From positions 1 to 58,994 of the forward strand of contig NZ_QOZG01000013.1 in the NCBI RefSeq assembly GCF_003335045.1: 58,994 nt of DNA, written 5' to 3'. The notes beneath the pieces are model-generated. The model worked only from the letters and a program-made list of their open reading frames with translations. It had not been told where the DNA came from and did not search any database. The stretch's first letter is position 1; each line of letters begins with the position of its first letter. Shown here in pieces: positions 1-58,994 of this stretch. The position numbers and the translations under genes are program-made. The stretch is from Paramesorhizobium salinisoli. GTDB lineage: Bacteria > Pseudomonadota > Alphaproteobacteria > Rhizobiales > Rhizobiaceae.

Positions 1-1401
1 CAGGTCCAATCGCGGCGGGCGGCGCTCTACCCGGCACAGGATCAGATGCTTGACGGCGTCAAAACCGATCGCTCCGAGCTGGAGGGCCTGCTTCACAGCC
101 GCATGCAGATCCGCAAGGTCGAAGCTCTCCAGCAGGCGGAGAACCTGCACGTATTCCCGCCGCCCATGCTTGGCCATTCTGCCTTCCATCAGACGGCGCA
201 GCGTGGCGAACTCTTGCGGCAGATCCCAGCCCTGCAGTGGAGCGGCCTGATCCAGCGCATTGATCTTCTGCTCGATCAGCGGCAGGTAGTGCACAGGATC
301 GAAGACGACGTCTTCCCGGTCCCAGCTCCGGGAATGGCGGGCGATGATCTCGCCACGGCAGCCGATCACCACGTCATCGACATAGCCGCGCACCCACACA
401 TCCTGATGGCCATAAGCGACCGGGACGGAATAATCATTGGTCTTGTAGCGCACCAGCGACTGGGCCGTCACCTTGGCGCTGGCCTGGTCGCAGGCATCGA
501 ATGGCGACGCGGGCAATGGGCGCATGGCGTCCAGATCCCGTTGAAGCCGCTCGCCGATCGTCTCGCTCTCGCCGCGCAGCCTGTCGCGCTGGCGTTTGCG
601 GCATTGCTCTTCCAGCCAGGCGTTGAACGCCTCCCATGTCGCAAACTGCGGGATCGGAACCATGAAGTTGCGCCGGGCGTAGCCAACGAGACCCTCGACG
701 TTCCCCTTGTCGTTGCCTTTCCCCGGCCGGCCATAGCGATCCCGGATCAGGTAGTGGGACAGAAACCCGCTGAACAGCACCGCCCGCTTGCGGGTGCCGT
801 CGGGCAGGATCTTGGCGACAAGGCAACGATCGTTGTCATAGACGATCGACTGTGGCACCGCTCCGAAGAAGGAAAACGCATGGATGTGACCATCCACCCA
901 GGCCTCCGACACCGCCGCTGGATAGGCCCGAACATAGCAGCCGTCGCTATGCGGAAGATCGAGCACGAAGAACCGCGCCTTCTGCTCGACACCGCCGATG
1001 ACCACCATCGCTTCACCAAAATCGGCCTGCGCATGGCCGGGAGGATGCGACAGCGGCACGAACACTTCCTGGCGGCGCTGATCCCGCTCGCGTATCTAAT
1101 CCTTGATGATCGTGTAGCCGCCGGTGAAACCGCACTCGTCACGAAGACGGTCGAACACCCGCTTGGCCGTATGGCGCTGCTTGCGCGGAACCTTCAAGTC
1201 TTCTTCCAGCCAATGCTCGATCGTCGAAACGAAAGCATCCAGCTTCGGCCGCCGGATCGGTGATCGCCGCTGATAGCCGGGTGGCGTCGAATACGACACC
1301 ATCTTGGCAACGCTGTCGCGCGATATGTTGAAATGCTTCGCGGCCTGACGCCGGCTCATCCCTTCCGAAACAGCCAGCCGCACCTTCAGATAAAGTTCCA
1401 C
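1..1401 (-). pseudogene. istA: IS21-family transposase IstA, amber-interrupted and truncated by window edge
   Basis: The product is the DDE transposase of IS21 elements. The N-terminal part has a helix-turn-helix (SRRQAAKHFNISRDSVAKM, about residues 16-34). Codon 102 is TAG (1096-1098). I read the frame triplet by triplet from 1095 to position 1 and found no other stop. The continuation carries the catalytic core: first Asp in HAQADFGEAM, second Asp in IVYDNDRC, Glu in GNVEGLVGYARRNF. The TAG sits just after GYTIIKD and before IRERDQRRQ, where an aromatic residue would be expected. One point mutation therefore appears to have split the gene. The long plus-strand ORF over the same bases (46-1263) is its mirror image. 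Confidence 0.82.
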
Positions 1402-1511
1402 GGTGTAGATCCCCTGTCCCTCCTGCGTTCATTGCAGAAGAGAAATAGGTGGCCGGATTTTACTCCGCCCGAAGCAGGATTATTCCGCCGCTACCGTGGC
1501 CGACTTTTGCA
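1..1511 (-). mobile_element. IS21-family insertion sequence, upstream end (cut by window edge)
   Basis: The element runs off the left edge; only its istA side is present. The likely outer terminus is near position 1511, where the minus strand reads TGCAAAAGTCGGCCACGG. A related GGCCAC-containing repeat lies inside, around 1450. Terminal repeats with internal copies are typical of IS21 ends. istB and the other end would lie outside the window. The exact terminus is inferred, because no target duplication can be tested with one end. Confidence 0.7.
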
Positions 1512-1574
1512 CCGCCGCTCTCAGATCAATGATCGACGCCTATCCGCCGTTTCATGCCAGGCGATACAAACCTC

Positions 1575-1680
1575 GCGGTCATACCGCAGCACGCGCTTAA
1601 TCGGCTGGCGCGCGTTGAAGCAGGATGGGCGTGTTCGACCGCATCTTCGTCAGACTTAGTGCTAAAGCATGCCGAGGAAC
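1575..1680 (+). mobile_element. Possible IS5-family transposase remnant
   Basis: Between the IS21 end and the amino-acid transporter, the plus strand from about 1626 reads [15 protein letters not shown]. This resembles the GVFDRIF-type stretch found early in IS5-family transposases. The preceding bases give a similar match only after a frame change. If real, it is a few tens of codons of a decayed element. The match is short and could be chance. Confidence 0.3.
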
Positions 1681-2387
1681 TGCTTCAACTCTGGTGTTTT
1701 CGGATTTGAGAATACCTCGGCCGGGGGACCGATCTCATGGACCCGACCGTGATGCATGAATACCACCCGGCTGCAGACGTCACGTGCGAATTTCATCTCA
1801 TGCGTCACCATCATGAGCGTCATGCCCTCAGCGGCAAGTTCGCGCACCACTGCCAGAACCTCCGAAACCAATTCCGGATCAAGCGCGGAAGTGATCTCGT
1901 CACAGAGCAATGAGATCGGCTGCATGGCCAGCGCCCGCGCAATCGCCACGCGTTGCTGCTGGCCGCCGGAGAGCTCGTCCGGATAAGCATCGAACTTGTG
2001 CGCCAGCCCTACTCGCTCCAGCATCTTTCGCGCCATCGCCTCTGCCTCGGGCTTCGAAGCCTTCTTCACCACCATTTGCGATAGCATGACGTTGCCGCCC
2101 GCCGTCAGATGCGGAAAAAGATTGAACTGCTGGAAGATCATGCCGACCTTCAGCCGCAGCGCCTTGAGATGCAGTTCGTCCGGCTGCAGTTGCGCGCCGG
2201 CGACGGAAATGGTGCCGCTGTCGATATTTTCCAAACCGTTGATACACCGCAGAAGCGTCGACTTGCCCGAGCCGCTCTTTCCAATGATGGCGACGACCTC
2301 GCCCGGATCGACATCGAGACTGATGCCTTTGAGCACCTCATTGGCCCCGAAGCTCTTGCGGACCTCAGTGATTTCGATGAGCGACAT
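1662..2387 (-). CDS. Polar amino-acid ABC transporter, ATP-binding protein (GlnQ/HisP type)
   Basis: A 241-residue cytoplasmic ATPase that drives amino-acid import. Walker [10 protein letters not shown] is at residues 36-44, the Q-loop in [11 protein letters not shown], the signature LSGGQQQR near 139, Walker [14 protein letters not shown] near 160, and the switch histidine in VTHEM. The [11 protein letters not shown] stretch and the length are typical of the GlnQ/HisP/ArtP group. Its ATG lies 23 bases inside the preceding permease gene. It is last in a four-gene minus-strand operon: binding protein, two permeases, ATPase. The substrate within the polar amino acids cannot be told from sequence. 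Confidence 0.93.
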
Positions 2388-3024
2388 TGAGCTTCCTTTC
2401 CAGAATCTGGCTGCTCTTCGACAGGGGCCAGCAAAGAGCGAAATAGATAAGCGCGACCAGCCCGTAGACGGTGAAGGGCTGGAAGGTTGCGTTCGTCACC
2501 ATGGTGCCGGCTTTGGACAATTCCACGAAGCCGATGATCGAGGTCAGCGCCGTCCCCTTGACCACTTGAACCGAGAATCCAACCGTCGGCGGAATGGCGA
2601 TCCTGAGCGCTTGCGGAAGGATCACGTAGCGCATTTGCTGGAGATAGCCCATGCCGAGGCTGGAGGAAGCCTCCCACTGCCCCTTGGCGATGGCCTCTAC
2701 GCAGCCGCGCCAGATTTCCGCGAGGAAGGCGGCCGTCCAGAGAATGAGCGCAACCGCCGCAGCCAGCCAGGCGGGAACATCGATGCCCAACAGCCCCAGG
2801 CCGAAGAACGCCAGGAAAAGCTGCATCAGAAGCGGCGTGCCCTGAAACAGCTCGACATAGCATTTTGCAAAGAGACGCAGTGCGCGGCGCTTGCCGATCC
2901 GCATGAACAGAAGCAGGATTCCGGCCAAGGCGCCCCCGATGAAAGCGACGAGCGACAGAAGGACAGTCCAGCGCGTGGCAAGGAGCAGATTGCGCAAGAT
3001 GTCCCAGAGCGAAAATTCGATCAC
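2365..3024 (-). CDS. Polar amino-acid ABC transporter, permease
   Basis: A 219-residue inner-membrane permease of the HisMQ/GlnP type. Several hydrophobic helices are seen, with the conserved region LAEIWRGCVEAIAKGQWEAS and the ATPase-contact loop ending in ILPQALRIAIPP. I start it at GTG 3024: GGAGG lies 8 bases upstream, and the GTG overlaps the stop of the upstream permease as GTGA, a usual sign of translational coupling. The frame is open further upstream to 3252, but that extension is arginine/glycine-rich and unlike the family. Confidence 0.9.
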   Translation of the reverse strand: MIEFSLWDILRNLLLATRWTVLLSLVAFIGGALAGILLLFMRIGKRRALRLFAKCYVELFQGTPLLMQLFLAFFGLGLLGIDVPAWLAAAVALILWTAAFLAEIWRGCVEAIAKGQWEASSSLGMGYLQQMRYVILPQALRIAIPPTVGFSVQVVKGTALTSIIGFVELSKAGTMVTNATFQPFTVYGLVALIYFALCWPLSKSSQILERKLNVAHRNH

Positions 3025-3692
3025 TGGCGCGACCTCCTTGGGAAAATCATCGTGCCAACAGCGGCAAGCACCTGCCGTAGCGCGATTGCAAGAAGAAGAT
3101 AGATTGCCGTTGATACGAAATAGGCTTCGAAGGCCCGGAAGGTGCGGGACTGGATGAAGTTTGCCGCATAAGTCAAATCTTCCGCCGCGATCTGCGAAAC
3201 CACGGCCGAGCCCAGCATGACGATGACGACCTGCGACGAAAGCGCCGGCCATATACGCTGCAGCGACGGCACGAGGATGACATGGCGGAACGTCTGGATG
3301 GGGGACATCGCAAGACTTGCTCCTGCTTCGGACTGGCCGCGCGGCGCGGCCTGAATGCCGGCCCGGATGATCTCGCAGCTATAGGCACCCAGATTGACGA
3401 CCATCGCCAGATTGGCGGCCTGCAATTCGCTCATTTGCAGACCGAGCGACGGCAGACCGAAGAAGATGAAGAAAAGCTGGATCAGGAAAGGCGTGTTGCG
3501 GATCAGTTCCACATAGGCGGTGATGACCGGCCGCAGCCATTTGGGTCCAAGCGCCCTCGCCCAGGCACAAAAGATGCCGAGCGCGATACCAAGAACGGCA
3601 CCGACCGTTATCAATCCGATGGTGACGGCGACACCTTTCAGGAGCACGGGCCAATATTGACCCAGCCACGCGAAGTCGAAGACATATTTCAA
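3021..3692 (-). CDS. Polar amino-acid ABC transporter, permease
   Basis: A 223-residue HisMQ-type permease. The first helix is followed by LRPVITAYVELIRNTPFLIQ, the usual family signature. The EAA-like loop is in YSCEIIRAGIQAAPRGQ and VILVPSLQRIWPALSS. It pairs with the downstream permease, with which it overlaps by 4 bases, to form the heterodimeric channel. It is preceded by a 74-bp gap holding a stem-loop. Confidence 0.9.
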   Translation of the reverse strand: MKYVFDFAWLGQYWPVLLKGVAVTIGLITVGAVLGIALGIFCAWARALGPKWLRPVITAYVELIRNTPFLIQLFFIFFGLPSLGLQMSELQAANLAMVVNLGAYSCEIIRAGIQAAPRGQSEAGASLAMSPIQTFRHVILVPSLQRIWPALSSQVVIVMLGSAVVSQIAAEDLTYAANFIQSRTFRAFEAYFVSTAIYLLLAIALRQVLAAVGTMIFPRRSRQ

Positions 3693-3727
3693 GGAAAATA
3701 CCCGTCTGTTCGGGAAAGTGAATGCCG

Positions 3728-3744
3728 CCCCGCCGATAGCGGGG
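3728..3744 (-). promoter_or_regulatory. Intercistronic stem-loop after amino-acid binding-protein gene
   Basis: A perfect 6-bp inverted repeat CCCCGC/GCGGGG with a 5-base loop sits between the binding-protein stop and the first permease start. No T-run follows it in the direction of transcription. A 3'-end stabiliser of the upper cistron is therefore likelier than a full terminator. Confidence 0.5.
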
Positions 3745-3766
3745 ACAGCGATCGGTGCGGCTTTTT

Positions 3767-4561
3767 TTAGAGGTCGGCGGGAAGGTCAGCGCCCAGCCAT
3801 TTCTGCGAAATGGCGTTTAGGGAGCCATCGGCCTTGGCGGCAGCAATAATGGCGTCGACCTTTTCCTGAAGCGCAGGTTCGTTCTTGTTGAAGCCGATAT
3901 AGCAAGGCGAATTCTTGATCAGGAATTTCAATTCCGGCCGCTTCGGCGGGTTCTTGGCAAGGATCGCAGCAGCAACGACATTTCCGGTCGCCACAACCTC
4001 GACCTGCCCCGAGAGAAACGCGGAAATGGTGCCGTTATTGTCTTCATAGCGTTTGATCACTGCATCCTGCGGCGCGATCTTTGTCAGTTCGAGGTCTTCG
4101 ACCGCGCCCCGAGTGACGCCAATCGTCTTGTCCGCCAGATCCTCCGCTTTTGAAACGCTCACCGCATCCGGCGCGAAGACGCCATTGAAGAACGGCGCAT
4201 AGGCAGTGGAGAAATCGATCACCGCTTCACGCTCGGCATTTTTCCCCAGACTGGAAATGACCAGATCGACCTTATTGGTCTGGAGATAAGGTATCCTATT
4301 GGCGCTCGTCACCGGCACAAGCTCGGTCTTCACGCCCAGCTTCTCACCAATGAGTTTGGCCACATCGATATCGTAGCCCATGGGCGCCATGTCGGTGCCC
4401 ACGCTGCCGAATGGCGGAAAATCCTGCGGCACCGCTACACGCAGCACGCCGCGCGCCGCAATATCGGCCAGCGTGTCGGCCAAAGCTGCCTTTGCCGTCA
4501 AAAGCGGTGTGATTGCCAGCGTTGCTGCCCCGAAAATCGCAAGTAACTGTCTGCGCATCAT
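3767..4561 (-). CDS. Polar amino-acid ABC transporter, periplasmic binding protein
   Basis: A 264-residue SBP_bac_3-family protein. The signal peptide runs to about residue 28 (ATLAITPLLTAKAALA). The family pattern follows: VLRVAVPQDFPPFGS, GYDIDVAKLIGEKLGVKTELVPV, LVISSLGKNAEREAVIDFS (normally T-x-T-x-x-R) and IGVTRGAVEDLELTK. The mature protein is the periplasmic receptor of the operon that continues with two permeases and an ATPase. The ATG is 3 bases in from the only plausible start; the site before it (GGGAAC) is weak. Confidence 0.92.
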   Translation of the reverse strand: MMRRQLLAIFGAATLAITPLLTAKAALADTLADIAARGVLRVAVPQDFPPFGSVGTDMAPMGYDIDVAKLIGEKLGVKTELVPVTSANRIPYLQTNKVDLVISSLGKNAEREAVIDFSTAYAPFFNGVFAPDAVSVSKAEDLADKTIGVTRGAVEDLELTKIAPQDAVIKRYEDNNGTISAFLSGQVEVVATGNVVAAAILAKNPPKRPELKFLIKNSPCYIGFNKNEPALQEKVDAIIAAAKADGSLNAISQKWLGADLPADL

Positions 4562-5014
4562 TTTATGTTCCCATATGTTTTTTCAATTCCCTGGCAAAGC
4601 AACACCCATGCCAAACCACCAGGACGCCGGGATTTGCCAATGAACAGTCGTGATTTCGGGCTGGCTTGCATCATTATGATGCGAAAACGCCAATTGCGCC
4701 TAAATATTAAGCAACTGAACCGTAGCTGCCAGCCCGACCGGCCCATCCCTGCCGCTGGCGGCCAACGTCGGGAGCAAGGATGACGGCCTTCGACCTGGCG
4801 CAGATTGATCTGGACCAGGCTCCCAATATGGCTGGATGGCTGGGGTGGCCGGCGTTGATATCGTCGAAATCCGATCAACATCGCGGATGACTTGTCGCGC
4901 ACCATCTCAATAGAGATTCATCTATCATGGATGCCCTAATACATAGACTGTGGGTGGCGAATCTTTAATTCTTGTAAGAAAATTACATGTGTGATTAATT
5001 AAAATTGTATCAAT
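4562..5014. promoter_or_regulatory. Upstream region of the amino-acid ABC operon, with 15-bp palindrome at 4668-4682
   Basis: No convincing gene lies in these 450 bases. They contain a perfect 15-bp palindrome, GCATCATTATGATGC (4668-4682), 107 bases upstream of the binding-protein start. It is a candidate operator for the operon. The part from 4930 to 5010 is AT-rich and could hold the promoter of the small plus-strand ORF at 5033. No regulator gene for the operon is adjacent. Confidence 0.5.
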
Positions 5015-5032
5015 ATGGGATCGGGGAACGCG

Positions 5033-5212
5033 ATGTCTGGAGAAGAGCGGCGGAAAGCTAGGCGTGGGCAGAGGATCGATGCTGCTGCTGATGGCAAGAA
5101 TACCCTTCAGCTTGATCAGAAAGCGATCGATACTCTAGAGAGCATGGCGGTCGCGATCGCGGTGATCGACTACAATCTCCAGAGTCTCGTAAAAAACCTC
5201 ATGAACAAATAA
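5033..5212 (+). CDS. Small hypothetical protein
   Basis: A 59-residue charged protein I do not recognise: a basic N-terminus (EERRKARRGQR) followed by a helical, mildly amphipathic tail (AIDTLESMAVAIAVIDYNLQSL). I take ATG 5033, with CGGGGA 5-6 bases before it. An in-frame ATG at 5015 would add MGSGNA. It stands alone between the amino-acid transporter and the next minus-strand gene. It could be spurious, but the AT-rich leader and ribosome site favour a real gene. Confidence 0.45.
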   Translation: MSGEERRKARRGQRIDAAADGKNTLQLDQKAIDTLESMAVAIAVIDYNLQSLVKNLMNK

Positions 5213-5378
5213 ACTATCCAGCGAACCGAAGGGTTCGAAACCTGCCTCGTGCAGGAAATGCGCAACGTGTTAGCGGCGCAGATTCGCCACCCCGACTTCG
5301 CTCCACATTCACTGGACGCTGCAGGTCGTCATGGGTCATCAGGAGCCGGCTTTCGAGATATTGGAGCTATTCTGCGAC

Positions 5379-6620
5379 CTATTTCCGGCCTGCCGGAGTT
5401 TTGGCAGTTTCGCGCGGCGTCTTGCTCCCCAACATCGGCGCCGATTGATCGAGGGGTTCGTGATATTGCCGATCCAGGATCTGATGAACCGACTGCTCGG
5501 CGATATCAGGTGGAATTTTCGATGAAGCCGCATTGGCGTTTTCGCCCGGCCGTTCGTCCACTATCTGTTCGAGGGTGCGGATTTCAGCAAGCGGCGAGCG
5601 GACGAGATCTCCTAGAACCTGTTGTATAAGGGCTATCCCCCTCTCTGCTCGGGCTGATGAATTAACCGACAGGTAAAGGGAGCGGCCATGCAACTCGACG
5701 CTACCCAAAACACGTTGGCCATTGTCCATCGTGGCGTCAAAAGAAAATTCGCTGCTGCCCTCTACTGTATTGTTCTTGTCATTCGATGTTGCGTCCAACC
5801 AGTTCCAGAACTTCGCGTCCGCCCGCGACATTTCCTGATGTGCATCCAATCGCGGTGCGACGTCCTTCTGCGTCACACCTGATGACAATGGGAAACGAAT
5901 ATCGTGAAACACGACTTCGTCGCCGTCCGCATTCTCGCGGGAAGGCATATCCATGTTCATTGTCCGGCTGAGCATATCGGACAGCCAGGATAACGTGAAT
6001 ACAGGCGCAACCGCCTGCAAATCCTCATCCCCGATCGCGGGCAGCGTTTTCGTGTTTTCTTCTGCGAACACATGCCGCAAAGTATCGAACAGCGCCTCGG
6101 TTGCCTCGGGAGTGAACGGCAAAAGACCGCCCGCAAGGACATTCTTCCCCATGACGGAAACGATCCGCGCGGCAATCTTGTCCCCTTGTTTCAAGATCTT
6201 TGTAGCCGTCCCGTCGCTGACTAGGATCGGTTCACCCCCCCGAATGAGATCGCGCGCGATGAGCGATTGCCCGAAAACGACATCGCTGACTTCATACAGG
6301 CTCATGACGGAGGTGCGCAGGGCTTCCATATAGGCTTTGGATTGGGGCCCTTCCTTCCAGCCCCGGCGCTTGAGATATTCATCGACGATATTGCCGCCTT
6401 CGACCTCGAACTGCTGGGTCAGGAAATCCTCAAAGGCGCAGCCCCAAAGCGTGCTCGCCCAGTGGTCGCCCAGAATTTCAGCGAGATCTGCGAGTTCCAT
6501 GCCCTGGTCGGCGTCGAGGACCCCTCCGATGTGGTCTTCAAGCACTTCGTCGAAGCACGTGTGCCATTCGTCGCGCGTCAAAAACTTCATCAATCCCTTG
6601 AGGTCATCGCTGGTGGGCAT
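5379..6620 (-). CDS. Conserved hypothetical protein with eroded C-terminus
   Basis: A soluble 413-residue protein with no signal peptide or membrane helix and an acidic N-terminus. I recall similar proteins from other alphaproteobacteria, of unknown function, sharing blocks such as SLYEVSDVVFG, LIARDLIRGGEPILVSDG and MGKNVLAGGLLPFTPEA. It starts at ATG 6620 after GGAGAG. It ends at TAG 5379 after TPAGRK, but the same frame continues VAE, a second TAG (5367-5369), then LQYLESR. That resembles the tail expected after GR-K in relatives (KVAEWLKYLE). Two point mutations to amber therefore seem to have cut off the last part. Beyond it the frame no longer looks like protein. The N-terminal 400 residues may still function. 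Confidence 0.7.
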   Translation of the reverse strand: MPTSDDLKGLMKFLTRDEWHTCFDEVLEDHIGGVLDADQGMELADLAEILGDHWASTLWGCAFEDFLTQQFEVEGGNIVDEYLKRRGWKEGPQSKAYMEALRTSVMSLYEVSDVVFGQSLIARDLIRGGEPILVSDGTATKILKQGDKIAARIVSVMGKNVLAGGLLPFTPEATEALFDTLRHVFAEENTKTLPAIGDEDLQAVAPVFTLSWLSDMLSRTMNMDMPSRENADGDEVVFHDIRFPLSSGVTQKDVAPRLDAHQEMSRADAKFWNWLDATSNDKNNTVEGSSEFSFDATMDNGQRVLGSVELHGRSLYLSVNSSARAERGIALIQQVLGDLVRSPLAEIRTLEQIVDERPGENANAASSKIPPDIAEQSVHQILDRQYHEPLDQSAPMLGSKTPRETAKTPAGRK

Positions 6621-6825
6621 GGTGTCTCTCTCCGTTCCGCCAATTCAGCAGGGCCGCGCGTCGTGATCGGCCCCTTGCATCATAAAATCTGGCCACTTCG
6701 GAGCCCCCAGTTATTCTCATGGCTCCTGCAAGATATCGTCGTTTGTCCAGGTTCCGTTGACCCTTTATATACGCCCTGCTGCAGCAAGAACTGTCGATCA
6801 GAAGAACATCAGGACGGTATCCAGG

Positions 6826-8004
6826 ATGAGAAAAATTTCCCTTCCCAAGGTTGGAATTGTTGCGGCGGCTTGCCTCTACTTCAGTGCAAGCGCTCATGCC
6901 GCCGGCAACGATGTGCAGAGCCAGATCGAGCGCGCCGTGAACGGGGCGATCCGCCCCATCATGGAAGAAAACAAGGTGCCGGGAATGGCCGTCGCGGTCA
7001 CAGTGGGAGGAAAGCGATATTTCTTCAACCATGGTGTCGCCTCGAAGGAAAGCGGTCGGAAGGTCAGCGAAAACACGATTTTCGAAATCGGTTCGATCAG
7101 CAAAACCTTTACGGCCACCCTCGCCTCCTACGCCGAGGCGCTTGGAAGGCTGTCCCTTTCCGACAATGCAAGCAAATACCTGCCTGCGCTTACCGGCAGC
7201 AGTTTCGACAGGATCAGCCTTCTCGATCTCGGCACCTATACGGCTGGCGGTCTCCCACTGCAGTTTCCATCCAGTGTCACCAATCAGACTAAGATGGCCG
7301 GTTATTATAGGAATTGGCGTCCCGCATACCCTGCCGGCACGCATCGGCAATATTCCAATCCAAGCATTGGCCTGTTCGGCTATCTCGCGGCCAGAAGCAT
7401 GAACGAGCCATTCGATGACCTGATCGAAGAAAAGATTTTTGCGAAACTCGGCTTGAACCACACCTATATCCGGGTTCCGCAGGGTCGGATGGAGGACTAT
7501 GCCTTTGGCTATTCGAAGAACAACAAGCCCATCCGGGTGACGCCGGGTATTTTGGGTTCCGAGGCTTATGGTGTGAAGACGACGGCGGCGGATCTCATCC
7601 GGTTTGTCGAAGCTAACATGAACGGCTTGAAGTTGGATGCAACGCTCCAAGGCGCGATCGCTGCCACGCACACGGGATATTACCGGGTGGGCGACATGAC
7701 GCAGGGACTTGGATGGGAAGTGTATGCCTACCCGACGGATATCGACCGCCTGCTTGCAGGCAATTCCTTCGAGATGAGCCGCAACGCCAACAAGGTGACG
7801 AGACTTTCTCCACCACTGCCGCCTCGGGAAAACGTGCTGATCAATAAAACCGGTTCGACCAATGGCTTCGGCGCCTATGCCGCCTTCATCCCCGCCAGGA
7901 ACATCGGCGTCGTGATGCTGGCGAACAGAGCCTATCCCAACGCGGAGCGGGTGAAGGCCGGCTATCGAATATTGAGGGCGCTGGAAAGCCACGCTACTCC
8001 CTAG
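6826..8004 (+). CDS. ampC: Class C beta-lactamase, OCH-like
   Basis: A 392-residue exported serine beta-lactamase that hydrolyses penicillins and cephalosporins in the periplasm. The signal peptide is about 26 residues, ending ASAHA. All class C landmarks are present: SISK at 90-93 (S64 in mature numbering), YSN at 176-178 (Y150) and KTG at 341-343 (K315). The fold-defining stretch TYTAGGLPLQFP is also present. YSNPSIGLFGYLAARSM and NKTGSTNGFGAYAAFIPA are very like the Ochrobactrum anthropi OCH enzymes as I remember them. Other parts, such as the leader and the 210-240 and 290-310 regions, differ clearly. I start at ATG 6826 rather than 6757 because the signal peptide begins there. No ampR is adjacent. 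The divergent gene is the hypothetical at 5379-6620. Confidence 0.93.
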   Translation: MRKISLPKVGIVAAACLYFSASAHAAGNDVQSQIERAVNGAIRPIMEENKVPGMAVAVTVGGKRYFFNHGVASKESGRKVSENTIFEIGSISKTFTATLASYAEALGRLSLSDNASKYLPALTGSSFDRISLLDLGTYTAGGLPLQFPSSVTNQTKMAGYYRNWRPAYPAGTHRQYSNPSIGLFGYLAARSMNEPFDDLIEEKIFAKLGLNHTYIRVPQGRMEDYAFGYSKNNKPIRVTPGILGSEAYGVKTTAADLIRFVEANMNGLKLDATLQGAIAATHTGYYRVGDMTQGLGWEVYAYPTDIDRLLAGNSFEMSRNANKVTRLSPPLPPRENVLINKTGSTNGFGAYAAFIPARNIGVVMLANRAYPNAERVKAGYRILRALESHATP

Positions 8005-8170
8005 AATCTCGACATCCCGCCGCACGCATCGCATACAGCGGCAGGTCTGTTGCCTGGACAGGTGAGCGCCCCCTGCCCTTTTCAATCAAGGAAAATGAAT
8101 AATCGCCCAGCGCGCGCGCCTTTCCAGGAGCGCGCGCTGTTTTGCACATCCCGCGTGGCTCTCATTGCGG

Positions 8171-10096
8171 TCAGTTCGCATCGGGCAAGGTGAAGGCGAC
8201 GACCTGATCGCTCACGCGTGGCGTCAGGATGGAATTGCCACCCGCTACGAACACCACATATTGCTTGCCCTTGTAGGTATAGATAGCAGGCATGGCAACG
8301 GCCGGCGCATCAACGTCTGCTTTCCACAGAACATCCCCTGTCTTCTGATCAAAGGCGCGAACCTTGGAGTCCATGGAGGCGCCGATGAAAATAAGGCCGC
8401 TCTTGGTGATCGCCGGCGCCCCGATGGTGACAGAACCCCAGGCATCAGGCATATAGAAGCCCCACTGCTGGACCGCGCCCATCGGCTTGCGCCAGAGAAG
8501 ATTGCCGGTCTTCAGATCATAGGCGGAAAGTTCACCATAGGGCGGATTCCAGCACGGCATACCGAACGGATTGAGAAAGGTCGTCAGGTTGAATCCGTAG
8601 GGACTGTCCTTCATGGGCGCAAAGCCGCCGGTTTCACGGACATCGTTGTCCGTGTCTTCGTTATATATCTCCCGGGGCAGAATCTGATATATCTGCACCA
8701 CATGGGAGTGATTGGCGACGTAGGTCTGGCTCACCGGATCCACCGCACCACCGCCCCATTCGACGCCACTGATCGTGGCAGGGTAAGCGAGCGTTCCCTG
8801 GCGGCTCGGCGGCGTGAAGCGGCCCTCATTGCGGAGCTCTTTCAGCTTTCGGCTGCAATAGCCGAAGCTCAGCGTATCGGCGAGCCAGAATATGCCGGGC
8901 CATTCCGCATGAACCATCGGCTCCGGATGATCGACGAAAGGCTGCGTCTTTGCGGCCACCTCGCCTTCCACGTCGGAAGCAGGAACCGGACGCTCCTCGA
9001 TCGGGTAGATCGGCTCGCCCGTATAGCGGTTGAGGATATAAAGGAAGCCCTGCTTCGACGCCTGAACGAGAGCGGGGATAGTCTGGCCATTCTTCTCTAT
9101 GTCGACCAGCGTGGGAGCAGAATTGGTGTCGTAATCCCATATGTCATGGTGCACCAGCTGTCGGCTCCAGATGATTTTGCCCGTCTCCGTGTCAACGGCA
9201 GTTACAGATGTCGCGAGCGGAATAGGTTCGGTCCGGTTCCCGCCATAAAAATTCGGGCTCGGCGAACTCACCGGGAGGTAGAGAATGTTGCGATCGGTAT
9301 CGATGGACATGCTGGACCAGACATTGGCCGTGCCCGTCTTGGCCCGGACGCTCTCAGGAATGGATTCAAAGGTCCATTCAAGCTTGCCAGTCCTTGCATC
9401 CACGGCAAAAACCGTTCCGGGAGGCGCGATGCTTTCCACCCAGTCCTTGCCGGCCCAGCCGATATAGAGCTTGTCCTTATAGACGGTCGGCGGCTGGAGA
9501 ATGGAGAGCGGCCATTTGGCGTTTTGGGTGTTCCAGGCATTGATGTCGAGAATACCGTTCACGCCGAAATCCGCGCACGGCTTGCCCGTATCGGCATCGA
9601 CGGCGTGGAGCTTCGCGTCCATCGTGCCGATATAGATACGTTTTTGGCAGGGCTGTCCCTCAGCGGGGTTTTCTGCCTGCCAATAAGCAACGCCGCGGTT
9701 CTTCATGTCCGGCTGGGTCAGAGCTTTCAAGACCGCATTGCTCTTGTAGGTCCATTTTACCTTGCCCGTATCGGGCTCGATGGCCACGATATTGTAGAAA
9801 GGCGTGCCAACATAAACCGTGTCGTTGACGAAGAGTGGGGTCGCCGACCATACACTCATGGGAATGTTGCCACTGCCATCCGAGACGTCGCCGGTGTGCA
9901 CTTCCCAAGCTTTTTTGAGCTGGCCGATATTGCCGGGCGTGATCTGGTCAGCCGGGGAATATTTCTGCGCCTTCAGATCTCCGTTGAATGTTGCCCAGGT
10001 ATTGTCGGCTGCTCCTGCGGGAGCCAGGCCGAGAATGGTCGCGAGCGCAAGGCCGGAGCACAGGGCAACAGTTCGCTTCTTCAGAATGCTGTTCAT
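8171..10096 (-). CDS. PQQ-dependent membrane dehydrogenase, large catalytic subunit (polyol/glycerol type)
   Basis: A 641-residue periplasmic quinoprotein of the eight-bladed propeller family (glucose/quinate/glycerol dehydrogenase group). The signal peptide ends near residue 29 (LAPAGAA). Repeated propeller motifs are visible: AIEPDTGKVKWTY, AVDADTGKPCADFG, AVDARTGKLEWTF, AVDTETGKIIWSRQ and AYDLKTGNLLWRKPMG. The active-site-type sequence LVHHDIWDYDTNSAP is present. It would oxidise a polyol or sugar and pass electrons to ubiquinone. The ATG at 10096 overlaps the stop of the upstream small membrane subunit (ATGA). This split order, small membrane subunit then large subunit, is that of sorbitol/glycerol dehydrogenase SldBA. 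The substrate is not fixed. PQQ synthesis genes are not in the window. Confidence 0.85.
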   Translation of the reverse strand: MNSILKKRTVALCSGLALATILGLAPAGAADNTWATFNGDLKAQKYSPADQITPGNIGQLKKAWEVHTGDVSDGSGNIPMSVWSATPLFVNDTVYVGTPFYNIVAIEPDTGKVKWTYKSNAVLKALTQPDMKNRGVAYWQAENPAEGQPCQKRIYIGTMDAKLHAVDADTGKPCADFGVNGILDINAWNTQNAKWPLSILQPPTVYKDKLYIGWAGKDWVESIAPPGTVFAVDARTGKLEWTFESIPESVRAKTGTANVWSSMSIDTDRNILYLPVSSPSPNFYGGNRTEPIPLATSVTAVDTETGKIIWSRQLVHHDIWDYDTNSAPTLVDIEKNGQTIPALVQASKQGFLYILNRYTGEPIYPIEERPVPASDVEGEVAAKTQPFVDHPEPMVHAEWPGIFWLADTLSFGYCSRKLKELRNEGRFTPPSRQGTLAYPATISGVEWGGGAVDPVSQTYVANHSHVVQIYQILPREIYNEDTDNDVRETGGFAPMKDSPYGFNLTTFLNPFGMPCWNPPYGELSAYDLKTGNLLWRKPMGAVQQWGFYMPDAWGSVTIGAPAITKSGLIFIGASMDSKVRAFDQKTGDVLWKADVDAPAVAMPAIYTYKGKQYVVFVAGGNSILTPRVSDQVVAFTLPDAN

Positions 10097-10476
10097 GACG
10101 ATGCCTTTCCTTTCACCGAGCGTACGCTGCGAACGACGGGAGCGCGTCGGGCGCCGACAGTGAGAAACCAGCCCACAAGGCAGACCGCCATTGCGACCAG
10201 AAGCCAAGCACTGTCGAGGAGATAGGCGGCAAATGCGGTGCCCAGGATCCCCAGTATCAGTAGAAAGATAAGTGTTCCCGGCAGCCAACCCCGCATCGAC
10301 GTCCATATGACGAGCGCCAGGGCTGCAAGCAGGATCGCGGTGCTGGACGCGATGACCAAAAGCGCGCCCCCTGTGCCGTTAATCCCGCTGGAACGCGTAG
10401 TATAAGCAATAAGTGATATGATCAGGCCGGCCGCCGCCCCTAGGGCGATCACGCCAGCGCTTGTTGCCCGACTCAT
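10093..10476 (-). CDS. PQQ dehydrogenase, small membrane subunit (SldB-like)
   Basis: A 127-residue integral membrane protein with four or five hydrophobic helices. It resembles the N-terminal membrane anchor domain of membrane glucose dehydrogenase and the separate SldB subunit (about 126 residues) of polyol dehydrogenases. It anchors the large subunit and contacts ubiquinone. I choose ATG 10476 because GGAG lies 8 bases upstream; an ATG two codons earlier is too close to it. Its stop overlaps the large-subunit start by 4 bases. Confidence 0.75.
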   Translation of the reverse strand: MSRATSAGVIALGAAAGLIISLIAYTTRSSGINGTGGALLVIASSTAILLAALALVIWTSMRGWLPGTLIFLLILGILGTAFAAYLLDSAWLLVAMAVCLVGWFLTVGARRAPVVRSVRSVKGKASS

Positions 10477-10521
10477 TATCATCACTCCATATCTTGGCTG
10501 AGAATCTTGCCTGCCCAGCAT

Positions 10522-11356
10522 CTACCTGAAAGCTAAATCCAGCTCGTGAAGAAATACTTAATGCAATACTCCTGTATTATTTAATAAGTTCAAATTTATT
10601 TATTTTCAGTTCAAGTTAAAGCATATTCCTTCGTGTTATTCTTAAGCCTGTTTATCTGTCAAATATTGCCGTTCTGCATGCCGGAGAGATGCTGAAGCCA
10701 TAGATGCTAAACCAGTTGATCAACTAAGTGAGCTCGACTGGCAGGCAACCTACCGTCAGAAGTCACAGGACGATGGCATTTGAACAAGATGCTCCTCGTT
10801 CTTGAGAGCGCTCTAGCGCTCGGTCAGCCCTTTGACGCCGGGCACCTGCCCCGCAGATATCGGATGCAGCGCAGGTCCAGACACTGCCCATGGTTCAACG
10901 TGAGGCTGTGCGCTGTCCCGTATCGATCCAGAATCCATTAGGCGGCTGATAAAGAATTCATTAACGATAAAGCGATGGGAGGTTTCTTCCTCCGCCACTC
11001 TTGCGAGGCGGATTTTCTCCCGTTATATATCTAATGGTATGCCCCTAAGAAAATAGTATCTAATATAATAAATTTCCAGAAGTGCATTTCTATCAAACAC
11101 TTAAGTGATTTAACTACCACCGCTCCGGATTGAGTGAGTAAAAATTTACAGGTTTCTTTATGGCATATCTGCTGTCATTTGACCGCTATCGGACTAACGA
11201 AGAGATAACGTTCTTCTCGCAATAGGCTGGCGTCCTCCTGCATGGTCAGACACTATCGGCACGCATACACCATAAACATGTATTCTTACTCGTGAACATA
11301 ATAAGGAAGCCGGATCTCCCCTACCGGCTCGTGGTTGAAGGCATGAGGAGCCATCT
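10522..11356. other. Intergenic region, about 835 bp
   Basis: No gene could be supported. The part next to the dehydrogenase operon (10530-10640) is AT-rich. It carries AGTTCAA twice, spaced about two helix turns apart, which may belong to the minus-strand promoter. The part from 10700 to 11000 is GC-richer and reads like decayed coding DNA, but no frame is recognisable. The last 70 bases lead into the GntR gene. Confidence 0.5.
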
Positions 11357-12118
11357 ATGAGAGAAACATCCGAAGTTTACGCGGTGAAGAATGAGCTTCC
11401 AACCAATCGTTTTACAAATCACCCACTCTACCTGCAGGTGCGCGACGCAATCGCCCTGCGGATTGCCTCCCACGAGTGGAAGCCCGGCGTCGCCATTCCT
11501 AACGAGACCGAGCTGGCTCGCGAGTTCGGGGTTAGCCCGGGCACAATGCGCAAGGCGCTCGACTTGGCGGAATCCCAGCGGCTGCTCACGCGACTTCAAG
11601 GCCGCGGCACCTTTGTGAACGACCAGTCCTCCGAGGAATCTACTGCGCGCTACAGCAATATCAGAAGCCGGGATGGCAAGCAGAAGGTCGGCGACGTGGA
11701 GGTATTGAGCGTTCATGAAACGATAGTGAGCGAACGCGATGGCATGCGCCTGCGCCTGCGCGCCCGTGACCGGGTGCATCATATCCGGCGCGTCTGGTCG
11801 GAGAATGGCGAGCCCTATATGCTCGAGGATGTCGTGCTATCCGCGAAATTGTTTCCCGGAGTCATCGGTCATAACGAGGCATCGAAACACCTCACTGTGC
11901 TGTCGCAGCAATTCGGCGTCCTGCTAGGCCGTGGCGATGAGCGCATTACCGTCGGCGATGCAGATCCAGAGGTAGCCGCCGCGCTGCAAGTTGCCTCAGG
12001 AACAACTGTCATGCGGCTGGATCGGGTGATTTACACTTTGCAAGGCGTGCCCGTGGAATGGCGCCTCGGGCAGTGCCTTGTGGACGAAAACCGATATTAT
12101 ATGGCACAATTCGGTTAG
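11357..12118 (+). CDS. GntR-family regulator, HutC/UTRA subfamily
   Basis: A 253-residue transcription factor. The winged helix-turn-helix is at about residues 22-92: LYLQVRDAIALRI, NETELAREFGVSPGTMRKALDLAESQRLL, then RLQGRGTFV. The UTRA ligand-binding domain follows, with DRVHHIRRVWSENGEPYMLEDVVL and a C-terminal ...VPVEWRLGQCLVDENRYYMAQFG. AGGAG lies 7 bases before the ATG. It stands alone: the dehydrogenase operon upstream is divergent and the GH13 pair downstream is convergent. Either could be its target. The effector is probably a small sugar or amino-acid derivative. Confidence 0.88.
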   Translation: MRETSEVYAVKNELPTNRFTNHPLYLQVRDAIALRIASHEWKPGVAIPNETELAREFGVSPGTMRKALDLAESQRLLTRLQGRGTFVNDQSSEESTARYSNIRSRDGKQKVGDVEVLSVHETIVSERDGMRLRLRARDRVHHIRRVWSENGEPYMLEDVVLSAKLFPGVIGHNEASKHLTVLSQQFGVLLGRGDERITVGDADPEVAAALQVASGTTVMRLDRVIYTLQGVPVEWRLGQCLVDENRYYMAQFG

Positions 12119-12259
12119 CCGCCGTCCCATAAACGCGAGGACGTTGAAAGAGAACGCGGCGGTGAAGCTTGCGAGGCGGTAAGGAGGCTGAGGGATTTCG
12201 ACAACACGTATCGACAGTGCCGGCAATGTGTGTCTCCTCAGCCATCTCCCGTCTCCTGC

Positions 12260-12526
12260 CTATTCCTCGTATAGTTCGCGTAGCGTACGCAGGGTTTGCG
12301 TGAGGATTGCATTGGCACCTGCTCCAGCCATTTGATGAGCCTGCGTTTCCAACTGGGCTTCATGGATCCGAGCGCCTCCGTGCCACTGACGGTGGATAGC
12401 TACCGTCAGCGTGAAGCGCTCAGTACGGTCGGACTGGCGTTCTGAATTAGGCGGTGCCGAAATTGTCTGATGCGCGACCGAGTACCCACTTCTAACACGT
12501 CCGAAATGCGGGGCTGGATCGGCTGC
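12260..12526 (-). pseudogene. Gene remnant: 88-codon open frame without a start codon
   Basis: The minus-strand frame between TAA (12527-12529) and TAG (12260-12262) is open for 88 codons. It reads like real protein (HFGRVRSGYSVAHQTIS, RFTLTVAIHRQWHGGAR, TQTLRTLRELYEE at the end), but no ATG, GTG or TTG lies near its beginning. It is probably the C-terminal part of a gene that lost its front. I do not recognise the family. The rest of the 12119-12541 gap shows nothing else. Confidence 0.45.
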
Positions 12527-12541
12527 TTAATCGCATATCGG

Positions 12542-14215
12542 CTAGACGGCGATGTTTTCGGCGAGCCGTCGAAGTCGAAACCAGCGATATCCGTAGCCGG
12601 CGAGAGCAAGGGAAACGGATCCGTCCCGGCCTGCGGAAACATCCCCCTCGCCGAACAGGTCAATTAAACCATCCTGCCCAAGGGGCCGATTCAGCTTAAA
12701 TGAGATTTTCTGATCTTTGGCAGCCAGATTGTGGATGATGATCGAAGTCTGGCCATCCCAGTCGTAGCGCAAAGCGAGGATTGCGGGTTCAGCCACAGAC
12801 AGGAGGCTCCAATCGCCGAATACGATTTCGGGCGTCTCGCGCCGGCGGCGGATGAGGCGTTCCATCCAGCTCAGCAGCGATTGTGGATTGCGCTCCTGGT
12901 CTGCCACGTTGACTGCAGCCGGTCCCCATTTCCTTCCTTCGACGACGGGGCGGCTGAGCTTGTCGGGCGCAGCTGCGGAGAAGCCGCCATTGGGCTCGTT
13001 CGACCATTGCATAGGCGCACGCACGCTGAGGCGGCCGGGAATATCGAGATTCTCCGCCAGTCCGATCTCCTCGCCATAGAAGAGGACCGGTGCTCCAGGC
13101 AATGAGAAGATCAGGCTGTAGGCGAGCCGAATGCGGGTCTGGTCGCCGCTGAGCATTGTCGGCAGACGTCGGCGCAGACCCCGGCCGAAGAGCTGCATTT
13201 CAGGCTTTGGCCCGAAAGCGCGGAACACTTCCTGCCGCTCCGCCTCGGTCAGCTTGTCGAGCGACCACTCGTCGTGATTGCGCGCGAAGTTCGCCCAGGC
13301 GGCGTCGCGCGGCAAGGTGGGCATTGCGCGTAAGCTATGGACGAGCGCCCCTGCGTCCTGGCGCACCAACGCCAGGGCGAGGGCTTGGTTGAGGTTGAAA
13401 TTGAGACACATGTGCAACTCGTCGCCACCCTCGTCACCGTAGAAGCGGCGCACCTCCTCATATTCGAGGTTGACCTCGCCCAGCAGCATCGCATCGCCGC
13501 ACCGGCGCCCGAGAAAGCTGCGCAGGTCGCGCAGCCAATCATGCGGAGCGATCTTCATCTGCTGCGTGATGCCTTCAGTCTCCAGCAGGAACGGCACGGC
13601 ATCAACCCGGAAGCCCGAAAGTCCGATTTCCAGCCAGAAGCCGACGATCCTGCGGATCTCCTCGCGTACTTTCGGATGCGCTATGTTGAGGTCGGGCTGA
13701 TGCTTGTAAAAGCGGTGCAGGTAGAACTGCCCGGCCTTCTCATCCCACTCCCAGTTGCTCTCCTCCTCGCCCGGAAAGACCAGACTTTCAGAGCCACCCT
13801 TCGGCACCTCGTCACGCCAGACATACCAGTCGCGGTAGGGCGACTTACGGTCGGAGCGCGCAGCCTGGAACCAGGGATGCTCGCGTGAGGTGTGGTTGAC
13901 CACCAGGTCGGATATCACCCGGATGCCGCGGTCGCGCGCCGTACGTACGAACTCTACGAAATCGCCCAGCGTCCCCAAGCGCGGATCGACGGCATAATAG
14001 TCGGAGATGTCATAGCCGTCGTCGCGGTTCGTGCTAGGGTGGAATGGCATCAGCCATATGCAGGTTACACCTAGCCCAGCCAGATAATCGATCTGCTGCG
14101 CGAGACCGATGAAATCGCCGATGCCATCGCCATTGCCGTCGCGAAACGTCTCCACGTCGAGACAGTAGAAGACGGCGTTCTTCCACCAGACATCGCTGGT
14201 CCTGCTAATATCCAT
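12542..14215 (-). CDS. GH13 alpha-glucosidase/trehalose-synthase-like enzyme
   Basis: A 557-residue cytoplasmic (beta/alpha)8 enzyme of the TreS branch of GH13, which interconverts maltose and trehalose or acts on short alpha-glucosides. The conserved regions are all present: DLVVNHTS, GFRVDAVPFL (nucleophile Asp), MLLGEVN (acid/base Glu) and FARNHDE (third Asp). The N-terminus WWKNAVFYCLDVETFRDGNGDGIGD and the link APMQWSNEPNGGFS are typical of trehalose synthases. A beta-sandwich C domain ends the protein. It lacks the maltokinase domain sometimes fused to TreS. The LLM oxidoreductase gene ends 5 bases upstream, so the two form an operon. Confidence 0.85.
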   Translation of the reverse strand: MDISRTSDVWWKNAVFYCLDVETFRDGNGDGIGDFIGLAQQIDYLAGLGVTCIWLMPFHPSTNRDDGYDISDYYAVDPRLGTLGDFVEFVRTARDRGIRVISDLVVNHTSREHPWFQAARSDRKSPYRDWYVWRDEVPKGGSESLVFPGEEESNWEWDEKAGQFYLHRFYKHQPDLNIAHPKVREEIRRIVGFWLEIGLSGFRVDAVPFLLETEGITQQMKIAPHDWLRDLRSFLGRRCGDAMLLGEVNLEYEEVRRFYGDEGGDELHMCLNFNLNQALALALVRQDAGALVHSLRAMPTLPRDAAWANFARNHDEWSLDKLTEAERQEVFRAFGPKPEMQLFGRGLRRRLPTMLSGDQTRIRLAYSLIFSLPGAPVLFYGEEIGLAENLDIPGRLSVRAPMQWSNEPNGGFSAAAPDKLSRPVVEGRKWGPAAVNVADQERNPQSLLSWMERLIRRRRETPEIVFGDWSLLSVAEPAILALRYDWDGQTSIIIHNLAAKDQKISFKLNRPLGQDGLIDLFGEGDVSAGRDGSVSLALAGYGYRWFRLRRLAENIAV

Positions 14216-14220
14216 GGCAG

Positions 14221-15183
14221 TTAACTCCGTGCCAGCTGCGGGAGCACGCGCTCGCCAAAGGTCTCGATAAACTCCTGCTGCTCAGCTCCCACATGGTGAA
14301 GATAGAGGCCGTCGAAGCCCAGCTCCGCGAGTTCACCCAGCCAATCGACAAAGCGGGCGGGCTCCGACGAGATCAGGACGGCTTCGCGCATGTCTTCCTT
14401 GCGCACGAAACGGGACGCTTCGTCGAAATGCGCCGGCAGCTCCAAATCCCAACAGACGGGCGGCGCAAACATGTTCGATCGCCATTGGTCGTGGGCGATC
14501 TCGAGCGCAGCGCTTTCGTCCCGCGCGTAGGACAGATGGACCTGGAGGTAGAGCCGCTTGGTTTCGCCGCCGCCGCGGAATGCATCGATCATGCGCCTGA
14601 GATGCTCGCGCGATTGATTTACCGTAATCAGGCCGTCGGCCCACTGGCCCACCCAGCCAGCGGTCTCCACGCTGACTGCCGCGCCGATGAGCTTCGGTGG
14701 CTCGTCTGGGAGCGTCCACAGCCTCGCCCGATCGACCCTGACGAGACCGTCATGGCACACCGTTTCGCCGGCAAACAGGGCGCGCATCACCTTCACGCAC
14801 TCGCCCAGCCGGGCGTTGCGGACAGCTTTCGGTGGCCAGCTTTCACCGGTGATATGCTCGTTCGATGCTTCTCCAGAGCCAAGCGCCACCCAGAAGCGGC
14901 CCGGAAACATCAGGCCGAGCGTTGCGGCGGCCTGCGCTATGATCGCAGGGTGGTAGCGTTGTCCAGGTGCATTGACCACCCCAATTGTCAAGGAGGTCGC
15001 CTGTAGCGCAGCACCTAGCCACGACCATGCAAAGCCCGATTGCCCCTGTCTTTCGCTCCAGGGAGAGAAATGGTCGGAGCACATGGCGGCTTCGAAGCCG
15101 GCCTTCTCCGCCGCCTGCACCGCCTTCAGCAGCGATACTGGGTCGACCTGTTCGTGCGAGGCGTGAAATCCGATTAGCGGCAT
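14221..15183 (-). CDS. Luciferase-like (LLM class) FMN/F420-type oxidoreductase
   Basis: A 320-residue TIM-barrel protein of the bacterial luciferase superfamily. Seen features are the N-terminal strand IGFHASHEQ, CSDHFSPWSERQGQSGFAWSWLGAA, the GVVNAPGQRYHPAIIAQAAATL stretch (cofactor region) and LGSGEASNEH. The class resembles the TIGR03885-type oxidoreductases I recall next to GH13 genes. Substrate and cofactor are unknown. ATG 15183 is preferred over 15204 because CGGAG precedes it by 5 bases. It is the first gene of the pair with the trehalose-synthase-like gene. Confidence 0.75.
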   Translation of the reverse strand: MPLIGFHASHEQVDPVSLLKAVQAAEKAGFEAAMCSDHFSPWSERQGQSGFAWSWLGAALQATSLTIGVVNAPGQRYHPAIIAQAAATLGLMFPGRFWVALGSGEASNEHITGESWPPKAVRNARLGECVKVMRALFAGETVCHDGLVRVDRARLWTLPDEPPKLIGAAVSVETAGWVGQWADGLITVNQSREHLRRMIDAFRGGGETKRLYLQVHLSYARDESAALEIAHDQWRSNMFAPPVCWDLELPAHFDEASRFVRKEDMREAVLISSEPARFVDWLGELAELGFDGLYLHHVGAEQQEFIETFGERVLPQLARS

Positions 15184-15549
15184 TGCGGCTCCGGCCATTG
15201 TCAAGAACCGTGGGAGTGCTCCGACGGGACCCTCTGAGAACGAGATGAGGCCTGTACGGTTCCACAGCGGCCGAGTACTTGCTTGCCCACGAGGCAGTCC
15301 AGCGTGCCGCAGGATGGACAGGCGAGCTGAACTTGGAGCCTACAGGCGTAATGGCTCCAAAGACTGCGTTGTCCAAGGTCGCCAGATATCGGCCACAACC
15401 CGCTTGGCCTCAGGCTTGAATGCCGTAGAACAGCTTATCCCGCATCTCCCTTTGATCGCCCATCATCGACTCAATCTCCTCTTACAGAGAAGACTGAATC
15501 AGGGCTTCAGGGCAGCTGAGCCCCGACTTCTTCAACACTATCCGTCGGG
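15184..15549. other. Intergenic region, about 365 bp
   Basis: This stretch lies between the LLM/GH13 pair and the regulator pseudogene, both on the minus strand. It should hold the promoter of the pair. A minus-strand frame at 15201-15398 contains a CPSCGTLDC stretch, but it has no ribosome site and unconvincing composition, so it is not called. No repeat or terminator stands out. Confidence 0.4.
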
Positions 15550-17572
15550 TCAGTCATCCAGTCCAAGATGCCTCGCCGCCAGACGGAACAGCGTCTCCGC
15601 ATCAGTCTCGAACCGAAATGTCGCTAGAAAATCATCGATCCGGTAGCCCGGTATCGTTTGGCGGATCATCGCTGCAAACATTTTGCCCTCGTCGATCCGT
15701 CCGACCAGCGCCAGACAGTGTGCCGTGATGGCCAGAATGATGATATGCGCGTTGGGGCGAGCGGCGGCCTTGGACTGCCCAGTCCGCTGCTTCCTCGAAT
15801 TGCCCCAGTCGCACATGTGCCATGGCGCGTGCGCCGAGCATTCCAAACAGCAGCGGATCGAACGGACTGAGGCTCCGCGAATGGTCGGATGCGGCGATGG
15901 CCGCAGATGGGTCCCCCGACTGCGACTGGCCAAAGGACAAGGCGTAGTGCTGAGCGCGAAATTCGGGCTGAGATGACGGCGCGTTCAAGCTCCGCCACGG
16001 CTTGCTCCGGCCTGGAGCGCAACCATAACGCACGTCCCATCGCCCAGTGGGCGGCCGGATCTTGGTCATCAACCATCAGGCTGCGCCCCGCCGCGTCGAA
16101 AGCCAGAGCGGTCTCACGCTCTCGGTCCTCCCACTGCTGAAAAGCGTTCTGCCAATGCGTGAAGGAGAGACCGCTATAGGCCCTGGCAAACGTGGGATCC
16201 GTTTCGCTCGCTTGCTTGAAGAATTGCTGGGCGAGATCGTTATCTGTCTTGGTGAAGCGGTACATATGCCAGAGGCCGCGGTGATAGGCTTCCCATGCGC
16301 TAAGCGAGCTGGGCGGACGGAGAATGGCGCGGTTACGCTCGGCCATCTCAATCTCGCTGGCGATCGAGGCCACGATCCTGTCGCCGATTTCGTCGGTGAT
16401 AAGGAAAGCTTCATCCTGCTCGCTCTCGAATTCCCCGGACCAGACGATACGGGCCGTACGGGTCTCCACAAGTTCGACAGACACCTGCGACCTGCGCTCG
16501 ACATGCAGGAGGACGCCGCTGGCATAGTAATCGACATTGAGACGTCTCGCGGCGTCTTCTGGTGTAACGCCCTGGTCTGCGAGAGCGAACACCGAGCCGC
16601 TGGCGATGATGAACAGATTGAGCAGCTTGGCGAGCCGCGTGATGATGTCGTGGGTGAGCCCACGGGTAAGCCTTCCGTTGTGAACGCCGACTTGGGAAAA
16701 CGGCATGACCGCCAGCGAGGCTCGGTCAGTCAATGTCATGCGGTCTTCGTCCGCAGACATGACCGGTTGCGCTGGACAGGCGCTGACCGACGACATCGCC
16801 GACGCTTCCTTGCGAAGCTTTCGCCAGGCAAGCCGGATCTCGCCCAAATCGATTCCCTCCGCCTCGAACAGGCGAGCCACCGCCGCAAAATGATGCTCCG
16901 CCTGGTCCGGCATGCCGCTATCTATCAGCGACTTCAGTAGCAGAACCTGCGCGCGCATATCGAATGGGGAAAGTTCGACCCATCGTTCCGCGTGCAGTCT
17001 GAGGTCGCGCGGATCATTCGGCAGGAGCTCGACCATCCGCTGCAGCAGGGTGGCGTGAAAGCTTCGATACCGGCGGCGCTGGGTGGCGATCCAGTGATCG
17101 AGCTGCCGGCTCCTGTTGAGATCCAGCCCTTCTAGGAAATCGCCGACGATGAGCGAGCACAGCGCATCGACTTCCGCACGTTCCAACACACGGTGAGGCC
17201 GTTGCGTATCGCGGCCTCGACCTGCAGCGCGTCAACCATACAGTCTTCAAGATCGAGAGAGATCAATTCGTTTCTCGCCGAGAGGCGGTTGTGGCCGGGC
17301 TCGTCGAGCACAGCGCGCAGCTTGCTGAGGCACCAGCGCAGCTCTCCCCTGGGATCGTTCGGCACATCGCCAAGCACTTCACACAGGCGGCTGCGAGAGA
17401 CCGGATGCGCGGCTAGCGCGAGATAGGCGAGAAGGGCCCGCACCTTTCGCGAAGGCGGCAGTTCCACCGCACTGCCATTCCGGGTGACCGAAAGCGTACC
17501 GAACATTCGCACGCAGAGGGGCGCAGGAGCAACCTGTTCCAGGGGATTCGAGATTCTCATGCGCGTTTCCAC
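15550..17572 (-). pseudogene. BTAD/SARP-type transcriptional regulator with TPR tail, multiply frameshifted
   Basis: The pieces join into one regulator of about 670 residues. The N-terminal OmpR-like DNA-binding domain is in LCVRMFGTLSVTRNGSAVELPPSRKVRALLAYLAL (split over several motifs). A BTAD-type helical domain follows (GDFLEGLDLNRSRQLDHWI). Next come a TolB/cyclase-regulator-like segment (ASLAVMPFSQVG, GLTHDIITRLAKL, SVELVETRTARIVW) and TPR repeats (RAYSGLSFTHWQNAF, DPLLFGMLGARAMAHVRLGQFEEA). The frame breaks near 17185 (an extra GT pair in GTGTGTTGGAAC), near 15985 and near 15790. The tail NAHIIILAITAHCLAL...LGLDD is in the last frame. Three breaks argue for a true pseudogene. It faces the cupin operon, which it may once have controlled. 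Confidence 0.8.
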
Positions 17573-17697
17573 GTTTCCAACAACGCCCGCACCCTCGCAC
17601 CGATATTACCACTACGCACAGTCAATAGCATCATCGCCGTTGGCTCGTCGGATGACGCTCAGCCGTGCACCGGCACATCATGGATCAGGAGGATGTA

Positions 17698-18198
17698 ATG
17701 AAAGCGACATTGGATCACTATCGGGCATTTTCGGCGGTTGTCGGCGCAGCCGTAATCAGCGGCGCACTCTTGCTTTCCGCCACGCCGGGCATTTCCCACG
17801 ACGGCAAGCATCACGTCTTCGACGCCGCCGAGGTGGCGTACAAGCCGGGCCCGCCGACTCTGCCGGCCGGCGCTCAATTCGCCGTGTTGGTAGGTAATCC
17901 TGCCGAAGAAGGCCCCTTCGTCATGCGGCTGAAGTTTCCGGCAGGCTACGAAATCCCCCCGCATCGGCACCCCAAAGAAGAGCATGTCACCGTTTTGACT
18001 GGTGGTTTCGGCATGGCAATGGGTGAGAAGCATGACCGCCGTGCCGCCCCCATCATGGGTTCGGCCAGCTTCATCCAGATCCCGACCGGTGAGGCGCATT
18101 TCGCCTGGACCGAGGAGGAAACGGTTGTCCAGATCAATGCGATGGGACCATTCGGGGTTGAGTTTTTGAACCCCGCTGACGACCCGAGGACGCACTGA
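17698..18198 (+). CDS. Exported single-domain cupin protein
   Basis: A 166-residue protein with an N-terminal signal peptide (AVISGALLLSATPGISHD, cleavage near residue 34) followed by one cupin barrel. The first metal motif, G-x5-H-x-H-x3-E-x6-G, fits exactly in GYEIPPHRHPKEEHVTVLTG. The second motif is in IPTGEAHFAW. A metal-binding periplasmic enzyme or sensor is likely; no reaction can be assigned. ATG 17698 has AGGAGG 5 bases upstream. It is the first gene of an operon with the CysK-like and decarboxylase genes. Confidence 0.82.
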   Translation: MKATLDHYRAFSAVVGAAVISGALLLSATPGISHDGKHHVFDAAEVAYKPGPPTLPAGAQFAVLVGNPAEEGPFVMRLKFPAGYEIPPHRHPKEEHVTVLTGGFGMAMGEKHDRRAAPIMGSASFIQIPTGEAHFAWTEEETVVQINAMGPFGVEFLNPADDPRTH

Positions 18199-18265
18199 AC
18201 GATTGGCGACGAACGTCCCGCCTTCCGGAACCATTCGTCAGCCATATAGCTAGCGGAGATTAGAC

Positions 18266-19351
18266 ATGGAACACAACAAGAGCATTCGTGTAACCGCCGG
18301 CAGGGGCGGGCTCTACGACAACATTCTCGACACTGTCGGTGACACGCCGACTATCAGGATCAACAATCTCGGTGTCGGGCACGCCAGCATCTATGTGAAG
18401 GCCGAGTTCTTCAACCCGGCCGGCTCGGTCAAGGATCGCCTCGCGCTCAACATCATTGAGGACGCAGAGCGGCGCGGTCTACTGAAACCGGGCCAGACTG
18501 TGGTGGAGGCGACCAGCGGCAACACCGGTATCGGGCTTGCGATCGTCTGTGCACAGAAAGGTTATCCGCTTGTCGTGACGATGGCGGACAGTTTTTCGAT
18601 CGAACGGCGCAGGCTGATGCGTATGCTGGGTGCCAAAGTCGTGCTGACCCCGCGCGCGCTGAAGGGCTTCGGCATGTACCAAAAGGCAGTCGAACTAGCC
18701 GAGGCCAATGGCTGGTTCCTCGCGCGCCAGTTCGAAACCGAAGCCAATGCCGCCATTCACGAGATGACGACGGCGCGCGAAATCCTGGGCGACTTCGCCG
18801 GTTCCCGCCTCGACTACTTCGTCACCGGCTACGGAACCGGAGGTACCATCACCGGTGTCGGGCGCGTGCTGAGGCAAGAACTTCCGCGGGTCCGGATCAT
18901 TTTGAGCGAACCGGCGAATGCGCAGCTTCTAGGCAGTGGGGAGATGCAGCAGCGCGGCCCGGGCGGGGCGCCGGCGGCCACGCACCCCGCCTTCGAACCG
19001 CATCCCATCCAGGGTTGGACACCCGATTTCATCCCCAATGTACTCCAAGAGGCGATTGACGGTCGGCTTTATGACGAGGTGGTGCCGATTGCCGGACCCG
19101 AGGCAATCAAGTGGACACGTGAATTGGCGCGCCGAGAAGGCATCTTCGCGGGCATTTCAGGCGGGGCGACATTTGCCGTCGCGCGTCAGGTCGCGGAGAA
19201 GGCGCCGGCCGGATCGGTCATCTTGTGTATGCTGCCCGACACTGGCGAGCGCTATCTTTCTACACCGCTTTTCGAAGGCATCGAGACCGAAATGAACGAG
19301 GAAGAACTCGCTCTTTCCCGTTCGACGCCAGGCTTCCAGTTCGCCGCCTGA
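18266..19351 (+). CDS. Cysteine-synthase-like PLP enzyme (fold type II)
   Basis: A 361-residue cytoplasmic enzyme of the O-acetylserine sulfhydrylase/cystathionine beta-synthase family. It would join a nucleophile to an aminoacrylate from a serine derivative. Schiff-base Lys56 is in NPAGSVKDR, the substrate loop is TSGNTG (83-88), the phosphate cup is GYGTGGT, and LPDTGERYLST is near the end. The length exceeds CysK (about 310-330) because of a longer C-terminus. It lacks CBS domains. The neighbouring decarboxylase suggests that its amino-acid product is decarboxylated, rather than used for bulk cysteine supply. Confidence 0.88.
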   Translation: MEHNKSIRVTAGRGGLYDNILDTVGDTPTIRINNLGVGHASIYVKAEFFNPAGSVKDRLALNIIEDAERRGLLKPGQTVVEATSGNTGIGLAIVCAQKGYPLVVTMADSFSIERRRLMRMLGAKVVLTPRALKGFGMYQKAVELAEANGWFLARQFETEANAAIHEMTTAREILGDFAGSRLDYFVTGYGTGGTITGVGRVLRQELPRVRIILSEPANAQLLGSGEMQQRGPGGAPAATHPAFEPHPIQGWTPDFIPNVLQEAIDGRLYDEVVPIAGPEAIKWTRELARREGIFAGISGGATFAVARQVAEKAPAGSVILCMLPDTGERYLSTPLFEGIETEMNEEELALSRSTPGFQFAA

Positions 19352-19373
19352 AGCAGCTATAGCGAGGAAACCC

Positions 19374-20852
19374 ATGGACGCCAAACTGCAGCCCGCGGAT
19401 ACGGCCACCGAAGAAACGCTCGATCCTGCCGATTGGTCGGGCGTTGAACGGATTGCCCGTCGCCTCGTGGGCGACGCCATCGTCCATCTGCGTGACGTGC
19501 GCCAGCGACCCGCCTGGCGGGAAATGCCAAGGGACGTTCAGTCTCGTTTCCGGGAGCCCCTGCCGGAAGATTCTCTGCCGCTCGAAGCGGTACTGGCCGC
19601 GGTTACGGATGACGTCATGCCCTATCCCATGGGCAATGTGCATCCGCGCTTCTGGGCCTGGTACATGGGATCCGGCAACCTGACGGGAGCTTTCGCGGAC
19701 TTTCTGGCCGCGATCCAGGGGTCCAATCTGGGTGGCGGCAATCATGCCGCCGCCCTCGTCGACCTGCAGGTGGTCGACTGGTGCAAACAGATGGTCGGGT
19801 TTCCCGCAACGGCGAGCGGCACACTGACCAGCGGCGGCTCGGTCGCCAACCTCATCGGCCTGACGGTCGCGCGCAACGCCATGGCTGACATCGACATCCG
19901 CGAACTCGGTGTCGCAGCCGCCGCGCAGCCGCTCCGCTTCTACGGGTCCGATCAGATCCATAGCTGCCATCGCAAGACTGTCGAAGCGCTGGGCCTCGGA
20001 AACCGGGCGCTACGGCGGATCGCAACTGGCCCCGACTTCCGTATCGACATTTCCGCGCTGACGCATGCGATAGAAGAGGATCGGGCCAGCGGGTTTCGCC
20101 CGGCATGCATCATCGCCAATGCCCGCTCCGTCAATACGGGTGCGCTTGACGATCTGGAGGCGTTGGCCGACTTGGCAGACGAGCAGAATCTCTGGTTCCA
20201 TGTCGACGGCTGCATCGGCGCACTGATCGCGATTGCGCCGCGCCATCGATCCCTGGTGGCCGGGCTGCATCGCGCGGACTCATTGGCGCTTGATCCACAC
20301 AAGTGGCTGCACGCGCCGTTCGATGTCGGTTGCTGCCTGGTTAAGAATGCGGCCGCGCATCGTGGCACGTTCGCCACCACGCCGGAATATCTGGAATCGG
20401 CATCGCGCGGTCTTGCTTCAGGCGAATGGTTGCACGAATACTGTCTTCAGACGTCCCGTGGTTTCCGCGCGCTCAAGGTCTGGATGGCTTTGAAAGAGCA
20501 TGGCGTCAACAAGTTCGGCCGCTTGATCGACCAAAACATCGATCAGGCGCACTATCTCGCTCGCCTCATCGAGGCGGAGCCAAACCTTTCTCTGATGGCG
20601 ACGACGACAATCAACATCGTATGCTTCCGCTATGATCCGGGCGGGCTGGATGAACCCGCTCTCAAGGCGCTCAACACGGAAATCATGCTGCAACTTCAGG
20701 AAGACGGCCTGGCCGTCCTGTCAGACACCACTTTGCGTGGCCGGCATTGTCTGCGCGCGGCAATCGGCAATCACCGGACGCGATGCGAGGATATAGATTT
20801 GCTGGTCGCTGAGATCGTGCGGCGGGGAAAAATCCTGTCGGATGGGAGCTAG
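19374..20852 (+). CDS. Group II PLP-dependent amino-acid decarboxylase
   Basis: A 492-residue member of the glutamate/aromatic/cysteine-sulfinate decarboxylase family (fold type I). PLP-binding Lys310 is in ALDPHKWLHAPFDVG. The upstream Asp is in WFHVDGCIGAL, the histidine stacking on PLP in SDQIHSCHRKTVEALGLG. PYPMGNVHPRFWAWYMG near residue 85 is typical of this bacterial branch. It starts 22 bases after the CysK-like gene, so both should be made together. Possible substrates include aromatic amino acids, cysteate or cysteine sulfinate, or a new product of the preceding enzyme. Confidence 0.87.
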   Translation: MDAKLQPADTATEETLDPADWSGVERIARRLVGDAIVHLRDVRQRPAWREMPRDVQSRFREPLPEDSLPLEAVLAAVTDDVMPYPMGNVHPRFWAWYMGSGNLTGAFADFLAAIQGSNLGGGNHAAALVDLQVVDWCKQMVGFPATASGTLTSGGSVANLIGLTVARNAMADIDIRELGVAAAAQPLRFYGSDQIHSCHRKTVEALGLGNRALRRIATGPDFRIDISALTHAIEEDRASGFRPACIIANARSVNTGALDDLEALADLADEQNLWFHVDGCIGALIAIAPRHRSLVAGLHRADSLALDPHKWLHAPFDVGCCLVKNAAAHRGTFATTPEYLESASRGLASGEWLHEYCLQTSRGFRALKVWMALKEHGVNKFGRLIDQNIDQAHYLARLIEAEPNLSLMATTTINIVCFRYDPGGLDEPALKALNTEIMLQLQEDGLAVLSDTTLRGRHCLRAAIGNHRTRCEDIDLLVAEIVRRGKILSDGS

Positions 20853-21084
20853 ACCGAGATCAGACCGAATTTCAATCGTTCTGCCGAAGGACACCCCGCA
20901 GCGTCGGCCTTCCAGCGCCTCGGAGCACGTGCAGGCGCAAGCTACAGTCGCTCGATCATGAGATGACGGCTCGCTATTGCTGGATACGAAGGTTTGCTTT
21001 GATGAATTACAGTGCTTGCGGTGACAACTCGGTGTCTATGATCCTGCCCTTCCAGACTGAACGCTATTCCTAACCAACCTTGCC

Positions 21085-22851
21085 CTACAGCGGACTGAAC
21101 GGCACGAACAGAACGCCGAGCCCGGCCGCCACGAGCGCCGCGCGGACCGGGAACCGATAAGCGGCGATCAGCCCGTAGGAAACGCAGGTCAGGCCGATGG
21201 CCACCTTGACGCCGGAAAACAGTGCTGCAACCGGCGCCTGCGCTGTGGCAAGCAGGTTCGGATTGGCGATCATCGCCAGCGGGATCAGATAAAGGCCGAC
21301 GCCCAAAGCCATTGCGGTGAAGGCCACCTTCAGCCAGTCTTCGCGCACCATGCCGGCAGCGATGAAGACAGCGCCGCAGACAGGTGGCGTGATGGTCGAC
21401 AAAAGCGCGAACCAGAACACGAAGAGATGGGCCTGAAGCGGCGCGAGACCGAGTTGTGTGAGCGCTGGTCCGGCGACCGAAACGCAGATGACGTACGCAG
21501 CTGTCGTCGGCACCTCCATGCCCAGGATGAGGCAGGCCGCCGCGGTCAGGAACAGGGACGGCCATAACATGCCGCCGGAACCCGATAGGATCAGCGATGT
21601 GATCTTTACGCCAAGTCCGGTGATCGACAACACGCCGACGATGAGCGAGGCGCAAAGGATGATAGCAGCGATCATCGATACCTGCCGCGCCGCGGCGATC
21701 AGGGCATCCTCGAACCGGGCCAGAGCCGCGCGCCCGCTGAAATGGAGCCTGCCGTCGACCAACAGCAGGACGGTTCCAGCAAGGATGGCGAAAGCGGCGG
21801 CATATTGCGGCGTGTAGCGCGCCCAAAACATGCCCCACAAAAGGACCGAAAACGGCACCAGGAAGAAAGCCGAGGTGACGAGCAGGTCGCGTGGCGCAGG
21901 CTTCTGATCGTCCGGCAGGCCCTTTAAGGGATAGCGTGTGGTGAAGGCGTTGATGCCCACCCATACGGCGAGGAAATAGAGGATGGCAGGCAGGGCCGCC
22001 GCCGCCATGATGCCGGTGTAGGGCGTGCCCGTCAGTTCCACCATGACGAAGGCCCCTGCCCCCATCAGTGGCGGCATGATCTGCCCGCCGGAGGAGGCCA
22101 CCGCCTCGATCGCGCCGGCCAACCGCTTGGGATATCCAAGTCCGACCATCGCCGGAATCGTGATGGCCCCGGTAGAGGCCACATTCGCCGAGGCCGACCC
22201 GGAGATCGAGCCGAACAATGCAGACGAGATGACCGACACCTTGCCCGCGCCGCCGTTCAGCCGGCCAGCGGCGGCCGCCGCCACATTCATGAAGCCGCGC
22301 CCCGCCTCGCCCGCATTCAGCACCGCGCCGAAGATGACGAAGATCGCGACCGTGCCGACCGAGACCCCGGTCAGGCTGCCCCACAGCCCGCCCTCGGCGA
22401 TTGTCAGCGTGCCGAGGAAGCTTGCCAGCGGCGTTCCCGCATGGCCGAACTCGCCTGGAATATATTGGCCGAACAGGCCGTAGAGCAGCGCCAGCGCGGC
22501 GACGCCGGGCAGCGCCCAGCCGATGGCCCGGCGCGCTGTCTCCAGAACCACGATGAGCAGCGTGACGGCGATCCCGATCTGCATGGGACCTTCCAGAAAG
22601 CCATACTGGTCGGCAAGGTTCTGCTCGTTTAACGCCAGCCACACACACGCCGCGATCCCCGCAATCGCCAGCACCCAGCCGGAAAGGCGCTTCAGGCCGG
22701 TCGAAGGCGCGAAGATCAAGAGCCATGGCAGGATCAGCGCCATGTGCAACGGTCGGCTGACGAGGTTCGGCACGAGGCCGGAAAAGATCAGCCCCAGATG
22801 AAAGGCGACGAGCAGCCCGGCAAGAGCCGCAGGAAGAATGCGTTTGGTCAT
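21085..22851 (-). CDS. TRAP transporter fused permease (DctQ-DctM, TAXI system)
   Basis: A 588-residue inner-membrane protein in which the small (about 4 helices) and large (about 12 helices) TRAP subunits are one chain, as usual in TAXI-type transporters. Conserved motifs include SALFGSISGSASANVASTGAITIP and GYPKRLAGAIEAVASSGGQIMPPLMGAGAF, with LSTITPPVCGAVFIAAG in the second half. The start at ATG 22851 (MTKRILPAALAG) gives a normal first helix. No strong ribosome site is seen, and an upstream in-frame start at 22941 would add an unlikely leader. It forms an operon with the TAXI binding protein upstream. Confidence 0.9.
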   Translation of the reverse strand: MTKRILPAALAGLLVAFHLGLIFSGLVPNLVSRPLHMALILPWLLIFAPSTGLKRLSGWVLAIAGIAACVWLALNEQNLADQYGFLEGPMQIGIAVTLLIVVLETARRAIGWALPGVAALALLYGLFGQYIPGEFGHAGTPLASFLGTLTIAEGGLWGSLTGVSVGTVAIFVIFGAVLNAGEAGRGFMNVAAAAAGRLNGGAGKVSVISSALFGSISGSASANVASTGAITIPAMVGLGYPKRLAGAIEAVASSGGQIMPPLMGAGAFVMVELTGTPYTGIMAAAALPAILYFLAVWVGINAFTTRYPLKGLPDDQKPAPRDLLVTSAFFLVPFSVLLWGMFWARYTPQYAAAFAILAGTVLLLVDGRLHFSGRAALARFEDALIAAARQVSMIAAIILCASLIVGVLSITGLGVKITSLILSGSGGMLWPSLFLTAAACLILGMEVPTTAAYVICVSVAGPALTQLGLAPLQAHLFVFWFALLSTITPPVCGAVFIAAGMVREDWLKVAFTAMALGVGLYLIPLAMIANPNLLATAQAPVAALFSGVKVAIGLTCVSYGLIAAYRFPVRAALVAAGLGVLFVPFSPL

Positions 22852-22910
22852 GGGACGATCAGGTTGGGGACGATCACAGTGGAACGAAAAAGCGGAAGGC
22901 AAAGTGAAGA

Positions 22911-22928
22911 GCGCGGCATCCGCCGCAC
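22911..22928 (-). promoter_or_regulatory. Intercistronic stem-loop after TAXI binding-protein gene
   Basis: GCGCGGC/GCCGCAC pairs over 7 bp (one G-T pair) around a 4-base loop, in the 95-bp gap between the TAXI protein gene and the fused permease gene. No T-run follows. The position matches the stem-loops after the other binding-protein genes of this window. Confidence 0.4.
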
Positions 22929-22946
22929 GCTTCGCGAGCACGAGGT

Positions 22947-23918
22947 TTACATCTGACCTTCAGCCAGTTCAAAACCCGCTTCCTTGTAGTAGCGGATGGC
23001 GCCGGGATGCAGCTTGCCGGCTATATTGGCCATCAAGCTCTTGTCGACGCCCTTCCACCAAGGTGCCGAACCGCTCATCGCCTCTTTCTGTTGCCAAAAG
23101 GTTTTGGTGAGTTGGTAGGCGGCCTCTTCGTCCATCGCCGTCGTGGTATAGGCGACGACAGGCAGAGACGTCGTCAGGATGTCCTTGTCCTGGCCGGCGT
23201 AGACACCGGCAGGGATCGTCAATGGCGCGCGCTTCGTTTCAGCGATTTGCTCCGGTGTCAACGACAGGATGTTGACATCGACACTTGCCGCGGCCTCCAA
23301 AACGTTCGGCGCAGGCCAGGAGCCGGCGGTGACGAACCCGTCGATCTGGCCGTTCTTCAGCGCGGCGACGGCGTTCGAAAGTTCCGCATCGGCGATCTTC
23401 ACCTTGCCATCGAGGCTGAACAGGCCGAGATATTTCTCGCCCTCCGTCGCGCCGAAGGATCCCTTGCCGAGCAAAATGGTCTTGCCCTCCATGCCGGCGA
23501 AATCCTGCGCTCCTGACGCCTTCGACATGACGAAGTGCATGGTGAGCGACGGGATCGGGAACAGGCCGCGGATATCGGCAAATTTCGGATCGCCCTTGCC
23601 CTTGAAGGCCCCGGTCCCCATTTGCGCCGCGCCGACCAGTGCGGGCGGCGTCGTGAAGACATAGTCCCCGCCCCGCGCGCGCACTTCCATCACATTTTGC
23701 ACCGAGCCCTGGCTTTCCTCGATGGTCATGATGATCTTGCCGTGGGTGCCCTTCTTTATCGCCTCGGCAATCTCGACGCCCATCTGGTAATATGACGAGC
23801 CGGCCTTGGCGGATTTGTAGGTCACCCGGGTTTCGGCGCTTGCGGCGGTGGCGGCGGTGGCGGCGACGCCAACGGCCAAGGCCGAGGCGAGCGTGGCTTT
23901 GATGGCTGAACGAAACAT
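22947..23918 (-). CDS. TAXI-family TRAP transporter solute-binding protein
   Basis: A 323-residue periplasmic receptor. The signal peptide ends ATAATAASAE near residue 29. TAXI features are YKSAKAGSSYYQMGVEIAEAIKK at the mature N-terminus, RARGGDYVFTTPPALVGAAQ, and a late PWWKGVDKSLMANIAGKLHPGAIRYYKEAG. It delivers a carboxylate or amino acid to the fused permease encoded downstream; the ligand is unknown. ATG 23918 is chosen because GGGAGGA stands 10 bases upstream and the signal peptide starts there. Confidence 0.9.
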   Translation of the reverse strand: MFRSAIKATLASALAVGVAATAATAASAETRVTYKSAKAGSSYYQMGVEIAEAIKKGTHGKIIMTIEESQGSVQNVMEVRARGGDYVFTTPPALVGAAQMGTGAFKGKGDPKFADIRGLFPIPSLTMHFVMSKASGAQDFAGMEGKTILLGKGSFGATEGEKYLGLFSLDGKVKIADAELSNAVAALKNGQIDGFVTAGSWPAPNVLEAAASVDVNILSLTPEQIAETKRAPLTIPAGVYAGQDKDILTTSLPVVAYTTTAMDEEAAYQLTKTFWQQKEAMSGSAPWWKGVDKSLMANIAGKLHPGAIRYYKEAGFELAEGQM

Positions 23919-24097
23919 TGCTGGAAGTCCTCCCTGTATTGCTGCGTTCCGCATAGCAGGCGCCTTCCCATTTGACCAAGCATCAGAACATGAATTATGC
24001 CGTTTTTGCTGGAAAATGAGCAGATGGACGGAATCCAGTCGATCATGCCACTTTGTGTTCATTGGAAACAAGAAGAACAGTGACATGGCTTTCGCGA

Positions 24098-24316
24098 TCA
24101 AAACCGAGGTTGCGATCCGCAGGCGCAGACGGTGATAGGGTCGATCGGCAACCGCGCGATCATGGCACCGCCCAAGATGCCCCGCAGCCCCAGCACCAGC
24201 AAGCCGACGATGATTTGCGGCCGGGTATACGCGACCCTTTTCCCAACGCGGGCGACTGGCGTGCGCAATACGATCGCGAAGTATTTGAGGGCCGGCACCA
24301 TCGAACCGGCAGCCAT
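24098..24316 (-). pseudogene. Possible remnant of a membrane-protein gene
   Basis: Between the TRAP and sugar ABC operons (gap 23919-24367), a minus-strand frame reads PALKYFAIVLRTPVARVG, then the hydrophobic PQIIVGLLVLGLRGILGGAM. This looks like the end of an integral membrane protein. The frame is open back to about 24370, without a ribosome site or full-length start. The family is not recognised. The rest of the gap, 23919-24097, is the AT-rich upstream region of the TAXI gene. Confidence 0.3.
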
Positions 24317-24367
24317 TGGGCTATCGTGCCAAAGACCGTTATACGCGCCCTGTGATCGACCAGGGAG

Positions 24368-25438
24368 CTACAGCGCTACCCCGCTCGCACCATCGAACAC
24401 ATAAACCTTCTCACCATCGGCGACGGATTCGAAATACGCGCCGTAGCGAGCCGGATGATCGCCATCGACAATTGCGGTTATCTGGCTGCCGGCAAATTCG
24501 AAGAGGACATGGGTCTGGGCGCCTGTGGGCTCCACCAGCAGCGTTCGGCCCGAGATGATGCTGCCCGAGCCGACCGAGACGAAATGCTCGGGCCTCAGGC
24601 CAATTTTCACGGACTGGCCGCGCCGGACGTTTCGTTGTGGCGCAATCCTGACCGCCGAGCCGTCACCGAGCCGGACGGCGGGTTCGCCATTTTCTGCATC
24701 AACGACGCCATCGAGAATATTCATAGCCGGTGAGCCAATGAAGCCTGCCACAAATAGATTGGCAGGCTGGCGATAGAGTTCGAGCGGCGTACCGACCTGT
24801 TCGATATTACCTTGATGAAGCACCACGATGCGGTCGGCGAGCGTCATCGCCTCTATCTGGTCATGGGTGACATAGATCGAGGTCGTGCCCACCTTCTGGT
24901 GCAGCGACTTGATTTCGGTGCGCATCTGCACCCTGAGCTTCGCATCGAGATTGGAAAGCGGCTCGTCGAAGAGAAATACCGCAGGATCGCGGACGATGGC
25001 GCGTCCCATGGCGACGCGCTGGCGCTGGCCACCGGAAAGTTGGCTAGGCTTGCGGTCGAGCAGATCGGTGAGCGCCAGCATACGCGCGGCCTCGCTCACC
25101 CGCTTCTCGATCTCCGGCTTGGGGACGCCGGAGAGCTTGAGGTTGAAACCCATGTTCCCGGCAACACTCATATGCGGATAAAGCGCATAGGACTGGAAGA
25201 CCATGGCAATGTTGCGCTCGCGCGGGGTGAGCGGATTGACGATCCTGCCCGCGATCATCACCTCCCCATTGGTGATTTCCTCAAGACCGGCGATCATGCG
25301 CAGAAGAGTGGATTTTCCACAGCCCGAGGGGCCGACGAGTGCGATGAATTCGCCGTCATCGATCGACAGCGAGACGCCGTGGATTACCTCCAGCGTGCCA
25401 TAAGACTTGCGGATGTCGTTGAGTTCTACGGATGCCAT
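24368..25438 (-). CDS. Sugar ABC transporter ATP-binding protein (UgpC/MalK type)
   Basis: A 356-residue ATPase. Walker [10 protein letters not shown] is at 36-44, Q-loop [12 protein letters not shown], signature [17 protein letters not shown], Walker [17 protein letters not shown], switch [16 protein letters not shown]-terminal TOBE/regulatory domain begins near residue 235 ([14 protein letters not shown]). It is the last gene of the minus-strand operon binding protein, permease, permease, ATPase. Because UgpC-type ATPases are promiscuous, the sugar is set by the binding protein. Confidence 0.93.
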
Positions 25439-25450
25439 GATGATAACTCC

Positions 25451-26308
25451 TCAACCCTTTACCGCGCCGGCCGTCAGGCCCGCAATAATGTGCTTCTGGG
25501 CTAGAAAAAAGACGATGACGGTGGGCAGGATCGTCAGCGTGATGAAGGCGAGCACGAGTTGCCACTGCGTGCCGAATTCACCGCGATAGACCATGATGCC
25601 GAGCGGCCAGGGATACTTCGTTTCCGTGTTCAGCATGATCAACGGCAGGATGTAGCTGTTCCAGCTATTGACGAAGGAGATGATGCCGACGGTGGCGATG
25701 ATCGGCCGCGAGAGCGGCAGCGAGATATGCCAGAAAAAGCGGATGTAGCCGCAGCCATCGACGAAGGCCGCCTGAAACAGCTCGTCGGGCAGGTTCCGAA
25801 AATAGTTGCGAAAGAGCAGGATGCTCATGCCTAGACCAAAGGCGACCTGAGGCAGGATCACTCCCCAATAGGTATCGAGCAGGCCGAGATCGCGGATGCG
25901 GATGAACAACGGCAGAATGGCGGTCGCCGCCGGAAACATCAACCCGATGAGAAAGTAATTCAGTAACTGACCAGCGCCGAAGAACTTTACGTGGGCGAGA
26001 GTGAAGGCCGCCATCGCGGATGCCACCACGGTCAGGAACACCGTCATGATGGCGATGAACAGCGAGTTGATCATCTGCCGCCAGTAGCGGTCGCCGAACA
26101 GGATATCGAGATAGTTCGACCAGTGCCATTGCGCCGGCAGGCCGAAGGGGTTGACGCGCAATTCGCCGAGAGACTTGAAGCCGCCGAGGGCAGTGGCAAG
26201 CAGCGGCACCAGAACCAGCGCCGCCACCAGCGACAGCGAAACATAGAGATAGATGCGGGTGCCCGCATTCATGCGGACGGATGTGCCTGAAATACTTGTG
26301 TCAGTCAT
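25451..26308 (-). CDS. Sugar ABC transporter permease (MalG type)
   Basis: A 285-residue permease with six predicted helices. The EAA loop is in ELFQAAFVDGCGYIRFFWHISLPLSRP, and the ending AQKHIIAGLTAGAVKG is typical of MalG-like proteins. It overlaps the upstream permease by 8 bases and precedes the ATPase gene by 12. With the other permease it forms the heterodimeric channel. Confidence 0.92.
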   Translation of the reverse strand: MTDTSISGTSVRMNAGTRIYLYVSLSLVAALVLVPLLATALGGFKSLGELRVNPFGLPAQWHWSNYLDILFGDRYWRQMINSLFIAIMTVFLTVVASAMAAFTLAHVKFFGAGQLLNYFLIGLMFPAATAILPLFIRIRDLGLLDTYWGVILPQVAFGLGMSILLFRNYFRNLPDELFQAAFVDGCGYIRFFWHISLPLSRPIIATVGIISFVNSWNSYILPLIMLNTETKYPWPLGIMVYRGEFGTQWQLVLAFITLTILPTVIVFFLAQKHIIAGLTAGAVKG

Positions 26309-27239
26309 GGCGCATGAATATCCGTTTGTAGCCGAAGGCGAGCGTAACGCAGATGACGAAGAGGATGACGCCGACAGCGCTGCCCAAGCCCACCTGCATG
26401 CGCGTTACGCCATAGGTGTAGAGGAAGGTCACCATGGTCTGCGTGGCGTTTAACGGGCCGCCGCCCGTAAGCGGCATGATCAGGTCGAAGAGTTGCAACG
26501 AGCCGATGATCGCAAAGAAGACCGATATTCGCACGGTGGAACCGAGCAGTGGTAGCGTGACATAGCGGAATTTCTGCCAGCCGGTCGCCCCGTCGATCTC
26601 GGCCGCTTCCAGCACGTTCTTGTCCACCGCCTGCAGGCCGGCGATGAAAAGCATCATGTGGAAGCCGAAATATTTCCAGATGACCACCGCGAGAACCGCG
26701 TAGATCGCGAGATTCTTGTCCGCCAGCACATAGGGCGTAACGACGCCGAAGAAACCCGAGATGGCGGCAAAAAGCCCGTAATCGCCATCATAGACGAACC
26801 GCCAGATGAGCCCGGCGGCGACATCCGCAAGCACATAGGGCAGGAAGAAAATCAGGCGGAAGGTCACCGCGCCTTTGATCCGGTGTGCGAGCATCGTTGC
26901 GAGCCAGATCGCCAGGGGGATCTGCAGCAGGAGCGACGTGAGGATGATGAGGCCGTTGTTGATCAGCGCGCGCGAGAATGCGGCGTTGTTGAACAGCACC
27001 TCGAAATTGCGCAGGCCAATGAAATGCTCAGGCGCCCCATAGCCGTTCCACCGGTAAAGGCTGTACCAGGCGGCCTCGCCCATCGGCAGGATGACGAAGA
27101 GCGTGAAGAGCAAGAGCGCCGGCGGCAGGAAGAACAGGAGCACCGGCAGGCGTCCACGCACCGCGGGGCTCCTGTAGCGTGTCTTCCTGGCCGCAACTGT
27201 GGCTGATGGCGCCCTCATCGTGGCGGTTGCGTCGGTCAT
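26301..27239 (-). CDS. Sugar ABC transporter permease (MalF/UgpA type)
   Basis: A 312-residue permease with six helices. The EAA loop is AAEIDGATGWQKFRYVTLPLL. The first helix (LLFFLPPALLLFTLFVILP) follows a basic N-terminal tail. I choose ATG 27239 because AAGGAG lies 9-10 bases upstream. ATG 27245 is only 3 bases from that site, and the frame upstream to 27290 lacks one. Confidence 0.9.
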   Translation of the reverse strand: MTDATATMRAPSATVAARKTRYRSPAVRGRLPVLLFFLPPALLLFTLFVILPMGEAAWYSLYRWNGYGAPEHFIGLRNFEVLFNNAAFSRALINNGLIILTSLLLQIPLAIWLATMLAHRIKGAVTFRLIFFLPYVLADVAAGLIWRFVYDGDYGLFAAISGFFGVVTPYVLADKNLAIYAVLAVVIWKYFGFHMMLFIAGLQAVDKNVLEAAEIDGATGWQKFRYVTLPLLGSTVRISVFFAIIGSLQLFDLIMPLTGGGPLNATQTMVTFLYTYGVTRMQVGLGSAVGVILFVICVTLAFGYKRIFMRHD

Positions 27240-27282
27240 GCCCATAATCTCCTTCACGCGGGAGCTGATCCTGGAACGGGAG

Positions 27283-27307
27283 GCCAGCAACCATGTCGGT
27301 TGCCGGC
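27283..27307 (-). promoter_or_regulatory. Intercistronic stem-loop after sugar binding-protein gene
   Basis: GCCAGCAACC pairs with GGTTGCCGGC over 10 bp (one G-T pair) around a 5-base loop. It is located between the binding-protein stop and the first permease start. No T-run follows. It probably protects the 3' end of the binding-protein message and lowers expression of the membrane subunits. Confidence 0.5.
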
Positions 27308-27320
27308 GAACCGATCCGCG

Positions 27321-28625
27321 CTACTCGAGTTCGAGCGCATCCTGGATCATCTGGGCGCCCTCCTCCGGCGACATCTGGCCAGTGAGGATTTCGATGGTGA
27401 CGTCGTTGACCACCCGGCCGACCGCCGGTCCGAGATCCTGGTCGAAATAGTTCTGATGCCAGGTAGAGGCAGCGAGTTGGTCCGCCGAAGCGCGCATCAG
27501 CGGATCAGCAATACCGTCTTCCGCGCCTAGGGCCGCGGGAATGATCATCCCGGCCGCTGCCTGGATGCGCTCATTGTCCTTATCGGTCAGATAACGCAGG
27601 AAATCGAGCGCTTGCGGCGGCGCTTTCCTGGTGACGGCCCAGCCATTGAGACCGCCCAGCGTATCGGTTGCGGCACCCGCGCCGCCTTCGACCACGGGAA
27701 AGGCAAAACGGCCGATATTATCGGACGCAAGCCCCTTGCCGTCGCCGGATTGGGTACGCTGGTTCGCCTCGGTGTTCTCAAAGCTGAGGATTATCGCCGC
27801 CTTGCCGTCACCGAAGACGCCGAGGGTTTGGGGCCATGTGGCGCCGAGATAGCCGCCCTGGAAGGGTTCAAGCTTGCCCAGTTCCGCAAGCTGCTCGCCG
27901 GCCTTGATGATCGCCGGGTCCAGAAAGCCTTCGCCCTCCTTGTTCTTGGCGGCCGAGAAGACCTCCTGTCCGCCATTGCGCATGACGAGATAGCTCCAGT
28001 AGAAATGCAAAGGCCACTTGTCGCCGCCGCCGCCGGCGATCGGGGTAATTCCAGCCGCTTTCAGCGTCTTGACGGCTTCGATGAAATTATCCCAGGTCTT
28101 GATGCCCTCGGCCTTCACACCAGCTTTATCGAAAAGCGCCTTGTTATAGAAAAAGCTCACAGTTCCCATTTTGTAGGGGACCGCAAAAATTTTCTCATTG
28201 AAGGTGAAGCCCTTTACGGCGGCTGGATTATACGTCTTCACCCAGGCGCCACCATCGGCGTTCATCGCGTCGCTCAGGTCCATCAGCGTCCCGGTTTCGG
28301 ACTGCTGCTTCAGCACGCCGCCGCCCCAGGAATAGAAGAAATCCGGTGCGTCCTCAGACTGGAGAAGCGTCGGAAGCTTGGCCTTGAATGCCTCGTTGTC
28401 CAGGAATTGCAGCTGAATATCCACATCAGGATGCGCGGCTTCGTATTTCGCGGCAATGTCTTCCCAGACTTTCACATAGGACGGTACTGTTTCCAAATGC
28501 AGCCATTTGACCACGGTCTGGGCCGCACTTGCGCCCGTACCCGAGAGAAATGCCAGTCCGGTCGCGGCTACAAGGGCTGATAGATTTCTGGCGCGAAGGG
28601 GCGCCTTCCCATAGAGATGGATCAT
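27321..28625 (-). CDS. Sugar ABC transporter substrate-binding protein (SBP_bac_1 family)
   Basis: A 434-residue extracytoplasmic receptor. The signal peptide is about 35 residues (LAFLSGTGASAA). The mature part begins TVVKWLHLETVPSYVKVWEDIAA, followed by FDKAGVKAEGIKTWDNFIEA, typical of cluster-B sugar receptors. GGAGGAG lies 5-6 bases before ATG 28625; upstream in-frame starts lack this and would bury the signal peptide. It heads the minus-strand operon and is divergent from the ROK regulator, which presumably controls it. The sugar is unknown. Confidence 0.92.
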   Translation of the reverse strand: MIHLYGKAPLRARNLSALVAATGLAFLSGTGASAAQTVVKWLHLETVPSYVKVWEDIAAKYEAAHPDVDIQLQFLDNEAFKAKLPTLLQSEDAPDFFYSWGGGVLKQQSETGTLMDLSDAMNADGGAWVKTYNPAAVKGFTFNEKIFAVPYKMGTVSFFYNKALFDKAGVKAEGIKTWDNFIEAVKTLKAAGITPIAGGGGDKWPLHFYWSYLVMRNGGQEVFSAAKNKEGEGFLDPAIIKAGEQLAELGKLEPFQGGYLGATWPQTLGVFGDGKAAIILSFENTEANQRTQSGDGKGLASDNIGRFAFPVVEGGAGAATDTLGGLNGWAVTRKAPPQALDFLRYLTDKDNERIQAAAGMIIPAALGAEDGIADPLMRASADQLAASTWHQNYFDQDLGPAVGRVVNDVTIEILTGQMSPEEGAQMIQDALELE

Positions 28626-28735
28626 CGCAGTCTCCTCCCGGGGAACATTCCTCACCAATTTGTCCCCAATACGGATTAATTCAACTGACGTTAGCGCGAA
28701 AGTCAACGAGGATTCCGGATTTTGTGCCAATTTGC

Positions 28736-28765
28736 TTGACAGGCTATGGGCATTCTCGGTTATTT
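28736..28765 (+). promoter_or_regulatory. Candidate promoter of the ROK regulator gene
   Basis: TTGACA at 28736-28741 is followed after 18 bases by TTATTT at 28760-28765. The neighbouring TTAATTC appears both at about 28676 and at about 28764, and may be half-sites of the divergent control region. The assignment rests on consensus only. Confidence 0.4.
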
Positions 28766-28829
28766 AATTCGCATTCCGGCCAAATCATTCCCGCAGCTGT
28801 ATCGGACCAAAAGAGTAACCTGCCAGATC

Positions 28830-30038
28830 ATGAAGACAGCCGATCCCGAACTTATGCGAGCGATCAATCGCTTCAACGTGCTGGACACCATCCGCCGGCA
28901 TGGGCCCATTTCGCGGGTGGAAATCAGCGAGCGCTCCGAGCTTTCCACCACCACCGTCTCGGCGATCACGGGCGCGCTGCTCGATGACGGGCTGATCCTG
29001 ACGCGCCACGAAGGCGATCTCCGCAATGCCGCCGCGCGCGGCCGGCCGCGCGTCATGCTGGAGCTCAATCCCGATGCAGCACGCGTCGTCGGCGCCAAGA
29101 TCGCGGCGCATTGCATTGTCTTCGTCGTCACCAATTTCTGCGGCGAGGTGCTGTCGCACCTGACCCTGCCGATCCGCGTCAACCGCCAGTCGATCGCCGT
29201 CATCGCAGACCTTATCGAAGATGGGGTGCGGCGATGCGTGGTCGATGCCGGGCTGTCGCTCGGTGATGTCGATTCCATCTGCATCGGCCTGCCCGGCGTC
29301 ATTGAGCACCGCACCGGCCATGTCCGCTCGAGCCCGATCTTCCGGGAGGCAAATGTCGATTTCGCCAGCGAGATGACGAACCGGCTAAACGTGCCGACTA
29401 TCGTCGAGAGCGACGCGCACGCGATTGCGCTGGCACATCATTGGTTTGGCAAGGCACGCGATCTCGACGATATGGTGCTCGTCTCGCTGGAGCAGACGCT
29501 CGGCCTCGGCGTGCTGCATCACGGTCAGCTCTTTCGCGGTGCCGGCGGCCTCAGCCACAATCTCGGCGACCTTGTGCTGGGTATCGGGCCGCAGGACATC
29601 GTGCGGCTTTCAGCGCTTGCCGGCGAGAACGCCGTCCTTGGCGATCAGCCCGATGGTGGCGGGCGCTTGGCCGAGGCCATGCGGCTCGGACGCGGCATGG
29701 CGCTTGCGCAGACACTGATTGCCGCCGAGGACGATAGGCTGATTGCAGCCGCGACCCATGCTGGAGAAGCTGTAGGGCTTGCGGTCGCCAATATCGTCAC
29801 CCTTTTCGGCCCGCCGCGCGTCATCATCGTCGGATCGACCCTATCGCTTGGATCCGTTTTTCTCGACAGCCTGCGTGACGCTTACAGGCGCGCCATTCCG
29901 CCCTCGATCCAGGCCGTCGCGGAACTCATCTTTGACGAATCCGCCGACGAGACCTGGGCGCAAGGGGCGGCAGTGGTCGCGCTGTGCGAACTCTACGAAT
30001 CCCCTTGGGGAACGACGGGGCCGGCACCAGCCCTTTAA
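28830..30038 (+). CDS. ROK-family transcriptional regulator (NagC/XylR type)
   Basis: A 402-residue repressor-type protein. The N-terminal winged HTH is in VLDTIRRHGPISRVEISERSELSTTTVS (about residues 17-44). The ROK domain follows: VVGAKIAAHCIVFVV, IGLPGVIEHRTGHV, ESDAHAIALAHHWFG, VSLEQTLGLGVLHHGQLFRGAGG. Oddly, the cysteine-rich zinc motif (CxCGxxGC) normal after the GAxG segment is absent: the region reads GAGGLSHNLGDLVLG and contains no cysteine. ATG 28830 is preferred over 28746, since similar proteins start just before the HTH. It is divergent from the sugar ABC operon and followed by the oxidoreductase and ThuA genes. Confidence 0.88.
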   Translation: MKTADPELMRAINRFNVLDTIRRHGPISRVEISERSELSTTTVSAITGALLDDGLILTRHEGDLRNAAARGRPRVMLELNPDAARVVGAKIAAHCIVFVVTNFCGEVLSHLTLPIRVNRQSIAVIADLIEDGVRRCVVDAGLSLGDVDSICIGLPGVIEHRTGHVRSSPIFREANVDFASEMTNRLNVPTIVESDAHAIALAHHWFGKARDLDDMVLVSLEQTLGLGVLHHGQLFRGAGGLSHNLGDLVLGIGPQDIVRLSALAGENAVLGDQPDGGGRLAEAMRLGRGMALAQTLIAAEDDRLIAAATHAGEAVGLAVANIVTLFGPPRVIIVGSTLSLGSVFLDSLRDAYRRAIPPSIQAVAELIFDESADETWAQGAAVVALCELYESPWGTTGPAPAL

Positions 30039-30087
30039 TGCTTCGGGCATCTGCCCCGCACTTTACATTTCGGTTTGGAGGAGACTG

Positions 30088-31188
30088 ATGGAAACACTTG
30101 GGCTTGGCATCATCGGCTGCGGCAATATCTCGTCGGCCTATCTGAAGGCAATGACCTCCTTCCCCATTCTCGACATTCGCGGCATCGCCGATCTCAACCG
30201 CAGCCTTGCCGATCAGCGCGCGGCGGAGTTCAACGTACCCGCCCGCGATATCGGCGAACTCCTCGCCGATCCGTCGATCGAACTGATCGTCAATCTCACT
30301 GTTCCCAAGGCGCATGTGGCGGTGGCGATGCAGGCACTGGAAGCCGGCAAGCACACCTATTCGGAAAAGCCGCTCGGCATCAATTTCACTGAGGGCAAGA
30401 AGCTCGCCGCATTCGCCGCCACCCGCGATCTGCGCATCGGCGCCGCGCCCGATACGTTTCTCGGCGGAGCGCATCAGACGGCGCGCGCCATCGTCGATTC
30501 CGGCGCGCTTGGACAGCCCGTCGGCGGCACCGCGAACTTCATGTGCCCTGGCCACGAGCGCTGGCACCCAAACCCTGATTTCTACTACGAGATCGGCGGC
30601 GGACCTATGCTCGACATGGGCCCCTACTATATCACCGATCTGGTCAATCTGCTTGGGCCGGTCGCCAGGGTTGCCGGTTTTGCCATGGCCCCGCGCAATG
30701 AGCGCGTGATCACCAGCCAGCCGCGCCATGGCGAGCATATACCGGTGCATGTGCCGACGCATGTCGCCGGCGTAATGGCGTTCGAGAATGGCGCGGTGGT
30801 GCAGATCGGCATGAGCTTCGATGTCGCCGGGCACAAGCATGTGCCGCTGGAAATCTACGGAACCGAGGGCACGCTGATCGTGCCGGATCCGAACCATTTC
30901 GGCGGCCAGGTCGAGTTGCTCAAGAAGGGCGGTACGTTCGAGCCTTGCGATACGAGCGAACCTTATGCCGATGGCAATTACCGCTCAATCGGCGTCGCCG
31001 ACATGGCCCATGCCATCCGGTCGAACCGGCCGCACCGGGCAAGCGGCAGCCTCGCCTTGCATGTACTGGAGGTGATGGAAGCCTTCCACACCGCCGCCGA
31101 AACCGGCACCACAATCGCGATCACGACCCAAACGGAACGACCCGCGCCGCTATCCCAGTCACTCATCGGCGGCCATATCGGACGCTAA
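30088..31188 (+). CDS. Gfo/Idh/MocA-family sugar oxidoreductase
   Basis: A 366-residue NAD(P)-dependent dehydrogenase. The N-terminal Rossmann motif is LGIIGCGNISSAYLKAM (residues 5-21), and the catalytic-type lysine is in TYSEKPLGIN (EKP motif). The GGGPMLDMGPYYITDLVNLLG stretch (H replaced by Y in the usual D-x-G-x-H) is typical. TTTGGAGGAG precedes the ATG by 4 bases. Next to a ThuA-domain gene and a sugar ABC transporter, it is comparable to ThuB. A role in making or reversing 3-keto-glycosides is plausible. Confidence 0.88.
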   Translation: METLGLGIIGCGNISSAYLKAMTSFPILDIRGIADLNRSLADQRAAEFNVPARDIGELLADPSIELIVNLTVPKAHVAVAMQALEAGKHTYSEKPLGINFTEGKKLAAFAATRDLRIGAAPDTFLGGAHQTARAIVDSGALGQPVGGTANFMCPGHERWHPNPDFYYEIGGGPMLDMGPYYITDLVNLLGPVARVAGFAMAPRNERVITSQPRHGEHIPVHVPTHVAGVMAFENGAVVQIGMSFDVAGHKHVPLEIYGTEGTLIVPDPNHFGGQVELLKKGGTFEPCDTSEPYADGNYRSIGVADMAHAIRSNRPHRASGSLALHVLEVMEAFHTAAETGTTIAITTQTERPAPLSQSLIGGHIGR

Positions 31189-31207
31189 AAATCTGGAGGA
31201 AAATATC

Positions 31208-31849
31208 ATGCGTGAAGCACTCATCGTCTGGGGCGGCTGGAGTGGCCACGAACCGCAGGAATGTGCGCATATCATCCGTGACATGCTGCAGGAAGACGGC
31301 TTCAAGGTCTATCTCGAGCACAGCACAGAGGCTTTTGCCGATCCCTCGATTCATGACCTCTCGCTGATCGTGCCGATCATGACCATGTCGAAGATCGAGA
31401 AGGAGGAGGTGAAGAACCTTTCGGCTGCCGTCGAAAACGGCGTCGGCATTGCCGGTTATCACGGGGGCGCGGGCGATGCCTTCCGCGAAAGCGTGGAATA
31501 CCAGTTCATCATCGGCGGCCAATGGGTGGCGCACCCCGGCAATATTATCGATTATACCGTCAATATCGCACGGCCGGACGATCCGCTGATGGAAGGTATC
31601 AGCGATTTTCCTTATAAATCAGAACAGTATTACCTGCATGTTGATCCATCGAATGAAGTACTGGCGACGACACGCTTCAATGGTGATCACGCCTCGTGGA
31701 TCGATGGCGTGGTGATGCCGGTCGTCTGGAAACGCAAGCACGGCAAGGGCCGCGTCTTTTATTCTTCCCTGGGCCATGTCGCCAGCGAGTTCGACGTCCC
31801 GCAAATGCGGACGATTTTCCGCCGCGGTGCCAACTGGGCGGCGCGCTGA
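31208..31849 (+). CDS. ThuA-domain protein
   Basis: A 213-residue protein of the ThuA family (class I glutamine-amidotransferase-like fold). Seen are ALIVWGGWSGHEP at the N-terminus, GIAGYHGGAGDAFRESVEYQFIIGGQWVAHPG in the middle, and PVVWKRKHGKGRVFYSSLGHVASEF near the end. Family members act with Gfo/Idh/MocA dehydrogenases in breakdown of trehalose and other glycosides through 3-keto intermediates. It starts 19 bases after the dehydrogenase gene, with GGAGG upstream. Confidence 0.9.
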   Translation: MREALIVWGGWSGHEPQECAHIIRDMLQEDGFKVYLEHSTEAFADPSIHDLSLIVPIMTMSKIEKEEVKNLSAAVENGVGIAGYHGGAGDAFRESVEYQFIIGGQWVAHPGNIIDYTVNIARPDDPLMEGISDFPYKSEQYYLHVDPSNEVLATTRFNGDHASWIDGVVMPVVWKRKHGKGRVFYSSLGHVASEFDVPQMRTIFRRGANWAAR

Positions 31850-31926
31850 CGCACGGGTGCTGGAAACCCTTCACCGGCAATTCGGTTCATCGTCGGCCCT
31901 CTGAGACCTGCCCTGCTCTTCGTGAG

Positions 31927-31951
31927 CGGGGCACCTACCAATTGTGCCCCG
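31927..31951 (+). terminator. Likely terminator after the ROK/MocA/ThuA genes
   Basis: CGGGGCAC pairs perfectly with GTGCCCCG (8 bp, 9-base loop), about 78 bases after the ThuA stop. The following run is only CACTTTAG, so termination may be partial. Confidence 0.5.
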
Positions 31952-32017
31952 GTACACTTTAGTCACCGCATCTTGAGCGCCACAGATCCGCCCTCCTCCC
32001 TTATCCTCAGCGCTTTA

Positions 32018-32067
32018 AGGGAAAACCTTTTCCCTCTTGACAACTTTGGTGAGAAAAGGTTTTCTCA
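32018..32067 (+). promoter_or_regulatory. Tandem LacI-type operators and promoter of the LacI gene
   Basis: Two 18-bp near-perfect palindromes share the pattern GRGAAAA-NN-TTTTCYC: AGGGAAAACCTTTTCCCT (32018-32035) and TGAGAAAAGGTTTTCTCA (32050-32067). Their centres are 32 bases apart, three helix turns, so they lie on one DNA face. TTGACA at 32037-32042 lies between them, and the -10 region would fall inside the second operator. This suggests strong autorepression and possible looping or cooperative binding by the LacI protein encoded next. Confidence 0.8.
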
Positions 32068-32076
32068 TGCAAAAGG

Positions 32077-33111
32077 ATGGAGGCTGAACTGGATCTGGAG
32101 GGGGCAAAAAAAGGACGGATAACCATCCATGACGTTGCCGCTGCTGCGGGCGTAAGCATTTCCACGGCGTCAAAGGCTCTGAACAATACCGGCCGCGTGG
32201 GCGAGGAAACGCGGGAACGGGTCAAGCGCGTCGCCGCAGAGATCGGCTTCAGGCCAAATGCGCTGGCGCGGGGCCTGTTGAGCAAGCGAAGCTTCACCAT
32301 CGGCCTGTTGACCAACGATACCTATGGACGCTTCACCCTGCCTGTCATGTCAGGCATTTCGGAAGCCCTTGTCGATCACGGCGTTTCGGTCTTCCTGTGT
32401 GCGATCGAGGACGATCCGGCACTGGGGCAGATCCATGTCGATGCCATGCTCGACAAACAGGTGGATGGCATCATCGCGTCGGGCAAGCGGCTTGACCGGT
32501 CTCTGCCTGTCGACCTTTCAGACCTGCCGGTGCCGGTGGTTTACGCTTACACGGAAGGCCCTCCTGGCAGCGTGACCTTCCGGTCGGACGACGCGCAGGG
32601 TGCGCGGCTCGCGGTCGAATGGCTCATGGAATTGGGGCGCCGCCGGATCGCCCACATTACCGGGCCGGAGAGTTTCTTTTCGGTGCGCGAGCGCGCCGGT
32701 GCATACCAAGAGGTCGCGGGCGATATGGAGCCGGTGATGTACGGTATCTGGGCGGAAAGCTGGGGCCGTGAAGCCGTTGCAAGGATTTGGAGCAGAGCCG
32801 GTGAAAAGCCGGACGCGGTGTTCTGCGGCAATGACCAGATTGCCCGTGGCGTCATTGATGCCCTGCGCGAGCGGGGCACCCGCGTGCCTGAGGATGTGTC
32901 GGTCGTCGGCTTTGACAATTGGGAGATCATGGCCGACCAAACACGGCCGCCGCTGACCTCGGTGGATATGGGATTGAAGGCACTTGGCCGCGAGGCGGGA
33001 TTGACCGTTCTGGCAATGGCGGAAGGCCAGCCGGTGGTGACCGGTGTGAGGAAATTGCCATGCCGCCTGATCGTGCGGGCCTCGTGCGGCGGCGGCAAGA
33101 TTCCTGCATAA
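32077..33111 (+). CDS. LacI-family transcriptional repressor
   Basis: A 344-residue sugar-responsive repressor. The HTH is ITIHDVAAAAGVSISTASKALN (about residues 15-36), with the hinge RPNALARGLLSKRSFTIGLL. The periplasmic-binding-like core ends VSVVGFDNWEIMADQTRPPLTSVDMG. ATG 32077 is the only ATG before the HTH and has no good ribosome site. It lies about 12 bases after the expected -10, so the message may be leaderless or nearly so. The gene is followed after 71 bases by the second sugar ABC operon, its likely target. Confidence 0.92.
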   Translation: MEAELDLEGAKKGRITIHDVAAAAGVSISTASKALNNTGRVGEETRERVKRVAAEIGFRPNALARGLLSKRSFTIGLLTNDTYGRFTLPVMSGISEALVDHGVSVFLCAIEDDPALGQIHVDAMLDKQVDGIIASGKRLDRSLPVDLSDLPVPVVYAYTEGPPGSVTFRSDDAQGARLAVEWLMELGRRRIAHITGPESFFSVRERAGAYQEVAGDMEPVMYGIWAESWGREAVARIWSRAGEKPDAVFCGNDQIARGVIDALRERGTRVPEDVSVVGFDNWEIMADQTRPPLTSVDMGLKALGREAGLTVLAMAEGQPVVTGVRKLPCRLIVRASCGGGKIPA

Positions 33112-33147
33112 GAGGGCCGGAGCTGGCAAGAAAGTTTGAATGCAGCC

Positions 33148-33164
33148 GGCGCGGGAGGCGCGCC
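33148..33164 (+). promoter_or_regulatory. Stem-loop between the LacI gene and the ABC operon
   Basis: GGCGCG/CGCGCC (6 bp, 5-base loop) is followed by ATTTT, in the 71-bp gap before the binding-protein gene. It may act as a partial terminator. The binding-protein ribosome site GGGAGGG begins 6 bases later. Confidence 0.4.
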
Positions 33165-33182
33165 ATTTTGGGAGGGAAAATC

Positions 33183-34421
33183 ATGATCAAGCGTTTATTG
33201 GCGGCAACAATCGTCGCCACACTCTGCCTCATGTCCGGGGCATCGGCTACTGAGACAATCAATATGTGGGTTCGCACTGGCGTCGGCGACTCCTTCAAAA
33301 AAGTCGTGGAAGCCTATAACGCCAGCCATGAAAACAAGGTTGCGGCGACCGAGGTGCCCTTCTCCGAACTGGTGCAGAAATATGCGACCGCTATAGCCGG
33401 CGGACAGGCGCCCGACGCGCTTTCGATGGATCTGATCTATACGCCGGCCTTCGCCGCCGCGGGCCAACTGGAAGATTTGACCGATTGGGCCAAGCAACTC
33501 CCCTATTTCAATTCGCTTTCGCCATCCCATGTCCGGCTGGGCACCTATCAGGACCGTGTCTACGGCCTGCCGCTTTCGGTCGAGACGTCGGTCTTCGCCT
33601 GGAACAAGGACCTTTACAAGAAGGCTGGCCTCGACCCCGAGAAAGCGCCAGCGAGCTGGGGAGAAATCGAAGCCAACGCGGAAAAGATCCGCAAAATCGG
33701 CGATGATACCTATGGTTTCTATTTCTCGGGCGGCAGCTGTGGCGGCTGCATGATCTTCACCTTCACGCCGCTGGTCTGGGGTTCGGGCGCGGACATTCTT
33801 TCCGCCGACGGCAAGACGGCAACACTCGACACGCCGCACATGCGCAAGGCGGTGGATGCCTATCGCAGCATGGTCAAGAAGGACCTCGTTCCGGCTAGCG
33901 CTGCGAGCGATAATGGTGTGAACTTCCTGAGCTTCACCAGTGGCAAGATCGGCCAGCAAAGCCTTGGCGCCTTCGCCATCGGCACGCTTGTGACGGAACA
34001 CCCCGAGATCAACTTCGGCGTCACGCTCATTCCGGGCATCGACGGAGGCACGTCATCCTTCGCCGGCGGTGACAATTTCGTCGTCACCAAGGGAACCAAA
34101 AAGCTCGATGCGGTGAAGGAATTCCTCGAATTTGTTTACTCGATGGAAGGCCAGAAGGTCATGGCCCAATATGGCAGCCTGCCGACACGCGGCGATATTG
34201 CCGATAAGGTGCTGGAAGGTCTAGATCCGCGCATGCAGGTTGGTCTCCAGGCGATCGGCGTCGCCAAGACACCCTATACGCTGCAGTTCAACGATCTGAT
34301 CAACAGCGCCAACGGGCCATGGGCCACCTTCACCAATGCCGCGATTTACGGTGACGATGTCGATGCCGCATTCCAGAACGCGCAGAGCGAGATGCAGTCG
34401 ATCATCGATAACGCCCAATAG
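33183..34421 (+). CDS. Sugar ABC transporter substrate-binding protein (GH127 locus)
   Basis: A 412-residue SBP_bac_1-family receptor with a signal peptide ending near residue 22 (CLMSGASATE). Mature landmarks are TINMWVRTGVGDSFKKVVEAYN, QAPDALSMDLIYTPAFAAAGQLEDLTDW and VFAWNKDLYKKAGLDPEKAP. GGGAGG precedes ATG 33183. The operon goes on with two permeases, a GH127 enzyme and an ATPase, so the ligand is probably an arabinofuranoside or related oligosaccharide released from plant material. Confidence 0.92.
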   Translation: MIKRLLAATIVATLCLMSGASATETINMWVRTGVGDSFKKVVEAYNASHENKVAATEVPFSELVQKYATAIAGGQAPDALSMDLIYTPAFAAAGQLEDLTDWAKQLPYFNSLSPSHVRLGTYQDRVYGLPLSVETSVFAWNKDLYKKAGLDPEKAPASWGEIEANAEKIRKIGDDTYGFYFSGGSCGGCMIFTFTPLVWGSGADILSADGKTATLDTPHMRKAVDAYRSMVKKDLVPASAASDNGVNFLSFTSGKIGQQSLGAFAIGTLVTEHPEINFGVTLIPGIDGGTSSFAGGDNFVVTKGTKKLDAVKEFLEFVYSMEGQKVMAQYGSLPTRGDIADKVLEGLDPRMQVGLQAIGVAKTPYTLQFNDLINSANGPWATFTNAAIYGDDVDAAFQNAQSEMQSIIDNAQ

Positions 34422-34437
34422 GCCTCGCCAGTCGGCT

Positions 34438-34465
34438 GGCCGGAAGGCGCGACAGCCTTCCGGCC
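34438..34465 (+). promoter_or_regulatory. Intercistronic stem-loop after sugar binding-protein gene (GH127 locus)
   Basis: A perfect 11-bp inverted repeat, GGCCGGAAGGC/GCCTTCCGGCC, with a 6-base loop, starts 16 bases after the binding-protein stop. It is not followed by a T-run. This is the strongest of the five such structures in the window. Confidence 0.6.
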
Positions 34466-34493
34466 GATTTCAAGAGTAAATGCGGAGCATTCG

Positions 34494-35411
34494 ATGACCG
34501 GTTCTGGTCAAAAGCAGCCATTGTCCTCGCGCAGACGGCGGGAGAACACGCAATGGCGGGGACTTCTCTATATCGCTCCGGCGATGCTCCTCGTCATCGT
34601 CTTCTTCGTCGTGCCGGTCATATTCACCGGATGGATGAGCCTGCACAACTGGCCGCTGATGGGAACCTCGCGCTGGATCGGCATCAGCAATTATACCAGG
34701 ATGTTCAATGATGTCCGCTTCATGTCAGCGTTGCGCTTTACCGCCTATTACACTGTGATTGTTACGATCGCGATCTTCGCAGTTGCCTTTCCGCTTGCCA
34801 TTTTCGTGGAAAAGCAACGCCGGTTCGTCGGCGCCTATCGTACCGTCATCTTCCTTCCCGTCGTCATTGGCCTCGCAACGGCCTCACTGCTCTGGGTGTG
34901 GCTGGCCAATGTCGATAGTGGCTTTATCGGCCCCGCGCTCAAGGCGCTGGGGCTGGTTGAGCGAAGCCCGAACCTGCTAGCGAGCTTTGACAGCGCGTTT
35001 TTAACGATCATCATCATGGTGGTGTGGAAGATCGCGGGCTTCACCATGATCATCCTTTTGACGGGGCTGCAGGCGATACCGGCGGAACTGACCGAAGCGG
35101 CGCGCATCGATGGCGCGGGGCGCTGGCAGCGCTTCCGGCACCTCACTTTGCCGCTGATGCGCCGGACGATCGCGCTGGCGCTGATCATTTCGGTCACAGG
35201 CTCGATCCTCGCCTTCGACCAGTTCTACATCATGACATCGGGCGGACCGCAGAACCGGATGATCTCGGTCGTCTACTACATTTTCAACCAGTCCTTTGTG
35301 TCGTTCAATCTGGGTTATGGGGCAGCGCTTTCGATTGCTCTTCTGGTCATTCTGGTGCTGATAAGCATCGTCCAGCTTCGGTTGCTGCGGATCGGGGAGG
35401 AGCGGCCATGA
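34494..35411 (+). CDS. Sugar ABC transporter permease (MalF type)
   Basis: A 305-residue permease with six helices. The EAA loop is in ELTEAARIDGAGRWQRFRHLTLPLM, and the first helix is in LYIAPAMLLVIVFFVVPVIFTGWMSL. Its TGA overlaps the ATG of the next permease (ATGA). Confidence 0.93.
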   Translation: MTGSGQKQPLSSRRRRENTQWRGLLYIAPAMLLVIVFFVVPVIFTGWMSLHNWPLMGTSRWIGISNYTRMFNDVRFMSALRFTAYYTVIVTIAIFAVAFPLAIFVEKQRRFVGAYRTVIFLPVVIGLATASLLWVWLANVDSGFIGPALKALGLVERSPNLLASFDSAFLTIIIMVVWKIAGFTMIILLTGLQAIPAELTEAARIDGAGRWQRFRHLTLPLMRRTIALALIISVTGSILAFDQFYIMTSGGPQNRMISVVYYIFNQSFVSFNLGYGAALSIALLVILVLISIVQLRLLRIGEERP

Positions 35412-36271
35412 TCGCTTCCAGGACACGCCGCGCACGAAAGGCGTTTCGCGGGCAGATAGCCTATCATGGCGCAGGCATTGCCATTGCGCTCTTCTTCCTC
35501 GCGCCACTGTTTATAACATTCCTTGCTTCGTTCAGGCACGGCACGCAGGCCCGTCAGCCGGCAATCCCGCCCTGGCCGACAGACGGCTTCAGCCTCGATT
35601 CTTATCGCTCGCTGGATACGTTTGGCGCAGGCGTCTGGCAGCACACGGTCAATTCGCTGGCCGTATCGCTCGCAACCGTGGTGCTGACGGTCGTCGTCAG
35701 CCTGCTCGCGGGCTATGGCTTTTCGCGCTATCGCTTCCCGCTGAAGAATGTTCTGTTCGTGCTCATCATCGCGACGCTGATGATCCCCTTCCAGTCGATC
35801 CTGACGCCGCTTTTCATCATTCTCGCCAAGCTGGGCCTCAGCAATTCGCTGATCGGGCTGACGCTCGTCTATGTCACACTGCAACTCCCCTTCTCGGTGT
35901 TCATGATGCGCAATGCCTTTGACGCCGTGCCGAAGGAGATCGAGGAAGCGGCGCGCATCGACGGCGCGCGCGATCTTCGGCTGCTCGTCTGCGTCCTGCT
36001 GCCGCTGGTCCTGCCGGGCGTCGCAACGGTGGCGATCTTCGCCTTCCTCAATGCCTGGAACGAGTTCCTCGCCGCTCTCGTGCTGCTTTCGAGCAATGAG
36101 AAATATACACTGCCGGTATTGATGATGGCGGTGCGCGCGGGACGCCTCGGCGCCATCAACTGGGGGGCGGTACAGGCGGGCGTCGCCGTCATGACGATCC
36201 CCTGCCTCATCGTCTTCCTGCTCCTGCAACGCTATTACATGCGCGGGCTCATGGCCGGCGCTGTCAAATAA
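35408..36271 (+). CDS. Sugar ABC transporter permease (MalG type)
   Basis: A 287-residue permease with six helices. The EAA loop is EIEEAARIDGARDLRLLVCVLLPLV, and it ends LQRYYMRGLMAGAVK, as usual for MalG-like permeases. ATG 35408 is set by the 4-base overlap with the preceding gene; the frame upstream is a shadow of that gene. Confidence 0.93.
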   Translation: MIASRTRRARKAFRGQIAYHGAGIAIALFFLAPLFITFLASFRHGTQARQPAIPPWPTDGFSLDSYRSLDTFGAGVWQHTVNSLAVSLATVVLTVVVSLLAGYGFSRYRFPLKNVLFVLIIATLMIPFQSILTPLFIILAKLGLSNSLIGLTLVYVTLQLPFSVFMMRNAFDAVPKEIEEAARIDGARDLRLLVCVLLPLVLPGVATVAIFAFLNAWNEFLAALVLLSSNEKYTLPVLMMAVRAGRLGAINWGAVQAGVAVMTIPCLIVFLLLQRYYMRGLMAGAVK

Positions 36272-36294
36272 CTCTCTAATAAAACGGACAAGCC

Positions 36295-38215
36295 ATGACC
36301 CAGTTGAAAAGAGACCGCCAGTTCCGCCCCCTTCCCGTCCCGAGTGTCGAGATTGCGGGCCTGTTCGGCGACCGCCAGGATGCGATCTGCAATTCCACCG
36401 CCGAAACGCTTCTCAACCGCTGCGTCGAAGCGGGCATGGTGCAGGCAATCGATATGAACGAGCCCAGCCCCGGCATCGTCATCCCCATCCAGCCCTGGGG
36501 CGGCACGACGCAGATGTTCTGGGACAGCGATCTCGGGAAGTCGATCGAAACCGTTGCATATTCGCTCTATCGCCGGCCGAATCCACAACTCGAGGCTCGC
36601 GTCGATGCCATCATCGATCTCTACGAGAAACTGCAGGACGAGGACGGCTACCTCAACGCATGGTTCCAGCGCGTACAACCCGACCGCCGCTGGACCAATC
36701 TGCGCGATCATCACGAGCTATATTGCGGCGGCCATCTGATCGAGGGCGCGGTTGCTTACTTTCAGGCGACCGGCAAACGCAAGCTGCTCGATATCATGTG
36801 CCGCTACACCGACTATCTGATCACCGTCTTCGGCCATGGTGAGGGCCAGCTTCGCGGCTATTGCGGTCACGAGGAAATCGAGCTGGCGCTGGTCAAGCTA
36901 GCCCGCGTGACCGGTGAGAAGAAATATCTCGACCTTTGCAAGTTCTTCATCGACGAACGCGGAACCGAGCCGCATTTTTTTGACCAGGAAGCCATTCGCG
37001 ACGGTCGCGACCCCGCGGACTTCATTCAGAAAACCTATGAATATGGCCAGGCCCATCTACCGGTGCGGGAGCAGAGACAAGTCGTAGGCCATGCCGTTCG
37101 CGCCATGTATCTTTATTCCGGTATGGCCGATATCGCCACTGAATATAAGGACGACACGCTGACCTCCGCGCTTGAAACGCTATGGGACGACCTGACCACC
37201 AAGCAGATGTATGTGACCGGCGGCATCGGCCCCGCGGCTTCGAACGAAGGCTTCACCGACTATTACGATCTGCCGAACGAAAGCGCCTATGCGGAGACCT
37301 GCGCCTCCGTCGGCCTGGTCTTCTGGGCCAATCGCATGCTTGGGCGCGGGCCGAATCGGCGCTATGGCGATATTATGGAGCAGGCGCTCTATAATGGCGC
37401 AATGGCCGGCCTCTCACTCGACGGCAAGACCTTCACTTACGAAAATCCGCTGGAAAGCGCTGGCAAGCACCACCGCTGGACCTGGCACCATTGCCCTTGC
37501 TGCCCGCCGAACATCGCGCGCCTGCTCGCCTCGATCGGCTCCTATATGTATGCCGTCGCCGATGACGAGATTGCCGTGCATCTCTATGGGGAAAGCAAGG
37601 CCAGTTTTGAAATGGACGGCGCCAGGATCGAACTCGCGCAGAAGACGCGCTATCCCTGGGATGGCGCAATACGGTTCGATATCTCGACGGGCCAGCCTGC
37701 CCGCTTCGCTCTGTCGCTTCGCATCCCCGAATGGGCGAGCGGTGCTTCCATCAGGGTCAACGGCGAGGCGCTCGATTTAACCAGGATTACGGTCGAGGGC
37801 TATGCCCGCATTGAACGCGAATGGAAAACCGGCGATCATGTCGATCTCGATATTCCGCTGATCCCGCGCGCACTTTGGGCTAATCCGCTGGTGCGCCAGG
37901 ATGCGGGCCGCGTCGCGCTGATGCGCGGTCCCCTCGTCTATTGCGCCGAGGCGGTGGATAATGGCGAAGGCCTCAACGCCCTTGAGTTGGAAGGTGATGT
38001 TGCGCAAGCAAAGACCACGGAGATCGCCGAATTGCGCGGCGCGGTCGCGCTCGAACTTCCCGCCACCCGCGAGGAGGCCAATTGGGGCGATGTACTCTAC
38101 CGCACCTCACCGCCTGAAAAGCGGAAGGCAACGGCGCGTTTCGTCCCCTATCCCTTCTGGGACAACCGGGCGCCCGGAGAAATGCTCGTCTGGATGCGAG
38201 CGGGGAAGTTGAACC

Positions 38216-38223
<8 letters not shown>
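36295..38223 (+). CDS. GH127-family glycoside hydrolase (beta-L-arabinofuranosidase type)
   Basis: A 642-residue cytoplasmic enzyme of the former DUF1680 family. No signal peptide is seen, so it acts on imported sugar. By comparison with Bifidobacterium HypBA1, the zinc/thiolate site is recognisable: Glu334 and Cys336 in YAETCASV, Cys402 and Cys403 in HCPCCPPN. Cys402 is the expected nucleophile, and Glu318 in SNEGF, 16 residues before Glu334, is the expected acid/base. The loop between the two halves of the site is about 11 residues shorter than I recall for HypBA1. A C-terminal beta domain completes the protein. The gene sits between permease and ATPase genes of the same operon and overlaps the ATPase gene by 8 bases. 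Confidence 0.9.
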
Positions 38224-39298
<1,075 letters not shown>

Positions 39299-39362
39299 AA
39301 CCGCCATTTGCCGACGTCGATCCCATGAATTCGACGATGATAAAACGCTTGCCAGTCTCCTG

Positions 39363-39566
39363 TTAACCCTCCGCTTTCATTGTACTGGCGATTTTCAGGA
39401 GCTTCTCCCGATCGGTGCCGTGTTTTTCGATAAGTTCTCTTGCCTGGTTGGGCGAAAGATCCGTATGCTCAGCGAGATATCGGATCGTATTGTCAATCGG
39501 CTCGTTAGAATTCATCCAGTCGGTATTCGCTCCATGCTCGGATTTTGTCTCAGTGTTTTTCATCAT
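39363..39566 (-). CDS. Small DUF3606-like protein
   Basis: A 67-residue soluble protein. The second half, IRYLAEHTDLSPNQARELIEKHGTDREKLLKIA, resembles the short helical domain of DUF3606 proteins, common in alphaproteobacteria and of unknown function. AGGAAGAG lies just before tandem ATG codons. It is monocistronic, with an AT-rich upstream region. Confidence 0.6.
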   Translation of the reverse strand: MMKNTETKSEHGANTDWMNSNEPIDNTIRYLAEHTDLSPNQARELIEKHGTDREKLLKIASTMKAEG

Positions 39567-40044
39567 TTCTCTTCCTATGAGGAAAACTTAAAAGCGCTAC
39601 TATTTGTTTCGTTGTTGTTGAGTTATATTCACGCACAAAGCTGGTGTGGTTTGTTATTCACGGGCTGATATAATTTGGGACAGCAAACAGATGGCGGGAC
39701 GGTCTCATTCAAGAGGCTTTTGCGATATGCGTGCCTGACATGTCCTCGACATCGAAACAAACCGGCATAAAAAATGTTCCGGTCAATTTGAAATTTGGTA
39801 GGCATCATCATTGCCGACGCTGCAAACGCATCGTCAACACATGAACTGGCCCCACGCACGACTTCGCGGGACGGGCATGGAGCCAGCCACCCAGAACCTT
39901 GCGGTTCAAGGGCACAATACTATAAGCCTTTCCACCTATACGTACAATCTGACGGCGGATATGCTTGAAATTGTGGTAAAAGTGTAAAATTTTAACTAGC
40001 CAAACCCGGTCTCAATTTGTACTTTCCTGCAAAGGGGGCGGCAC
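39567..40044. other. Intergenic region, about 480 bp
   Basis: AT-rich on both sides, with no supported gene. It should contain promoters for the small genes at 39566 (minus) and 40045 (plus). A minus-strand frame at 39629-39859 has no ribosome site and unconvincing composition. Confidence 0.45.
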
Positions 40045-40320
40045 ATGACAGTATCATACAAGCAGATCAGCAATATCGTCGATCAATGGAGTGATAATCT
40101 ACCTTTCCCGACGGGGTTTCAAAAGCACCGTCGAGATATTGTGCAGAACACATATCTTCAATTTTTGACCGCGTTAACGACACTTGGCTTCACCAAAAAT
40201 GAAATTGAAGCAGCAACCGGAGGGCTGTACAATCTCGTTGAAAGACGGCTTGATGCCATTTACAGATCGGGGCTGGTTATTTTGAAACTGGGGGGGAGTG
40301 CTCCTTTGCACGACCGCTGA
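40045..40320 (+). CDS. Small hypothetical protein
   Basis: A 91-residue, probably helical protein (YKQISNIVDQWSDNL, QNTYLQFLTALTTLGFTKNEIEAATGGLYNLVERRLDAIY). I do not recognise it. GGGGGCGG lies 4-5 bases upstream of the ATG. Codon use looks less GC-rich than in its neighbours, which may indicate recent acquisition. Confidence 0.5.
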   Translation: MTVSYKQISNIVDQWSDNLPFPTGFQKHRRDIVQNTYLQFLTALTTLGFTKNEIEAATGGLYNLVERRLDAIYRSGLVILKLGGSAPLHDR

Positions 40321-40423
40321 TTATCTGTATTGCCCTTCGTCTGCAATGAAACTTATCAACCCCGGCCAGGGTCAGATAATTGGCAAATCTGCCGGAGCAG
40401 CGGCCTCGCGATGGATAGCCTGA

Positions 40424-41179
40424 TTAAAGAATCGAATCGTCGATGATGACGATCGGGCGTCCTTTCGAGCAGGCCTCGATGCGCGCATTGACGCGGTAGA
40501 CATCGCGCAGAAGATCCTCCGATATCACGTCTTCAGTCGGCCCGCTGACGATCATGGCGCCATCCGCAATGACGATTGTCTGCTCGCAATAGCGCAAGGC
40601 GTGATTGAGGTCGTGCAGCGCTATCAGAACTGCCATGCCCGATCGCGAGGATAGTTCCTTCATGAAGCCGAGAACCTCGACCTGCCTGAACAAGTCCAGG
40701 GCAGATGTCGGCTCGTCCATTAGCAGGACTTCCGGATTGCGGACCAGCGCCTGAGCGATTGACACGAGCTGCCGTTGACCTCCCGACAGTTCGCCGAGGC
40801 TCTTGAAGGCAAGCGCCTGGATCCTGAGCGCTGCGAGGATACGGTCGATCTCGCGCAGCTCGCTGTCGTGAACCTTCAGGCTCGACCCCTGCTTGGCCGC
40901 GAGCAGCACGGATTCATAAACAGTCAGAACTGCGTTTGCTCCTGTGTCCTGCGGCATGTAGCAGATGGTTTCAGAGCCTTTCACCGTGTCCGACAGATGG
41001 ACCAGACCGGGTCCGGATATGAGACCGGCGATGCGCTTGAACAAGGTGGACTTGCCCGCCGCGTTCGGGCCGATGACCGCGGTCATGCTCCCGCCCTTCA
41101 ACATACCGGTGGTGACATTGGCAAGCACGGTCTGCTTGCCATATTTCGCGCCAAGCTGTTCAACCGCTATGCTTACCAT
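40424..41179 (-). CDS. Iron/siderophore-type ABC transporter ATP-binding protein
   Basis: A 251-residue FecE/FepC-type ATPase. Walker A GPNAAGKST is at 37-45, signature LSGGQRQLVSIAQALVR, Walker B VLLMDEPTSALDLF, switch ALHDLNHALRYCEQTIVI. The start at ATG 41179 overlaps the permease stop by 7 bases; the frame upstream is a shadow of the permease gene. It is the last gene of a three-gene binding protein, permease, ATPase operon. Confidence 0.92.
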   Translation of the reverse strand: MVSIAVEQLGAKYGKQTVLANVTTGMLKGGSMTAVIGPNAAGKSTLFKRIAGLISGPGLVHLSDTVKGSETICYMPQDTGANAVLTVYESVLLAAKQGSSLKVHDSELREIDRILAALRIQALAFKSLGELSGGQRQLVSIAQALVRNPEVLLMDEPTSALDLFRQVEVLGFMKELSSRSGMAVLIALHDLNHALRYCEQTIVIADGAMIVSGPTEDVISEDLLRDVYRVNARIEACSKGRPIVIIDDSIL

Positions 41180-42240
41180 GAGCGTTTCCGATGGGTGAAA
41201 ATGAGCACGAAGAAGAAGGGCACACCGACAAGCGCCGTCATCACGCCTATGGGAAGCACCGCGCCCGGTATGAGCGTCTTGCTTGCAACCGAAGTAGCGG
41301 ACAGGAGCAGCGCGCCGCAAAGGACCGACGCCGGCAGGAAGAATCGTTGATCCTCGCCGACCAGCATGCGCGCGATGTGGGGTCCCACGAGGCCGACAAA
41401 CCCGATCGTGCCGACAAACGACACCGGAATGGCTGCCAGAAGGCTGACGACCAGCATCGTCTCTAAACGGAGGTAACGCACCTTGACGCCGAGGCTGGCC
41501 GCCTTGTCCTCGCCCAGCCGCAAGGCGGTCAGCGCCCATGCGCGCCGCGCGAAAAGCGGAAGGGTAAGGAACAAGGTTGCCGCCGTTATCGCGACTTTCG
41601 GCCATGTCGCCTTAGTAAGGCTGCCCATGGTCCAGAAAACAACGGCTGCCAGGGCCTGCTCCGAAGCGAGATATTGGAGCAGTGACAGGAGCGCGTTGAA
41701 GGTGAAGACGAGCGCGATTCCGAGAAGCACGATCGTCTCGACAGTCACGCCACGCATGGTCGAGGCAAAATGGATGAACAGGGCCGCCAGCATTGCCATC
41801 AGGAAGGCATTGGCCGGCACCATGAAATGTATGGCAAACGGAAAGATCGCAACGCCGCCCACGAGAGCGAGCGCTGCGCCAAAACCTGCGGCGGCTGAAA
41901 TCCCCAAAGTGAAGGGACTGGCGAGCGGGTTGGCGAGGATCGTCTGCATCTGTGCGCCCGCAACCGAAAGGGAGGCCCCGACAGTGACCGCCATCAGCGC
42001 GATCGGCATGCGGATATCCCAGATCACGACCCGCAGCTGATCGCTCACCGCACCGGGGTTGAAAAGCGCATCCAGCACATCGACAAGCGCATAATTGGCA
42101 GGTCCGAGCGCCATATCGACGGATACGCTTACAAGCAGCCCCGCAACAAGCAACGCAATAAGCACCGAGCGACGGAACACCAGCGCGCGATATGTATCGC
42201 GCGCTGCGGGCAATCCGCTATCCTCGGAGACGACGGCCAT
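41173..42240 (-). CDS. Iron/siderophore-type ABC transporter permease (FecCD family)
   Basis: A 355-residue permease with about ten helices. FecCD signatures are LRVVIWDIRMPIALMAVTVGASLSVAGAQMQTILANPLASP, a central LRLGEDKAASLGV, and GTIGFVGLVGPHIARMLVGEDQR. A single permease gene is present, so it should form a homodimer. The start touches the binding-protein stop (TAATG). Confidence 0.93.
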   Translation of the reverse strand: MAVVSEDSGLPAARDTYRALVFRRSVLIALLVAGLLVSVSVDMALGPANYALVDVLDALFNPGAVSDQLRVVIWDIRMPIALMAVTVGASLSVAGAQMQTILANPLASPFTLGISAAAGFGAALALVGGVAIFPFAIHFMVPANAFLMAMLAALFIHFASTMRGVTVETIVLLGIALVFTFNALLSLLQYLASEQALAAVVFWTMGSLTKATWPKVAITAATLFLTLPLFARRAWALTALRLGEDKAASLGVKVRYLRLETMLVVSLLAAIPVSFVGTIGFVGLVGPHIARMLVGEDQRFFLPASVLCGALLLSATSVASKTLIPGAVLPIGVMTALVGVPFFFVLIFTHRKRSW

Positions 42241-43379
42241 TATTCCCCGTCTCCCTCTTTGAGCGAGACGAAATAGCCCGGTTTATAATCAAGGGGCAGA
42301 AACCGTTCGTGCAGTTCCTTGAAAGTCGCCACCGGATCGAGATCTGCGAACAGATCCGGATGCAGCCATTTCGCGATCTCTTGAATGGCCACGAATTGAT
42401 AGGGATTGTTGTAGAACTGGTGCCAGATGGCGTGAACATTTCTATCCTTGACGGCTTTCACCCCCGTGAAGGCGGGACGCTTGGTCAGCGCCTCAAGCTT
42501 GCGCCGTGCTTCCTTTTGATCAGCGCCATAGCCCACCCCGACCCAGTTGCCACCCGGCACATAGCCCTGCCAGTTGCCTCCAGTAATGATGATCTGGTCC
42601 GGATTGGAGGCGATGATCTGCTCGGGGTTAACATTGCCGAATGTCCCGGGGATGATATCCTTCGCCAGGTTTATGCCGCCCGCGATCTCGACCATCTTGC
42701 CGAAATTCTCGTCGCCGAACGACATGCAGCAATCATCGGAATAGCCGCCGGCGCGCTCCATGAAGACCAATGGCTTCGGCGCGCTGGACTTCGCCAGGGC
42801 GTCGGTGACTTTCGCGATATTCTCAGAGCGGAACTTGACGAATTCCTCCGCCTTGTCCTGCTTTCTGAAAAGCTCTCCGATGATGCGGATACTCGCTTCG
42901 GTGTTTTCCATCGGCTTCTCGCGGAAGTCTATATAAACGACCGGAATCCCGACCTTGCCGAGCTTTTCGACGAACCCAGCCTCTTCTGTCGCGATCTTGG
43001 CATCGATGTTCATGATGATGACATCGGGCTTGAGAGCCACCGCCTGTTCAATGTCGAATGTTCCGTCTTTCATCCCGCCGAAGGTCGGCAGATCAGCAAT
43101 CGACGGGTACATGTCCAGATATGCGGCATAACTCTCGGGATCGGCCTTCGGCAGATCGTCGCGCCATCCGACGACGCGCTTGAACGGATTGTCACGATCG
43201 AGAATGGCGGTGAAATAAACCTGGCGGCCTTCTCCGAGAATGACATGTTTGACCGGAACGTTTACCTCGACCTCGCGACCGGCTATGTCCCTGATCTTGA
43301 CCTTGTCTGCAAGCGCTCCGCTGGACAGAGTGACAAGCCAACCCATGGCGACAATCGCCGCCTTGCTAAATAACCGCAT
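42240..43379 (-). CDS. Iron/siderophore-type ABC transporter substrate-binding protein
   Basis: A 379-residue FecB-like (cluster A-II) receptor. The signal peptide ends LSSGALAD near residue 25. The domain start KIRDIAGREVEVNVPVKHVIL and the stretches KPDVIIMNIDAK and FGNVNPEQIIASNPDQIIITGG are typical of class III binding proteins for siderophores, haem or cobalamin. No lipobox is seen. At its start it faces the methyltransferase gene across a region with iron-box-like sites. The ligand is unknown. Confidence 0.9.
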   Translation of the reverse strand: MRLFSKAAIVAMGWLVTLSSGALADKVKIRDIAGREVEVNVPVKHVILGEGRQVYFTAILDRDNPFKRVVGWRDDLPKADPESYAAYLDMYPSIADLPTFGGMKDGTFDIEQAVALKPDVIIMNIDAKIATEEAGFVEKLGKVGIPVVYIDFREKPMENTEASIRIIGELFRKQDKAEEFVKFRSENIAKVTDALAKSSAPKPLVFMERAGGYSDDCCMSFGDENFGKMVEIAGGINLAKDIIPGTFGNVNPEQIIASNPDQIIITGGNWQGYVPGGNWVGVGYGADQKEARRKLEALTKRPAFTGVKAVKDRNVHAIWHQFYNNPYQFVAIQEIAKWLHPDLFADLDPVATFKELHERFLPLDYKPGYFVSLKEGDGE

Positions 43380-43421
43380 CGTGCGTAACTCCGTGGAAAA
43401 CTCGTGCCTTCTATTATTTCA

Positions 43422-43436
43422 TGACTTTCACCGTCA
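43422..43436. promoter_or_regulatory. Candidate RirA (iron-responsive) site, TGA-N9-TCA
   Basis: TGACTTTCACCGTCA fits the TGA-N9-TCA pattern reported for RirA-controlled promoters of Rhizobiales. It lies 43 bases upstream of the binding-protein start. The pattern is short and expected by chance at some frequency. Its value comes from the iron-transport context and the neighbouring Irr-like site. Confidence 0.45.
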
Positions 43437-43446
43437 ACATATATTT

Positions 43447-43463
43447 TTTAGAAGACTTCCAAA
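43447..43463. promoter_or_regulatory. Candidate Irr box (ICE motif)
   Basis: TTTAGAAGACTTCCAAA matches the iron control element TTTAGAA-N3-TTCTAAA at 13 of 14 fixed positions. It lies 68 bases upstream of the binding-protein start and 22 bases before the methyltransferase ATG at 43486. Control of both directions by iron or haem status is likely. Confidence 0.65.
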
Positions 43464-43485
43464 CATGCAGCAGGTGGATATGGTG

Positions 43486-44292
43486 ATGGACGGATCCTCA
43501 AACGGATCGAACTTCGGTCTCCGCGACGAGATCAAGGCGTACTGGTCGCAACGTGCGGCGACATTCGACCTGTCTCCAGGTCACGCAATATTCTCCGAGG
43601 AGGAACGATCTGCCTGGTATCGCCTGATCACCAGGCATCTGGGCGATGGCAAGGGACGAACCGCGCTCGACCTCGCCAGCGGCACCGGCGTCATATCAAT
43701 GCTGATGGACGATATCGGTTTTGATGTCACTGGAATGGACTGGGCCGAGCCGATGCTCGAGCGCGCCCGCGCCAAGGCAAAGGCTGAAAACCGCAAGATT
43801 GCGTTCCGGCTGGGTGACGCGGAAAACACCATGGAGCCGGACAATCATTATGATGTCATCACAAACCGCCATCTGGTCTGGACCCTGGTGAACCCGGAAG
43901 CCGCATTTGCCGAATGGCTGCGCGTTCTCAAGCCCGGCGGCTCTGTTCTGATCGTCGATGGTGATTTCGTTAACGTCACATTCTTCGAAAAGCTTATCCA
44001 GAAACTCGCGAGCCTTTCGCAACGATTGGGGTTTGCCCACCCTCAACCTGGACAATTCTCGCAGCAAATGGCGGAGGTCCATCGAAGCATTCTCTCACGG
44101 GTTCATTTTTCCGGCGGCGCCCGGGCAGAAGCGGTTGCCGATCTCCTGAGAAAAGCAGGATTTCAGAACGTGACGATCGATAAGGATATGCGCCAGATCC
44201 ATCGGGCCCAGGCTAGACATATGGGACTCTGGAAAGGCATGGCGCGCATTGTGCAGCATCGCTATGCCATCAAGGCGACCAAAGGAGCATAG
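43486..44292 (+). CDS. Class I SAM-dependent methyltransferase, linked to iron transport
   Basis: A 268-residue cytoplasmic methyltransferase. Motif I is ALDLASGTGVISMLMDDIG, the acidic loop GMDWAEPMLERARAKA, motif II-like FRLGDAENTMEPDNHYDVI, and the post-motif LRVLKPGGSVLIVDGDF. I choose ATG 43486 because AGGTGG stands 8 bases upstream; ATG 43465 or 43480 would add up to 7 residues and would start on top of the Irr-like site. It is divergent from an iron-type ABC operon. It might modify a metallophore or its breakdown product, but no synthesis genes are nearby. Confidence 0.82.
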   Translation: MDGSSNGSNFGLRDEIKAYWSQRAATFDLSPGHAIFSEEERSAWYRLITRHLGDGKGRTALDLASGTGVISMLMDDIGFDVTGMDWAEPMLERARAKAKAENRKIAFRLGDAENTMEPDNHYDVITNRHLVWTLVNPEAAFAEWLRVLKPGGSVLIVDGDFVNVTFFEKLIQKLASLSQRLGFAHPQPGQFSQQMAEVHRSILSRVHFSGGARAEAVADLLRKAGFQNVTIDKDMRQIHRAQARHMGLWKGMARIVQHRYAIKATKGA

Positions 44293-44308
44293 CCGGGACA
44301 CCGATGGC

Positions 44309-44806
44309 TCATACCTCGCTGCCCAGTAGCCAGGTCGCGCTGGTTTCGACAATATGATCGATAGGCACGGCGATATCCTGTCGCAGCACGAGGGGTTCGC
44401 CGATGGGCGGTTCAAGCGTCGCAAGCTGGCTGTCGAGCATGGAAAGTGGCATGAAATGTCCCGTCCTATGCGCCATATGTTCACGCAGGACGGCAAGGCT
44501 TCCGTCGAGGAAGACGAAGAAGAGCGGTGCTGCGGCCTTCTGCCGCAAGCGGTCACGATAGGTCTTTTTCAGCGCCGAGCAGGAAATGACGACGCCGTCA
44601 GACGCCTCAGCCAGACGGGCGCCGATCAGGTCGAGCCATGGCCACCGATCCTCATCACTCAGCGGGATACCCGCCGACATTTTCTCGACATTGCCTTTCG
44701 GATGGAGCGTGTCGCCTTCCAGAAACGGCAGACCGAGCTTTTCTGCAAGCACTTCGCCGACCGTGGACTTGCCCGAGCCGGAAACGCCCATGACAATAAC
44801 CCGCAT
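44309..44806 (-). CDS. Gluconokinase
   Basis: A 165-residue kinase that forms 6-phosphogluconate from gluconate and ATP. P-loop GVSGSGKST is at 7-15, followed by EGDTLHPKGNVEKMSAGIPLSDEDRWPWL, CSALKKTYRDRLR and HFMPLSMLDSQLATLE, all diagnostic of the GntK/IdnK family. ATG 44806 has AGGT upstream; an in-frame ATG at 44818 overlaps the stop of the truncated SDR gene (ATGA) and is a possible coupled start. It lies in what remains of an idonate/5-ketogluconate gene set. Confidence 0.93.
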   Translation of the reverse strand: MRVIVMGVSGSGKSTVGEVLAEKLGLPFLEGDTLHPKGNVEKMSAGIPLSDEDRWPWLDLIGARLAEASDGVVISCSALKKTYRDRLRQKAAAPLFFVFLDGSLAVLREHMAHRTGHFMPLSMLDSQLATLEPPIGEPLVLRQDIAVPIDHIVETSATWLLGSEV

Positions 44807-44814
44807 CACTGACC

Positions 44815-44919
44815 TCATAAGCTTGCCATCATGTCGATGTTCAGCGCCAAGCCTATCCCCTGGCTTGATCCCGTGACAACGGCAAGCCTGCTCTCAAAAT
44901 TGAAAAGTGAAAAAGGCAT
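44815..44919 (-). pseudogene. SDR dehydrogenase (IdnO-like) collapsed by in-frame internal deletion
   Basis: A 34-codon frame begins normally, with GGAGGGACGGAG before its ATG. The product starts FNFESRLAVVTGSSQGIGLAL, the N-terminal strand and glycine-rich loop of short-chain dehydrogenases such as 5-keto-gluconate reductase. It then jumps to NIDMMASL and stops. The last residues resemble the usual SDR C-terminus (VDGGMTASL type). So about 220 codons seem to have been deleted with the ends left in one frame. The stop still overlaps the gluconokinase ATG, as expected of an idnO-idnK operon. The product cannot be an enzyme. Confidence 0.7.
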
Positions 44920-44978
44920 CTCCGTCCCTCCCTGGTACTGCCGGGTACAACAGAATGCAAAAGCTGGCAATCTGGTGT

Positions 44979-45170
44979 TTACGTGGACCCGCTCAGCATG
45001 ATCTCGGCATTTAGCGTTAACCGGTCGGCGGGGGCGCTATCGCGGAAGGTGACGGGCGCCTGATGCAATTCATCGGCAAACCGGTCGGCCAAGCGATGCA
45101 GCGCGTCGCCGACGCCGATGACCCAATCTCGCGATCGCCCATGAATGCGGTTTGGTTCAATCAGCCGGTT
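44979..45170 (-). pseudogene. C-terminal remnant of an unidentified gene in the idonate/gluconate locus
   Basis: A frame of 63 codons, open from TAG 45171-45173 to TAA 44979-44981, has no start codon at its head. It reads as protein: NRLIEPNRIHGRSRDWVIG, DALHRLADRFADELHQAP, RLTLNAEIMLSGST at the end. It is probably the tail of a gene removed by the events that trimmed the SDR gene. I do not recognise the family; the ending is faintly like a LacI-type regulator. Confidence 0.45.
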
Positions 45171-45266
45171 CTATGACCTCATCAGGCAGCGCACCGGGAC
45201 GATGCCCAGACTCTTCCCCCATCGATCAACAGAAAAACCGGACGTGCGTAGAATGCTTCCCAAGCC

Positions 45267-46502
45267 TCACCGACGGATCGGCGCGGCTTTCCCGAATAGC
45301 ACCCCTTTGGCTTCTGTCCCGAAACCGGCCAGGAGCGCGACAATGATGGCGACCACAGCGACGAAGAGTGCAAGCGAAAAGGCATAGTCATTGTTATAAT
45401 GTTCGGCGAGCCCGGCCTGCATGGTGGCGTTGGCGGCGGCGATCAGATTGCCCAGTTGATAGACCAGCCCGGGAAAAGTGCTGCGCAATTCATCAGGCGA
45501 GAGCTCATTGAGGTGGGCGGGGACAATTCCCCAGGCACCTTGCACGGCGAACTGCATCAAAAAAGCGCCGGTTGCCAGCAGCGCAGGGCTCGACGAATAG
45601 ACCCACAGCGGGATGACGGGCAGCGCGAGCAATGCGGCAATAACGATTCCGCGCCGCCGCCCGATTTTTTCGGAGAACATGCCGAAGGTAATGCCGCCCA
45701 GGATCGCGCCGATATTGTATATAACCGCGATCGTCCCGACGGTGGTGGTCGACAGGTTCTTCTGTACTTCGAGGAAGGTCGGGTAGAGATCCTGCGTACC
45801 ATGGCTGAAGAAATTGAAGGCGGTCATCAGGAGTACGGCATAGACGAACAGCCTGGCGTGCTGCTTCAAAACGGACCATGTGCTGATACGTTCTGTCCTG
45901 CTCTTGCGTTCCATGAAGACAGGGGATTCCTCCACATTCGAGCGGATATAGAGTACGAGAAGTGCCGGCAGCGCGCCCAGCATGAACATGCCGCGCCAGC
46001 CGATCACGGGAAATAACAGGAAGAAGACCAGCGAGGCGATAAGATATCCCGCCGGATAGCCAGCCTGCAGCAGACCCGAGACGAGCCCGCGCATCTTTGG
46101 CGGAATGCTCTCCATGGTGAGCGAAGCGCCAACACCCCATTCACCCCCCATCGCGACCCCGTAAAGGGCGCGCAGGATGATCAGCACCGTCAGGGTTGGC
46201 GCGAAACCCGACGCAAACTCGATCCCTGCATAGAGCATGATGTTAATCATGAGAGTCGGTCGCCGGCCGAATTTCTCCGCCAGATAGCCAAAGATGACGG
46301 CGCCTACCGGGCGCATGGCGAGGGTCAGCGTGATGGCGATTGTGACGCTCGCAATGTCTGTGCCGAACTCTTCAGCCACATATTTCATGACAAAGACGAG
46401 AATGAAGAAATCAAAGGCGTCGAGCATCCAACCGAGGAAACTGGCGATCACGACATTGCGTTGTTGCGCAGTCAGCGATCGCAGATCCGATAATGCCGAC
46501 AT
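45267..46502 (-). CDS. MFS carrier of the sugar-acid/organic-anion type
   Basis: A 411-residue, 12-helix symporter of the major facilitator superfamily. Seen are FLGWMLDAFDFFILVFVM (helix 1, DAFD motif of anion/sialate/lactate carriers), GYLAEKFGRRPTLM (loop 2-3 motif), and EWGVGASLTMESIPPKMRG. The second-half repeat is GMFSEKIGRRRGIVIAALL. Its place upstream of gluconokinase and SDR remnants suggests import of gluconate, idonate or a keto acid. It could still work alone, because kinase and carrier are both intact. Confidence 0.85.
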   Translation of the reverse strand: MSALSDLRSLTAQQRNVVIASFLGWMLDAFDFFILVFVMKYVAEEFGTDIASVTIAITLTLAMRPVGAVIFGYLAEKFGRRPTLMINIMLYAGIEFASGFAPTLTVLIILRALYGVAMGGEWGVGASLTMESIPPKMRGLVSGLLQAGYPAGYLIASLVFFLLFPVIGWRGMFMLGALPALLVLYIRSNVEESPVFMERKSRTERISTWSVLKQHARLFVYAVLLMTAFNFFSHGTQDLYPTFLEVQKNLSTTTVGTIAVIYNIGAILGGITFGMFSEKIGRRRGIVIAALLALPVIPLWVYSSSPALLATGAFLMQFAVQGAWGIVPAHLNELSPDELRSTFPGLVYQLGNLIAAANATMQAGLAEHYNNDYAFSLALFVAVVAIIVALLAGFGTEAKGVLFGKAAPIRR

Positions 46503-46718
46503 GGCTTTTCTCCTCCTCGCCAGTCAGTGCGGCGCTCGTCGAAACGGACGTGCATGGAGGCTCTAACACCTAGAAATGCTGCATGATTTTGTCCCGAGAT
46601 AAGGAACTATGCAGTAGCCTTCTGTCCGGCAAGTATTAATATACGCGTGGGGATTCCGGCATCAAGTAAACACCACTACACGATTATGGGATCAAAGGAC
46701 TGGACGCTGCTTCATGCG

Positions 46719-47024
46719 TCAGTTGCGCCACTCGGCCTGCGCGGGCAGTTCGCCCGAGACATCCACATGAGCGGTCTCGCTGGCTTCCGGCAGGAGCTTT
46801 TCGGAGAAGCGAAGGCTGAGAAGCCGTCCGTCTTCTGTCAAAAGAGACAGATCGTTGCGACCGAGCGCCTGGCGCAGCGCCTCTGGCGCCATGCGGATTT
46901 CGCCGCTGCCGGTCACATGTCCCGGCTTCATCAGATAGCCGTCAAGATCATAGTGCACGGATGCCATTGTGTCGCCGTTGCTTTTTATAAAACCCGCGCC
47001 GCGAATTCTGCCGAGATATCTCAT
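46719..47024 (-). CDS. Small conserved hypothetical protein
   Basis: A 101-residue soluble protein that I recall from Rhizobiales genomes without assigned function: MRYLGRIRGAGFIK, VHYDLDGYLMKPGHVTGSGEIRM, LLTEDGRLLSLRFSEK, HVDVSGELP. Predicted all-beta. ATG 47024 has AAGGA 9 bases upstream; ATG 47030 is too close to it. Confidence 0.6.
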   Translation of the reverse strand: MRYLGRIRGAGFIKSNGDTMASVHYDLDGYLMKPGHVTGSGEIRMAPEALRQALGRNDLSLLTEDGRLLSLRFSEKLLPEASETAHVDVSGELPAQAEWRN

Positions 47025-47284
47025 GATCATATTTCCTTAGAGCAAGCCCGGATAGGTGTGAAGCGGCTTTCCCGTATCGGCTTGCTTCTAGCGGAAGGCC
47101 GGCGGCCGTCAGCATATCCCGACCTGCGAGCCCCGCCGCAATTTGCGTGTTGCATGGATTTGGTGAGATTATGGGCCTCGTCGACTGCGATGGCTGGACG
47201 CGCATCGGTATCGAGGGAGCGGACACGATGTGCCGCCTCGTCATTGCTGCGGCTGCAATCCCGGCTGGTGTGATGGCATCGCCA

Positions 47285-47491
47285 TCATTGATCCATAATT
47301 GCTTCCAGGCTGTCTTCGGTCGTCACGCGCTCGTAACGTTCCTCGTCATTGCGGATGCGATATTGAGGCAGTTTGTCCTCTCTGGCCGGCAGAATCGCAG
47401 TAATGCGATAGGTTTCCGCCGTTTCGGGCGAAAGACCAAACTTGTTGTTCATGCGGACGACTTGTCCCAGGACATAACGGTGGGCTGTCAT
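47285..47491 (-). CDS. Small conserved hypothetical protein
   Basis: A 68-residue protein: AHRYVLGQVVRMNNKFGLSP, TYRITAILPAREDKLPQYRIRNDEE. Similar proteins occur in Rhizobiales. The pattern G-Q-V, then YRI and PQYRIR, suggests a small beta-barrel. ATG 47491 has AGGTGAAG upstream; 47518 would add a basic leader. Function unknown. Confidence 0.55.
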   Translation of the reverse strand: MTAHRYVLGQVVRMNNKFGLSPETAETYRITAILPAREDKLPQYRIRNDEERYERVTTEDSLEAIMDQ

Positions 47492-47880
47492 ACTCTTCAC
47501 CTGATCTTTCCTTCTCAAAACCTATAGCCGTATGGGCCGTGGCGCATTGTTGTGATAGTCCCCTGAATCCCCGGCGCCGATTTTCCTCGCGCGCAAACGC
47601 CCGTCAGGCCGCAAGAGCGGCGCGGTCGTAAAAGACTGGAGTTTTCATCGGATGTTCTTTCAGCGGCCGGGCATAGGGGGCCATATCCCTATATAGGCTC
47701 TTTGGCTGCCAAATAACAGGCACGTCAGGAACTATTCGTTCCCGAACCTACCGCGCGGCGATTATTCTCGCTTCCGGGTCCGCATGCTGATAGGGTTCAA
47801 ACATCGGCAGTTTTCACCCATCGGGATGCCGCCGCCTGTGGGCCATGGAACCCCTGCCCGACGATAAAAAGGAGGACGTC
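47492..47880. other. Intergenic region, about 390 bp
   Basis: No gene is supported. The region contains short GC-rich inverted repeats and CCTATATAGG near 47690, but no promoter elements that I can assign. It ends in a perfect ribosome site, AAAGGAGG, for the gene at 47881. Confidence 0.4.
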
Positions 47881-48144
47881 ATGTCTTCCACCTCACAGAA
47901 GCACCTGACATCTACCGATGTGGACCGCGCGCATGGCCTGGCAAGCCCCGCGGCGCAGCGGTCCCCGTTGATCATTCATCGCCAAGGCAAGGATGCACCC
48001 GTTGAGATATTTTGCCCGACTGACCGCCGACCCCGCCCTTTCGCTGCTCTTTTTGATCATTGCCGGCGCGGGCGGCTCGCTGTTGTACGTCATCTTGACG
48101 AGCATCACCTTTTGAGCAGCCTAAGCTATGGGATGCCTGGATGA
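47881..48144 (+). CDS. Small hypothetical gene, possibly frameshifted
   Basis: The 87-codon frame has an excellent ribosome site (AAAGGAGG, 6 bases before ATG). It begins plausibly (SSTSQKHLTSTDVDRAH, SPLIIHRQGKDAP), but its second half is arginine/histidine-rich and looks like an out-of-frame reading. The plus-one frame of the second half encodes a clear membrane helix (see 47993-48115). Either the true product arises from both frames and the gene is broken by a single indel near 48000, or two overlapping genes exist. The stop overlaps the next gene's ATG (ATGA, 48141-48144). Confidence 0.45.
   Translation: MSSTSQKHLTSTDVDRAHGLASPAAQRSPLIIHRQGKDAPVEIFCPTDRRPRPFAALFDHCRRGRLAVVRHLDEHHLLSSLSYGMPG
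47993..48115 (+). CDS. Possible 40-residue single-helix membrane protein in an overlapping frame
   Basis: ATG 47993 has AAGGCAAGG immediately upstream. The frame encodes MHPLRYFARLTADPA, then a transmembrane stretch LSLLFLIIAGAGGSLLYVIL and TSITF. The composition is that of a real bitopic protein. It may be a separate small gene or the C-terminal half of the 47881 gene after a frameshift. Confidence 0.45.
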   Translation: MHPLRYFARLTADPALSLLFLIIAGAGGSLLYVILTSITF

Positions 48145-48383
48145 GCAACGTCGTTACTTTGCACGGCGATAAACGCTGGAAAGCCACGATCGAATATAGC
48201 TCCGTTCAGGGAGCGAAGAGTGTCGAGCACTATTTCGAGGAAATATCGGACCTGCATCTCATCATCGAGCACGGACCCGACTGGAATTCCTTGATCCGCT
48301 GTACCGTCACCCTGAACCGAACTGACGATGGCGGTCAACAGAACAGCGTGGAGAAGGCGCTCCATCGAGAGCGTCAACCCTGA
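48141..48383 (+). CDS. Small conserved hypothetical protein
   Basis: An 80-residue soluble protein (KRWKATIEYSSVQGAKSVEHYFEEISDLHLIIEHGPDWN in several blocks, then IRCTVTLNR). The FEEISDLHLIIEHGPDW stretch is familiar from Brucellaceae proteins of unknown function. It starts in the stop of the preceding frame. Confidence 0.55.
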   Translation: MSNVVTLHGDKRWKATIEYSSVQGAKSVEHYFEEISDLHLIIEHGPDWNSLIRCTVTLNRTDDGGQQNSVEKALHRERQP

Positions 48384-48474
48384 CGCTGGAGCCTCCGGAT
48401 ATATATCTTTTTGAAGCCGCCGCCGCTCCTGTCTCCGCTGCCTGAGTATCTCGCCCCGCGCCAGGCGCCTCGTA

Positions 48475-48503
48475 TTGACATACTACCATGGTAGTATTAA
48501 AGT
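48475..48503 (+). promoter_or_regulatory. Promoter and 18-bp palindromic operator of the sugar-acid operon
   Basis: TTGACA (48475-48480) is followed by the perfect palindrome ATACTACCATGGTAGTAT (48480-48497), and TAAAGT or TATTAA could serve as -10. The operator fills the spacer, so binding would block RNA polymerase. Its form, with GTAGTA half-sites, suits a GntR/FCD-type regulator, and one is encoded at the end of the same operon. Confidence 0.75.
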
Positions 48504-48556
48504 ATTGCAAAAATGAGACTTGACCGAAAAATAGCAATGCATGCGAGGAGGATGAG

Positions 48557-49573
48557 TTGATAGCAGTTCGCGTGCGTGCGCCCCATTCGCTTGAGATCAT
48601 CGCGGCCGAACGCGCCGAACCCGGCCCGGACGAAGTGCGGATCAAGGTAGCGAGCGCCGGAATCTGCGGTTCCGACATTCATATCCTGCACGGCTCCAAT
48701 CCCTTTGCCAAATATCCGCGCATCATCGGCCATGAGTTCGCCGGCACCATCGCCGCGACGGGTGCTGCCGTGACGGCGCTTTCGGTGGGCGACCATGTCG
48801 TGGTCGATCCTGTCATATCCTGCGGCCATTGCTATGCCTGCCGTGTCGGACGGTCCAATGTCTGCGCCAATCTCGAGGTGCTGGGCGTCCACCGCGACGG
48901 CGGTTTCCGTTCGGAAGTCGTCGTGCCGGCGTCCAACGCGGTGAAAGTCTCCAGGAGCCTGCCCATCCCCGTGGCTGCACTTGCCGAACCGTTCTCGATT
49001 GCCGCCAACGTCCTTTCTCGCACCGGATGCAACGAGCGTGACACGGTTCTCATCTATGGTTCCGGCACAGTTGGGTTGACCGTTCTGCAGGTCGCCAAGT
49101 TGAAAGGCGCACGGGTCATCCTCGCCGATCCGGACAGGCGGCGTCTCGATCGCGCCGCGCAGTTTGGCGCCGACCGGCTTTTGCAGTCAGGCAAGGATAA
49201 CATACCGGCAAGCGTCGCCGGAGAAAATGACGGGTTAGGCCCGACCTTGGTGATCGACGGCGCTGGCGTTCCCGCGCTCCTCGAAGAGGCCTGCCGCGTC
49301 GCAAGCCCGGCCGGGCGGATCGGAGTACTTGGTTTTTCGCCCGCACCCTGCAACATATCGCAGCAGGAGATCGTCAAGAAGGAACTGACGCTTGTCGGCT
49401 CGCGGCTCAGCCGGCGGCTCTTGCCGGAGGTGGTGGAGTGGCTCGAAAGCGGGCAGTTGAAGCCGGAAGCGATGATCACCCAGACGTTCAGTGGCAGCGA
49501 CGCGAAGGACGCTTTCGTGCTGATCGAGCGGGCTCCTGAGCAAACGGTAAAAGTGCAGCTGGATTTTAGTTGA
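48557..49573 (+). CDS. Zinc-dependent dehydrogenase, probably L-gulonate/L-idonate 5-dehydrogenase type
   Basis: A 338-residue medium-chain dehydrogenase. Catalytic-zinc region GICGSDIHILHG and GHEFAG, structural-zinc cysteines in CGHCYACRVGRSNVC, NAD site IYGSGTVGLTVLQVAKLKGA. The C-terminus VKVQLDFS is common in sugar-acid 5-dehydrogenases. It starts at TTG 48557 with AGGAGG 5 bases upstream; an ATG inside that spacer hits a stop at once. In front of UxuB- and UxuA-like genes it probably oxidises an aldonate such as L-gulonate to fructuronate. Confidence 0.85.
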   Translation: MIAVRVRAPHSLEIIAAERAEPGPDEVRIKVASAGICGSDIHILHGSNPFAKYPRIIGHEFAGTIAATGAAVTALSVGDHVVVDPVISCGHCYACRVGRSNVCANLEVLGVHRDGGFRSEVVVPASNAVKVSRSLPIPVAALAEPFSIAANVLSRTGCNERDTVLIYGSGTVGLTVLQVAKLKGARVILADPDRRRLDRAAQFGADRLLQSGKDNIPASVAGENDGLGPTLVIDGAGVPALLEEACRVASPAGRIGVLGFSPAPCNISQQEIVKKELTLVGSRLSRRLLPEVVEWLESGQLKPEAMITQTFSGSDAKDAFVLIERAPEQTVKVQLDFS

Positions 49574-49611
49574 TTTGAGTGCGGCATGCGCCGCTAACAA
49601 GGGAGGATGAT

Positions 49612-50604
49612 ATGATCAAGGCGAACCTGAAAAGACGCAGTGTGCTAGCCGCCATGCTCGCCACCTGTGTTGCCCTGACGGCTCTTACGCCGGGCCTCGC
49701 GGAAGCCAAGACGCTGAAGCTCGGCCATCTCGGCAACGAAGATAATTCCTGGCACAAGGCTGCGATGAAATTCGCCGAAGAGGTGAAGGCTCGCACCAAT
49801 GGCGAACTCGAGGTGCAGGTTTTCCCGAACGAGCAGCTCGGCAAGGAAACCGATCTGATCAAGGGGCTGCAGCTCGGAACTGTCGATTTCACCATCACCG
49901 GTGAATCCCTGCAGAACTGGACGCCCTACGCCTCACTGCTCGCCGTGCCCTATGCGCTGCGCGACAGCGAGCATATGCGCAAGGTGGTCGAGGGGCCGAT
50001 CGGCGAGAAGATCGCCGCCGAAATCGAAGCCAAGGCCAAGCTGGTGCCGCTCACCTGGTTCGAGCGTGGCCCGCGCGAACTGACTTCCAACAGGCCGATC
50101 AAGTCACCCGATGATCTCAACGGGCTGAAGCTGCGCGTGCCGAACGTTCCGCTGTTCGTCTCGGTCTGGGAGGCGATGGGCGCCAAACCGACACCGATGG
50201 CTTTTTCGGAAGTCTTCACCGGCCTGCAGAGCCACGTCATCGATGCCCAGGAAAATCCCCTTGCATTGATCCGTTCGGCGAGCTTCTACGAGGTCCAGCG
50301 CTATGTGAACATGACCGATCATGTGCGCAGCTGGATCTATCTCGTCGCCAGCCAGCGCATGATGGGCCGCCTGACGGATGAACAGCGCAAGGCCGTGACA
50401 GAAGCCGCCAAGGTGGCGCAAGCCTATGAGCGCGAGCTTTTCCTCGCGGATGAAGAACGCTTCAAAAGCGAACTGCAGAGCAAGGGCATGGAGTTCGTCG
50501 AAGTCGACAAGGCCGCTTTCGCCGAAAAGGCAAAAGCGGCGGTGGTCAAGTCACTCGATCCGAGCGTCGTGCCGCTCTATGAAGAAATACTGGCCGTCAA
50601 ATAA
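49612..50604 (+). CDS. TRAP transporter solute-binding protein (DctP family)
   Basis: A 330-residue periplasmic receptor. The signal peptide ends LTPGLAEAK near residue 32. DctP features are LKLGHLGNEDNSWHKAAMKFAEEV, VFPNEQLGKETDLIKGLQLGTVDF, the arginine-containing NGLKLRVPNVPLF (carboxylate contact), and SEVFTGLQSHVIDAQENP. GGGAGG precedes ATG 49612. The operon context suggests a hexuronate or aldonate ligand. Confidence 0.92.
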   Translation: MIKANLKRRSVLAAMLATCVALTALTPGLAEAKTLKLGHLGNEDNSWHKAAMKFAEEVKARTNGELEVQVFPNEQLGKETDLIKGLQLGTVDFTITGESLQNWTPYASLLAVPYALRDSEHMRKVVEGPIGEKIAAEIEAKAKLVPLTWFERGPRELTSNRPIKSPDDLNGLKLRVPNVPLFVSVWEAMGAKPTPMAFSEVFTGLQSHVIDAQENPLALIRSASFYEVQRYVNMTDHVRSWIYLVASQRMMGRLTDEQRKAVTEAAKVAQAYERELFLADEERFKSELQSKGMEFVEVDKAAFAEKAKAAVVKSLDPSVVPLYEEILAVK

Positions 50605-50627
50605 GCGCCAGGCTGTTTCGAAAAGCG

Positions 50628-50650
50628 GGCCGCCCTCTTATCGGGCGGCC
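50628..50650 (+). promoter_or_regulatory. Intercistronic stem-loop after DctP gene
   Basis: GGCCGCCC/GGGCGGCC, a perfect 8-bp stem with a 7-base loop, sits in the 68-bp gap between dctP- and dctQ-like genes. There is no T-run. Same position and probable role as the other binding-protein stem-loops. Confidence 0.55.
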
Positions 50651-50672
50651 ACATTCTTCAAGGATTGATGCC

Positions 50673-51167
50673 ATGAAAAGCTTGTTCGGTAAAATCATCG
50701 ACGGCGCAACGGTCCTATGCAGGGTCGGTACGGTCGTGGCCTTTGCCGTGCTGATCGTCATGGTCACCCTGCAGGTCCTGGGACGCATCCCCGGATTTCC
50801 GGCGCCGATCTGGACGGAAGAAGTGTCGCGCTTCGCCCTGCTCTATCTGGTGGCGTTCTCCTGTGGTCTGGCCGCGCTGGACGGGGAACTGGTCGATGTC
50901 GATCTGCTCACCTCGACGCTGCCCGCCAAAGCACAAGGGGCAATTGAAAAGCTCGTCGACCTTGCAGTCATCGTCTTTTCGCTGGCGATTATCCCCGGCG
51001 CCTATGCCTATGTACTGAACAGCTTTGGCGAACGCGCCCGGTCATTCGACGCGCCTATGGTCATCGTCTATATCACCATCCTCATCATCCCCGTTTCACT
51101 TGCCTTCTTCTATCTCGCCCGGCTTTTCGGCTTCGGCAAACCGATGCAACATCAGGAGACGCTGTAA
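50673..51167 (+). CDS. TRAP transporter small permease (DctQ family)
   Basis: A 164-residue protein with four helices. The family motif is in IWTEEVSRFALLYLVAFSCGLAA, and GELVDVDLLTSTLP follows. Its TAA shares a base with the ATG of the large permease (TAATG). Confidence 0.9.
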   Translation: MKSLFGKIIDGATVLCRVGTVVAFAVLIVMVTLQVLGRIPGFPAPIWTEEVSRFALLYLVAFSCGLAALDGELVDVDLLTSTLPAKAQGAIEKLVDLAVIVFSLAIIPGAYAYVLNSFGERARSFDAPMVIVYITILIIPVSLAFFYLARLFGFGKPMQHQETL

Positions 51168-52444
51168 TGCTGGTCGCAGCTCTTTTCGGGACTTTCGTCG
51201 TCTGCCTAGCGCTCGGCGTTCCTGTCGCCATCACGCTTGGCATATCCTCCGTCGTCTATCTGTTCCTCGCCGACATCGATCTGGCGGTCGTCCCGCAATT
51301 CATGTATTCGGGCATGGACAGTTTTGTGCTGCTCTGCATTCCCGGTTTCGTGCTGGCCGGCAATCTGATGAACAATGGCGGCATCACCGACCAGATCGTC
51401 CGCTTCGGCAATGCCCTTGTCGGCCATATCAGGGGCGGCCTCGGCCTTGCCAATGTCACCGGATCGATGATCTTCGCCGGCATCTCCGGAACGGCTGTTT
51501 CTGAAACCGCTTCTATCGGCGCGGTGATGATCCCGGCCATGAAGAAATCCGGCTATGGTGCAGGCTTCGCCTCGGCGCTCACCGCCGCGGCCTCGACAGT
51601 TGGCCCGATCATTCCGCCCTCAGTGCCGATGATCATCGTCGGCACGCTGACCGGCCTGTCCGTCGGCCGCATGTTCCTCGCCGGCGCCATCCCTGGTATC
51701 ATGATGGGACTCGGCATGATGCTGACGGTCTATATCATTGCGCGGATGCGCAATTATCCCAAGGGCGAATGGGTCGGATTCCGCGAGGTCTTCATCTCCG
51801 GCAAGGCCGCCTTCTGGGCCGTGCTAATGACCCTGATCATCCTGTTCGGCATTGTCGGCGGTATCTTTACGCCCACCGAGGCGTCCATTGTCGCATCGCT
51901 TTATGCCTTCGCCGTCGGTCTTTTCATCTATAAGGGTTTCAAGCTCCGCGACCTGCCCCGCATCATGCTCGAATCCGCTGTCGGATCGGGCGCGCTGATC
52001 CTTCTGGTCGGCCTTGCCAATGTGTTCGGCTGGATTCTCACCAGCGAACAGATCCCCCAGATGATCGCCGGCGCGATGCTGTCGGTGACGGACAACAAAT
52101 ATCTGATCCTGCTGATGATCAACGTGCTGCTTCTTTTCGTCGGCACGTTCATGGAGACAATCGCCGCGCTCATCATTTTGTTTCCGCCGTTGCTCGCCGT
52201 TGCGCTGCAGGTCGGCATCGATCCGGTGCAATTCGCCATCATTGTTATCATCAATCTGATGATCGGCCTGACGACACCACCCGTCGGCATCTGTCTGTTC
52301 GTCGCCGGCAATATCGGCAAGGTGCCTCTCAGCGTCATCAGCCGCGAGGTCCTGCCCTTCATCCTCAGCAATCTCATCGTGCTGATGCTGGTGACCTTCA
52401 TCCCGGCGCTGTCCCTGTGGCTGCCCTCCATTTTCTTTGATTGA
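51167..52444 (+). CDS. TRAP transporter large permease (DctM family)
   Basis: A 425-residue, 12-helix permease. Landmarks are IPGFVLAGNLMNNGGITDQIVRF, MIFAGISGTAVSETASIGAVMIPAMKKSGYGAGFASALTAAASTVGPIIPPSVPM (in pieces) and GLTTPPVGICLFVAGNI. It works with the DctP and DctQ proteins of the same operon in sodium- or proton-driven uptake. Confidence 0.93.
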   Translation: MLVAALFGTFVVCLALGVPVAITLGISSVVYLFLADIDLAVVPQFMYSGMDSFVLLCIPGFVLAGNLMNNGGITDQIVRFGNALVGHIRGGLGLANVTGSMIFAGISGTAVSETASIGAVMIPAMKKSGYGAGFASALTAAASTVGPIIPPSVPMIIVGTLTGLSVGRMFLAGAIPGIMMGLGMMLTVYIIARMRNYPKGEWVGFREVFISGKAAFWAVLMTLIILFGIVGGIFTPTEASIVASLYAFAVGLFIYKGFKLRDLPRIMLESAVGSGALILLVGLANVFGWILTSEQIPQMIAGAMLSVTDNKYLILLMINVLLLFVGTFMETIAALIILFPPLLAVALQVGIDPVQFAIIVIINLMIGLTTPPVGICLFVAGNIGKVPLSVISREVLPFILSNLIVLMLVTFIPALSLWLPSIFFD

Positions 52445-52449
52445 GCGTG

Positions 52450-53937
52450 ATGATGAGCGAGAGACTTGACAGCAAGACGCTGCAAAACGCGAAGGTGCGC
52501 TTGCCCGCCTTCGACAGGACAGAACTGCGGCCGGGCATCGTCCATATCGGGCTCGGCGCATTCTTCCGCGCCCATGGCGTCATCTATAATGACGATGCCA
52601 TCGAGACTGATCCGGCGACACACGATGGCTGGGGCATTATCGGCGTCAGCCTGCGCAGCCCCTCGCAACGCGACAGGCTCGAGCCGCAGGACGGCCTCTA
52701 CACCACGATCGAGCGTTCTGCTTCGGGCGACCGGCCGCGCATCATGGGTTCGCTTCTGCAATCGATCGTGGCGCCTGAAGTCCCCGAAAGACTTATCGGC
52801 ATTCTGGCTGATTCCGGCATCCGCATCGTGACCATCACGGTAACGGAAAAGGGCTATTGCCATGATCCGGCGACGGGACGGCTCAACCCGGCGCATCCCG
52901 ATATCGTCCATGATGTAGAACATCGCGAACGGCCTGTCTCCCTTCCCGGGTTTCTCGTCGCAGCGCTGAAGTTGCGCCGGGATCGCGGGATTGCGCCGTT
53001 TACGATTGTAAGCTGTGACAATCTTCCCTCCAACGGCAAGCTTCTGCGCGGCCTCGTTTGTGATTTCGCGGCGCTCAGCGACGATAGCCTCGCCGCATGG
53101 ATCGAAAGCAATGCCCCTTTTCCAAGCACCATGGTCGATCGCATCGTTCCGGCGGCAACCGACAATGATCTGCTGCTGGCCCGCGATCTGACCGGTCTTC
53201 GAGACCTCGCGCCGGTCATTCACGAGCCTTTCCGCCAATGGGTCATCGAGGATATTTTCGGCGCAGCAGGACGGCCCGCCTGGGAACGTGCGGGAGCCCA
53301 GTTCGTCGGCGATGTCGAACCGTTCGAGTTGATGAAGCTGCGCATGCTCAACGGTACGCATTCTGCACTTGCCTATCTGGGATTTCTCTCTGGCATTCAG
53401 ACCATATCGCAGACCGTGGCCGATCCCGTCTTTAGGGATTTCCTTGCCGGCCTGTGGCGCAACGAAATCATCCCGACCGTGCCCGCGCCCGATGGAACCG
53501 ATCTTGCCGCTTATGCGGACCAGTTGCTGGAGCGCTACTCAAATCCCGCCATCAGCCATCGCACCGCGCAGATTGCCATGGACGGATCGCAGAAGCTGCC
53601 GCAACGCATCCTTGGCACCGTCCGTGACCGACTTAAGGCTGGCCAGCCATGGGAAAGGCTTGCGCTGATCATCGCTGCCTTCATCACCTATGCCGGCGGT
53701 ACAGACGAAAAAGGCCAAGCCATCGATGTCAAGGATCCGCTCGCGAACCAGCTGAAAGCGGACGGACAGGCCAGTCCGGCAACGCATGTACGCCACGTGA
53801 TCTCCATCGGAAGCATATTCGGCGCCGACCTCGGGCGGGACGAGCGGTTCATCAAGACGGTCGAGGCAGCCTATCGCACGCTCTTGACCCACGGAGCCCA
53901 CGCGGCGGTCAGCGCAACTAATCAGACGGCGGAATAA
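52450..53937 (+). CDS. uxuB: Mannitol-dehydrogenase-family oxidoreductase, probably fructuronate reductase
   Basis: A 495-residue polyol-specific long-chain dehydrogenase. NAD site GIVHIGLGAFFRAHGVIYND near the N-terminus, VTEKGYCHDPATG, and VSCDNLPSNG. The catalytic lysine region is FELMKLRMLNGTHSALAYLG, with K and the following N/H as in UxuB and MtlK-type enzymes. With UxuA next to it, reduction of D-fructuronate to D-mannonate is the best guess. ATG 52450 or 52453 is possible; the ribosome site is weak and coupling to the DctM stop, 5 bases upstream, is likely. Confidence 0.87.
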   Translation: MMSERLDSKTLQNAKVRLPAFDRTELRPGIVHIGLGAFFRAHGVIYNDDAIETDPATHDGWGIIGVSLRSPSQRDRLEPQDGLYTTIERSASGDRPRIMGSLLQSIVAPEVPERLIGILADSGIRIVTITVTEKGYCHDPATGRLNPAHPDIVHDVEHRERPVSLPGFLVAALKLRRDRGIAPFTIVSCDNLPSNGKLLRGLVCDFAALSDDSLAAWIESNAPFPSTMVDRIVPAATDNDLLLARDLTGLRDLAPVIHEPFRQWVIEDIFGAAGRPAWERAGAQFVGDVEPFELMKLRMLNGTHSALAYLGFLSGIQTISQTVADPVFRDFLAGLWRNEIIPTVPAPDGTDLAAYADQLLERYSNPAISHRTAQIAMDGSQKLPQRILGTVRDRLKAGQPWERLALIIAAFITYAGGTDEKGQAIDVKDPLANQLKADGQASPATHVRHVISIGSIFGADLGRDERFIKTVEAAYRTLLTHGAHAAVSATNQTAE

Positions 53938-53944
53938 GAGCAAA

Positions 53945-55156
53945 ATGACAGACGAGATCGACGCAATCACCATGGAAGAAACCTGGCGCTGGTTCGGGCC
54001 GGACGATGCCTGCGAGCTAAAGCACATCCGGCAGACCGGCGCGCGCGGCATCGTCACCGCACTCCACCACGTTCCCTATGGTGAAATCTGGACAACGGAC
54101 GAGATCAGGCGCCGTCAGGCCATCATCGGCGCCGATCCCTCGCTTGGGCTGGAATGGCGTGTGGTCGAGAGTCTCCCGATCCACGAAGATATCAAGCTAG
54201 GCGCCGGCAATCTGACGCCGCTATTCGATCAATACCGGCAATCATTGCGCAATCTCGCCGCATGCGGCCTGAAAATCATCTGCTATAATTTCATGCCGAT
54301 CCTCGACTGGACCCGCACGGAGCTTGGCCAGCCCCTGCCCGGAGGTGGCACGGCGCTGCGATTCAATCTGCATGAATATGCCGCCTTCGACTGCTATATC
54401 CTGAACCGGCCCGGCGCCGAAGACGAGCAGGACAGCGCCACGCTCGACAAGGCCCGCGCATGGATGGCCGCGTCTTCGCAGAGCGACCGCGACCGGCTGC
54501 TCGGCAATATCATGGCGGGTCTGCCCGGCGCCTATGCGCGCTACGACGTCCCCGGCCTGCGTGCCATGCTGGAGCGCTACAGCGACGTTTCGCGCTATGA
54601 GCTGCGTGAGAATTTCGCCCGTTTCCTGCGTGAAGTCGTGCCTACCGCGGAAGAAGTTGGAATCAGGCTTTGCGTACATCCCGATGATCCGCCGCGCCCG
54701 CTGTTCGGGCTCGATAGAATCGTCTCTTCCGCCGAGGATATCGATTTCATTCTCTCGGCTGTCCCCTCGCCGTCCAACGGCCTGACGCTGTGCTCCGGAT
54801 CGCTTGGCGCAAACCCTGCGAATGATGTTCCGGCCATCGCCGGGCGCTTCGCCGACAAGATCCATTTTGCGCATCTGCGCAATGTGAAGAAGGACCCGGA
54901 CGGCTCGTTCATGGAGGCTGATCACCTCGGTGGCGATACCGACATGGTCAAACTCGTGCGCATTCTTCTTGCCGAATGCCGCCGCCGCAAGGCGGAAGGC
55001 CGCGCGGACTGGCGCATCCCCATGCGCCCCGACCATGGCCATGAACTCATCGACGATCACACGCGCAAGACCCATCCGGGCTACCCGATCATCGGCCGCC
55101 TGCGCGGGCTGGCCGAACTGCGCGGCGTGATGGCAGCCGTTTCGGCGCTGGATTAG
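53945..55156 (+). CDS. uxuA: Mannonate dehydratase
   Basis: A 403-residue TIM-barrel enzyme that dehydrates D-mannonate to 2-keto-3-deoxygluconate. Typical UxuA stretches: METWRWFGP-like EETWRWFGPDDACELKHIRQTGARGIVTALHHVPYGEIW (in pieces), ICYNFMPILDWTRT, RLCVHPDDPPRPLFGLDRIVS, LCSGSLGA, HFAHLRNV, and RPDHGHELIDD (metal site). It starts 7 bases after the uxuB stop. The KDG kinase and aldolase needed to finish the pathway are not in the window. Confidence 0.95.
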   Translation: MTDEIDAITMEETWRWFGPDDACELKHIRQTGARGIVTALHHVPYGEIWTTDEIRRRQAIIGADPSLGLEWRVVESLPIHEDIKLGAGNLTPLFDQYRQSLRNLAACGLKIICYNFMPILDWTRTELGQPLPGGGTALRFNLHEYAAFDCYILNRPGAEDEQDSATLDKARAWMAASSQSDRDRLLGNIMAGLPGAYARYDVPGLRAMLERYSDVSRYELRENFARFLREVVPTAEEVGIRLCVHPDDPPRPLFGLDRIVSSAEDIDFILSAVPSPSNGLTLCSGSLGANPANDVPAIAGRFADKIHFAHLRNVKKDPDGSFMEADHLGGDTDMVKLVRILLAECRRRKAEGRADWRIPMRPDHGHELIDDHTRKTHPGYPIIGRLRGLAELRGVMAAVSALD

Positions 55157-55174
55157 CGGCAGGGAGCAGAATAT

Positions 55175-55906
55175 TTGTCAGTTCGTCAGGCAGCAGGCTG
55201 GACCGGGCCCATCGATCCGAAATCGCCGATCGGGGCGCAGGTTCACAGCCAGATCAAACGGGCGATCCTGACGCTCGAACTGGCGCCGAATGAAGCCTTG
55301 AGCGAAAAGGAACTATCGCTGAAACTCGGCGTCAGCCGTACCCCGGTGCGCGAGGCGCTGATCAAGCTGGCCGACGAAGGGCTGGTCGATATCTTTCCGC
55401 AACGCGGCACCTATGTCGCTCCCATCCGTGTAGCCGAGGTAATGGAAGCCCGGTTCATCCGGGAAGCCCTGGAGATCGCCGTTGTGCGCAGGGTCGCGCG
55501 CGACGCCGACACGGCCTTCGCCACCCGTCTTGACGAACAGCTTCGGATGCAGAAGCAGGCGGTCGACGCGAGGCGCCTCGATGATTTCATGCTACTCGAC
55601 GACCAGTTTCACCACGCCTTCTCCGACATCGCCGCATTGCCGCGAAGCTGGAAGGTGATCCAGTCAGTGAAAGGCCAACTTGACCGGGTGCGTTACCTGA
55701 GCCTGCCTCAGCCTGGCCATATCGAGCAGCTATATGTCCAGCATGCCGATATCGTTGCGGCGGTGCAGGCGAACAATCCCGATCTGGCCACCCTCCACAT
55801 GAAGACGCATCTGAGGCAGGTCTTCAGTTCCATCGATCAGTTGGTCAAACAGCATCCGTCCCTGTTCGGGGAAAAAGCTGTCACGGCCAACCGGCCGGGG
55901 CGATAA
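55175..55906 (+). CDS. GntR-family regulator, FadR/FCD subfamily
   Basis: A 243-residue regulator. The HTH is in NEALSEKELSLKLGVSRTPVREALIKLADEGLVDIFPQRGTYV (about residues 38-82), followed by an all-helical FCD domain with metal-site type residues (DDQFHHAFSDIA, HADIVAAVQ, MKTHLRQV). It starts at TTG 55175, with GGGAG 8-9 bases upstream. As the last gene of the sugar-acid operon it is the obvious candidate to bind the 18-bp palindrome at 48480-48497. Confidence 0.9.
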   Translation: MSVRQAAGWTGPIDPKSPIGAQVHSQIKRAILTLELAPNEALSEKELSLKLGVSRTPVREALIKLADEGLVDIFPQRGTYVAPIRVAEVMEARFIREALEIAVVRRVARDADTAFATRLDEQLRMQKQAVDARRLDDFMLLDDQFHHAFSDIAALPRSWKVIQSVKGQLDRVRYLSLPQPGHIEQLYVQHADIVAAVQANNPDLATLHMKTHLRQVFSSIDQLVKQHPSLFGEKAVTANRPGR

Positions 55907-56091
55907 GAAACCAGGTCGGGGATTGCTGGACCGGGCTCAAGCCGATCCGGCGGTTTTTACGACCTCGTGAAAACCAGCAATTCGGTATTGCGCTGTTTAT
56001 ATGTGTCGGCAAGGCCATGCGGCACGCGGACGCTGCAATCGCAAATGACAGATCGCACCGCCAGAGCCCGCCACTCCACCGGCTTCCAGAG

Positions 56092-56550
56092 TCAGATGCT
56101 CTCCGGTTTTTTTCGCGAACCGCCAGGACGGGCGGCTTGCGCTGAAATGTTGAACGCCGCGGCCGCACGAATAAGCGCCGTCAACGCCTCTTCATCGATC
56201 ATGTCGCCTTCATGGAAATCGACGGCTCGCCTTGTGTTGCCCTTGAGGCTGGAATTGAAAAGGCCCGAAGGGTCCTCCAGTGAGGCGCCTTTGGCGAAAG
56301 TCAATTTCACGGTATTTTTATAGGTTTCACCGGTACAGATAATTCCCGCGTGCGACCATACTGGAACGCCCCGCATCGCGTTTGACGGCTTTTTCCATTT
56401 GACCTCCTCAACCACTTCGGAGTCCGCTTCCAGGATAAGAGTCCTGAGCCGGGCCAGCATCTGGCCACGCCAATCACCCAGTTCCCTGATCCTCGCATCG
56501 ATCAGTTGAGCGGGAGGAATTTCTCCCTCGTCCAAAACGCCGTTCGTCAT
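56092..56550 (-). CDS. DUF1801-family protein
   Basis: A 152-residue soluble protein of the DUF1801 (YdhG-like) family: WRGQMLARLRTLILEADSEVVEEVKWKKPS, VPVWSHAGIICTGETYKNTVKLTFAKGASLEDPSGLFNS, and a basic tail. Function unknown. ATG 56550 fits the family start; the frame upstream is a shadow. A second, divergent member lies 49 bases upstream on the same strand. Confidence 0.8.
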   Translation of the reverse strand: MTNGVLDEGEIPPAQLIDARIRELGDWRGQMLARLRTLILEADSEVVEEVKWKKPSNAMRGVPVWSHAGIICTGETYKNTVKLTFAKGASLEDPSGLFNSSLKGNTRRAVDFHEGDMIDEEALTALIRAAAAFNISAQAARPGGSRKKPESI

Positions 56551-56599
56551 GAATGGATGTGCCTTTCCTTCAATGCCATTTGCCCGGTCTTCATGCCGC

Positions 56600-57055
56600 T
56601 CACATGCACTCGCCGGGCAAAAGACTCGCCTGCCTAACCCAATCGGCGAATTGAGCTTCGTCCAACTGGTTCTCCTCATAGATGTCGAGATAGCGCACGT
56701 CCTTCTGCTTCGACGTGCCTGGAGGGACAGGACGTAGCGCTGCGCCACGGAAGAAGGCCACCTTGACGTATTTTGTGAAGCAATGAAAGCTGACGAACCA
56801 GACCTTGTCCTCAATGCCATAGAAGGGCGAGTTCCATTTGACGGCCTTGCGCACACCGGGGATGGTGCGCACGATAATCTCGTCAAGGCGGCGTCCTATG
56901 TCGCGCTTCCAACCCGGCATGGCCGCGATATAGGCCTGTACCGGCGTGTCGCCATATCCCTTCGCGATCTGAGGATTGCCGCCGGACAGAAGGACCGGCT
57001 CTTCGGAGGCCTGCCCGGCTGCTGGTTTCATTGGCTTGGACGTTCCGCCAACCAT
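56600..57055 (-). CDS. DUF1801-family protein
   Basis: A 151-residue paralog-like member of DUF1801: YIAAMPGWKRDIGRRLDEIIVRTIPGVRKAVKWNSPFYG, WFVSFHCFTKYVKVAFFRGAALRP, then YLDIYEENQLDEAQFADWV. GAGGAG precedes ATG 57055 by 8 bases. It is followed on the same strand by the other DUF1801 gene. The two share the W-x-P strand pattern but differ widely, so they are not a recent duplication. Confidence 0.8.
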   Translation of the reverse strand: MVGGTSKPMKPAAGQASEEPVLLSGGNPQIAKGYGDTPVQAYIAAMPGWKRDIGRRLDEIIVRTIPGVRKAVKWNSPFYGIEDKVWFVSFHCFTKYVKVAFFRGAALRPVPPGTSKQKDVRYLDIYEENQLDEAQFADWVRQASLLPGECM

Positions 57056-57329
57056 CGCGCTTACTCCTCGAATAGACAGAGATAGGGAAGCATAGCGGAT
57101 TTCAGGCTGTACACACAAATGATTGGCACATCGGTCCGAAAGCAGGTTTCCCGAAGCATGATCAGCAATTCCGCGCGCCTTGCCATTGCGGGGATGGGCG
57201 CCATCCGCTGCGGGAGCCGATCAGTGCGGTGGGCGATCGAATTAAAGCAAGCGACGTCCGGGGATGTCATTGTCCCGCCTGAGGCCAATGCCTATATGAG
57301 TATCACGCTTAGTTGAACAAGGAAGAACC

Positions 57330-58346
57330 ATGACGACGATGTCCCGAACGACCCGCTTTGCAACGCTATTTGCAGGATTGCTCCTGACATTCTCGATGGT
57401 CGGGATGGATTACGCCGAAGCGCGCCGTGGCGGAAGCTTCGGCAGCCGCGGCGCCCGCACGTTCCAGTCGGCCCCATCGACCCGCACGGCGCCGCAGCCG
57501 GCCGCCCCGGTCGAGCGTTCGATGACACCTAACACCGGCCAGAACAACGCAGCCCGCCAGACGCCCGCAACGGCGTCGCGCCCCGGCTTCCTCAACGGGT
57601 TCGGCGGATCGATGCTGCGCGGTCTGGCGCTTGGCGGGCTTATCGGGCTGCTGCTTGGCCACGGGTTCGGCGGTCTGGCCGGCATGTTCGGCTTTCTGCT
57701 GCAGGCCCTGCTGATAGGCGGTGTTGTCATGCTGCTCATCAGGATGTTCCGCTCCCAGTCCACACGGTCGCCGGCCTCCGCAATGGCCGGCAAATCCTCC
57801 GGGCCTGGCAGTTTCTCCTATCGCGAGACGGCGCCTGCCAATCCTGGCGATTCACCGCGCAATTCCCCCAGCGCCGCATCCTTTGGCTTTCCCGGTTTCG
57901 GCTCCCGACAGGATGCCGCGCCTCTGCCGGGCAATGCCGATGAAATCGGCCTGACGCAGCAGGACCTCGACTCCTTCGAGCGTCTGCTGGCGGACGTGCA
58001 AGAAGCCTTCGGACGCGAAGACCATGCCGCTTTGCGCCGAGTGGCAACACCGGAAATGGTATCCTATTTCTCCGAAGAACTGGCCGAGAATGCCAAGAAC
58101 GGCGTCAGGAACGACGTTTCCGACGTCAAGCTCCTGCAGGCGGATATCGCGGAAAGCTGGCGTGAGGACGGTCACGATTATGCTACGGCGGCGCTGCACT
58201 ATTCGTCCCGCGACGTGACCGTCGACCGGGCCAGTGGCGACATTGTCGAAGGCGATGCGGACGAACCGACGGAAGCAACCGAATTGTGGACGTTCACACG
58301 GCAGAATAGCTCTGACTGGAAACTCTCAGCCATACAGCAAGCGTAG
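57330..58346 (+). CDS. Tim44-domain membrane protein
   Basis: A 338-residue protein. An N-terminal helix (FATLFAGLLLTFSMVG) is followed by a low-complexity Gly/Ser/Arg and Pro/Thr stretch (residues 32-90), two hydrophobic segments (LRGLALGGLIGLLLGHGFGG, MFGFLLQALLIGGVVMLLI), and a C-terminal Tim44-like domain. That domain spans about residues 210-338 (DLDSFERLLADVQEAFGREDHAALRRVATPEM, LWTFTRQNSSDWKLSAIQQ). Bacterial Tim44-like proteins of this layout are inner-membrane proteins of uncertain role. ATG 57330 has GGAAG upstream. Confidence 0.85.
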   Translation: MTTMSRTTRFATLFAGLLLTFSMVGMDYAEARRGGSFGSRGARTFQSAPSTRTAPQPAAPVERSMTPNTGQNNAARQTPATASRPGFLNGFGGSMLRGLALGGLIGLLLGHGFGGLAGMFGFLLQALLIGGVVMLLIRMFRSQSTRSPASAMAGKSSGPGSFSYRETAPANPGDSPRNSPSAASFGFPGFGSRQDAAPLPGNADEIGLTQQDLDSFERLLADVQEAFGREDHAALRRVATPEMVSYFSEELAENAKNGVRNDVSDVKLLQADIAESWREDGHDYATAALHYSSRDVTVDRASGDIVEGDADEPTEATELWTFTRQNSSDWKLSAIQQA

Positions 58347-58377
58347 CGCGTAGCTAGATAAACATAAATATCTGAGA

Positions 58378-58413
58378 TTATGCCTGACCGGCAGGGCGCC
58401 GAGTCGGGCATAA
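58378..58413 (+). terminator. Hairpin after the Tim44-like gene
   Basis: TTATGCCTGAC pairs with GTCGGGCATAA over 11 bp (one T-G pair) with a 14-base loop, 31 bases after the stop. No long T-run follows; the loop itself is GC-rich. Confidence 0.45.
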
Positions 58414-58871
58414 CCCAAATGGTTGCCCCCAATGACGGTGACAACCAAAGTCTGAGGCGGGCCCCCATTTGGCCCGACCTGTTGCCGACAAAATGGACCA
58501 GTTCATCTTCTTGGGGGCCCGAGGATATTACATGTTTGTGTTATTTCAACGCATTAAGCGCCTGTACCGGTAACCTTTTCCCTTTGATCCCATTCGATAT
58601 ACTTGCGTCCTCCCCGCACCAAAATCATAAGCTGGCGCGCAAATCTCATCCTCAAAATCTCCCTAATCGCCGGCCCGCTTGTGGTGGCCTTGTCGGTGCT
58701 CGACAGGTGCGGAACTCGGGTCTAAAACCCTGACGCGCGCAACCCACTCGACTCTCTGTGATCATGCGAACAAAATAAGAACATAACATTATACAGAGAG
58801 TGGGTCCAATATCCTGGATTACCTCTCCCCTCGGGATCCCCTGCATTCGCACCTGACGAAGTTGCCTCTAT
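58414..58871. other. Region between the Tim44-like gene and the IS end
   Basis: No gene is supported in these 460 bases. A plus-strand frame at 58380-58733 crosses the hairpin and has no family resemblance. The only clear features are the SOS-type box and inverted repeat near 58750-58801, reported separately. Confidence 0.45.
58751..58801 (-). promoter_or_regulatory. Alphaproteobacterial LexA-type box inside a 9-bp inverted repeat
   Basis: GAACAAAATAAGAAC (58768-58782) is the complement of GTTC-N7-GTTC, the direct repeat bound by LexA in alphaproteobacteria. It lies between ACTCTCTGT (58751-58759) and ACAGAGAGT (58793-58801), a perfect inverted repeat. Read on the minus strand, the only downstream frame (ATG 58765) encodes nothing recognisable. 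The SOS gene may have been lost to the neighbouring IS. Confidence 0.5.
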
Positions 58872-58994
58872 GGTCAGGACTCATTGCTCAAAGCCAGAAG
58901 ATGACGGCGGCTGCGATGCAGATGGCCGAGAAGAAGGTGTGAGCACAGCGGTCGTAGCGGGTGGCGATGCGCCGCCAGTCCTTGAGCTTTGCGA
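58872..58994 (-). mobile_element. IS5-family insertion sequence, 3' end (cut by window edge)
   Basis: The element continues beyond the right edge. GGTCAGGACTCA at 58872-58883, just after the transposase stop, is the probable terminal inverted repeat; the terminus is inferred. Only about 120 bases are visible. Confidence 0.65.
58888..58994 (-). CDS. IS5-family transposase, C-terminal end (partial)
   Basis: The minus strand encodes KLKDWRRIATRYDRCAHTFF followed by SAICIAAAVIFWL and a TGA at 58888-58890. The RRIATRYDR-x-A-x-x-F block is the classical end of IS5/IS427-group transposases. The catalytic part lies outside the window. Confidence 0.85.
   Translation of the reverse strand, partial: AKLKDWRRIATRYDRCAHTFFSAICIAAAVIFWL

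Follow-up and report, generated by a model that had tools for sequence, protein, structure and literature searches.

Conserved pairing of a CysK-like enzyme with a group II decarboxylase beside a divergent TPR regulator, with a tentative link to cysteamine

Genes and features of the locus

The window, i.e., the whole stretch of DNA analyzed here, spans 58,994 nucleotides of Paramesorhizobium salinisoli (contig NZ_QOZG01000013.1, positions 1-58,994, forward strand). Three genes follow one another closely on its plus strand, with intergenic gaps of 67 bases (cupin to CysK-like gene) and 22 bases (CysK-like gene to decarboxylase), and face a regulator gene on the minus strand across a repeat-bearing promoter. 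The features are as follows.

15559-17572, minus strand: divergent TPR regulator gene, broken or mis-assembled, found by tblastn as four pieces in three frames
17555-17597, no strand: operator-like direct repeats with a 12-bp period, degenerate, from reading the sequence
17698-18198, plus strand: cupin gene, optional accessory; 166 aa, Cupin_7 with conserved ligands
18266-19351, plus strand: CysK-like fold type II PLP enzyme, first gene of the conserved pair; 361 aa, PALP, Lys56, TSGNTG
18941-18988, plus strand: clade-specific 16-residue insertion of the CysK-like enzyme, residues 226-241 including His240, from alignment
19374-20852, plus strand: group II PLP decarboxylase, second gene of the conserved pair; 492 aa, Pyridoxal_deC, Lys310, loop Tyr339

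All of these parts fall into known families. The three tightly ordered, same-strand genes had been described in a sequence-only reading of this stretch, and Pfam places each of them above the cut-off of its family (Cupin_7, 36.2 bits vs 27; PALP, 229.9 vs 35; Pyridoxal_deC, PF00282, 194.9 vs 27). The residues named in that reading are likewise in place: SVKDR begins at residue 54 and TSGNT at residue 83 of the CysK-like enzyme (Lys56 and TSGNTG), HKWL begins at residue 309 of the decarboxylase (Lys310), and cupin metal motif 1, G(X)5HxH(X)3E(X)6G, can be read by eye.

The enzyme pair and its regulator are conserved across genomes

GTDB contigs were scanned with a six-decarboxylase alignment, which yielded 351 confirmed loci; the 80 best of them, leaning to Mesorhizobium, Phyllobacterium, and close kin, were kept. 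Across these best 80 of 351 loci, the CysK-like gene adjoins the decarboxylase upstream and on the same strand in 78, with 18-130 bases between the two matches, and the regulator lies on the opposite strand in 77, whereas a cupin was matched in only 4. The conserved unit is the divergent TPR regulator with the CysK-like enzyme and the group II decarboxylase, and not the trio that includes the cupin. The three-gene neighborhood put forward earlier is thus retained in part: the order of CysK-like gene then decarboxylase, which might have been found in no relative, is kept in many, but the cupin is not. As for the two loci without a CysK-like gene, L085 has 100 bases of sequence ahead of the decarboxylase, and L118 has upstream sequence from which the gene is absent. 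Since the pair keeps its order and strand across several families, a chance neighborhood was rejected.

Wider draws showed how often each gene occurs with the other. Among 297 genomes of the family, searched with a limit of E up to 1e-105 for the CysK-like enzyme and at least 60% identity for this decarboxylase type, 46 carry the former and 37 the latter, and in 28 the coordinates put the two together (~1 kb apart in G030). The decarboxylase occurs without a CysK-like partner in 9/37 genomes, and the CysK-like enzyme without this decarboxylase in 18/46. A class-wide draw of 289 genomes gave 22 that matched, including the window's own; a decarboxylase sits beside the CysK-like gene in 5 of the 21 other loci, and none was found beside it in 16. 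The decarboxylase is absent from all five searched genomes of the window's genus, and the unit is therefore patchy.

A larger biosynthetic cluster finds no support. Once the three genes, regulator paralogues, and antisense frames are excluded, every other open reading frame of 18 reference loci turns up in at most 24 of 85 loci. The adjacent TRAP transporter was also rejected as a partner, neither of its proteins being matched at 1e-10 in the best 80 of the 351 loci.

A distinct clade of CysK-like enzymes

The window CysK-like enzyme lies at the edge of the cysteine synthase A family, scoring 353.4 bits against TIGR01139 (cysK; cut-off 350.95). Four clade relatives fall on both sides of this cut-off (352.7 and 358.3 over, 349 and 347.4 under), and one sequence from outside the clade reaches 436 bits. 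The NCBIfam models for cysteate synthase (171 vs 600), SbnA (185 vs 350), and CysM (227.6 vs 413 and 224 vs 394.2) score the window enzyme far below their cut-offs. The possibility that this protein is the sole ordinary cysteine synthase of its genome, on which the sequence-only reading had made its proposal depend, can be discarded: a separate, ordinary CysK (45-47% identity) is encoded at C8, and weaker homologues at C3 and C15.

Alignment sets the clade apart by a 16-residue insertion (residues 226-241), where 10/10 non-clade rows have a gap at residues 228, 230, and 240 and 51/51 clade rows have His240, and its members also share a C-terminal tail. A C-terminal glutaredoxin domain is present on 14/51 clade rows, with a Pfam match shown for L124; the window enzyme has no such fusion. 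The window enzyme thus has the catalytic lysine and TSGNTG loop of CysK and a score at the family cut-off, but differs from CysK in its insertion, its tail, its separate position in the tree, its presence in addition to the genome's own CysK, and its membership of a clade that is decarboxylase-paired or glutaredoxin-fused. Close to the active site, its GWTPDF and KGxGM stretches are near those of the L220 CysK, which has no insertion and whose gene neighbors cysG, a LysR-type gene lying past it; cysteine synthesis is therefore the plainest guess at the activity of the window enzyme.

The best solved match of the enzyme is DcsD, the O-ureido-L-serine synthase of D-cycloserine synthesis (PDB 3x43; 337 vs 276 bits), and ARQF and PDTGERYLST are common to both. 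DcsD nevertheless has no insertion, and no other D-cycloserine-type cluster gene is conserved around the pair in the reference loci. In a tree whose bootstrap had not fully settled and of which three rows were disregarded, a 100/100 branch divides DcsD, which groups with ordinary CysK, from the clade of the window enzyme. A DcsD-like O-ureidoserine enzyme, the lead given by the solved match, is not supported by this grouping.

The decarboxylase and its nearest solved relatives

His309-Lys310 is invariant and loop Tyr339 occurs in at least 90% of 22 aligned rows, so that the window enzyme likely decarboxylates. Its nearest solved relatives are of the aromatic type: 4obu, a tryptophan decarboxylase (206 bits), 7xin, a DOPA decarboxylase (198 bits), and a plant aromatic enzyme (172 bits). 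GAD2 (120 bits) and the chains of CSAD, the cysteine sulfinate decarboxylase of the taurine route (101-103 bits), are more remote, and CSAD is hence not its closest relative. The window enzyme shares Pfam family, Lys310, and loop Tyr339 with 4obu and 7xin, but scores only ~200 bits against them and reads DGCIG where the solved enzymes in the alignment read DGAYG, DSAMA, or DAAY; in the tree, 7xin and 6eew fall with other rhizobial rows, apart from the window clade. No NCBIfam model comes near its cut-off, the top match being diaminobutyrate decarboxylase (187 vs 900). Three cysteines (Cys198, Cys280, and Cys320) are invariant in both decarboxylase alignments and are not common as a set to the two other decarboxylase types described below. 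The predicted structure has a mean pLDDT of 60.5, with residues 80-144 and 308-377 below 50.

Decarboxylases of three branches accompany one CysK-like clade

Members of the CysK-like clade stand beside decarboxylases of three types, namely P0003, P0005 (L124, L154, and L163), and P0007 (L226), which are separated in a tree with long branches and several unsure row placements. In L124 (Novosphingobium) and L163, a CysK-like-glutaredoxin fusion is followed by a P0005-type decarboxylase, and in L154 a decarboxylase of this type accompanies an unfused CysK-like enzyme. L226 has a DsrE/DsrF-like gene, then a P0007-type decarboxylase, then a CysK-like-glutaredoxin fusion, the DsrE gene running in the same direction. 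In L227, which shares its genus with L226, the P0007-type decarboxylase was found only as a 100-residue remnant. The genome of L013, a row of the P0005 branch, has no CysK-like match at the limit used.

Because decarboxylases of three branches lie beside a single CysK-like clade, the product of the first enzyme is probably the substrate of the second, which we infer to be the easiest explanation of this pairing. The two-step idea of the sequence-only reading, beta-replacement followed by decarboxylation, is favored by the same observation. The glutaredoxin and DsrE partners lean towards sulfur chemistry. According to the abstract of PMC3528435, Escherichia coli glutaredoxins reduce S-sulfocysteine, the product of CysM, to cysteine. 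The present clade resembles this thiosulfate route in joining a beta-replacement enzyme with glutaredoxin, but the window enzyme is unfused and far below the CysM cut-offs, and no decarboxylase step appears in that abstract.

A divergent regulator and 12-bp promoter repeats

The regulator gene of the window was located by tblastn with an intact 680-residue homologue from L042. The four minus-strand pieces (17572-17156, 17186-15975, 15967-15752, and 15771-15559), each at 74-81% identity, together cover residues 1-678 of the homologue minus a few at the joints. Intact homologues have TPR matches, and two of them match Pfam BTAD at 13.5 and 16.2 bits, under the cut-off of 22.1, a third being unlisted. 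A regulator does face the operon, as had been proposed from the sequence, but BTAD-type is a weak label for it.

At the start of the regulator gene, within the divergent promoter, we found TTCCACG direct repeats, new in this analysis. Of 87 sequences, 82 had a placeable regulator start; at least two copies of CCACG at a spacing of 10-13 bases occur in 77 of these 82 loci and at least three copies in 60, compared with 0.27% of shuffled sequences and 1.0% of the 120-base tiles cut from the same loci, the repeat-bearing loci being related and hence not independent events. The spacing is exactly 12 in 137/145 cases. The array overlaps the position where the regulator frame is predicted to start, and a 12-bp period keeps frame, so that a coding peptide repeat was considered. 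At the second codon, the middle base is variable (T 64%, C 31%), whereas the third is 95% fixed. Short of proof, this pattern speaks for the array being a DNA site rather than a peptide repeat. Direct-repeat operators are typical of SARPs.

The exact triple repeat was sought in 12 whole genomes, together with a reversed control pattern. It occurs at the regulator locus in six and, in five of those, nowhere else; matches elsewhere number four, vs two for the reversed control, and three of the 12 genomes have none. The window repeats are degenerate (TCTCATG at 17555, TTCCACG at 17567, AACAACG at 17579, and ACCCTCG at 17591), and their decay is in line with the broken window regulator.

Candidate function of the pair

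We tentatively favor, at a low level of confidence, a function in which cysteine from a dedicated synthase passes to a decarboxylase for conversion to cysteamine. The CysK-like enzyme would exchange the acetyl group of O-acetylserine for a sulfur nucleophile, most simply sulfide, yielding L-cysteine, and the adjoining group II decarboxylase would strip the carboxyl group to give cysteamine. By binding the repeats, spaced at 12 bp, of the shared promoter, the TPR regulator may control both its own gene and the operon, with the cupin as a presumed optional extra. This sulfur-amine reading draws on the conserved pairing (78 of the best 80 of 351 loci; 28/297 family genomes), the three decarboxylase branches, the position of the clade at or near the cysteine synthase A cut-off, the glutaredoxin fusions, and the DsrE gene of L226; that the decarboxylase stands alone in 9/37 genomes would suit a widely available substrate, for instance cysteine. 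Against cysteamine stand the aromatic type of the nearest solved decarboxylase relatives and the unpaired genes (decarboxylase in 9/37 genomes, CysK-like enzyme in 18/46, and no decarboxylase found beside the latter in 16/21 class-wide loci), and against sulfide specifically, a glutaredoxin fusion would suit thiosulfate equally. No group II enzyme is known that has been proven to convert free cysteine to cysteamine.

The same two steps could instead begin from another nucleophile (thiosulfate, sulfite, cyanide, ammonia, an alkyl thiol, or a hydroxyurea-like compound), so that a beta-substituted alanine would be decarboxylated to a taurine-like, aminopropionitrile-like, or diamine product. The conserved pairing and the three decarboxylase branches suit this alternative as well, and it could further draw on DcsD as the best solved match (337 vs 276 bits), on the aptness of glutaredoxin for S-sulfocysteine chemistry (PMC3528435), and on diaminobutyrate decarboxylase as the top NCBIfam match, albeit far under its cut-off (187 vs 900). 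We rate it slightly below the cysteamine reading, with DcsD placed outside the clade among ordinary CysK, cysteate synthase and SbnA at 171 vs 600 and 185 vs 350, and solved CSAD at 103 bits vs 206 for the best solved decarboxylase.

We regard it as nearly as likely again that the enzymes are not sequential and share only a regulator and a stress, the CysK-like enzyme adding cysteine or clearing sulfide while the decarboxylase acts on an ordinary, e.g., aromatic, amino acid. Each gene does occur without the other (9/37 and 18/46 genomes; L036, L247-L254), Paracoccus, Devosia, and a Gemmatirosa plasmid have CysK-like copies with no decarboxylase in the fetched stretches, and the decarboxylase most resembles aromatic-type enzymes, but the presence of three decarboxylase branches beside one CysK-like clade would then be a coincidence.

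The cysteamine reading in its fullest form, in which a specialized cysteine synthase clade, sometimes glutaredoxin-fused or next to a sulfur-relay gene, supplies decarboxylases of three branches making cysteamine as a bacterial route to a free aminothiol, under a regulator with nearly a single target that reads the 12-bp repeats, is rather improbable as a whole. If the unit, which recurs in many Mesorhizobium and related genomes of soil and root bacteria, does make cysteamine or a related sulfur amine, its hosts could go straight from sulfide to a small thiol or taurine-like compound, and decarboxylases unnamed in family libraries would acquire a substrate. Full-text searches of an open-access library with few subscription papers turned up no description of a CysK and group II decarboxylase operon, of a bacterial CysK-glutaredoxin fusion, or of the insert-bearing clade and the promoter repeats; PMC2705460 describes a glutaredoxin on an oomycete PAPS-reductase gene, and not on a cysteine synthase.

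The cupin as an accessory

An alignment of six cupins shows no variation at His89, His91, Glu95, or His134, and the N-terminus of the window cupin, judged by eye, probably carries a signal peptide for export. A functional trio, in which the cupin, once exported, would sense or modify the amine product in the surroundings of the cell, is very improbable: its metal ligands are conserved, and a cupin gene directly precedes the CysK-like gene in the window, the four kept loci, L034, L162, and L235, but 76 of the best 80 of 351 loci, a few of which end early at contig ends, have no cupin match, and L162 has cupin, regulator, and CysK-like gene with no decarboxylase found. The cupin as a core part, as conceived in the sequence-only reading, was dropped on its presence in 4/80. 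In L033 and L154, a different protein with an exported look sits in the unit, which also counts against the trio.

Regulation of the unit in the window

In the window, the gene for the unit's regulator (15559-17572) is split into four pieces that lie in three frames. The promoter repeats, TTCCACG direct repeats with a 12-bp period at the divergent promoter of the unit, are degenerate here; the enzyme genes of the same unit, which encode the CysK-like protein and the group II decarboxylase, are intact. The switch of the window unit may have been lost.

Gene fusions and additional genes at other loci

Several of the cysteine-synthase-like proteins encoded in other genomes carry a C-terminal glutaredoxin domain, including those of loci L124 (6989-8506), L163, and L226 (5563-7050), and such fusions account for 14 of the 51 alignment rows of the CysK-like clade. 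The domain was assigned by Pfam for L124 only, and by tblastn for the remaining fusions. At L227, a decarboxylase remnant of 100 residues (6194-6493) lies upstream of the CysK-glutaredoxin gene; the decarboxylase is whole at L226, which holds a relative of that gene.

At the place occupied by the cupin in the window, the units of L033 (6567-7115) and L154 (8546-9076) include an exported-looking protein, 60% identical between the two loci and with no Pfam match; L033 also contains an SCO4226-like nickel-responsive gene. In several lineages (L127, 9004-10710; L154; L156; L240), the decarboxylase is followed by an adenylate-cyclase-plus-TPR protein. Among lone CysK-like genes, the one at L171 adjoins a homoserine/serine O-acetyltransferase-like gene (likeness judged by eye), and another, at L169 (5943-6899), follows a homocysteine S-methyltransferase family gene.

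Genomic neighbourhood in the window

The unit adjoins a TAXI-type TRAP transporter with fused permease and binding protein (21085-24101), which had no match in the best 80 of 351 loci from the decarboxylase-based scan of GTDB contigs. Other window genes comprise:

8171-10306, PQQ-type dehydrogenase
12542-15204, glycosidase near the TreS N-terminal model (561.7 bits vs. a cut-off of 678.35), next to an FMN-type LLM oxidoreductase scoring above the TIGR03885 model cut-off
27321-39298, GH127 beta-L-arabinofuranosidase and sugar ABC transport parts
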